A stretch of DNA of 31,976 nucleotides, taken from IMG/VR virus record IMGVR_UViG_3300013132_001932, positions 1 through 31,976 of that record. One strand, 5' to 3'. This stretch comes from a virus. The stretch's first letter is position 1; the number at the start of each line of letters is the position of its first letter. Positions 1-31,976 of the stretch are shown piece by piece. Below the pieces are notes generated by a model that did not search any database, had not been told where the DNA came from, and saw only the letters and a list, made by a program, of their open reading frames with translations. Made by a program: the position numbers and the translations under genes.

Positions 1-158
1 ATAAAGGTGCCTACAGCATGTATACCTGCATGTTGAACACCACCCCCTGCACCATAGATTCCTTTTTCTTGTATCATGTATTGATACTGTAGGGGAAAGT
101 CTGCAATAAAGTGTTTAATACCGAATAGGCTTAATAGTAAAAATACTTCCCAGGTCAT
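1..158 (-). CDS. DUF3307-like membrane protein, partial
   Basis: This is the N-terminal part of a gene that runs off the left edge; only about 52 residues are visible. The protein begins MTWEVFLLLSLFGIKHFIAD and continues with PLQYQYMIQEKGIYGAGGGV, then a His-rich H-A-G-I-H-A. A hydrophobic first segment followed by HFIADFPLQ, and later a conserved-looking H-A-x-x-H, resembles the DUF3307 family of small integral membrane proteins, where the usual form is HxxxDFxLQ. That family has no established function. The ATG at 156-158 overlaps the stop of the upstream 51-residue gene in an ATGA junction, which fixes the start and suggests coupled translation. The family call rests on motif resemblance alone. 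Confidence 0.6.
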   Translation of the reverse strand, partial: MTWEVFLLLSLFGIKHFIADFPLQYQYMIQEKGIYGAGGGVQHAGIHAVGTF

Positions 159-310
159 TTGATTTCCTTTCGCCTAACGCTGATGCGCCATCCCTTAAGC
201 CCACTACGAATAATAGTTACATCGTGTGTTTCATAAAGTTTTCTAATTTTATCAGCTAGTTCAAGGTCCTCTTTACTGGGACCAATACATTTTTTAAGAC
301 GCTTAATCAT
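155..310 (-). CDS. small hypothetical protein (51 aa)
   Basis: A short, basic, probably soluble protein starting MIKRLKKCIG and ending RRKEIK, with no motif I recognise. The reading frame is open upstream to 370, but that would overlap queD by 68 bases. The ATG at 308-310 overlaps the queD stop by only 8 bases and is the better start. The gene ends in an ATGA overlap with the DUF3307-like gene. It probably belongs to the queD transcription unit. Position and close packing support it as real; function is unknown. Confidence 0.55.
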   Translation of the reverse strand: MIKRLKKCIGPSKEDLELADKIRKLYETHDVTIIRSGLKGWRISVRRKEIK

Positions 311-866
311 TGTAGTACACGCTACGTGATTTAGGAGTTTCCCACCAATCAAGATGATGTACCTTAACACCCAATGGCTCCATCTTCACATCAACTAATT
401 TAGCCAACCAAGCACTTAGATTCTCACTAGTAGGAACAAAGTCCACAACCATGAACCCTTCAAACATTTCATACTCGTGGCCATCTAATGTCGCATAGTA
501 AGTTGGATCAATATGCCACCCTGCGATGTAGTCTGTACCCGGAACTGGTACTGGTACTAACGGGGTGTCATTTCCCACTAATCGATCGTATAGTGGATCG
601 TTGCGATCAATGACAAACTGATGGTCAATATATTTGTTAATCCATTTCTTTAACCATTCTAAATGACGGAAGTCAGTTACCATACCTGTAGTATCTAGTT
701 TGTTTGAGTCCGTGCTGTTAGTTAAGTAAACCTGTACTTTGCCTTCATGTCCATGTAGGTGACGGCAAGCACACTTTAGGTCGTCTGCGTATTCGCCATG
801 TAGCATCTGTGTCCAAACACGATGTCCATAACAAAATTCAAATGTTTTATCAATAATCCAACTCAT
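303..866 (-). CDS. queD: QueD-like 6-carboxy-tetrahydropterin synthase
   Basis: T-fold enzyme of the 6-pyruvoyl-tetrahydropterin synthase/QueD family, which in the 7-deazaguanine pathway turns 7,8-dihydroneopterin triphosphate into 6-carboxy-tetrahydropterin. Visible zinc ligands are H15 in CYGHRVW and H38 and H40 in the CxxxHGH signature, whose Cys (C34) is the expected catalytic nucleophile. A middle segment contains MVTDFRHLEWLKKW, the family's V-x-DF-x-x-L-K element. The C-terminus has TSENLSAWL and WWETPKSRSVYY, the substrate-binding Glu region. At 187 residues it is longer than bacterial QueD (about 120), with an insert around residues 85-140. It acts upstream of QueE (5314-6183) and downstream of FolE (7452-8147), both in this window. 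A sigma70-like promoter lies just upstream (891-920). Confidence 0.9.
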   Translation of the reverse strand: MSWIIDKTFEFCYGHRVWTQMLHGEYADDLKCACRHLHGHEGKVQVYLTNSTDSNKLDTTGMVTDFRHLEWLKKWINKYIDHQFVIDRNDPLYDRLVGNDTPLVPVPVPGTDYIAGWHIDPTYYATLDGHEYEMFEGFMVVDFVPTSENLSAWLAKLVDVKMEPLGVKVHHLDWWETPKSRSVYYND

Positions 867-890
867 ATCTATTCCTTTCCTTATATTACT

Positions 891-920
891 ATTATATGTG
901 TATTATTTAGGCAATGTCAA
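891..920 (-). promoter_or_regulatory. sigma70-like promoter for queD, with CTAAATA box in spacer
   Basis: On the minus strand TTGACA (915-920) is followed by an 18-base spacer and TATAAT (891-896), both matching consensus. The spacer holds CTAAATAA beginning 4 bases after the -35. Transcription would start near 884, about 18 bases before the queD ATG. It lies immediately at the end of the 917-1144 gene, as expected for a boundary between transcription units. Confidence 0.75.
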
Positions 921-1144
921 GCCCATCTTAGCATAAACATTGTGTATGCTTCATCACTTGGAAAGATCATACAGTACCTATCTACATCTACTTTTAATGT
1001 GCCAAACTTAACATTGTATTCATGTTCGAACTCATCTTGCCAAACTTCGTATCTACGAAATTCTTCAACCATTTCAAATGCGGCACGATGTACTACTTCA
1101 TATGGTACAAACTGTACGCATCTAGATTGACTTTGCTGAATCAA
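917..1144 (-). CDS. hypothetical protein (75 aa, TTG start)
   Basis: A small acidic protein with no recognised domain, rich in aromatic and charged residues and ending in MFMLRWA. I chose the TTG at 1142-1144 because a GGAG lies 7 bases upstream of it and it overlaps the exonuclease gene's end by 23 bases. The first internal ATG (1070-1072) would leave only 51 residues and remove a well-formed amphipathic N-terminal part. It is the last gene of the unit that starts at the promoter near 2073-2101. Function unknown. Confidence 0.55.
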   Translation of the reverse strand: MIQQSQSRCVQFVPYEVVHRAAFEMVEEFRRYEVWQDEFEHEYNVKFGTLKVDVDRYCMIFPSDEAYTMFMLRWA

Positions 1145-1706
1145 CTAACAACTCCATGCTACGCTGACGTTCTAAGATTTTGAAGAACAACGCTAGGGTA
1201 TTTTCGGCATCAATATCTGCTTGATGTGCTCGACCTTTGAACTGTAGTTTGTATTGGCCCATAGCACTAGCAAGACCGCCTGAGGGATTTTTACCCTTGC
1301 ATAACATGTGTAAAGTATACCAAGTCTTAACGTCTATCCAGCGTCGCCCAAAGTGTGGAAAGTCTGCGTGATTTTTGCAGAATTCGGCCAGCAGTTCTGT
1401 ACTATCACCGCCACCCCATGTAACCGGGTTAACAAAACACTTGTGTTCTTTAATTAACTCACTCAGCTCTCTAGCTACAGTTTCGTGACTAACACAGTAT
1501 GAACTTATATCTGATTGGGTAATACCAGTTAGGTCAATAATGAATTGGTCCAACGGTTCGTTTGGATTGATATACCATTTCTTAGTTATGTATTGATCGC
1601 GACGATCCCCAGCACTGCCCACAGCAACGCCAACCTGAATGATCTTACCACTTGGTTGGTTTAATTCTAAATCTAACGCTAGGAACTTCTGACTACGTTC
1701 TATCAA
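1122..1706 (-). CDS. DEDDh 3'-5' exonuclease (DnaQ/RNase T-like)
   Basis: A 194-residue exonuclease-fold protein. The first metal-binding motif is D12-x-E14 in LALDLELNQ. A second acidic residue lies near D101 in WGGGDS. The last motif is H161-x-x-x-x-D166 in AHQADIDAENTLA, the DEDDh signature of DnaQ, RNase T and oligoribonuclease relatives. The length fits a stand-alone proofreading or nucleic-acid trimming enzyme without other domains. It directly follows the zinc-ribbon membrane protein gene with no gap and overlaps the next gene. The phage DNA polymerase already has its own exonuclease domain, so this enzyme more likely processes RNA or degrades host nucleic acid; that role is inference. 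Confidence 0.85.
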   Translation of the reverse strand: MIERSQKFLALDLELNQPSGKIIQVGVAVGSAGDRRDQYITKKWYINPNEPLDQFIIDLTGITQSDISSYCVSHETVARELSELIKEHKCFVNPVTWGGGDSTELLAEFCKNHADFPHFGRRWIDVKTWYTLHMLCKGKNPSGGLASAMGQYKLQFKGRAHQADIDAENTLALFFKILERQRSMELLVDSAKSI

Positions 1707-2042
1707 CTATAATCCCCAAATAAATCTCCAAACAAAACCAAGTACCCACGGTAATGCTATGAATATAAGAATCAAAATAAGTATTTCAATTTTACTTTTT
1801 TGCACGTTTGATGCACTCAATGCGGCAACTTGTCTACGTAACTCTGCACTTTCTTCTTCAGTATACTCGCGCCCAGTATAATAATCATACGTAGGAGCAG
1901 AGTATCTGGCAGTATCTTGACTGCGTTTAAGTGCTTCTGTCTGCTCGTTTATTGCTTCAATTTGACGGCAATGCGCACAGGTTACGCTACCACCACCGTC
2001 CCATGGTTGGAAGCATTTAATACATCTGCGAATGTATGTCAT
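1707..2042 (-). CDS. zinc-ribbon membrane-anchored protein
   Basis: A 111-residue protein with three parts. An N-terminal zinc ribbon has C7-x2-C10 (CIKC) and C22-x2-C25 (CAHC). The middle is charged and probably helical, about residues 28-80. One C-terminal transmembrane segment (roughly residues 84-106) contains ILILILIFIALPWVLGF. The likely topology is a single C-terminal anchor with the ribbon in the cytoplasm. It is the first gene after a near-consensus promoter (2073-2101) and abuts the exonuclease gene, so it may tether or partner that enzyme. I do not recognise a named family. Confidence 0.65.
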   Translation of the reverse strand: MTYIRRCIKCFQPWDGGGSVTCAHCRQIEAINEQTEALKRSQDTARYSAPTYDYYTGREYTEEESAELRRQVAALSASNVQKSKIEILILILIFIALPWVLGFVWRFIWGL

Positions 2043-2072
2043 TTAACTGCCTTTCTTACATTTAATAGTTGC

Positions 2073-2101
2073 ATTATACATGGAATTAACCAAAATGTCA
2101 A
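2073..2101 (-). promoter_or_regulatory. consensus sigma70-like promoter for the zinc-ribbon/exonuclease unit
   Basis: Minus-strand TTGACA (2096-2101), a 17-base spacer and TATAAT (2073-2078): a perfect consensus promoter. The -35 lies in the last codons of the RNase H gene. A GAAAGGC sequence upstream of the ATG at 2040-2042 could act as ribosome binding site. The spacer has no CTAAATA box. Confidence 0.8.
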
Positions 2102-3120
2102 CCATTTTGCAAGTGGAACATAGTTACACTTTGTTCTGGGTAGCTAGCACCTAGCCATTCACTTACGTTGCTGGCATTGTCACTGAGTTTGTTAAGCTCA
2201 TACTTACCACAAAATTTTAAGAATTGCGCACCCACCATCGGGCGATTCTTAACATTAGCGTTAGCACGGATAGTTTCGTGTATTTGATCTTTTACATCTG
2301 CTGGCTGTGCTGACAGGTCAACTAAAGTACGATTGCGTTCATAGTCATCCATAACACGATGTTCAACACCGTTATGATCAACCCAACGCTGTAGCATTAG
2401 ATTATTCCAGTTATAACCCTTTTTATCTTTGTCAGCAAATGCTTCCTCAAGTCCGACCTTATTTTTTGATCCTTTAGTGCGAACACCTGGGTAAGCACTA
2501 AAAATATTATCAGTAGGATCACCACGCATACACTTTTCAAAAAGTATAAACTTTGGATCAGGAATCTTTTTAGGTTCCTTGGTTTTTTTGTCAATTACTA
2601 AATTGCCTTTTTTGTCTAAAATACCTTGTAATGTATGTAACTCATCTGCTACACCATTATATTGGGTTACATTCTCAGCTAGTAGTTGATGAAAATCTGT
2701 ATCGCTAGATATAATAACATGATGATCAGTAGGATGGCACTGAATAAATCCAGCAATAAGATCGTCGGCTTCCAGATTAGAGTGTTGAAGTACTGTGCAA
2801 TTAGTTTTTTCAGTGATAAATGCTTTGAGGGCATCAAATGTTTCCCAAAATAGCTGATCCTCTTCTGCTTCTTTTTCAGTGAGTGCAGCACGTGCTACTG
2901 CACGATTTTTCTTATAAGGCTCGTAATAATCTTTGCGCCAGCTACGACCCTCTAGACAGAATACCACATGATCTGCCTTGTGTTCGCGCCATGCTTTATT
3001 GATGCTGGCTAGAGTTACATGAATGGCAAAACCCAACTTATCCCAAGTGTCTGCTTGGCGATGGGCCGAATGTCTTGCACGAAAAAATGTATTTGCTGTG
3101 TCTACAAGTAAGTATCTCAT
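2098..3120 (-). CDS. rnh: T4 RNase H-like 5'-3' exonuclease (FEN family)
   Basis: A 340-residue PIN/FEN-type nuclease. Visible metal-site motifs are D7 in YLLVDTANTFFRA, the LEADDLIAG acidic pair, SSDTDFHQL, and GDPTDNIF leading into a helix-hairpin-helix-like region (PGVRTKGSKNKVG). This order is that of phage T4 RNase H, which removes RNA primers and adjacent DNA from lagging-strand fragments, acting with gp45 and gp32. Length is close to T4 RNase H (about 305) with a modest insert around residues 165-180. It appears to be transcribed alone from a promoter whose -10 ends only 6 bases before the ATG, so its mRNA may be leaderless. The N-terminus matches the family closely, so the start is unlikely to be wrong. 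Confidence 0.88.
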   Translation of the reverse strand: MRYLLVDTANTFFRARHSAHRQADTWDKLGFAIHVTLASINKAWREHKADHVVFCLEGRSWRKDYYEPYKKNRAVARAALTEKEAEEDQLFWETFDALKAFITEKTNCTVLQHSNLEADDLIAGFIQCHPTDHHVIISSDTDFHQLLAENVTQYNGVADELHTLQGILDKKGNLVIDKKTKEPKKIPDPKFILFEKCMRGDPTDNIFSAYPGVRTKGSKNKVGLEEAFADKDKKGYNWNNLMLQRWVDHNGVEHRVMDDYERNRTLVDLSAQPADVKDQIHETIRANANVKNRPMVGAQFLKFCGKYELNKLSDNASNVSEWLGASYPEQSVTMFHLQNG

Positions 3121-3126
3121 GTAAAC

Positions 3127-3155
3127 ATTATACTTTCTTTTCTAATAAGTGTCAA
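3127..3155 (-). promoter_or_regulatory. consensus sigma70-like promoter abutting the RNase H start codon
   Basis: Minus-strand TTGACA (3150-3155), 17-base spacer, TATAAT (3127-3132). Only six bases separate the -10 from the ATG at 3118-3120, so the predicted start of transcription falls on or beside the A of the start codon. No ribosome binding site can fit in that space. Confidence 0.8.
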
Positions 3156-3379
3156 GAATTATTATTAATAAAATCTATTAGTGTTTGAACAGTACTATTA
3201 GGGTCAAAATCATCTGGGACTTCAACATCATATTCATGTTCGAGCCCTACAATAATTTCAATAGCAGTTAAACTATCTGCACCCAGTTCGCTCAATCTTT
3301 GTTCGTTTTTAATGTCACCAGAAGTAATATTATCAATGCTGGCAGCAATTATTTCTTTAATTTTTTGTTCCTTAGACAT
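3152..3379 (-). CDS. acpP: acyl carrier protein
   Basis: A 75-residue acidic helical protein with the phosphopantetheine attachment site in LGADSLTAIEII (Ser36), the standard DSL motif of ACP. Length, four-helix pattern and the following EHEYDVEVPDD acidic stretch match bacterial AcpP, which carries acyl chains as thioesters for fatty acid, lipid A or other acylations. It abuts the 153-residue gene upstream and is last in the FolE-MetK unit. No ketosynthase or acyltransferase is visible in the window, so it would have to work with host enzymes or a phage enzyme elsewhere. The family call is firm; the role in infection is unknown. Confidence 0.9.
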   Translation of the reverse strand: MSKEQKIKEIIAASIDNITSGDIKNEQRLSELGADSLTAIEIIVGLEHEYDVEVPDDFDPNSTVQTLIDFINNNS

Positions 3380-3840
3380 TAACTTATCTCCGTTCTTCCG
3401 TCGCCCAAATCTCGACGATTGTTATTTCTACGCTGTTCAGGATCTGCTTGGTATTGCTCGTAAGTTTCCAATGCTACATTTCGACAGATGGTTTGAAACC
3501 AGTTGTCTACAATATCAGCATCAGTTTTACCTTGATAGCCTGCGCGAACTAAATTAGCTACAAATTTATCGTTCCAATCCAACTCAAAGGCACCTTGTCC
3601 TGGGTCTTCAGGATTTAATTCCATGTTCAAAATTGACACCCACGGTTCACCTTTAGCAGTTGCCTGTGCCTTGGGGCTATCGGCTTCGGCCGCTTTAATG
3701 GCATCCTTTTTAGCTTTTGCTTCGGCACGTTTTTTGGCCTGTAGTTCTTTTTTAGCAATAGCTTCTGCTTCTGCTACAGCCTTTAATCGTGCTTCTTCAG
3801 TTCGACGTGCTTTTCCTGTGATTTTATCAAATAATCCCAT
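3379..3840 (-). CDS. conserved phage-type hypothetical protein, Ala/Lys-rich helical N-terminus
   Basis: A 153-residue protein starting MGLFDKITGKARR. Residues 15-65 are a highly charged Ala/Lys/Glu-rich helix, probably coiled coil. The C-terminal half is ordered, with WVSILNMELNPEDPGQGAFE and an aromatic, Asn/Asp-rich region. I do not recognise the family. The frame is open to 3864, but AAGGA sits just upstream of the ATG at 3838-3840 and the shorter form avoids overlap with metK. It lies between metK and acpP with no gap. The Gly-Leu-Phe start followed by a charged helix is seen in many small phage proteins and implies no function. Confidence 0.65.
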   Translation of the reverse strand: MGLFDKITGKARRTEEARLKAVAEAEAIAKKELQAKKRAEAKAKKDAIKAAEADSPKAQATAKGEPWVSILNMELNPEDPGQGAFELDWNDKFVANLVRAGYQGKTDADIVDNWFQTICRNVALETYEQYQADPEQRRNNNRRDLGDGRTEIS

Positions 3841-3841
3841 A

Positions 3842-4957
3842 TTATTCCTTGTTAAGTGAGTCAACTAAATCTGTTTGTTCCCACGGTAAATTAGCTTTAC
3901 CAAAGTGCCCGTAGTTAGTAGTTTCGCTATAGATAGGACGGAACATAGCAAATCTATTTATAATGCCTAACGGTGTTAGATCAATATTTTTACGAACCCA
4001 ATTGGTTAACCAACCGTCATCACCATGTCCGTGAGTATTAATATATAGGCTAGTTGGTTCTTTAACGCCAATAGCATAACTAATCTGTACAGTTGCTTTC
4101 TTTGCATGTCCACTAGCTACAATATTTTTCGCAAGGTATCGAGCCATGTAGGCAGATGATCTATCTACTTTAGTGGGATCTTTGCCGCTAAAAGCACCGC
4201 CACCGTGAGGGCTATAACCGCCGTAAGTGTCGACAATAATTTTACGCCCGGTAAGTCCAGTATCTCCATCAGGACCGCCAATAACAAACCTACCAGTAGG
4301 ATTAATAAGATACTCTGTGCTATCATCAAGTAGTTCTCCAGGTAAAATTGCAGTAATGTATTCTTTAACCATTCTGCGAACATTTTCAATGTCAACATCA
4401 TCGGCATGTTGTGTTGAGCAAACAATTTTAGCAATACGCTTTACTGTGCCGTCATCATTGTATTCCATAGTTACCTGTGATTTAGCATCTGGACCTAGCC
4501 ATGCTTGCCCACCTTTACGTTGGCGTGTTAGTTCTTTAACAATTAAGTGACTATAATAGATAGCACTTGGCATTAGGTCTGGCGTTTCGTTAATAGCGTA
4601 GCCAAACATTAGGCCTTGGTCACCTGCGCCAAAATGGTCAGTACCAAGAGCAATATCAGCACTTTGTCCATGTAATAGATTAGTAATATCAACAGTGCGC
4701 CAATCAAATCCAGTCTGCTCATACCCAATGTCTTTGATAACTTTACGTGTAGCACTTTCAACTTCTTCTGCATGTAAAATACCTTTATACTCACCCGCCA
4801 ACACAACACGGTTGGTAGTTACAAGTGTTTCACAGGCACAACGTTTTGCACGATCACCGTCACGCATTATTAGATCTAAAACAGCATCGCTAATAGCGTC
4901 TGCTACTTTATCTGGATGCCCTTCACTGACACTCTCGCTTGTAAAATAATAACCCAT
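3842..4957 (-). CDS. metK: S-adenosylmethionine synthetase
   Basis: A 371-residue methionine adenosyltransferase, which makes SAM from methionine and ATP. The N-terminal FTSESVSEGHPDK ATP-binding motif, GAGDQGLMFGYA in the middle and the glycine-rich GGGAFSGKDPTKVDRS loop near residues 250-270 are all present, so the three-domain enzyme looks intact and slightly shorter than bacterial MetK (about 384). AAAGGA lies about 5 bases upstream of the ATG. It shares a unit with QueE and FolE. QueE and the 11369-12388 enzyme are radical SAM proteins and 18735-19670 looks like a methyltransferase, so a phage supply of SAM makes sense. Phages more often degrade SAM than make it, which makes this noteworthy. 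Confidence 0.95.
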   Translation of the reverse strand: MGYYFTSESVSEGHPDKVADAISDAVLDLIMRDGDRAKRCACETLVTTNRVVLAGEYKGILHAEEVESATRKVIKDIGYEQTGFDWRTVDITNLLHGQSADIALGTDHFGAGDQGLMFGYAINETPDLMPSAIYYSHLIVKELTRQRKGGQAWLGPDAKSQVTMEYNDDGTVKRIAKIVCSTQHADDVDIENVRRMVKEYITAILPGELLDDSTEYLINPTGRFVIGGPDGDTGLTGRKIIVDTYGGYSPHGGGAFSGKDPTKVDRSSAYMARYLAKNIVASGHAKKATVQISYAIGVKEPTSLYINTHGHGDDGWLTNWVRKNIDLTPLGIINRFAMFRPIYSETTNYGHFGKANLPWEQTDLVDSLNKE

Positions 4958-4966
4958 ATGTTCCTT

Positions 4967-5317
4967 TTAAAAAATGTGCTGCGACAATACCATACAACTG
5001 ATCCAAACCCAAACAGTGTTAAATCCAACTAAGGTAGGAAGTAGTTTTTTATTACTAGCCCAAATAAGTGACAAGCTAGTAACTAATGTAACGAAATACA
5101 GCCACCAAATTTGTACGCTAAAAATTAGCCCAGGGACAATAATCACTGCCTTGGCTAGCCAACTAGCAAACTCAACAATGTTATAGTTTGTCCAATAGCT
5201 TTGGCGGAACCACATGCCATAGCAATTTTTGATTTTTTTAAGTCCGCTATGACTATAAGAGACGGAAATCAGCAATGACCATATTAGTGTTGCGTATACT
5301 ACTTGCTCTAAGGTCAT
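4967..5317 (-). CDS. small integral membrane protein (116 aa)
   Basis: A hydrophobic protein with three or four predicted transmembrane segments, around residues 3-22, 45-70, 72-88 and 95-113. The N-terminal part MTLEQVVYATLIWSLLISV is followed by a short basic loop and a W/Y-rich stretch (GMWFRQSYWTNYN). The frame allows a GTG at 5324-5326, but the ATG at 5315-5317 makes an ATGA overlap with queE, so I prefer it. No family recognised. The context between queE and metK does not suggest a specific job. Confidence 0.6.
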   Translation of the reverse strand: MTLEQVVYATLIWSLLISVSYSHSGLKKIKNCYGMWFRQSYWTNYNIVEFASWLAKAVIIVPGLIFSVQIWWLYFVTLVTSLSLIWASNKKLLPTLVGFNTVWVWISCMVLSQHIF

Positions 5318-6183
5318 TTGCCCCACGAATTACCCCATAAGTCTACATGTAGACGTGGACTGTAATAATAGCCACGACGCATAGCTTCATCAGCTACATT
5401 AAATTTATTGCCATCGTAAACGCTAACAACCCCACCCACTGGCATGATGTACACTGCTCCAGTAAACCCAGCTATGCGATATTGAAATACCGCCGCTTCA
5501 ACTTCTTCAAAGTCTTCTGGACGCTCAACTACAAACTTAAGATATGTAGTACCAAACTCTTGATAGCTTGTTACAATCTCTGGTTTGATAGCATCTTCCC
5601 ACTTCTCTCCACTTGGACTTAGTTTGGCACTTACACTAAATGTAATTTCACGTTCGCCACCACTTGAGTCACCATACTGCCACTGATCTAAGTATTGTCT
5701 AAAGTCCTCGCTAAGTTCTTGAGTACCGTTAGTTTCAAATGTAATGTTCTTTAGGTCACGCATTTCAATTGCTTCTAACATCTCAGGGTATACTTTTTGC
5801 CAACCTAACAATGGCTCGCCACCTGTGATAACCAAGTGTACATCATTGCCATTGTCCTGCGCCCAACGATTATTTGGGGTCAAGGCCAACATCTTACTAA
5901 TAACTTCAGATGTGTCATAGGTTGGGCTTAAACTTTTAAACTTAGGATGCCATGACGCATAGCTATCGCACCCTGTGTTGACTAATGGTAGGTCTTCGTA
6001 TGTTTTGTATAGTGTAACAGTTTTAGCAACTTCGTCTGCTTCAGTGCTAATTGTACCTCTAGGCATACCAAAACCGCTGCACGTAAAATTGCAGCCAAAT
6101 GTACGCAAGAATACACTCGGTACGCCAACAAAACGACCCTCACCTTGTGCTGAATAAAATATTTCACTAACTTTTAATTTCAT
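5314..6183 (-). CDS. queE: QueE-like 7-carboxy-7-deazaguanine synthase (radical SAM)
   Basis: Radical SAM enzyme that rearranges 6-carboxy-tetrahydropterin into 7-carboxy-7-deazaguanine (CDG). Evidence: N-terminal KVSEIFYSAQGEGRFVGVPS, which matches the QueE start; RTFGCNFTC with C31 and C35; TGCDSYASW with C72; and the SAM-binding ITGGEPLLGWQ. The usual CxxxCxxC cluster motif is split: C31-x3-C35 is followed by 36 residues before C72. The C-terminal part includes FETNGTQEL and KFVVERPEDFEEV, typical of QueE. At 289 residues it is longer than bacterial QueE (about 220-245), mostly because of this insert. It pairs with QueD and FolE in the window. Confidence 0.9.
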   Translation of the reverse strand: MKLKVSEIFYSAQGEGRFVGVPSVFLRTFGCNFTCSGFGMPRGTISTEADEVAKTVTLYKTYEDLPLVNTGCDSYASWHPKFKSLSPTYDTSEVISKMLALTPNNRWAQDNGNDVHLVITGGEPLLGWQKVYPEMLEAIEMRDLKNITFETNGTQELSEDFRQYLDQWQYGDSSGGEREITFSVSAKLSPSGEKWEDAIKPEIVTSYQEFGTTYLKFVVERPEDFEEVEAAVFQYRIAGFTGAVYIMPVGGVVSVYDGNKFNVADEAMRRGYYYSPRLHVDLWGNSWGK

Positions 6184-6335
6184 TGATAAGCCCTGTTATA
6201 TTGATTTTCAAGATAGTCTGTAGTTTCATACCCATCTAAGTATTGTAACACACTAGTAGTCTTTGTGTCAATCTTAACGTTCCCAAGGGTAGACGATCCA
6301 AACGTCTCGTTCTGCTTTGTTAATTTCTTTTGCAC
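6180..6335 (-). CDS. possible small ORF upstream of queE (51 aa, GTG start)
   Basis: An open frame from a GTG at 6333-6335 to a TGA that overlaps the queE ATG as ATGA. The product would read like a normal soluble peptide, with TTSVLQYLDGYETTDYLENQ near its C-terminus. It would overlap the phosphoribosyltransferase gene by 62 bases. The same stretch also holds a candidate promoter (6242-6271), so the two readings compete. The ATGA junction and protein-like composition are the only support. Confidence 0.3.
   Translation of the reverse strand: MQKKLTKQNETFGSSTLGNVKIDTKTTSVLQYLDGYETTDYLENQYNRAYQ
6242..6271 (-). promoter_or_regulatory. candidate sigma70-like promoter for queE
   Basis: Minus-strand TTGACA (6266-6271), 18-base spacer, TACAAT (6242-6247), located in the only gap of this unit (6184-6273). 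It would give a leader of about 50 bases before queE. The spacer lacks the CTAAATA box. It competes with a short open frame through the same bases, so confidence is moderate. Confidence 0.45.
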
Positions 6336-6810
6336 AATAATCAACCTTTCTACTAAATTTGCTACTCAGGTTATCAATTAAAACAGCGAATCGAACATTG
6401 TTACCCCAAACATCTGCCCACCGTTCGCTGTTTGGTAAGCAACTTGCTTGCCAGTCTTGAATAATCCAATCTAATGTAGCACCTGTGTCATTGATATCAT
6501 CTAAGATAAGAATGTTCTTTTGCTTGTATTCATCGTGAATAGGTCTGCCATCAAAACTACCACCGTACCCATAAGCATCCTCTGCCATCCATAAGTTGCT
6601 TTCTGTATTCTCATGATCACGTAGTTTAACTTCTAACGTGTGCATAGGAACATCTAATGCGTGACTCATCATAACCGCAGGAATTAGACCACCGCGTGTT
6701 AAGCCCACAATGTAATCTGGGCGCCACTTATCTTTAAACATTTGGAATGAGATTTTGTTTACCCATTCTTGGATTTTGATATAATCGTAATATACTTTTT
6801 CAATAGACAT
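6274..6810 (-). CDS. phosphoribosyltransferase (PRTase fold)
   Basis: A 178-residue type I PRTase. The PRPP-binding signature NILILDDINDTGATLDW spans about residues 99-115, with the two acidic residues followed by D-T-G-A-T. An upstream PDYIVGLTRGGLIPAVMMSH is the second PRPP loop. Overall it resembles xanthine/guanine/hypoxanthine PRTases, which convert free bases plus PRPP to nucleotides. It lies between FolE and QueE, and guanine salvage would feed GTP to FolE, so a link to 7-deazaguanine synthesis is possible. Substrate cannot be told from the sequence. The 5' end overlaps the preceding gene by 11 bases. Confidence 0.85.
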   Translation of the reverse strand: MSIEKVYYDYIKIQEWVNKISFQMFKDKWRPDYIVGLTRGGLIPAVMMSHALDVPMHTLEVKLRDHENTESNLWMAEDAYGYGGSFDGRPIHDEYKQKNILILDDINDTGATLDWIIQDWQASCLPNSERWADVWGNNVRFAVLIDNLSSKFSRKVDYCAKEINKAERDVWIVYPWER

Positions 6811-7126
6811 AGTCTGTGTACTCTCTTAAATTGTGTGTGTTGATTTCATCACTGAACTTCATAATAAACATTAAGGCTGTATTTGAATCTTCTTGATTGA
6901 AATTAATAATAACTTCACCGGTGCCTGTTTGCATTTTGTAACTTGGTTTAGCTCGCCCAAATTGTAATACTGTAGTCTGCTGTTCTCTACCTTTAGCATC
7001 ATACCAAGATTCTACACTGATATTTCCACCAACATGTTGCCACCAATCGATCATTTCTGGAGTAACTGCCCAAACGACAATTCTAGCATTACGGTTGATG
7101 GTAACCCCTGGCGGCAAATGTATCAT
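6800..7126 (-). CDS. hypothetical protein (108 aa)
   Basis: A soluble protein with mixed alpha/beta character and no domain I recognise. It starts MIHLPPGVTINRNARIVVWA, has a Trp-rich stretch (MIDWWQHVGGN) and ends LREYTDYVY. It sits in an ATGA-type chain between a 109-residue hypothetical and the phosphoribosyltransferase gene, so it is very likely a real gene of the FolE unit. There is no transmembrane segment. Confidence 0.6.
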   Translation of the reverse strand: MIHLPPGVTINRNARIVVWAVTPEMIDWWQHVGGNISVESWYDAKGREQQTTVLQFGRAKPSYKMQTGTGEVIINFNQEDSNTALMFIMKFSDEINTHNLREYTDYVY

Positions 7127-7455
7127 TAGCGTAGGTATTCCATGCTAACAATCTTGCCTAGGCTTTCTACTAGGTCAGCATCGTCACTGATAACATATCT
7201 GCCAATGGCTTCAGTATCACGCTTTTCATCATAACGATTGGTCTCTACAATCATACCGCCGTTGGCACCAAATACCTTAAAAGTAATTACACTACGGTCA
7301 TCGTAGTTATGTTCAACTCTACTTGTGCTACTAGATACAGGGCTAATTCTTCCACGACCACGTCTAGGATTCTCATCTAACATAATACTTTGAGCTTCGT
7401 CACGGCTGCGTGCGCGATTGTAACAACGTTGAATCCAACTATCTAACCATTTCAT
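7126..7455 (-). CDS. hypothetical protein (109 aa)
   Basis: Starts MKWLDSWIQRCYNRARSRDE, with an Arg-rich basic segment (RRGRGRISP) near residues 31-39 and a Ser-rich linker. It then has a compact beta-rich part with ITFKVFGANGGMIVETN, ending in GKIVSMEYLR. The start overlaps the folE stop by four bases (ATGA). No family recognised. The basic front end would allow nucleic-acid binding, but nothing more specific can be said. Confidence 0.6.
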   Translation of the reverse strand: MKWLDSWIQRCYNRARSRDEAQSIMLDENPRRGRGRISPVSSSTSRVEHNYDDRSVITFKVFGANGGMIVETNRYDEKRDTEAIGRYVISDDADLVESLGKIVSMEYLR

Positions 7456-8147
7456 CTTGGAGCAAACTCCTGTTGTAGTTTAATGTTGTCAAAGAACTCT
7501 TTCTTAGTATTGGGGTCAGTTTTAAATGCACCTGTTAATACTGTAGTTTGAGTTAAACTTGAATGTGCCATAATGCCACGATTCTCACAGCAACCGTGCG
7601 TTGCTTGAATATATACTGCTACGTTATTGCTGCCAGTCGCTCGACTAATCTCTCGCGTGATATCATTCGCAAGCTCTTCTTGTAGTGTACCACGGCGAGC
7701 ACACCACTGAGCAATCCGAGTGTATTTAGATAGGCCAATAAGTTTGTTAGCGGCAATAATTCCAATATAAGCGACTCCGCTGACAGGTTGATGGTGGTGT
7801 GAGCACATACTACGTAACTCGCTACGAACCACAAGCATACCTTCGTATCTATCTTCACTATCATTTGGGAAAGCTGTAGCATCAGGTGCTGGATCATATC
7901 TACCTGCCATAATTTCATTAAAGTACATTTTAGCTAGTCTGCGGGCTGTGCCGTGACTGTTAGGATCTGTTTCGCGATCAATTAGTAGTGCATCTAGTAC
8001 ACCTTCAAAGGCCTCGGTTGCTTCGTCAATTAATGCTTCTTTGTGCTCTGATGTGATGTATTCTGAGATGTTATCACCTGCCCAGAAACGTTTGTTGTCG
8101 TTTTTTAATTCACTGCGAATTGCTTCACTTACTCTGTATTTTATCAT
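7452..8147 (-). CDS. folE: GTP cyclohydrolase I
   Basis: A 231-residue GTP cyclohydrolase I, which opens GTP to 7,8-dihydroneopterin triphosphate, the first step of both folate and 7-deazaguanine synthesis. Zinc and active-site residues are in SMCSHHHQP (C115, H117, H118) and in HGCCENRG (C186/C187). The stretch IGLSKYTRIAQWCARRGTLQE is the highly conserved core of the family. Slightly longer than many bacterial homologues at the N-terminus. It leads a transcription unit with its own promoter (8192-8220), and the pathway enzymes QueE (same unit) and QueD are also encoded here. Together with DpdA this points to modified DNA bases rather than folate. Confidence 0.93.
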   Translation of the reverse strand: MIKYRVSEAIRSELKNDNKRFWAGDNISEYITSEHKEALIDEATEAFEGVLDALLIDRETDPNSHGTARRLAKMYFNEIMAGRYDPAPDATAFPNDSEDRYEGMLVVRSELRSMCSHHHQPVSGVAYIGIIAANKLIGLSKYTRIAQWCARRGTLQEELANDITREISRATGSNNVAVYIQATHGCCENRGIMAHSSLTQTTVLTGAFKTDPNTKKEFFDNIKLQQEFAPR

Positions 8148-8191
8148 TTGTTACTCCGATGTTTACCCAGTGGATTGGGATATTTAATAAT

Positions 8192-8220
8192 ATTGTATAT
8201 GTTTATTTAGGTTCTGTCAA
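8192..8220 (-). promoter_or_regulatory. sigma70-like promoter for folE unit, with CTAAATA box
   Basis: Minus-strand TTGACA (8215-8220), 17-base spacer, TACAAT (8192-8197). CTAAATA (8204-8210) starts 4 bases after the -35, the same offset as in the queD promoter. The start of transcription would be near 8185, with a leader of about 38 bases. A GGAGTAACA stretch directly before the ATG provides the ribosome binding site. Confidence 0.78.
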
Positions 8221-8221
8221 C

Positions 8222-9133
8222 TTAAATGAAATGTTTTTGATAAAGTTCAAACGCATGCCATGATGCTCCTGGCATATATTTTTTAAGTTTATCAGGTGAT
8301 GCAGATAGATCACGCACTAGACTAAGATTATTTTCGTATCCTAGATATTCTTTAGTCATGTCTGTGATCAAGTTGTGCGGGTTTCTTTCTTGGAAAACTG
8401 TAGGACTGTTAAAAATTACTGTAGCACCTAGAGCTTGTAGATAATAACCTGCCCAGATGTCATCCATGCGTCCTAAATTAGGAAACATGAAATAATCTTT
8501 GAGCACTTTTCTAGTTAAAAAAGTATTTTGTGAATTAAATGGCGCAAATCTATTTGACGTAAACGGAAAAACAGCATGATCAAATGTGCAGTCGGGGCGG
8601 TGTTCTAACCTACAGATTGCATCAATATCTGGATCACCATTCCAAAAGTCTGCCTGCACATCCGGAATTACCACGGCCGATTCACGTGTAGAATAGTCTC
8701 TTGAGCTTATAAGTTCTAAAGGAAATCCGCGATGCCAAAGGTGTTTGTAATTTGTAGCACCTATAGGATCAAACGCTAGATCGTTGGTTATGTACTTGGT
8801 TACTGCGGTTTCTTTGCCTAGATGTAGGGTTGTGCCCCAATTATCTAAAGGAATATTGTCATCATCTATAGTAGCAACAATGTCAGCACCTAGGCTATAC
8901 GCTAAGAGGTATCCAAAGCTACGCCGCTGTACACAGTTCCATCCGATAGCATCAGATAAGTCTGAATCTAGTTTAGTTTGATCATCAGGCGACAGGTAAA
9001 TGCCATTGACTTTATAGTCTTTGGGGGTTTTTAAATCACCAACAACAATTAAAGTCCAATCCGCCAGACTTTCTAACTTCTCAATTGCAGGAGTTTTTGT
9101 ATTGATTGTGGTAGTAACTACAAATTTCTTCAT
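8222..9133 (-). CDS. STELLO/RGP-like glycosyltransferase
   Basis: A 303-residue GT-A type protein. Key features are KKFVVTTTINTKTPAIEKL at the N-terminus, RSFGYLLAYSLGADIVATID (residues 71-90) followed by the triple Asp D90-D91-D92 in the DDDNIP metal/sugar-nucleotide site. This R-x-x-GYL-x-A...DDDNxP pattern is found in STELLO and reversibly glycosylated polypeptide families. The C-terminal half contains WAGYYLQALGATVIFN. It is the last gene of the long unit that begins at the sliding clamp, and overlaps the nucleotidyltransferase gene, which may make its sugar donor. The acceptor could be phage DNA, a virion protein or host glycan; the sequence does not say. Confidence 0.75.
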   Translation of the reverse strand: MKKFVVTTTINTKTPAIEKLESLADWTLIVVGDLKTPKDYKVNGIYLSPDDQTKLDSDLSDAIGWNCVQRRSFGYLLAYSLGADIVATIDDDNIPLDNWGTTLHLGKETAVTKYITNDLAFDPIGATNYKHLWHRGFPLELISSRDYSTRESAVVIPDVQADFWNGDPDIDAICRLEHRPDCTFDHAVFPFTSNRFAPFNSQNTFLTRKVLKDYFMFPNLGRMDDIWAGYYLQALGATVIFNSPTVFQERNPHNLITDMTKEYLGYENNLSLVRDLSASPDKLKKYMPGASWHAFELYQKHFI

Positions 9134-9786
9134 GATTTTAAATATTGATTATATCCAGCCCACGTGCCAAGGTCAATGTAAGAACCGTTTTCTGTTGTGC
9201 TGAACGGATAGTGATTAATTATATGCCCTATTTCGGTGTACATTTCATATAATTGATCTTGTGAAAACTCTGCTAGATTGTGTCCATCAAACTTTAACAC
9301 CCCCCAAAACAAATCTGAGTTAGCGTTTGACTTGATTGACTTAACATCAAATTGATTATTGTCAGTTAGCCTATCCACTTTGCTTTGATCAGCGCCGCAA
9401 AATAATCCACACACAATCCCCGACTGCGTTAACATTTCTGTAAATGGATTAACATCAAATACAGTATCACCCATACCAAATAGTACTTGATCGGAATCTG
9501 CAGGCTTTGCTGAATGATAAAAATCTTTAAGACAGTTAGCAAATCCAGATGTCTCTTGGTTAATATGTACATATTCGGCTGAACTAAAATAGTCTACAAT
9601 TAAAGATTTACACTCTACGTCGTGAATAAAGTAAATCTTTTCTGCGCCACTGTCTTTCATTTTAGTCGCAACATGATTAATGAGAGGGTTGTAATAGTCA
9701 AAGTTTTTCTGAGGCAACATTTCCTTGGCATAAGGCAAACCCAATCTTGAACCTAGGCCGCCTGCAGGAATAACACCGTAGATCAT
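9130..9786 (-). CDS. sugar-phosphate nucleotidyltransferase
   Basis: A 218-residue NTP-transferase-fold protein. The nucleotide-binding loop is IPAGGLGSRLG (residues 6-16) followed by KEMLP (K21-E22), the equivalent of the PKELLP of RmlA/GalU enzymes, which join NTP and sugar-1-phosphate into an activated sugar. FGMGDTVFDVNPF probably supplies the metal-binding Asp. There is no C-terminal beta-helix domain, so it is a minimal catalytic unit. It overlaps genes on both sides (STELLO-like glycosyltransferase and PNP) by four bases. The sugar is not predictable, but its place suggests it makes the donor for a neighbouring glycosyltransferase. Confidence 0.82.
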   Translation of the reverse strand: MIYGVIPAGGLGSRLGLPYAKEMLPQKNFDYYNPLINHVATKMKDSGAEKIYFIHDVECKSLIVDYFSSAEYVHINQETSGFANCLKDFYHSAKPADSDQVLFGMGDTVFDVNPFTEMLTQSGIVCGLFCGADQSKVDRLTDNNQFDVKSIKSNANSDLFWGVLKFDGHNLAEFSQDQLYEMYTEIGHIINHYPFSTTENGSYIDLGTWAGYNQYLKS

Positions 9787-10436
9787 ATACTTTCCAATAC
9801 AGTTTCAACCATTGTGGTCAAGCCAACTTCTCGGTCTTTTGCAGGCATGTGAGCCCCATTGACTAGGTTGTCTGATACAGCATTAATTGACAATGCGTGT
9901 TTATTATACTTTATAGCTAATAAGTACAATAGATATGTTTCCATATCAACAGCAAGTACTCCTTTTTCTGCCAAATTTTTCCACCATTCATCGGTATCGT
10001 GATAGAAAAAATCAGTTGAACAGATTGTTCCGCGATGTCCATTGGCTGTTATGCGTTTAAGAAGAGATGGGTCACAATGCGGAGTTGAACTAGTACCAGC
10101 GTCGTTTGTTGCTGCTAGTGCAATAACTAGATCACCTAACAGCATGTTATCTTTAAATGCACCACACGTACCCACACGGATAATGCTATCTACATTGTAA
10201 AATTTAAATAATTCTGTAGCATAGATACCTAAACTGGCTTGCCCCATACCACTTGCTTGTACTGATACTAGTTTGCCTTTGTATAAACCTGTGTATCCTA
10301 GACAATTACGTACCGAGTTTACTAGCCTAACATCAGATAAAAAAGTTTCGGCTATCCACTTTGCTCGCAACGGATCGCCTGGCATAAGAACCACAGGTGC
10401 GTAGTCGCCTAACTTTGCCTCAATATGTGGAGTCAT
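9783..10436 (-). CDS. deoD: purine nucleoside phosphorylase (DeoD type)
   Basis: A 217-residue hexameric-type PNP, which splits purine nucleosides with phosphate into base and (deoxy)ribose-1-phosphate. Conserved features: H4 near the N-terminus, MPGDPLRAKWIAE with G20 and R24, R43 in SVRNCLGYTG, IRVGTCGAF, the VDMET sequence that binds ribose, and a late SDN for base recognition. Length is close to E. coli DeoD (239), slightly trimmed. Its presence between a nucleotidyltransferase and a DegT-like gene is unusual. It could provide free purine bases for the transglycosylase cycle, or (deoxy)ribose-1-phosphate as a sugar precursor; both are inference. Confidence 0.92.
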   Translation of the reverse strand: MTPHIEAKLGDYAPVVLMPGDPLRAKWIAETFLSDVRLVNSVRNCLGYTGLYKGKLVSVQASGMGQASLGIYATELFKFYNVDSIIRVGTCGAFKDNMLLGDLVIALAATNDAGTSSTPHCDPSLLKRITANGHRGTICSTDFFYHDTDEWWKNLAEKGVLAVDMETYLLYLLAIKYNKHALSINAVSDNLVNGAHMPAKDREVGLTTMVETVLESI

Positions 10437-11011
10437 ATAAATAAAATCTCTCTTAAATCTGGATACTTTTTGTATTTAGGTTCTTGATCCACTGATGGTA
10501 ATAATTCTAAACCCCTTACAGCATCTTCGATGGTTGGACGATAGTGATAGCCCATGCGGAAGACCTTTTGATCTTGCCATGGGGTTATAGTTAAATCACG
10601 ACCATCATAGCGTTGTGCTAACAAAGACTTGTACGCTTCAGCATCATCTAACAAGATAGCACCACCATGACCAATCTCAAGTGGCTTATCGTAGCCAAAG
10701 CTAAGGCACTGCATCTGACCAGGGCGATACATGCCCATCTGTAGTTTACGTGCGCTATCCCAAATGCGGGTTCCAACAAACTGATATTCACCTATCCACT
10801 CTTTATCAGTAAGATCATAACTAATATTTAACTTACGCATAGTCATTGGTATGCTGATATATGTGTGTGCTGGAAATAGCACACGAGTTATGTTATCGTA
10901 TCGTAAACACAGTTCAATAGCGTGAGTACAACAATCAGTCATAACGACAAAAGGCGCACCTGTAAATGCGCCTAATGCCTTTTCAAACTTTAGGATGGCA
11001 TCAAAACTCAT
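10433..11011 (-). CDS. compact DegT/DnrJ/EryC1-like aminotransferase
   Basis: A 192-residue protein that keeps the core of the PLP-dependent sugar aminotransferase family but is about half its normal length (about 370). Seen: DCCTHAIELCL near residue 26 (the S/TGT-x-AL phosphate site), FPAHTYISIPM, WDSARKL with D85 (PLP-contacting Asp), SFGYDKPLEIGHGG with K109 as candidate Schiff-base lysine, and YHYRPTIEDAVRGLELL (usual NYRM-x-x-x-x-AA-x-G-x-x-Q). The C-terminal domain is missing: the protein stops soon after this last motif. It may be a working minimal enzyme, a truncated remnant or a binding protein. It overlaps genes on both sides, so it is not obviously decayed. Confidence 0.72.
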   Translation of the reverse strand: MSFDAILKFEKALGAFTGAPFVVMTDCCTHAIELCLRYDNITRVLFPAHTYISIPMTMRKLNISYDLTDKEWIGEYQFVGTRIWDSARKLQMGMYRPGQMQCLSFGYDKPLEIGHGGAILLDDAEAYKSLLAQRYDGRDLTITPWQDQKVFRMGYHYRPTIEDAVRGLELLPSVDQEPKYKKYPDLREILFI

Positions 11012-11367
11012 CGACTCAGATGATCCTTTTTAATTTCTCTCACCGGGCATTCTAATAGTTCTGCTATAGTGTTTTTAAGTTGTATGCGCTTTGCATTAAA
11101 ATCTCTGATTAAGATAGCACGTCTACCTATCTCTTCCAGTCCCAACTTTTGTTCTACACCGTTACGCAGATCGGACTCTAAATTCCAAATTTGATCATGA
11201 ATAATTTTTAATTCTTCTATTTTTGGTCGAATTTTATTAACGTTATATTGTTTAGCCTGCTCAGTGTACCAATCTAACTCTTCTTTATTGCTGTGCGTGC
11301 GCTCCCATTTAACTTCGGCAATAGCGAGTCTATCAAACAGTTCAACCACAGGGAATAAAGGCGTCAT
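11008..11367 (-). CDS. DUF6165-like protein
   Basis: A 119-residue, mostly helical protein. The start FPVVELFDRLAIAEVKWERT matches the form of DUF6165 proteins (E-L-x-D-K/R-L-x-I-x-E-x-K), which are often found beside glycosyltransferase genes in bacteria and have no known activity. Long helical pairs with a Glu/Lys-rich middle are followed by a hydrophobic-basic C-terminus (IREIKKDHLSR-like). It sits between the radical SAM gene and the DegT-like gene, again a sugar context. The assignment is by remembered motif only. Confidence 0.6.
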   Translation of the reverse strand: MTPLFPVVELFDRLAIAEVKWERTHSNKEELDWYTEQAKQYNVNKIRPKIEELKIIHDQIWNLESDLRNGVEQKLGLEEIGRRAILIRDFNAKRIQLKNTIAELLECPVREIKKDHLSR

Positions 11368-11368
11368 A

Positions 11369-12388
11369 TTAGTAATGTAATGTTTCTATTAATTCAGGAT
11401 TATTAATTATATTTTGTATGGCATTGTTATGATGGTGTGATCTACAAGGAGGACAAAAGTTAGTATTAATGCTGTTGTATAACTTCATATGATTTTCACC
11501 TAACCAGAGATCTCTAAAATCACCTTCGTCCCATCTACCTATATCAAATCTAGAATTCCCTTTGTTCTCACAGCAAACATAGATTTTGCCATCTACACAA
11601 AACATTGGGAATTGCAGCATCTGATGACAACGAGTATAGCTCTTAGGAACATCTCGTCTGGTGTTAAACATTGTTTTAACTTGATATTCGTTGCTCAAAT
11701 TTTCTAATGTTTCTACGTAATTTCGGATAGGAAAACTTATACCGTCAATTACAATAGGTCTAAAATAAATTTGACGAACGTTAAGAATCTTGGCCATTTT
11801 GAATATGTTGTGTAATGCAGAATTACTAGTATTATACTCGCCTAATAGAATTTTAAGATCTACATTCGCACCAATATCTGTCAACGATTTAACATTTTGC
11901 ATTACACGATCAAACATGTTTTTGCTTTTGCTTTTTCGTATAGTTTCGTACAGTTCTTTTGAGCCAGCATCAATGTCTACGCCGATCCAACTCATTTTTT
12001 TAATTTTATTATGATCTACATTCTTAATTAACTTATCAATACGGCTTGCATTGGTTGTGATACTGGTTAAGAATCCTAAATCGATCGAATGTTCTAAAAC
12101 ACGTTCGTAATTTTTAAATAGGGTAGGTTCACCACCACCTGTAAATGTAATAGTATGTAGGGTTCCGTAACTATCTGGCTTATATGCTCGCCAAGATGCT
12201 AATTTATCTAGTAGATTAATATAATCATTAAATGTTTTTTGCGTAGGGAGCTCTTTGCGGAAATCTGCACTGCTACAATAATAGCAATCTTGATCACAAA
12301 TGTTAGTTAGGTCTATGTCTGCACTTGCAGGAATAAACCCTTTGGATGGATTTTGCATCCAATGGACTAGTTCGGCGTATTGGTACAT
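11369..12388 (-). CDS. radical SAM protein with SPASM-like C-terminus
   Basis: A 339-residue radical SAM enzyme. The cluster motif is C31-x3-C35-x2-C38 in NICDQDCYYCSSADF, followed by a GGGEPTLF element that binds SAM. The C-terminal part carries additional cysteines in PMFCVDGKIYVCCENKGNS and FCPPCRSHHH, as in SPASM/twitch domains that hold auxiliary Fe-S clusters. Such enzymes modify peptides, sugars or cofactors. Neighbours are a GT-B glycosyltransferase and a DUF6165-like gene, so a sugar or glycan substrate is plausible. The protein starts MYQYAELVHWMQNPSKGFIP with no leader peptide gene nearby, so there is no sign of a peptide-modification system. Confidence 0.85.
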   Translation of the reverse strand: MYQYAELVHWMQNPSKGFIPASADIDLTNICDQDCYYCSSADFRKELPTQKTFNDYINLLDKLASWRAYKPDSYGTLHTITFTGGGEPTLFKNYERVLEHSIDLGFLTSITTNASRIDKLIKNVDHNKIKKMSWIGVDIDAGSKELYETIRKSKSKNMFDRVMQNVKSLTDIGANVDLKILLGEYNTSNSALHNIFKMAKILNVRQIYFRPIVIDGISFPIRNYVETLENLSNEYQVKTMFNTRRDVPKSYTRCHQMLQFPMFCVDGKIYVCCENKGNSRFDIGRWDEGDFRDLWLGENHMKLYNSINTNFCPPCRSHHHNNAIQNIINNPELIETLHY

Positions 12389-12392
12389 TAAT

Positions 12393-13448
12393 TTATTTAA
12401 TGTTTTCTAATAATTTGGTTGCAGAAAAGAAATTATCATGCAGGAACTTAACCTGAGCAGGTAACTTTTTAGCAAAGTCATCATATTTACTCATACGATG
12501 CTTGATTAAGTTGACTAGCATGTGTTTATTCTTTAGGTAACTGTCAAACGATTCAGTCCAACGACTTTCGTAACGATAACTTTCATCATACATTTCACTG
12601 TAACTTAATCTGTCTGGCACCATAGGCATTGCGCCTACTACTGCGCCTTCATACATGCTAATGCCTAATGTTTCTTGTAGATTGGCACTAAACACCATCT
12701 TAGCTTCGCCCAATAAGGTATGATATTCATGTTTAGTTAAACCTTCTTCTTGACAAACTACCCATTCATATTCAGGCAAGGCTTGAGCCAACCCTTTAAA
12801 TATTTCAAGTTGTTTCTCTGGTGCTATACGATGTGGAAATAAGATTAAATCACGTTTAGGTTTATGCTGATAAGGAAGTAATGTTTCTAACATATATTCC
12901 ATGGGCCAACCACTACGTACTACCTTGTCTTTAATATCATCTGCTCTGACTTTGTATAAGTTGTTGGCAAACATATTAATATGAAAGTCAGTGGCGTAAT
13001 AGTTATAGTCTACAGCTTCAAAAAACGCTTTTTCACTGTGACGTACCCAAGGAGCATCACCAATTAAGCGTCCTAAGAAGTCCTGCGGGTCATAACTACC
13101 AGCGTGCCAAAGTGCATGGATAGTTATCTTGATGCCCAATAACTCAGACATATACTTAAGATTAATAATTCCAGGGTGCCAAGCATCTGTAAAAATGAAA
13201 TGATCTCCGGCTTTAACCCTTCCTTCAGTAAAGAGTCTGCCCATTCGTTCGACTTGTGCCGCTTTATAAATGTTCGTGCCGCCAAAGTTAAGAAAAGCAC
13301 CAGGAGTTGTAGCCGCTGGAATATCGTGCGGCCCTGAAATAACGTACACTTCATGTCCGTGTTCCTCTAAGAGCGTAGGTACATGACTCTTCCATTGAGC
13401 CGTGTACCTTGTCTCTACTGCTTCTAGATCAACTAGAAATACAGTCAT
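12393..13448 (-). CDS. GT-B glycosyltransferase (GT4-like)
   Basis: A 351-residue two-domain glycosyltransferase. The N-terminal Rossmann-like domain begins TVFLVDLEAVETRYTAQWKS and includes HEVYVISGPHD. The C-terminal donor-binding domain has FPHRIAPEKQLEIFKGLAQA and later the acidic motif ANLQETLGISMYEGAVVGAM, the counterpart of the E-x-x-G-x-x-x-x-EA-x-A-x-G motif of GT4 enzymes. A retaining sugar transfer from a nucleotide sugar is expected. The stop is 4 bases from the radical SAM start codon. Phages of this type also use GT-B enzymes to glucosylate DNA bases, so DNA is one possible acceptor. Confidence 0.82.
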   Translation of the reverse strand: MTVFLVDLEAVETRYTAQWKSHVPTLLEEHGHEVYVISGPHDIPAATTPGAFLNFGGTNIYKAAQVERMGRLFTEGRVKAGDHFIFTDAWHPGIINLKYMSELLGIKITIHALWHAGSYDPQDFLGRLIGDAPWVRHSEKAFFEAVDYNYYATDFHINMFANNLYKVRADDIKDKVVRSGWPMEYMLETLLPYQHKPKRDLILFPHRIAPEKQLEIFKGLAQALPEYEWVVCQEEGLTKHEYHTLLGEAKMVFSANLQETLGISMYEGAVVGAMPMVPDRLSYSEMYDESYRYESRWTESFDSYLKNKHMLVNLIKHRMSKYDDFAKKLPAQVKFLHDNFFSATKLLENIK

Positions 13449-13687
13449 TATCGTGGATTCCGACCTTGGTAACCGCCTGTTTGGCCGTTACGTTGTTGCC
13501 ATTGTTGGCGTTTCTTGCGGCGTTCTTGCCACTCGCGATACTCTACTGACTTGTACAAGTCCGCTTCATCAAACTTGATCATGCGGAAGCGACAGTAGTT
13601 CAACCATGCGTCCAAGTCGTTGTAGATTTTTGTCACTTCTGGTGACATTCTTAGGTACTTCTTAAGCCAAACTGGTTGTGATGCCAT
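13448..13687 (-). CDS. hypothetical protein with basic Gln/Arg-rich tail (79 aa)
   Basis: Starts MASQPVWLKKYLRMSPEVTK with an ordered helical part of about 50 residues, then a basic Gln/Arg/Gly-rich tail (RRKKRQQWQQRNGQTGGYQG) that looks disordered and could bind nucleic acid. AAGGAGTAACAA precedes the ATG, a strong ribosome binding site. It abuts the GT-B gene. No family recognised. T4-like phages carry small transcription co-factors of similar size in replication-gene regions, but nothing here identifies it as one. Confidence 0.6.
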   Translation of the reverse strand: MASQPVWLKKYLRMSPEVTKIYNDLDAWLNYCRFRMIKFDEADLYKSVEYREWQERRKKRQQWQQRNGQTGGYQGRNPR

Positions 13688-13697
13688 TTGTTACTCC

Positions 13698-13889
13698 TTA
13701 ATCGTTAATTTCCATTGAGTTGTATTCTTTGATCAGTGCTACTAAATCATCTTCTGTGTTACACATAATTTTAGCAGTTTTCCAATCATCTTTTTTATCA
13801 CGACCACCAATTTCTACCATCCAACCGTTGTCGTAACGATTGATAGAGAAGTTGTCATTTACTTTTGTTAGCTTAGATAGCTTTGCCAC
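13698..13889 (-). CDS. small hypothetical protein (63 aa)
   Basis: A compact protein that looks like a small beta-sheet domain: FSINRYDNGWMVEIGGRD, then K-TAKIMCNTEDDLVALI in a helix. The GW-x-V-E-I-x-G centre and the D-D-L-x-x-L-I end suggest a single folded unit. No name can be given. It is tightly packed between the 79-residue and T-fold genes with a good ribosome binding site (GGAGAT upstream of the ATG). Confidence 0.6.
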   Translation of the reverse strand: MAKLSKLTKVNDNFSINRYDNGWMVEIGGRDKKDDWKTAKIMCNTEDDLVALIKEYNSMEIND

Positions 13890-13898
13890 GATAATCTC

Positions 13899-14339
13899 CT
13901 ATACTGTGACTGTTTGATAAGGACGGGTTTGATTATAGACAATGGTGCACCCGTTTTCACTATCCTCCGAAACTTCAATAGTAACATCACGGCCTGGGTG
14001 ACGTTTGGCTATTTGTAGATATAAGTCATCTGCAATCATTTCACATGACTTGTAGTTTAGTTCTAAAGTGCCCACATACAGGGCCTCAAGCCACCGTTTG
14101 AACTGGATGAACTCGATGTCTCTGTCGTTGTGGAACACGTCGATTGACACCCTAAAATGAAAAATGTGACGATGAGGACTAGCAAGAAACGAAACATCAT
14201 ACTGATCTCCGGTTTTTAGTTGTGGATTAACAGCCGCATCTGGGTAACAGTGAACACCTTCGCGTTGAAAGGTAACCCAGATTTGTCGTTTAGCTGAATC
14301 TTTGATACGTTCTATAATTTCACGTTCTGCTTGTATCAT
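13899..14339 (-). CDS. T-fold protein, QueF/QueD-like without clear catalytic Cys
   Basis: A 146-residue protein whose pattern suggests the tunnelling (T) fold shared by QueD, QueF and FolE. EFIQFKRWLEAL (E76, K81, W83) parallels the QueF signature E-x-K-x-h-K-x-Y/W. CEMIADDLYLQI (residues 99-110) matches the helix that follows in both QueF and QueD, and VTIEVSEDSENGCTIVY resembles their last strands. HRHIFHFRVSIDV is at the place of the QueD HGH or QueF Cys region but has neither a catalytic Cys nor the CxxxHGH motif. It lies four genes downstream of the DpdA-like gene. It could handle a 7-deazaguanine intermediate, or act only by binding. The family placement is tentative. Confidence 0.5.
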   Translation of the reverse strand: MIQAEREIIERIKDSAKRQIWVTFQREGVHCYPDAAVNPQLKTGDQYDVSFLASPHRHIFHFRVSIDVFHNDRDIEFIQFKRWLEALYVGTLELNYKSCEMIADDLYLQIAKRHPGRDVTIEVSEDSENGCTIVYNQTRPYQTVTV

Positions 14340-14590
14340 TCTTCAGACACACTTACTTTTTTTAGATTCTGCCAGGCTTGGACTAGCCCTTCGTTATCTT
14401 GGTTTAACGGATTTTCTTCAGCCCATAGTTCATCGTTGCGATCAAGTTGTTCTTGTGTAAACAAGTATTCTGTTAAGATAAATCGCTTACTTAAGAACGA
14501 AAATTTATCTAGATCATCAACGATTCGAATCTTAGCCTGTAAGTTGGCTAGTCGTTTACTTTCTACATACTCTTTGTATAATTTAATCAT
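14336..14590 (-). CDS. hypothetical helical protein (84 aa)
   Basis: A Leu/Lys/Glu-rich protein starting MIKLYKEYVESKRLANLQAK, predicted to be mostly helical with an amphipathic heptad-like pattern. It has no Cys pairs, no membrane segment and no motif I know. It overlaps the 175-residue gene and the T-fold gene by four bases each (ATGA), so it is co-translated with them. Function unknown. Confidence 0.55.
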   Translation of the reverse strand: MIKLYKEYVESKRLANLQAKIRIVDDLDKFSFLSKRFILTEYLFTQEQLDRNDELWAEENPLNQDNEGLVQAWQNLKKVSVSEE

Positions 14591-15114
14591 TTAATCACCT
14601 CATCTTTACCATACTGATCCCAATCAGTAAAAGTATCTGTTGTTGTTAAGTCTCTAAGTCTATGACACCAAACACCTGGGTTTGAATAGTCAAAGTCTAT
14701 GTCGTCTATCTTTAGTGTAGCATTGTATCCTAGCTGTGTCAAGTATGGAATCTTCACACTGATTTGTGGAATAAATCTGCGATGGCTAATAAACATACAT
14801 TCGAGTACACCCTGTACCTGCGCCACATCAAAGTCTAGAGTGCACCAGTAGTCTGCTTCTAAACACTGATCAATCATACGTTCCCAAGGACGCCAATCCT
14901 CTGCTGCGTCTGTAGCTAATGTAGGAAAACTTTGATTAGCACCAAAGTAGATATGTTTACAACCTTTTAAGGCTGCAAGGGTAATAACTTCTTGCGGATC
15001 ATGAACTCCTACTACAAACAATGTTTTCATATTGTATGCGGGAGTCTTTTCGATTTCTATACCTGTAAAGTATGTAATACCTTCTAGAGTACCGTCTGTA
15101 TATTCGCGTTTCAT
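14587..15114 (-). CDS. conserved-looking hypothetical protein near DpdA (175 aa)
   Basis: An alpha/beta protein that I do not recognise. The sequence alternates hydrophobic strands and short helices: TLFVVGVHDPQEVITLAALK, then HIYFGANQSF, WCTLDFDVAQVQGVLECMF and a final FTDWDQYGKDEVIK. The repeated strand-helix pattern could be a partial TIM-barrel or Rossmann-like fold. It contains several Cys and His residues but no metal-binding motif. It lies two genes after the DpdA-like gene in the same overlapping chain, so it may take part in the base modification. That link is only positional. Confidence 0.6.
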   Translation of the reverse strand: MKREYTDGTLEGITYFTGIEIEKTPAYNMKTLFVVGVHDPQEVITLAALKGCKHIYFGANQSFPTLATDAAEDWRPWERMIDQCLEADYWCTLDFDVAQVQGVLECMFISHRRFIPQISVKIPYLTQLGYNATLKIDDIDFDYSNPGVWCHRLRDLTTTDTFTDWDQYGKDEVIK

Positions 15115-15293
15115 AAGCCTAATTTTGCTTTTATAGATTCAATTGATCGTTTAACTATTAATTTTTCTTGTTTCATTTTACCTAGACTAGCATCATCCAT
15201 ATAGTTAGTATAACCTCTTTTGATGTTTTCGTCAAGTCTTTGATGGTGTTGTTCTAATTCTGCTAGTTCATCTTCAAGTGCGATACGATCCAT
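15111..15293 (-). CDS. DUF465/YdcH-like small coiled-coil protein
   Basis: A 60-residue charged helical hairpin: LEDELAELEQHHQRLDENIK, a loop with DDAS, then LGKMKQEKLIVKRSIESIKA. The H-x-x-L-D-x-x-I-K and LK-x-x-KL-x-x-K-x-x-I layout is that of the DUF465 (YdcH) family of unknown function. It starts right after the dpdA stop and overlaps the 175-residue gene. The family call is by pattern. Confidence 0.6.
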   Translation of the reverse strand: MDRIALEDELAELEQHHQRLDENIKRGYTNYMDDASLGKMKQEKLIVKRSIESIKAKLGL

Positions 15294-15294
15294 A

Positions 15295-16866
15295 TTATTC
15301 TCCTAGTCCTAGTTCTAAGTTATCTAAATTAGTTTCATCAAATCCGCTATCGTCAATATGATGCTCTTCAACTTCATCTGACACTTCTTCAAAGTTTGCA
15401 TGGAAATTTGTAGAGGAATTTTTAGTCTTCTTACCGGTTGCACCACGTGTACCAATAATACTCATCCAAAATTTATCGTGATGTTCGATAATTTCTTCAG
15501 CTTCTGCTTGTGTGGTCGCCGCAAATATCTGATCGACAACATCTCTAAAATAAACGCGATCAAACGTTTCTTGTACTAGCATACGAGGTACAATACCTTG
15601 ATCATATTGACGGTTAGCTTCTTGCACTGAATTAATATGGCTCCAGACATTATGACCCATTTGGATAGCATAACTAAATGAATCCCAACTAGTCTTACCT
15701 TCCTTGCCAATTTTGTTTAAATCGCCCGGTGCATAGTAGCAAACGTCATTAATGTTGATGCGGTTAGTGATAGGGCTGTCTGTAAAGTTTTCAAATACTT
15801 TATCCTGTAGTACAGCATCACTAAATTTACGATTATCTTTAGCATATTTCTTATTATCCACGCTCGGCACCATGCGATATACCCATTTTTCACGATCTTC
15901 AATTTCTGTTTGGATATAAATCTGTCCATTGGCACTGGCTAAGAATGGACTTGCGCAGTCAAAACTAATAGTAAAGTTTGGATTTACGTACTTACGTACC
16001 GCACGTTGAATATCTGTTAATAAACAAGCCCATTCTAGTTTACTTGTACCTAAGAAGTGCATCCAATCATGTATACCTTCTTGTAATAACCCATCAAATC
16101 GAATAGCTACTAGACGTTTTAAGACTAGGTGTACGTCACACATGTTCTGTCCACCCATGGCCCAACCGTTAAAGTGGCGCCCTGGATATTGTTTAGGATC
16201 GCAATACTTCTTCATGCGTTGGTACCAATCCTCGGCATCTGCATGATTTTCACCTTGTAGTACGTTTAGGAACTTACAAGCACCTGTACGATTATTAATA
16301 AACCAATCGTTGTTGATATATGTACCAGCTACTGCTTCATCGTAGGTGTTAATACCTGTGGCCGCACGTCCTGCTGGACTACGAGCCACCCAGGCTGGAA
16401 TATCTAAACACATACCATAGTCCATGTATGCGTCCATCCAAGTTAATACTAATTCGCGTTTCTTTTGTGCTTTGGGACAGTTTGGATCTTTCCAATCACC
16501 TTCCCATACACCTTTACCAATTTGGAAACCACCTGAGTCACCTAGAATAAACGATTTGCTACGGTCTCTGTTTCGCACCATATCTTCTTTTGGACTGTGC
16601 TTGTTTATGTCTAGTTCTGCGTGACCTGCTGAATACAAACTCCAATGATAGTTAAAGTATGCTGTATTTGGATTGAGCCAGTTCATGCCCTCGACACCGT
16701 GTTCAAAATTAGCTGGTACTCGTGTACTTTCTACATACGTGTTACCGTTTGCATCTGGAAAACGTTGTTTACCTACATAGGTAGCATAGAAGCCACTTAA
16801 TGCTGGTAAGAATACAGCGTAATCTTTTTGTTTACTAGTTAAATTATCTTTTGGAAAGTCCGTCAT
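15295..16866 (-). CDS. dpdA: DpdA-like DNA 7-deazaguanine transglycosylase
   Basis: A 523-residue member of the tRNA-guanine transglycosylase superfamily, most like phage and genomic-island DpdA proteins that exchange guanine in DNA for a 7-deazaguanine base. TGT landmarks in order: FILGDSGGFQIGKG with D110 (proton-shuttle Asp plus substrate pocket), CLDIPAWV with D155, NVLQGE (201-206, usual G-x-x-QGG), WAMGGQ (235-240, usual AIGGL), HFLGTSKLEW, and SFDCASPFLASANGQIY with D303 as candidate nucleophile. The C-x-C-x-x-C zinc site of bacterial TGT is not evident. A long acidic tail (residues 480-523) follows. FolE, QueD and QueE in this window make its likely base precursor. It overlaps the 63-residue gene upstream by 23 bases. 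Confidence 0.85.
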   Translation of the reverse strand: MTDFPKDNLTSKQKDYAVFLPALSGFYATYVGKQRFPDANGNTYVESTRVPANFEHGVEGMNWLNPNTAYFNYHWSLYSAGHAELDINKHSPKEDMVRNRDRSKSFILGDSGGFQIGKGVWEGDWKDPNCPKAQKKRELVLTWMDAYMDYGMCLDIPAWVARSPAGRAATGINTYDEAVAGTYINNDWFINNRTGACKFLNVLQGENHADAEDWYQRMKKYCDPKQYPGRHFNGWAMGGQNMCDVHLVLKRLVAIRFDGLLQEGIHDWMHFLGTSKLEWACLLTDIQRAVRKYVNPNFTISFDCASPFLASANGQIYIQTEIEDREKWVYRMVPSVDNKKYAKDNRKFSDAVLQDKVFENFTDSPITNRININDVCYYAPGDLNKIGKEGKTSWDSFSYAIQMGHNVWSHINSVQEANRQYDQGIVPRMLVQETFDRVYFRDVVDQIFAATTQAEAEEIIEHHDKFWMSIIGTRGATGKKTKNSSTNFHANFEEVSDEVEEHHIDDSGFDETNLDNLELGLGE

Positions 16867-17035
16867 TGTTTAATATCTCAAATGTTTTATGTCGTTCGTA
16901 TCGTTCTTTTACGTCTAGGTTTGATTCTATAAAGCGATTCATCCACTCCCACTCTTCTAACTTGTCTGCTACTAGAGTAACATTAGTCATTGGAACATTA
17001 GCCCCAACTAGATTACGTAGTTTGCTGTAGCTCAT
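16844..17035 (-). CDS. small hypothetical protein (63 aa)
   Basis: Starts MSYSKLRNLVGANVPMTNVT and continues as an acidic helical protein (KLEEWEWMNRFIESNLDVKE). It overlaps both the 116-residue gene and dpdA by 23 bases, so all three are probably co-translated. No recognised domain. Confidence is moderate because of its size and double overlap, though its composition is protein-like and its neighbours are certainly coding. Confidence 0.5.
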   Translation of the reverse strand: MSYSKLRNLVGANVPMTNVTLVADKLEEWEWMNRFIESNLDVKERYERHKTFEILNNDGLSKR

Positions 17036-17363
17036 TTTCTTCTTTAGTAAGAATATCCATCATTTGGAACTTTTCCCAGGCATCTCTAAGACCTGGATGT
17101 TGTTCCATGCGCTCTTTAAGATCAGCTTCTTCTTTTTCCTTTTGTATAGCCCAACGAATAGCATTGTCAGCCTCCCAGCTTAGACCAACTGTAGCACCGC
17201 CACTCATGATCTGCCACATGTTACCGTCATAGACTTCCATGCTTTGATTGTTGGGGTTAAATCGAACATTGCCTACGCCCACCTGACCATTATTGTAAAT
17301 GTTTGGTGGGTGGGGTGCTCCTACGGTTAAGTGTGTGCTACTGCTAGTTAAAGTCTTGATCAT
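17013..17363 (-). CDS. hypothetical protein with virion-like beta segment (116 aa)
   Basis: The first half is Ser/Thr/Asn/Gly-rich with NNGQVGVGNVRFNPNNQSME followed by VYDGNMWQIM, a pattern frequent in phage tail-fibre and appendage proteins (G-x-x-R-F-N-x-x-x-x-x-x-E-V-Y-D-G-x-x-W). The second half is a charged helix (KEEADLKERMEQHPGLRDAW). No enzymatic motif. It overlaps the sulfotransferase-like gene by 20 bases. A virion surface role would fit the first half; the gene's place among early genes does not support it strongly. Confidence 0.55.
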   Translation of the reverse strand: MIKTLTSSSTHLTVGAPHPPNIYNNGQVGVGNVRFNPNNQSMEVYDGNMWQIMSGGATVGLSWEADNAIRWAIQKEKEEADLKERMEQHPGLRDAWEKFQMMDILTKEENELQQTT

Positions 17364-17937
17364 AGAATTTCACGCTGTTGTATAGTTTATAGTCATCTGC
17401 AAAATATTCTTCTAATCTTGCCTTATATGTAGGATTATTGTTTATTTCTTCAGTAAACTTATTAATTAAATCACGTTTTGCGCCTTCGCTAGTGTTATAT
17501 TCTAAGGCAATTTGAATATTAGTACGATAATTAAATTGTTTAAGCCAACTGTCTAGGTTATTACGTAGATTACTATCTACACGTAAAAATGTTGTTCTGA
17601 TTAAATCAACGTCTTTAATAAAGTATACTTGTTTTTCAGTATGATCGTCAAAAGTAATTTGCTCAAGTGCTTGCTCTAATGTCAAGATATTTCCTGAGTT
17701 AAAACAGTACTCTGCTATACCACTCACCCAACGTTCAATAGGCTCACGAAGAACGATTAGATATTGATCAGCAGGCACAAATGCCTCACTATGCCGCCAC
17801 ATACCGTAACAACCAATTAAGCAACCTTTTACAAAACTACTAGCGTTCTTAGGAATGTGAACATAGGTGAGCTGGTGAGTTTCATCAATCCAACACTCAC
17901 CCAGTCTATGTCCTAAATGAGACCACTTACTGTGCAT
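17344..17937 (-). CDS. sulfotransferase-family protein
   Basis: A 197-residue protein with both PAPS-binding motifs of sulfotransferases: YVHIPKNASSFVKG (residues 25-38, the 5'-phosphosulfate loop; compare HIPKTGGTS) and YLIVLREPIERWVSG (59-73, the 3'-phosphate motif R-x-P-x-x-R-x-x-S). The remainder is helical, with a conserved-looking VDLIRTTFLRVDS. It is shorter than typical carbohydrate sulfotransferases but keeps the core. It directly follows the clamp gene (TAATG overlap). Sulfation would need PAPS from the host. The acceptor is unknown; the sugar genes further down the same unit suggest a glycan. Confidence 0.78.
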   Translation of the reverse strand: MHSKWSHLGHRLGECWIDETHQLTYVHIPKNASSFVKGCLIGCYGMWRHSEAFVPADQYLIVLREPIERWVSGIAEYCFNSGNILTLEQALEQITFDDHTEKQVYFIKDVDLIRTTFLRVDSNLRNNLDSWLKQFNYRTNIQIALEYNTSEGAKRDLINKFTEEINNNPTYKARLEEYFADDYKLYNSVKFYDQDFN

Positions 17938-18668
17938 TACTTAGTCTGTGCTGGTAGTAAGAAGTTGTAAGTAGCAATACCTGTGTTTACAGCGATCTGT
18001 GCTACACCGTCGTCACTTAAACTAAACTTCTTATCACCTGCTAAGTTTAAGATACTAATAATTGCCGCCACCGGAAAGCTCAATGATTTAGTTAGTGTGC
18101 CGCCACATTCAGCTTGGAACACAAAGTTACCTGCATGTGTTGAATGATCACCAAAGAAGAATTTCAAATCATTACCTTCTTTTTTAACTGTAAATACAGT
18201 TTCTTCACTGTTGGCACTAGCCATAAACTTTAAACGTTGAATAGCATTTACAGCTGGTTCAAACTCTACACCCCAGTTAACTGCTCGCATCTTAACTGAT
18301 TTAAGTTTATCTGAAATAATTTCTTGACTCATAAAACGATAGTCATTTTTAAAGTCGCCTGCAGCATTTTCAAAGTGTAAGCCTGTTGGCGCAGTTTCGC
18401 CATTACGGTCCTGTGTGTTTAGTGTAATCTTAGCATTTTCCTTGTACTCTGGAATGCCTAAGATAGTGTTTAATTTACCTAAGTTAGGCATACCAAATGT
18501 ACCTACGAACTCAGCCACTGGGCCGTTTAATTTGCCTTGTACAATAACTGAACGATCTTCAGCCAATGCTTCAATTGAGGTTTCTTCTGCTGTACCTGTG
18601 ATTTTAACTAAATCAATGTTACCTAAGCCATAAGTGTTTTTAACGATGTCTAATAGATGGTCTCTCAT
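17937..18668 (-). CDS. 45: sliding clamp (gp45-like)
   Basis: A 243-residue DNA polymerase processivity clamp of the T4 gp45 type, which forms a trimeric ring on DNA and also serves as co-activator of late transcription. Evidence: length (T4 gp45 is 228), the N-terminal DHLLDIVKNTYGLGNIDLVK, the repeated domain layout with GTFGMPNLGKLNTILGIPEY, FMSQEIISDKLKSVK and a C-terminal LSFPVAAIISILNLAGDKKF followed by TYNFLLPAQ. It opens a long transcription unit, with GGAGA upstream of the ATG and a promoter at 18692-18720. No clamp-loader genes (44/62) are found next to it, unlike in T4. Confidence 0.9.
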   Translation of the reverse strand: MRDHLLDIVKNTYGLGNIDLVKITGTAEETSIEALAEDRSVIVQGKLNGPVAEFVGTFGMPNLGKLNTILGIPEYKENAKITLNTQDRNGETAPTGLHFENAAGDFKNDYRFMSQEIISDKLKSVKMRAVNWGVEFEPAVNAIQRLKFMASANSEETVFTVKKEGNDLKFFFGDHSTHAGNFVFQAECGGTLTKSLSFPVAAIISILNLAGDKKFSLSDDGVAQIAVNTGIATYNFLLPAQTK

Positions 18669-18691
18669 TTACTTCTCCTTGTTGATAATGT

Positions 18692-18720
18692 ATTGTATAT
18701 GATATATTTAGATCGTGCAA
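18692..18720 (-). promoter_or_regulatory. sigma70-like promoter for the clamp unit, with CTAAATA box
   Basis: Minus-strand TTGCAC (18715-18720), 17-base spacer, TACAAT (18692-18697) preceded by TA. CTAAATA (18705-18711) starts 3 bases after the -35. The -35 is weaker than in the other promoters, and the box may help activation. The unit downstream runs over 10 kb to 8222. Confidence 0.7.
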
Positions 18721-18734
18721 TAGTTATTGGTAAA

Positions 18735-19670
18735 TTATTTTTGATAAATTGCTCCCATAACTTGTTTGCGTTTAAGTGTATTAAGCTCGCCCGGCTTTTT
18801 AATTTCTATCCAACTAATCCATTTAACTACAGGGTCATCATTTGGTATATCATAATGATACACTATTTCAAATCCCTCTTCCTGGCATATATTAGTTAGT
18901 TGACGCATTGATAAGTAAGACATTCCTTGTTTCTCAGCTAGTAAACAATTATCTAAAATATCACAGTTATTGTAACTGAACAAGAATCTACCCCCTGGGC
19001 GTAATAACGCTATTACTTTTTTAAGGTATTCTCTAATACAGGTAGTATTAGTGTAGTTAAATAGCATCCAGCTAAAAACAAATCCAAATTGATTATGCGG
19101 CAATGCTGAAGTGTCGTGGTTTTCTAATACGTATCGTCGAATTCGACGATAATAAATTTCATTGAATTGGTTGGCTATATCTTCTATACGTCCTGCATCG
19201 TGGTCGCATAGATATAACGGGTCGTTTGCTACTAACTCTCCCGTAAACATTTTACTATGAGGAGTACATCCTAATTGTAGTGCCGGGTAATGAAAATTAG
19301 CACTGTGATGAATGTTTGCTGTGAGTGTTGTTATAACTTCGTTACTAGTGTGGAATTCAAAAGCCCCATAATATGGATTAAAGAATTCTAAATCAGTTTG
19401 TGGGAAAAACTCCGCCGCCATTGAATCAATGGCAGTGTTAATGTCGGTTAAAATAGTATCTAAGCCAGATGTAATTTTATTTCCGTTATTTATTAAGTCA
19501 CCAAACTGTGCTTTGGCTTGCACAAGTTTTGATTCACCTATACCATGCGGGTGGGTATTTAATAGTTGGTTTAACTTGGTGTGTACAAGTTGAAGGGCTG
19601 GGGTTAAATCAGCTTCTTTTATAGTTGATTCAACATCGGACCGATATCTTAGTAGGTCACTTACTAGCAT
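18735..19670 (-). CDS. class I SAM-dependent methyltransferase-like protein
   Basis: A 311-residue protein. The first third is helical (LLRYRSDVESTIKEADLTPA and on). The rest resembles a Rossmann-fold methyltransferase: ALQLGCTPHSKMF at the motif I place (no clear E/DxGxGxG), DPLYLCDHDAGRIEDIANQF at the motif II place, then FGFVFSWMLFNYTN and LRPGGRFLFSYNNCD, the well-conserved post-motif III element. It ends in a basic stretch. The motif I glycine pattern is weak, so SAM binding should not be taken for granted. It follows the polymerase gene with a one-base overlap. The substrate is unknown. Confidence 0.6.
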   Translation of the reverse strand: MLVSDLLRYRSDVESTIKEADLTPALQLVHTKLNQLLNTHPHGIGESKLVQAKAQFGDLINNGNKITSGLDTILTDINTAIDSMAAEFFPQTDLEFFNPYYGAFEFHTSNEVITTLTANIHHSANFHYPALQLGCTPHSKMFTGELVANDPLYLCDHDAGRIEDIANQFNEIYYRRIRRYVLENHDTSALPHNQFGFVFSWMLFNYTNTTCIREYLKKVIALLRPGGRFLFSYNNCDILDNCLLAEKQGMSYLSMRQLTNICQEEGFEIVYHYDIPNDDPVVKWISWIEIKKPGELNTLKRKQVMGAIYQK

Positions 19671-22327
19671 TATTCAAAACTAAACAGCGTATCAAATGTT
19701 GTTTTAATATCTGTGTTCTCAGCAATATCCCAGTTAAGAACACCTAACAAGTTATCTACCTTTTGATCAACAATAGCATTTTGCATAGCATCGTGATCAA
19801 ATGGTAACTCTTTAAACCACTGTGGTAAATGTGCTTCGTCTGTTGGATAGCCAACACTTGTATAACCTAGAGGATTATCTTTCAACTTACATACAATAGT
19901 TTTCATACCATCTACAATAGCAGTAGAATAGTTATCACCCATCATACGGCGTAGGTTATTCCAGTTCATTGCGGCTCGAACGTGTCCAGGCATGTTAGCA
20001 CGACCTTCGCGTGCTTCTGCCGCAGTAAACTTAGTTAGGTTGTTTACACGTTTAGGTGTACCTTTTTCCCATGCTGGACGGTCTTGGAAGGCATATTTGA
20101 ACTCACGCACCTGCTCAATAATGTTTTCGCGGTCCGCGCCTGTAAGTACATCTAACAAGATTTTACTTAAGAAATCCTGCATGAATGCCGGTGTGTCTGA
20201 ACGCTTAAGGTCTAATCCCATTGCTTTAACTTTGCCTGGCTTACCACCTACATCTAAACGCTTGCCTTCTAGGTCTGTGATTAGCACAGCATAACGTTTC
20301 TTCTTGATAAACAGGCCTTTTTCAGCAACCAACTCACGCCCGCCTTTGATTAGGGCACCTTGTGCTCGTGGAGTATGGAACGCACGTTCACAGAACGCTG
20401 GGAAACTTTCGTTAACTTGATCGGCAATAGCATCATAGATTTGGATACATACATCTTTGTTCCAGGTCATCTTGCCTGCGGCTACATCATCTTTGATAAT
20501 AGGCCACATGCTAAAGTAACATGAGTCTGTATCACCGTAGATAATTGATTTACCAATGTGATCATACTCGCCTGTAATACATTCGTTTACATAAGCATCC
20601 ATGTGTTTGGCAATAGTACGACCAGTTAAAGTAGTCGATTGACCAATTCGCTTATCAAAAAACCTACAACCTGGATTAAGAATAGCGCCATAAAGACTGT
20701 TAAGATTAATTTTCTTAACCAATTGGCGTTTATCCCAAAACGCAATATCTTCTGGAGTAGTTGCTTCTTTCTTTTTGGCCTGCATCTCTTTACGTTCAGC
20801 ATACCATCTCTCCAATAGTCCAGGAATAACCCCTTTGCGTTGGTTATTAAAGATAGTACCGTTAGCACTTAAGATCCAAGGCTTATTACTGTCAAAGATT
20901 AGTCGCCAAACATCTGCGGCACTTAATACATCACTTCCACCGTTTACCCAATCAATGGTAAGCTCTGTGCCAATTTGATTTTCCATTACGGCTGTATATT
21001 CTAATGTACCAAACATGTTTTCCCATGCGTCAGCAAAACTGCTACCTGCATCCATCTTTTCTTTGATATAATGGTCAGTCATTATAGGACGTAGTTGCCC
21101 TACAATGGTTTCTGGACCCATGTTTAGCGCACGAATGGCACTAGGATATAGTGAGTTAATATCAATGGCACCAATGTAATCGTGCATGCCTGCTTTTGGA
21201 GTCGCTACATACGCACCAGCTGCTTGTGTGTCGAACTGCTCTTCTCTATTACGGTTTGGAACAACCATACCAAGTTGATGCGCCTCATTAATGATAGCTT
21301 GTTCTGTAACAGCTACAGCACCCATAGTTGTTTGTAGTAATACAGTATTGTCATGCGCTAATTCATTTGCTAGATCTAGGAACTTAAGTTTCTTATCCAG
21401 TTTGGCTACAATCATAGTATCTTGTCTGTTGTACTCAATAAACTTAGGAAAGTCTTTGTTGTAGAGTTGATCTAAGGTACCTTCATACTGTGTTTTACGC
21501 TCATCTAGTTCATATTCGCCAATGGCATCCAAACTATAACTATGCCGTTCTTCATAGGTATATTTTCGATATAGTTGCATATAGTCTAGGTGTACACGAC
21601 CGATTAGGTCAAATGTTAAACTTGTAGCACCAAAGCGTTCAAACTCACGTTGCTTAGGATATTGACCCCACAAGCAGAATCTGCGTGTATCGTCTTTGCT
21701 TAGAACACGGTTAGTGCGCATAACCATATACGGAATATCGAAACCTTCACTGTTCCACCCACTTAAGATATCAGCATCATCGATTAAGTCTAAGAATGTT
21801 TCTAGTAGGTCTGCTTCCCGTTCAAATAAGAAGCAGTTGTCAAACTTGTCGCATATCTCTTGAGCAGTTTCCCAGCTATAACTCTTGGGAGGAACTACCA
21901 TAGTGACCATTTTATCTAACCAATCTAGATAAACACTCACTGCGGTAATTGGATTGAATGGATCGTCCGGTTTACTAAAGCCGCGTTGTGGGTCAAAGTC
22001 AACCTCAATATCGAAGAACGCTGTTTGTAGTTTAGGTGCAGGTTTGCCTAGATAGTTTTCTTCAAAACATCTAAATACAGGATTGATGTCACTTTCCCAT
22101 ATTTTCTTGCCGCCTTGTATGCGTACTTCTTTTTGGAATTCTTTACCTATGCGTGTGCTGAATCTGCTTACGGGTGTGTCATAGATAGTGCGGAATTTAC
22201 CACGGGGATCATCATAATAGAATACATAATTTGCTGGGTATTCTTGGTATTCTCTACGACCGTTGTTGCGTTCAACAACATAGATACGATCTTTAGCACG
22301 ATCGAATAGTGCGTCTACATAACTCAT
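19670..22327 (-). CDS. 43: family B DNA polymerase (gp43-like)
   Basis: An 885-residue replicative polymerase with proofreading, close in length to T4 gp43 (898). Exonuclease motifs: FFDIEVDFD (D106, E108), SGWNSEGFDIPYM (about 189-201) and EYNRQDTMIV (about 298-307). Polymerase motifs: A, DINSLYPSAIRALN (389-402); B, KKINLNSLYGAI (538-549); C, IIYGDTDSCYF (595-605). The C-terminal FDTLFSFE could be the clamp-binding tail, as T4 gp43 binds gp45 through its last residues. GGAGAG lies upstream of the ATG. It is transcribed with DsbA and the membrane protein from 22968-22996, separately from the clamp. Confidence 0.97.
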   Translation of the reverse strand: MSYVDALFDRAKDRIYVVERNNGRREYQEYPANYVFYYDDPRGKFRTIYDTPVSRFSTRIGKEFQKEVRIQGGKKIWESDINPVFRCFEENYLGKPAPKLQTAFFDIEVDFDPQRGFSKPDDPFNPITAVSVYLDWLDKMVTMVVPPKSYSWETAQEICDKFDNCFLFEREADLLETFLDLIDDADILSGWNSEGFDIPYMVMRTNRVLSKDDTRRFCLWGQYPKQREFERFGATSLTFDLIGRVHLDYMQLYRKYTYEERHSYSLDAIGEYELDERKTQYEGTLDQLYNKDFPKFIEYNRQDTMIVAKLDKKLKFLDLANELAHDNTVLLQTTMGAVAVTEQAIINEAHQLGMVVPNRNREEQFDTQAAGAYVATPKAGMHDYIGAIDINSLYPSAIRALNMGPETIVGQLRPIMTDHYIKEKMDAGSSFADAWENMFGTLEYTAVMENQIGTELTIDWVNGGSDVLSAADVWRLIFDSNKPWILSANGTIFNNQRKGVIPGLLERWYAERKEMQAKKKEATTPEDIAFWDKRQLVKKINLNSLYGAILNPGCRFFDKRIGQSTTLTGRTIAKHMDAYVNECITGEYDHIGKSIIYGDTDSCYFSMWPIIKDDVAAGKMTWNKDVCIQIYDAIADQVNESFPAFCERAFHTPRAQGALIKGGRELVAEKGLFIKKKRYAVLITDLEGKRLDVGGKPGKVKAMGLDLKRSDTPAFMQDFLSKILLDVLTGADRENIIEQVREFKYAFQDRPAWEKGTPKRVNNLTKFTAAEAREGRANMPGHVRAAMNWNNLRRMMGDNYSTAIVDGMKTIVCKLKDNPLGYTSVGYPTDEAHLPQWFKELPFDHDAMQNAIVDQKVDNLLGVLNWDIAENTDIKTTFDTLFSFE

Positions 22328-22388
22328 AACTCTCCTGCCATTTATAGCTGGCTAACTTTTCTACATGCTCGTAATGTGAGCGACGCAT
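22293..22388 (-). CDS. possible tiny ORF before DNA polymerase (31 aa)
   Basis: An ATG at 22386-22388, three bases after the stop of the membrane protein gene, opens a frame of 31 codons (KLASYKWQESYEL in the middle) that ends 35 bases inside the polymerase gene. It fills the otherwise empty 63-base gap. It might encode a small protein or serve as a translated leader for polymerase. Size and overlap keep confidence low. Confidence 0.28.
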   Translation of the reverse strand: MRRSHYEHVEKLASYKWQESYELCRRTIRSC

Positions 22389-22390
22389 TA

Positions 22391-22678
22391 TTATAACATC
22401 AATATTCTATAGAAACCAATGAGATCAATAGAAAATAATGTTAAACTGGTTAATAACAATCCAAAGCTACCACGACTGATAGCTGAGAATATACTAATAC
22501 TTAGTGCAACAAAGATAACGGGATAAACAATCAACCAATTAGTGTAAGGCACTGTTAGACTTACACTAAGGCTAATGACTATGTTTAGGAGCCAATTAAC
22601 TGTCTCTAAACATAGTCTTATGGGGTGACTGTGCCAATCATCTTTAATAAACTTAGCAGTTTTGTGCCAATCAATCAA
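22391..22678 (-). CDS. small membrane protein (95 aa)
   Basis: After a short soluble front (MIDWHKTAKFIKDDWHSHPI) the protein has three predicted transmembrane segments at about residues 24-42, 48-64 and 70-92 (LLTSLTLFSIDLIGFY). No signature residues. It overlaps the dsbA-like gene by four bases (ATGA) and precedes the polymerase gene. No family recognised. Confidence 0.6.
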   Translation of the reverse strand: MIDWHKTAKFIKDDWHSHPIRLCLETVNWLLNIVISLSVSLTVPYTNWLIVYPVIFVALSISIFSAISRGSFGLLLTSLTLFSIDLIGFYRILML

Positions 22679-22941
22679 AGTGTACGACCAACAGTTTCCA
22701 AGATGTCTTGTAGTGTTTCGTGATCTTGATTAGTTTCACCAAGTTTAGATTTTTGCGCAATCTTAATAGCTTTCTTTAAGATAGCTGGTTTAATCTCTAG
22801 TTCTTCTGCTACTGCTTTAATTGTATCGCTAAGGCCAGCATTTAAATCTTCTACTTCTTGAAGAACTTGGATACCTTCGTTAACCATTTGTGTTAGTTTA
22901 GCTTTTTGCTCTGATGAAAACATTCTTGATGACATAGTCAC
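22675..22941 (-). CDS. dsbA: DsbA-like double-stranded DNA-binding protein
   Basis: An 88-residue helical protein resembling T4 DsbA, a small double-stranded-DNA-binding protein linked to late transcription. Matching features are length (T4 DsbA about 89), FSSEQKAKLTQMVNEGIQVL at the front, then DLNAGLSDTIKAVAEELEIK and PAILKKAIKIAQKSK. The E-G-I/L...L-x-x-x-V/I-K-A-x-A-E-E-L-x-I/L-K-P pattern is distinctive. A strong ribosome binding site (AAGGAGTGACT) precedes the start. It leads the unit that also contains the DNA polymerase. The match is from memory of the family. Confidence 0.75.
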   Translation of the reverse strand: MTMSSRMFSSEQKAKLTQMVNEGIQVLQEVEDLNAGLSDTIKAVAEELEIKPAILKKAIKIAQKSKLGETNQDHETLQDILETVGRTL

Positions 22942-22967
22942 TCCTTAGTTGAATAAACAATATATTA

Positions 22968-22996
22968 AGTATATAGCTTTGTTTAAGCTAGGTCAA
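22968..22996 (-). promoter_or_regulatory. sigma70-like promoter for the dsbA/polymerase unit
   Basis: Minus-strand TTGACC (22991-22996), 17-base spacer, TATACT (22968-22973). The -35 overlaps the end of the preceding gene. The spacer contains CTTAAAC rather than CTAAATA, at the same offset as the box in three other promoters. The leader would be about 20 bases, with AAGGAG before the ATG. Confidence 0.65.
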
Positions 22997-23412
22997 GAGA
23001 TTTTGCACTTTCCGAGTATTTTTGTTGCAGTTTGAAATTCGTAAGCCAAGTCATCAAACAATCCTTCTGGCGGGTTATCTGCGTATGCGCGACTCATGTA
23101 GGCCATTTGGCCCATGTCCAAGTAATAACTTTGGCTAGGCCAACGATTGTTACCCCAACCCATGCTATTGATTAGTAGGCACTCGTCGCCAACGGATTTG
23201 AAAATTTCTTTACGAGAGCTAACTGGTAGAGATGATGCACTTAGTAAACGTAGACTAACTGGAACTGTGTTGACTTTTGGTTTGTCTATGTAGTAAGCAA
23301 ATAAGTGTACCAGATATGCTTCTAGATCATGTGGAAGATTTACAGTAAGAGAATCTTCTGCTCTTTTAATAAGCTCATAAGATTCTCTGACGTAAATATC
23401 CCAGTTGTTCAT
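22993..23412 (-). CDS. hypothetical protein after SOD (139 aa)
   Basis: Starts MNNWDIYVRESYELIKRAED. The first ten residues end in an R-E and loosely resemble the targeting peptides of the neighbouring proteins, but lack the D/E-F-L/I core. The rest is a soluble alpha/beta protein with VNTVPVSLRLLSASSLPVSS and a Trp/Gly/Tyr-rich stretch (GWGNNRWPSQSYYLDMGQMA). No family recognised. It overlaps the superoxide dismutase gene by four bases and is the last gene of the internal-protein block. Confidence 0.6.
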   Translation of the reverse strand: MNNWDIYVRESYELIKRAEDSLTVNLPHDLEAYLVHLFAYYIDKPKVNTVPVSLRLLSASSLPVSSRKEIFKSVGDECLLINSMGWGNNRWPSQSYYLDMGQMAYMSRAYADNPPEGLFDDLAYEFQTATKILGKCKIS

Positions 23413-23942
23413 AGGCGTTTGTTGATTTCGTCCCAGTTGATTATGCGCCAGATATTTTTTAAGTACTTCTTTTTATCTGCACCATAATCAGTGATCCAGC
23501 TATGTTCCCACCAATCTATCAGAAGTGCTATATCTGTACGCTTTTGGTGATTTTGTATTGTTTTGATTGTGCCAGTTTTGCTTAGATAAATCCAATAGCT
23601 ACCTTGTAACTTCATAGCTTTTTCGGCTACTTCTTCTTTAAATTCATCAAAGGACCCAAACTTACGTTCAATTAAAGATCTGATTTGACCATTGGGTTTG
23701 TTTGATGTGCGCGGTGCCCTAAACTGTGGAAAGAATAAGTTATGTAAGAACGCACCTGCGGCATTAAATGTACGATCGCCTTCGTCCTTGTTATAGCGAT
23801 CTACATACCCTTTAGCTAGTTTACCGTAGTGATTGTCAATGTTAGCTTTACTTAACACAGGTGCAAGTGCTGTCCTTGAATATGGTAAATCTACCAATTC
23901 AAGTTTTTCTTTACTTTCTGTTAAGAAATCACTTGCTCGCAT
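23409..23942 (-). CDS. sodB: Fe/Mn superoxide dismutase with probable capsid-targeting peptide
   Basis: A 177-residue Fe/Mn-type superoxide dismutase. All four metal ligands are visible: H38 in NIDNHYGKLAKGYVD, H67 in GAFLHNLFF, and D143 and H147 in LIDWWEHSWITDYG. GSYWIYL and YLKNIWRIINW also match the family. Fe versus Mn cannot be decided safely. The odd part is the N-terminus, MRASDFLTES, which is not part of the SOD fold and matches the M-R/K-x-x-D/E-F-L-x-E leader of neighbouring genes. In T4 such leaders target internal proteins to the prohead and are cut by gp21 after the Glu. The start overlaps the upstream gene by one base. The enzyme may be carried in the virion to protect the infecting genome; this is inference. 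Confidence 0.9.
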   Translation of the reverse strand: MRASDFLTESKEKLELVDLPYSRTALAPVLSKANIDNHYGKLAKGYVDRYNKDEGDRTFNAAGAFLHNLFFPQFRAPRTSNKPNGQIRSLIERKFGSFDEFKEEVAEKAMKLQGSYWIYLSKTGTIKTIQNHQKRTDIALLIDWWEHSWITDYGADKKKYLKNIWRIINWDEINKRL

Positions 23943-24910
23943 TAGCAGTTCCAGCGACGACGTGCTTTACAAATTGCCTTATCTGGAGTTTTAGCACAGC
24001 TGATATTGTGCATGTTCATTTGACCTTTTGAACGACTGCAATAGCTCTTGCGGCGTTTGCTGGCCTTACTGCCACGTTTAAGTTTGCTAGGTTTAGTAGT
24101 AACTGCTGTCTTTAGTTTGCTACCAGGATGTTCACGACGATAGGCTTTCACTGCTTTGCGGCTCATACCATCTGTGCGGTCTTTTTTGTTAGTCTTTTGC
24201 CAATCTTCCATGACCGGTGTTGTAACAGCAAACACATATAATTCGTCATCTGATAGTGATTCTAGGTCTTCCCAAATCAATTCACTATTAACACCATTGT
24301 GTTCTGCTAGACTTTCAATAATATCTTCAATAAGATCAAATTCTTCTTCCAGAGATGCTATAGCAGGACCGTCAGGTTCATGATCAACCGTAGGTTGTAC
24401 ACCTTGTTCATGTTGACTAATCATATAGTCCATAACACCAACTAACATGCCTTTTGCTGATGCAATTTTCTCTTGTACCCATTCTGGTAAGTTTTCGTTA
24501 TCTTTAATATCTCGACACAAATGAGTCATTGTACGAATAATAGTATGTAGATCATTTTTAACCATACCCGCTTCGTCATTATATTCGTTGTGATCATAAC
24601 TTTCGTTATTTGGCACACAGTTGTTTACACGAACGCCACCTTTGATCTTGGTGCCTTCTTTGTGCTTGCCCTTCCAGCATTTAGCATCTAAACGTTGTTT
24701 AACTTCGTCTAAATCAGCTGGTTTTAAGGTAACTGTGTCGGCTTTAGGATTTCCTTCTAAGCGCCATTTCTTTATTAGATTGTCGTGAGCTTGGCGAGCA
24801 TCTTTATAATAGTCAAACTTTTTCCAAGGTTTACCACCAATACATACGTAGTAGGGTTCTATTTTGTTAAAGTTTTGAGATCCTTCGTTTAAAAATTCAC
24901 TTGGTTTCAT
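23942..24910 (-). CDS. basic Cys-rich protein with probable capsid-targeting peptide
   Basis: A 322-residue multi-part protein. The leader is MKPSEFLNEGSQ, matching the targeting consensus with a predicted cut after LNE. Next come YYVCIGGKPWKKFDYYKDAR (a small domain, about 20-75), a Cys-containing basic element CWKGKHKEGTKIKGGV, an acidic helical bundle (about 110-200) with LPEWVQEKIASAKGMLVGVM, and a very basic C-terminus with SRKAVKAYRREHPGSKLKTA, two or three clusters of Lys/Arg and a final RRRWNC. These small modules recur in structural or accessory proteins of marine T4-like phages. The basic tail suggests DNA binding inside the head. The start overlaps the protease gene by 14 bases. 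Confidence 0.7.
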   Translation of the reverse strand: MKPSEFLNEGSQNFNKIEPYYVCIGGKPWKKFDYYKDARQAHDNLIKKWRLEGNPKADTVTLKPADLDEVKQRLDAKCWKGKHKEGTKIKGGVRVNNCVPNNESYDHNEYNDEAGMVKNDLHTIIRTMTHLCRDIKDNENLPEWVQEKIASAKGMLVGVMDYMISQHEQGVQPTVDHEPDGPAIASLEEEFDLIEDIIESLAEHNGVNSELIWEDLESLSDDELYVFAVTTPVMEDWQKTNKKDRTDGMSRKAVKAYRREHPGSKLKTAVTTKPSKLKRGSKASKRRKSYCSRSKGQMNMHNISCAKTPDKAICKARRRWNC

Positions 24911-25586
24911 TTGTTTTTCCTGATTTCATGTTAGCACACCAATGTGCCATTCTTTGTTTTTCACCGCTGGAATTCTTAGCGATGCTTCTTAACTTACTAA
25001 CTGACTGTTTACAGTTCACACCTGAACGTTTGGCCAGACCCTTACGTCCTGGCTTCTTACCATCAGCAAAGTTTTCGTTGGCCTTCTTCTTACGTCCAGC
25101 ACAGTGGGCTTTTTGACTAAAGCCTTTTGGGTTACTACAATTAATTGACTTCTTGTATTTCTGACTCCACTCTTCAGGCAATACCACAGGCTCAATCTTC
25201 ATGTAGTTAGGGTGTGCTTGATTAAACAAGCGCATGATAACTCCGCCTTCTGCATTAGCTTCGTCTTCTATAGGACTACCTGTGTGCCAGCTGTCTGCGT
25301 CTAAGAGATGTTCTTCACCTTGACGATAGTGTACCATTTCGTGTGCTAGGGTACGTAGTACATCAACAATGTTACGATTGTCAATGACCACTGTGATGGT
25401 CTTTGATTCATTTTCAAAACGACCAAATGTAGGTACATGAGTGTCAGATATTTCTTTGGCTAGGTGAATTTTAGGTATATGATCTAATTCTAGATGTTTG
25501 ACAGCAATAGGTAAGAAGTCACGTAGAGCATCAATGATAGTGGGCTCTGGCGGTAATTCTTGTTCAAACATCTCGTATAAGTTCAT
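24897..25586 (-). CDS. zinc metalloprotease-like protein, possible virion-internal
   Basis: A 229-residue protein with a zincin motif HEMVH at residues 82-86 in LRTLAHEMVHYRQGEEHLLD; E109 or E113 in EDEANAEGG may be the third ligand. Preceding strands TITVVIDNRN fit a minimal peptidase fold. The C-terminal third is basic and carries short Cys-containing modules: INCSNPKGFSQKAHCAGRKK, then GVNCKQSVSKLRSIAKNSSG and HWCANMKSGK. The N-terminus MNLYEMFEQE is close to, but not a perfect match of, the targeting peptide seen in neighbours. It is upstream of the basic Cys-rich gene in the same run. The target is unknown. A CTAAATACTAT late-promoter-like sequence lies about 29 bases before the start. 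Confidence 0.7.
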   Translation of the reverse strand: MNLYEMFEQELPPEPTIIDALRDFLPIAVKHLELDHIPKIHLAKEISDTHVPTFGRFENESKTITVVIDNRNIVDVLRTLAHEMVHYRQGEEHLLDADSWHTGSPIEDEANAEGGVIMRLFNQAHPNYMKIEPVVLPEEWSQKYKKSINCSNPKGFSQKAHCAGRKKKANENFADGKKPGRKGLAKRSGVNCKQSVSKLRSIAKNSSGEKQRMAHWCANMKSGKTNETK

Positions 25587-25588
25587 TA

Positions 25589-28500
25589 TTATAGCCCTGC
25601 TAGTCTGCGTATAGTATTTAGTGATTCGTTGGTTTCGCCAATTTGACGAACTTCTAAGTCACCTGCACTTAAGCCTAAATCGTGTTCCCATTGACGTGCT
25701 TTGCTTACAGCATGATCTAGGGTAGCCTGACGTATTACTGCTACAACAGATCCTGTATGCGGATTTACAATTTGGAACTCTTGTGTTCCTTGTCCTGGAA
25801 CTGCTTGTGGTTCTGGCTCATGTGCTTGCGAGTCGGGGTCATTTGATGTCACAGGATCGTCACGGTCGATTAATTCTGCTTGCTGTGCTGCTAACGGGTC
25901 TACCTCGCCTAGTCCTGGTGCTATAATGTCACCTTGCTGTGCGGCACGTGCTTGTTCACCTTGCTCGATACTACTTGCCAATCTGCGGCGGAACTCATCA
26001 TCAATTTTGTTAACGAGCTGTACACGCTGATGACTACTTAAATTCATAGTGCTATCTATATCAGCCGCTGTAGCACGAACATTACGCAAGTTAGCTGTAT
26101 CGTGTGTTTGAATATTTTGAACCCATACGTTCCACGGACGAGGCCATTCGCCTGCTTGTGCGGTTGTGCTGTTGCGACTGCGCATTTCTGCTTGGATTCT
26201 GCTGATAACTAAATCACGTTGTTCTATGCTTAGTTGTGTAGCTGACCCTGTGCCATTGGCAACATTGTCTACTACGCTTTGTAGTGTAGCCTCATTGCTA
26301 GCACTCATGCCATCTAACCATGACTTCCAACTGTTAGGTAAACTGTTAAATAATTCTTCAGCATTATCTGGCTCTGGTGTGCCTATCTGCATTGGTGTGC
26401 CAGGCTCAAAACGCAATTCACTGCCACCAACATCACCTGCCATTCTGCCTTCACCTGACGTTGCTCTATATGTTAGCTCATCGTCAACTAATTTGATTAG
26501 TAATTGTTTTTGTTCACCGGTTAAATCACCGTTATAGTCACCGTCTACGGCTTTGAGTTTAGCCTTACGCAATACTTCATCAGTGTTGCTAGGAATAACC
26601 AACAACCATGTGTTAAACGGGTTTGGCATAGCGGCGATCTTATCTTGGAAACTGCGTGGGTAAACCTTACGATTACCGTATGCTGTCATTTCGTTAGGCT
26701 CACCTTCTGTTTCACGACGTTTAAGTTCACGCTCAATAACTGCTTGTAAGAACTCGTAGTTCATAGCACTTATTTCGCTACTCATATTACGTGCCTTAAC
26801 ATTACGTAAGGCTGTTTCTAATGTACTGCGTTCTTTAGTTTTAATTTCGTTAACAAACTTGGATAAGGTGTATGTAGGTAAATCATTTACTTGACGATTA
26901 AACTCATCTGAGCTCATATCATCTAAATTAATATCTTCCGACTTCTCTTCAGCACGTAGTCGAGTAATACTTTGCTCACGACTCATGCCCATGTTCTTGC
27001 CACCTTTAAGGATGGCTTCATTTTCGTTGTTAGCGTGTACTAACTGCTTACCGCCCGAGCCATCTTTGTTCATAACCCAGTATGATTTAATCTCACTTTG
27101 TGCCTGACGCCAATCTAGTTCGCTTTGTAAGACAGCGATAGCCAATGGCACTTCTACATCCGGATCTAGCTCGTCATCATATTCACCAGCGTTAAGGGTG
27201 TTGATAGTTGACTGAAGTTCTTGATCGCTAAACGGACTCATATCTTTGAGCATTCTACGCCATTTTTCTGGCAGGCCTTCTATTTTACGTTTAACATCTT
27301 CGTCTTTGTTTAATTGTGTAACTGCGGCTTTCTTAGTTTTTTCAAGCTCACGACCTTTTTTAGCGAATTTTAGTCGAGCAACTAGATCTTCTTTAGGCAT
27401 TTCACCTATAGCATATTTGCTGAATAGCTTAACTGAGTCATCTGGATTCTTTTCTTGTTCTACTAGTTTGTATAACTTCTTAGCATACTCTTGTTTGTAT
27501 GCTTCTGGGTCTGTGGCAATACGTAGGCTCATACTTAAACGTAGGACCGTATTGATTAAATCAAATGGATTTTGGTCTAGGTAATCGCCACCTGGGCCGC
27601 GGAATTCTACGTAGTTTGATTTGGTATTGATACTGGTGTATTTGTCGGTGATACCTGAGTGAATAGTTTTACTTGCTAGACTGTTTAAGTGTTGTTTCAT
27701 CTGTGCTAAGACTGCTGGCACATCTTCTGGACGGATACGATCTTTAATCTTACTCATAGCACTCTTACAGTAGCTATTATATTCACGACCAAACTGTTTT
27801 AATACGTGTTCGTCACCTAGGAATAAGGCTAGTTTAACATAGTCTAACTTGTCAATAGTCATATCTGGCACACTGATGTTCATGTGTAGGCCAGTTGACT
27901 TATTAGTGTAGCAACCTTCTTTCTTGGCCCAAGCATACATTTTTTGTAGCATTTCTAGGCCGTCTTTAATTGGCATAGGTGGGCTGACAAACTCTAGGCC
28001 ACCATCACCTTCATCAGCATCAATGCTTGAGTCAGGCTCTACAATCCAGTTTTTTCCATCGCGACGAGCACCGTGATAGTTGTTTGATGAGTTTACATAG
28101 TCTAAGCCCATAGCACGACCGAACTCGTCTGCTACAGTTTCCACATCTAGTTCACCTTCGCCACCATAGTAACGCCAGTGTGGCCAATCTAAGCCCCATT
28201 CACGTTCTGCTTCACTCATGAAGTCAATGCCTAGATCACGCAACCACGCTTCTTGATCGTAGTCACTATCATTGCGCATTTCGTCTTCTAGCTCTTGGCG
28301 AACTTCGTCGTAGGCATATTGGTACTCACGACTGTCAGTATCTTCCATCATGTCGTCTAGAGTTTTTTCATTAAGGGCTAGTGCCATTTGATGAATTTCA
28401 TCTTCAGCTGCCTTATCTTCTGGATTTTCGTCTGGGTTATTTTCTTTCCATTGTTCCAGGGCTAACTCTTTCATATCGTCAAAGTCAATTTCACCATCTA

Positions 28501-28882
28501 GACGATCACGGATACGATCGTTTAACTCATCTTCGTCTATGTTGTCACTGATCTTTTCGCCGGTCCAATCTAGGTATTGGTTCAACATTTCTTCGCGTAG
28601 GCGTCGAGCACTACTTGGTCCTAGGTTTGACATTTCACCGTTACTAAAGAATTCTATAATGTCATCTATGCTGTAACAGCGTTCGTCCATGTCATAGTCA
28701 TATTCACCTTCGCCACTGTCGTCATCTACGGCAACATTGGGCACCACGAGTTCAAATTCTATTCCCATCAACATTCCGTCAGCTTCCGGGCTGTTGGCGA
28801 ATTTTTGTAAGGCACTGGGTGACATCTTGACTTCATCAAGAACTTCTTCACTTAATAATGGTTTTATTTGTTCGTATCGCAT
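25589..28882 (-). CDS. giant amidoligase-like protein with five C-terminal repeats
   Basis: A 1097-residue protein, the largest in the window. Residues 38-460 resemble the Amidoligase_2 family (glutamine-synthetase/ATP-grasp-like ligases that form amide bonds): GIEFELVVP (40-48), WIVEPDSSID (279-288), GGLEFVSPPMP (294-304), STGLHMNISVPD (329-340) and NYVEFRGPGGDYL (423-435). A long acidic insert (50-270) interrupts the domain. Residues 537-967 carry five copies of a ~55-residue repeat with P-x-x-W-x-x-W/F-L-x-x-I/M near its start and L-x-x-x-Q-x-x-L-x-x-x-I-x-x-E-x-x-x-R at its end. Two further short modules (600-645, 1036-1080) resemble each other. I took the ATG at 28880-28882 (MRYEQIKPLLSEE) because the upstream frame to 29011 is inside the homing endonuclease gene. 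This N-terminus also looks like a targeting peptide. Confidence 0.7.
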   Translation of the reverse strand: MRYEQIKPLLSEEVLDEVKMSPSALQKFANSPEADGMLMGIEFELVVPNVAVDDDSGEGEYDYDMDERCYSIDDIIEFFSNGEMSNLGPSSARRLREEMLNQYLDWTGEKISDNIDEDELNDRIRDRLDGEIDFDDMKELALEQWKENNPDENPEDKAAEDEIHQMALALNEKTLDDMMEDTDSREYQYAYDEVRQELEDEMRNDSDYDQEAWLRDLGIDFMSEAEREWGLDWPHWRYYGGEGELDVETVADEFGRAMGLDYVNSSNNYHGARRDGKNWIVEPDSSIDADEGDGGLEFVSPPMPIKDGLEMLQKMYAWAKKEGCYTNKSTGLHMNISVPDMTIDKLDYVKLALFLGDEHVLKQFGREYNSYCKSAMSKIKDRIRPEDVPAVLAQMKQHLNSLASKTIHSGITDKYTSINTKSNYVEFRGPGGDYLDQNPFDLINTVLRLSMSLRIATDPEAYKQEYAKKLYKLVEQEKNPDDSVKLFSKYAIGEMPKEDLVARLKFAKKGRELEKTKKAAVTQLNKDEDVKRKIEGLPEKWRRMLKDMSPFSDQELQSTINTLNAGEYDDELDPDVEVPLAIAVLQSELDWRQAQSEIKSYWVMNKDGSGGKQLVHANNENEAILKGGKNMGMSREQSITRLRAEEKSEDINLDDMSSDEFNRQVNDLPTYTLSKFVNEIKTKERSTLETALRNVKARNMSSEISAMNYEFLQAVIERELKRRETEGEPNEMTAYGNRKVYPRSFQDKIAAMPNPFNTWLLVIPSNTDEVLRKAKLKAVDGDYNGDLTGEQKQLLIKLVDDELTYRATSGEGRMAGDVGGSELRFEPGTPMQIGTPEPDNAEELFNSLPNSWKSWLDGMSASNEATLQSVVDNVANGTGSATQLSIEQRDLVISRIQAEMRSRNSTTAQAGEWPRPWNVWVQNIQTHDTANLRNVRATAADIDSTMNLSSHQRVQLVNKIDDEFRRRLASSIEQGEQARAAQQGDIIAPGLGEVDPLAAQQAELIDRDDPVTSNDPDSQAHEPEPQAVPGQGTQEFQIVNPHTGSVVAVIRQATLDHAVSKARQWEHDLGLSAGDLEVRQIGETNESLNTIRRLAGL
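25608..25621 (-). promoter_or_regulatory. T4 late-promoter-like sequence before the metalloprotease gene
   Basis: On the minus strand CTAAATACTATACG (25608-25621) is close to the T4 late promoter TATAAATACTATT. It lies in the last codons of the amidoligase-like gene and about 29 bases upstream of the protease ATG. Because it is within a coding sequence it could be chance, but the spacing is right for a late gene and no sigma70-type promoter is seen nearby. Confidence 0.4.
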
Positions 28883-28890
28883 AGTCTTTT

Positions 28891-28898
28891 GATAAATA
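28891..28898 (+). promoter_or_regulatory. late-promoter-like GATAAATA for the homing endonuclease
   Basis: GATAAATA on the plus strand, differing from T4 TATAAATA at the first base, about 64 bases upstream of the endonuclease ATG. It lies in the 79-base gap between the divergent genes and fits late expression of a free-standing homing endonuclease. Confidence 0.4.
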
Positions 28899-28943
28899 AT
28901 AGTGTAGTTCGCGATATTGGAGTATCCAACTACCCTAATACTG

Positions 28944-28951
28944 TTAAGGAG
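28944..28951 (+). promoter_or_regulatory. ribosome binding site of the homing endonuclease
   Basis: TTAAGGAG on the plus strand, with 10 bases to the ATG at 28962-28964. It decides between this ATG and an upstream TTG at 28917, which has no such site. GGAGTATC occurs twice here, at 28919-28926 and 28948-28955. Confidence 0.6.
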
Positions 28952-28961
28952 TATCAGCTTT

Positions 28962-29585
28962 ATGTTATTTATCACAAATAAGTATACCACTTGGTATAAT
29001 AATATTGTCAAACACGCACAAGAACGAACACTATCTGAAGGTATCTATGCTGAGAAGCATCATATCATACCCAAGTCTATGGGAGGAAATGATAGCAAAG
29101 ATAATCTTGCTCGCTTAACAGCAAGAGAACATTTTATCTGTCATTGGCTCTTAACTAAAATGACCACAGGCGAAGCAAAACATAAAATGATATATGCGGC
29201 TTGGTCTATGGTAAGAAAAGGTAGAGGACAAGAACGATACAAGATGACTAGCAGGACATATGAGTCATTGAGAAAACAACTTTCTGAAACTAAACGAGGA
29301 AGAACGCCTTGGAACAAAGGCAAAACATACTCTGAAGAGAGCAAAGCAAAAATGTCCGCAGCTAAGAAAGGAAAAAGCATACCGTGGAACAAAGGACTAA
29401 CGGGTGTATTCTCTCACAGTGAGGAGTCCAGACAGAAAATGTCCAATACACAAAAAGGTCGTGTATTCTCAGATGAGCATAGACTAAAACTTTCGTTAGT
29501 CCAAAAAGGTAAACCTAAGTCAGAAGAAACAAAAAGAAAACTATCTGAAATTAATAAGGCAAAAGCTGCCGCAAAGAAATTATAA
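28962..29585 (+). CDS. HNH homing endonuclease with NUMOD3 repeats
   Basis: A 207-residue free-standing homing endonuclease, the only plus-strand gene. The HNH nuclease is N-terminal: YAEKHHIIPKSMGGNDSKDN then LARLTAREHFICHWLLTKM, the typical form in T4-like phage mobile genes. From about residue 95 there are four or five short Ser/Lys-rich DNA-binding repeats of the NUMOD3 kind (for example SEESKAKMSAAKKGKSIPWN, HSEESRQKMSNTQKGR, SDEHRLKLSLVQKGK, KSEETKRKLSEINKAK). The enzyme would cut related phage genomes lacking it and spread by repair. It sits between the ParB-like and amidoligase-like genes and does not split a visible gene. Composition and strand unlike its neighbours indicate insertion. 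Confidence 0.92.
   Translation: MLFITNKYTTWYNNIVKHAQERTLSEGIYAEKHHIIPKSMGGNDSKDNLARLTAREHFICHWLLTKMTTGEAKHKMIYAAWSMVRKGRGQERYKMTSRTYESLRKQLSETKRGRTPWNKGKTYSEESKAKMSAAKKGKSIPWNKGLTGVFSHSEESRQKMSNTQKGRVFSDEHRLKLSLVQKGKPKSEETKRKLSEINKAKAAAKKL
28966..28973 (-). promoter_or_regulatory. late-promoter-like GATAAATA for the amidoligase-like gene
   Basis: GATAAATA on the minus strand within the first codons of the endonuclease gene, about 84 bases upstream of the amidoligase-like ATG. It mirrors the plus-strand box at 28891-28898, so the two genes may be driven by divergent, overlapping late promoters. Confidence 0.35.
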
Positions 29586-29630
29586 TAGCTCACTTCTGGC
29601 ATCCCTCCAGCGCAGCAGCCGCGCACACCA

Positions 29631-29665
29631 AACACCATAACGAGTATGGGCCTAAGGTAGGTGTT
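29631..29665. repeat. nested inverted repeats after the homing endonuclease
   Basis: AACACC (29631-29636) pairs with GGTGTT (29660-29665), and inside them CCATA (29635-29639) pairs with TATGG (29645-29649) around a five-base loop; the two stems share two bases, so only one can form fully at a time. The region 29586-29665 also has a short GC-rich run (GCGC...GCGC, 29610-29624). It may end endonuclease transcription or mark the insertion boundary. There is no T-run, so it is not a classical terminator. Confidence 0.35.
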
Positions 29666-30424
29666 CTATTGTGTTGATTGTACTACTTGTTTGTATTGCT
29701 CTTTAATCTTTTGTATCCTAGGTAAGAATTTACTTTTACCTTCATCATTTAGGTATTTCTGTAGTCTAGGTTCAATATACTTTAACATGTCGTAGACATA
29801 TTTTAACAGCACAGGAATAACTTTGGGATTCTTGTAAAACGCAGGTTCATTATAAACTTCAACAAATGTTCGTCCGTTCACGATAGGTTGTTTGAACTGT
29901 GCTTGTATTACCTTGAGTTCTTGTATAGCTGTTTGGTCTACAGCATAATCGTGTATACGAGCAGTATTCATAGTGATAAAGAAGCCAAAGTCTGCTAATA
30001 GGTTGGTGTAACCTTGTAGGTCTATGCTTTCAGTTAAGGATTCTGTTATTTCTTCGTAGGGCACATAAGCTGGTATGTGTGTCATACCACTTAATTTTGC
30101 AGCCATGGCACGATGGTTACCATCAATAATATAACCATCTAGGTCTACGACAATAGGTTTGTTTTTAATTTCGTGTTGACTAATAGTCATAACGTGATCC
30201 ATGTCTACGTCTAGGATGCGATTGTATGGATCTTCAATATAAGCATCTTCACTTTCTGGGTCCGCTATTTGTAGTTTACTAATGGGATAGTTTATTAACT
30301 CCCACGCCTCATGATTCATAATGCTGTGATCTACACTACCTGACCAGTCTGGGTGTATCTTTTTAACATATCGCAAGACTTGGCTGTTAGATAAATTTTC
30401 AAGTATAAAGTCTTTAGCTCTCAT
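29666..30424 (-). CDS. ParB/Srx-like protein with probable capsid-targeting peptide
   Basis: A 252-residue protein. MRAKDFILENLSNSQ fits the targeting consensus with a likely cut after ILE. Residues about 75-120 hold a ParB/sulfiredoxin-type core: KPIVVDLDGYIIDGNHRAMA, with the D-G-N-H-R-x-x-A signature, then a G-M-T-H-I-P-A-Y-V strand. In ParB-family proteins this site binds nucleotides or cuts DNA. The second half (about 125-252) is helical, with a long amphipathic C-terminus. It starts two bases after the stop of the 439-residue gene, so the two are co-translated. Being in the virion block it may act on host DNA after entry; that is inference. Confidence 0.72.
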   Translation of the reverse strand: MRAKDFILENLSNSQVLRYVKKIHPDWSGSVDHSIMNHEAWELINYPISKLQIADPESEDAYIEDPYNRILDVDMDHVMTISQHEIKNKPIVVDLDGYIIDGNHRAMAAKLSGMTHIPAYVPYEEITESLTESIDLQGYTNLLADFGFFITMNTARIHDYAVDQTAIQELKVIQAQFKQPIVNGRTFVEVYNEPAFYKNPKVIPVLLKYVYDMLKYIEPRLQKYLNDEGKSKFLPRIQKIKEQYKQVVQSTQ

Positions 30425-30425
30425 A

Positions 30426-31745
30426 TTAGTGTATTGGGTACTCTTTGCGTTGTCCGTCTTTTTGCGTGTAGAGTAGGCTTACGTCCCACTGCCCGTCACG
30501 TTTCTTGATGTAGATGTGATCGTTGATCCACTCTGCTACGCCACCATCACCCTCGTTGCGGTTGTTAGTCTGTTCAACGGCATAGGCCATAATTTTATCA
30601 AGGTCATCAATGCCCTGTGTATCAGCACCCCATTCACGACCTACTTCCTCTGCTAGATTGCGTACTTCCTGTGGAGATAGATCCACAGCACCAACTATTC
30701 TACCAATGTAGTCACTGGCTTCATAATTCCAATCGGTGTAGGTTAAATCAGCATCAGAGACTTTGTCCCAATCGATCTGACCTTCTTCTTCATGTCCTTC
30801 AGGGTAGACATAACCTTCTTTGCGTAGGTACTCATACCAGTAGTCGTCTTCTATTTCCCATTCGCTGACCTTTTCATGTACATGGTCATTGATTGCTGTC
30901 TTAATCTTAGCAATCAAAGGTTCTAGTATTTCATCTGGAGTAAACACCAGCCAATCGTTGATCTGCGGTTCACGCTCACGGAAGAAGTCTACTAGATTGC
31001 CAAAACGCATGTCTAATAGTTCTATAACATCATCTACGTTGCGATCCTGCTCATCCATGAACTGGCCACTAGGGAAGTGTAGTTGATACTTCTCACCTTC
31101 ATACTGGGGCTGTTTAGGCAGTAGGATGTATAACGGGCCGTCTTTGCTGTAACTATTAAAGTAGTTGGTGCTTTGTGTACTGGCTGTACACCATGTGGTG
31201 CCCTGGCCATAATAGCAGGCTGCAGCTTGGTCTTTAGGGATAATGATGCGAACCTTGTCGTTTTCAAATACCTGTTCAGCATCACCCTTAGGCATGGCTT
31301 TTTCTTCTGCTTGTTGGATTCGCATTTGGAAGTCAGCACGTATGCTAATTTCCCATAGGTCTTTCCAAGCTAGGTTCATGATGTTAGCCAACTTGCTGTC
31401 ACGGTCTTTAAAGAACTTTTTCTTTTTATACAGGTCGTACTTCTGTAACCATTCTGTAGTCTTACTCACAAGGTCTTCCATCATAACGCCTTCGTTGGCG
31501 TAGACTTTGGCTAACCATTGTACGTATTCTTTATTAGCAGTGGGATCAGCACTTTCTAACATGGCCATAACACGATTCAGTACTTCTGTGTTGGTATTTG
31601 GGTCTGGTATTTTAAGAATATCTTTTAACATACCTATTCTACTATCAACACTGCGATCGTTGACTAATGCGGCCAAGAGTTTCTTGCCAAAGACCGTGGC
31701 TGTCTTTTCACGGCTGTATTCTCTTAAAAAATCACGAGCTCTCAT
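30426..31745 (-). CDS. GxGTxWCTAS-motif protein with probable capsid-targeting peptide
   Basis: A 439-residue protein. The leader MRARDFLREYS fits the targeting consensus (cut after LRE). Residues 15-150 are helical. A conspicuous motif, YGQGTTWCTAS (179-189), is followed by NYFNSYSKDGPLYILLPKQP and by YQLHFPSGQFMDEQ, a pattern I have seen repeated in uncharacterised phage proteins (G-x-G-T-x-W-C-x-x-x...N-x-F-x-x-Y...G-x-L-Y/F). The Cys could be catalytic. The last third is acidic and Trp/Tyr-rich, ending KRDGQWDVSLLYTQKDGQRK. No enzyme name is justified. It overlaps the partial gene upstream by an ATGA junction. Confidence 0.65.
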   Translation of the reverse strand: MRARDFLREYSREKTATVFGKKLLAALVNDRSVDSRIGMLKDILKIPDPNTNTEVLNRVMAMLESADPTANKEYVQWLAKVYANEGVMMEDLVSKTTEWLQKYDLYKKKKFFKDRDSKLANIMNLAWKDLWEISIRADFQMRIQQAEEKAMPKGDAEQVFENDKVRIIIPKDQAAACYYGQGTTWCTASTQSTNYFNSYSKDGPLYILLPKQPQYEGEKYQLHFPSGQFMDEQDRNVDDVIELLDMRFGNLVDFFREREPQINDWLVFTPDEILEPLIAKIKTAINDHVHEKVSEWEIEDDYWYEYLRKEGYVYPEGHEEEGQIDWDKVSDADLTYTDWNYEASDYIGRIVGAVDLSPQEVRNLAEEVGREWGADTQGIDDLDKIMAYAVEQTNNRNEGDGGVAEWINDHIYIKKRDGQWDVSLLYTQKDGQRKEYPIH

Positions 31746-31976
31746 TTTTTGCGACTTTCTTCTAGGCCCATAGCTTTAGCCTGTTGTTTTAATCCAGCTA
31801 GTCTACGCATAACTTCTACTGATAGCTCTGGATCTTGCGCTGTGCTTGGGTCTGACTGGATGTCTTGCAAGGCTTTCTTCTTAGCAGCGTAATCTTCTTT
31901 ATCACGTAGAGGAGTTTCACGACCTTCTTTAATGTCTAAGTAACGTGTACGTTTACTAATACCTATGTCACGTGGG
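31742..31976 (-). CDS. C-terminal part of an unknown protein, partial
   Basis: Only the last 77 codons are visible; the gene continues beyond the right edge. The tail is basic and helical, with ISKRTRYLDIKEGRETPLRD, a Lys/Ala stretch, then MRRLAGLKQQAKAMGLEESR before the stop. The TGA overlaps the start of the 439-residue gene (ATGA). The RRLAGL motif also ends the amidoligase-like protein (IRRLAGL at its C-terminus), which may be a shared short tail or coincidence. No family recognised. Confidence 0.55.
   Translation of the reverse strand, partial: PRDIGISKRTRYLDIKEGRETPLRDKEDYAAKKKALQDIQSDPSTAQDPELSVEVMRRLAGLKQQAKAMGLEESRKK

Follow-up and report, generated by a model that had tools for sequence, protein, structure and literature searches.

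A superoxide dismutase with a predicted T4-type head-targeting leader in phages

We analyzed a virus record of 31,976 bases, hereafter called the window (the whole stretch of DNA), which encodes a superoxide dismutase (SOD) with a short N-terminal leader. We put the chance at about three in four that a cleavable T4-style leader carries this enzyme into the prohead, and that the enzyme stays in the head and is injected together with the DNA. The predicted packaging in the head, which a preliminary description had offered as a guess, is strongly supported by the gp21-type site in almost all distinct phage leaders, the lack of such a leader in cellular SODs, the gp21, gp23 and gp20 genes of relatives, the same tag on unrelated neighboring genes, and an 'ESI-MS/MS' note on the homologue from phage PA5oct. 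Because its front end is the type of cleavable tag that T4 uses for head loading, the SOD of these giant T4 relatives is probably shipped in the particle and injected.

The SOD gene, its fold and its occurrence in phages

The SOD gene and the other window genes with leader-like starts are listed in Table 1. In the ORF reading of the window, the ATG of the SOD gene overlaps the stop codon of the upstream gene. Both Pfam domains scored above the cut-off (Sod_Fe_N, 7.8e-10; Sod_Fe_C, 8.4e-23), and a Foldseek search with an AlphaFold2 model of the protein (30 related sequences as input, mean pLDDT 93) returned Fe/Mn SODs. The two domains, the fold, the ligand set of three His and one Asp, and Tyr34 place the protein in the Fe/Mn SOD family (SodFM). 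The four metal ligands stand where the preliminary description had located them and are invariant in an alignment of 30 phage SODs, as are Y46, the catalytic Tyr34, and W145-E146 of the WEH motif. The same description held that the leader is not needed for the fold and proposed a structural prediction for residues 1-10; in the model, residues 1-8 are the only stretch with pLDDT below 50 and lie outside the SOD fold, the remainder being modeled with confidence.

Table 1. Features of the SOD gene and of window genes with leader-like starts (a slash marks the putative cut)
Feature	Position	Strand	N-terminus or leader	Remarks
Fe/Mn superoxide dismutase gene, 177 aa	23409..23942	-	N-terminal leader	ORF, Pfam, model, Foldseek
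SOD leader, residues 1-9, proposed capsid-targeting propeptide	23916..23942	-	MRASDFLTE	L-T-E/S gp21-type site; predicted cut after E9
Predicted mature SOD, residues 10-177	23412..23915	-		ligands H38, H67, D143, H147
Neighbor with basic C-terminal DUF6321 domain	23942..24910	-	MKPSEFLNE/G	domain also in cyanophages
Protein with HExxH-like motif	24897..25586	-	MNLYEMFEQE	weak leader candidate
Amidoligase-like protein	25589..28882	-	MRYEQIKPLLSE/E	looser leader; Pfam Amidoligase_2 7.9e-12
Protein with weak ParB-like nuclease similarity	29666..30424	-	MRAKDFILE/N
Protein with no function assigned	30426..31745	-	MRARDFLRE/Y
Downstream gene overlapping SOD	22993..23412	-	MNNWDIYVRE/S	weak leader candidate; fails strict pattern

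Cellular Fe/Mn SODs (for example 1qnn, 1ues and that of P. gingivalis) share the fold, the ligands and Tyr34 with the phage form but lack the leader, whereas the phage form has a shorter loop and a shorter chain, Leu at the His30 position (L42, in 30 of 30 aligned phage SODs) and His at the Gln143 position (H132), both positions having been matched by eye. These two replacements and the short chain could be taken to mean that a weak or inactive SOD has been kept for DNA binding or core building, as an internal protein of the head. We regard this as very improbable, since Tyr34, all metal ligands and two residues of WEH (Trp and Glu) are invariant, and since archaeal SODs among the top Foldseek matches likewise have His at the Gln position.

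Among the structure matches, an uncultured Caudovirales SOD (A0A6J5L7W0), which exists as a database entry only, is 62% identical to the window SOD; we know of no functional or virion work on it. Another uncultured phage protein in BFVD (A0A6J5L953, 501 aa) combines an SOD domain with a long extra part. A near-identity search of the window against phages gave no match. SOD genes had been described as rare in phages, which holds for isolates, where they are found mainly in the PA5oct group and Vibrio phage 2.275.O, but not for metagenomes: a scan of IMG/VR with the SOD alignment identified at least 598 contigs that encode relatives. The best 80 of these are all of the same phage type as the window, and phages with this SOD are thus not rare in metagenomes.

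The leader and its cut site in phage and cellular SODs

The window SOD begins MRASDFLTE/SKEK. For comparison, we collected 84 SODs from phage contigs (the best 80 of the at least 598 contigs, together with earlier loci), which carry 72 distinct leaders. The motif [LIVMF]xE is kept in 71 of these 72, a count that does not represent 71 independent events because the leaders share descent; shuffled leaders had the motif in a mean of 28.7 and a maximum of 44 cases. Position P3 is Leu or Ile in 67 leaders (54 and 13, respectively), and the residue after the motif Glu is mostly Ala (27), Ser (16) or Gly (9). Leader positions outside the motif vary freely, as illustrated by MRDIIDLLE/E, MNIRDTINLIE/A, MYNFIKSLNE/G, MAFKFIQNFIVE/G and MEKSLSDLKRLVIE/A, and in one locus (L126) the motif is placed later than in other leaders. 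In the 30-sequence alignment, E9 is as invariant as the metal ligands.

The first ligand His follows the start by 37 residues in the window SOD and mostly by 37-46 residues in the phage family, compared with a median of 26 residues in the 71 cellular SODs measured, which start about 11 residues later; the motif occurs in only four of these 71. The leader is therefore not an ordinary part of bacterial SODs; the preliminary description had named the opposite result as one that would refute head packaging. That the leader reflects chance or a misplaced start codon is an explanation we consider extremely unlikely. A TTG at codon 16 offers a downstream start in the window, but relative L002 has no such alternative, and close relatives of 81-85% identity retain both the ATG and the leader, whose codons differ mainly by synonymous changes. 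We rejected the start-codon error on these grounds.

Cleavage by the T4 protease gp21 follows the Glu of L/I-X-E, and ten N-terminal residues of internal protein IPIII are enough for head entry (PMC9026906). The N-terminus of T4 IPIII is MKTYQEFIAE/ASVV, and its leader core EFIAE/A can be set beside DFLTE/S of the window SOD. The conserved L/I-x-E followed by Ala, Ser or Gly in phage SOD leaders is, as judged from the sequences, the T4 gp21 prohead-protease rule. The SOD leader has the features of a T4-type capsid-targeted protein, as it is short, lies outside the mature fold and ends in a gp21 site.

The SOD of Vibrio phage 2.275.O (L042, 7995-8564) lacks the N-terminal leader, though the head type is the same, which speaks against the packaging reading. 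Its C-terminus reads KMLDE/SVNIRHLINFISK, an L-x-E site followed by an amphipathic-looking tail, as if the tag had moved to the other end of the protein. C-terminal cleavage has precedent in T4, where it occurs in Alt and gp21 (PMC9026906).

Head genes, virion proteins and tagged neighbors

Each of the four SOD contigs between 189 and 355 kb has a T4-type gp23 gene, and three of them also have gp21, the fourth contig ending at gp23. The 189-kb contig G001, with an SOD 85% identical to that of the window, matches the Pfam models of gp23 (E = 5.5e-96), gp21 (8.6e-29) and gp20 (5.9e-103). Both gp21 and gp23 were found in G008 (321 kb) and G010 (355 kb), whereas G009 (354 kb) has only a partial gp23 at the contig end. 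In the shorter SOD contigs, which are fragments, a search for gp21 and gp23 found neither; the window has no head genes and is too short to hold them. The capsid-protein propeptides appear to follow the same cleavage rule as the SOD leader, with the ends KHLME/T in G001, QLSE/S (KQLSE/S) in G008 and KYLAE/S in G010, the site being assigned by position relative to T4 SFLTE/A. Short ORFs of G008 (209020-210673) and G009 (151784-153707), about 5 kb from the SOD, also weakly match parts of the gp23 capsid model.

The PA5oct homologue, EST35_0261, is 43.6% identical to the window SOD and has the leader MNDSIKKYISIAE/A (site SIAE/A), and the capsid proteins of PA5oct and G001 share 65% identity, which places the two phages in the same capsid lineage. 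The depositors named this SOD hypothetical, not structural, and gave it an 'ESI-MS/MS' note. Since such notes also cover cytosolic enzymes (ribonucleotide reductase, thymidylate synthase, FtsH and ClpP), the SOD could be carry-over, and we consider the note supportive of virion presence, not proof. A small protein encoded directly after the PA5oct portal gene begins MKINDIITE/G and is also noted 'ESI-MS/MS'. Virion mass spectrometry of phage MIJ3 was limited to major bands, from which four structural proteins are given; an SOD is not mentioned.

We then compared virion proteomes using a pattern fixed before they were viewed, [LI]xE followed by A, S, G or T near the protein start. In phage CBB, whose virion proteins (Table 4 of PMC5259590) were assigned to genes by hand from annotation tables, 5 of 14 pattern genes were virion-detected versus 50 of 540 others (p = 0.008). 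The enrichment in PA5oct is weak (6 of 92 detected versus 5 of 160 undetected proteins, p = 0.17), and the combined p value for the two phages is 0.008. The association of a generic LxE leader with MS detection in PA5oct alone was not significant.

Within the window, the strict leader motif occurs at the starts of 4 of 44 genes versus 0.1 expected (0 of 2000 shuffles). The four tagged genes, encoding the SOD, the DUF6321 protein, the ParB-like protein and the function-unassigned protein, have unrelated content, lie within 23.4-31.7 kb and show the tag form M..[DE]F[LI]xE or near it. Relatives of the amidoligase-like protein have the leaders MRYSQIKQALRE/A and MRYKQIKTLTE. By eye, the start of the HExxH-like protein resembles the MNLFEILE start of a protein beside the portal gene in G001. 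A leader scoring matrix applied to whole contigs had high background and separated poorly from shuffles in G001, G003 and G010; its use was confined to G007, G008 and the window.

Two further observations on the window were made by eye. An HNH-type homing-endonuclease-like ORF lies at 28917-29585 on the plus strand, opposite to and between two leader-bearing genes. Translations of 303-8147 and 15295-16866 include 6-carboxytetrahydropterin synthase-like, QueE-like, GTP cyclohydrolase-like and TGT/DpdA-like products; these genes of the queuosine or 7-deazaguanine type suggest modified DNA.

Gene neighborhood, proposed mechanism and known systems

An A-type Fe-S carrier gene (PF01521) was found nearby downstream of the SOD gene in 40 of about 77 loci, usually as the next gene, and an IF-1-like gene upstream in 30. 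In loci L059-L132, the SOD gene often lies between these two genes, which are followed by tail- or baseplate-like genes, and an IscU-like ORF was noted by eye downstream of the SOD gene in locus L008. The adjoining Fe-S carrier suggests protection of Fe-S chemistry. Together with the IF-1-like neighbor, it also favors the main competing explanation, in which an auxiliary SOD acts in the cytosol during replication and shields ribonucleotide reductase as well as Fe-S proteins of the phage, with a leader that has another purpose, such as stability or a docking helix. The position of the PA5oct gene among proteostasis genes (ClpS, ClpX, FtsH, ClpP and heat-shock genes), in which it differs from the window gene, points the same way. 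We judge this explanation unlikely, as it accounts neither for the invariant L/I-x-E in an otherwise freely varying leader nor for the same tag on unrelated proteins; the cytosolic and packaged roles are, moreover, compatible.

Under the preferred head-packaging reading, the leader would bind the SOD to the prohead core, and a gp21-type protease would cut after L-T-E during capsid maturation and free the enzyme. The freed SOD would then stay within the head, surrounding the DNA, and enter the next cell together with it, as expected by analogy with T4. It may act there in the first minutes by removing superoxide near the incoming DNA or Fe-S enzymes; blunting of a host response, as suggested in the preliminary description, would be another possible role.

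The closest known counterparts are T4 IPII and IPIII, which likewise have a short N-terminal propeptide (10 residues in T4) with an acidic-hydrophobic-hydrophobic-x-E core and a gp21 L/I-x-E site, and whose type of head genes is present in relatives of the window phage. The phage SOD differs from them in that the protein carried is a metal enzyme whose fold is known, its leader is one residue shorter, and its loading and cutting are predicted only. PBCV-1 packages a Cu/Zn SOD1 (A245R) in its virion, where it is thought to lower superoxide during infection (PMC7019647). Both SODs are virus-encoded and located in the particle, by prediction for the window phage; the PBCV-1 enzyme has an unrelated Cu/Zn fold, belongs to a eukaryotic virus and has no cleavable tag described in that paper.

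An SOD and a head-targeting leader are each of a known kind. The open-access main texts that we searched describe neither a phage SOD with such a leader nor its broad distribution or the conservation of its cut site, and relative to these texts all three are new. It can be speculated, with somewhat less than even confidence, that an active SOD is present in the heads of a large and so far unrecognized group of giant phages related to T4, that the same cleavable tag loads other proteins, such as the amidoligase-like and ParB-like ones, and that the injected SOD disarms an oxidative or Fe-S-based entry block.

If head packaging is true, phages would have an equivalent of the SOD that PBCV-1 packages in its virion, and oxidative chemistry would have a role in the first minutes after a phage infects its host. 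The N-terminal motif could then serve as a predictor of injected proteins in uncultured giant phages, which are usually known from proteomics alone.
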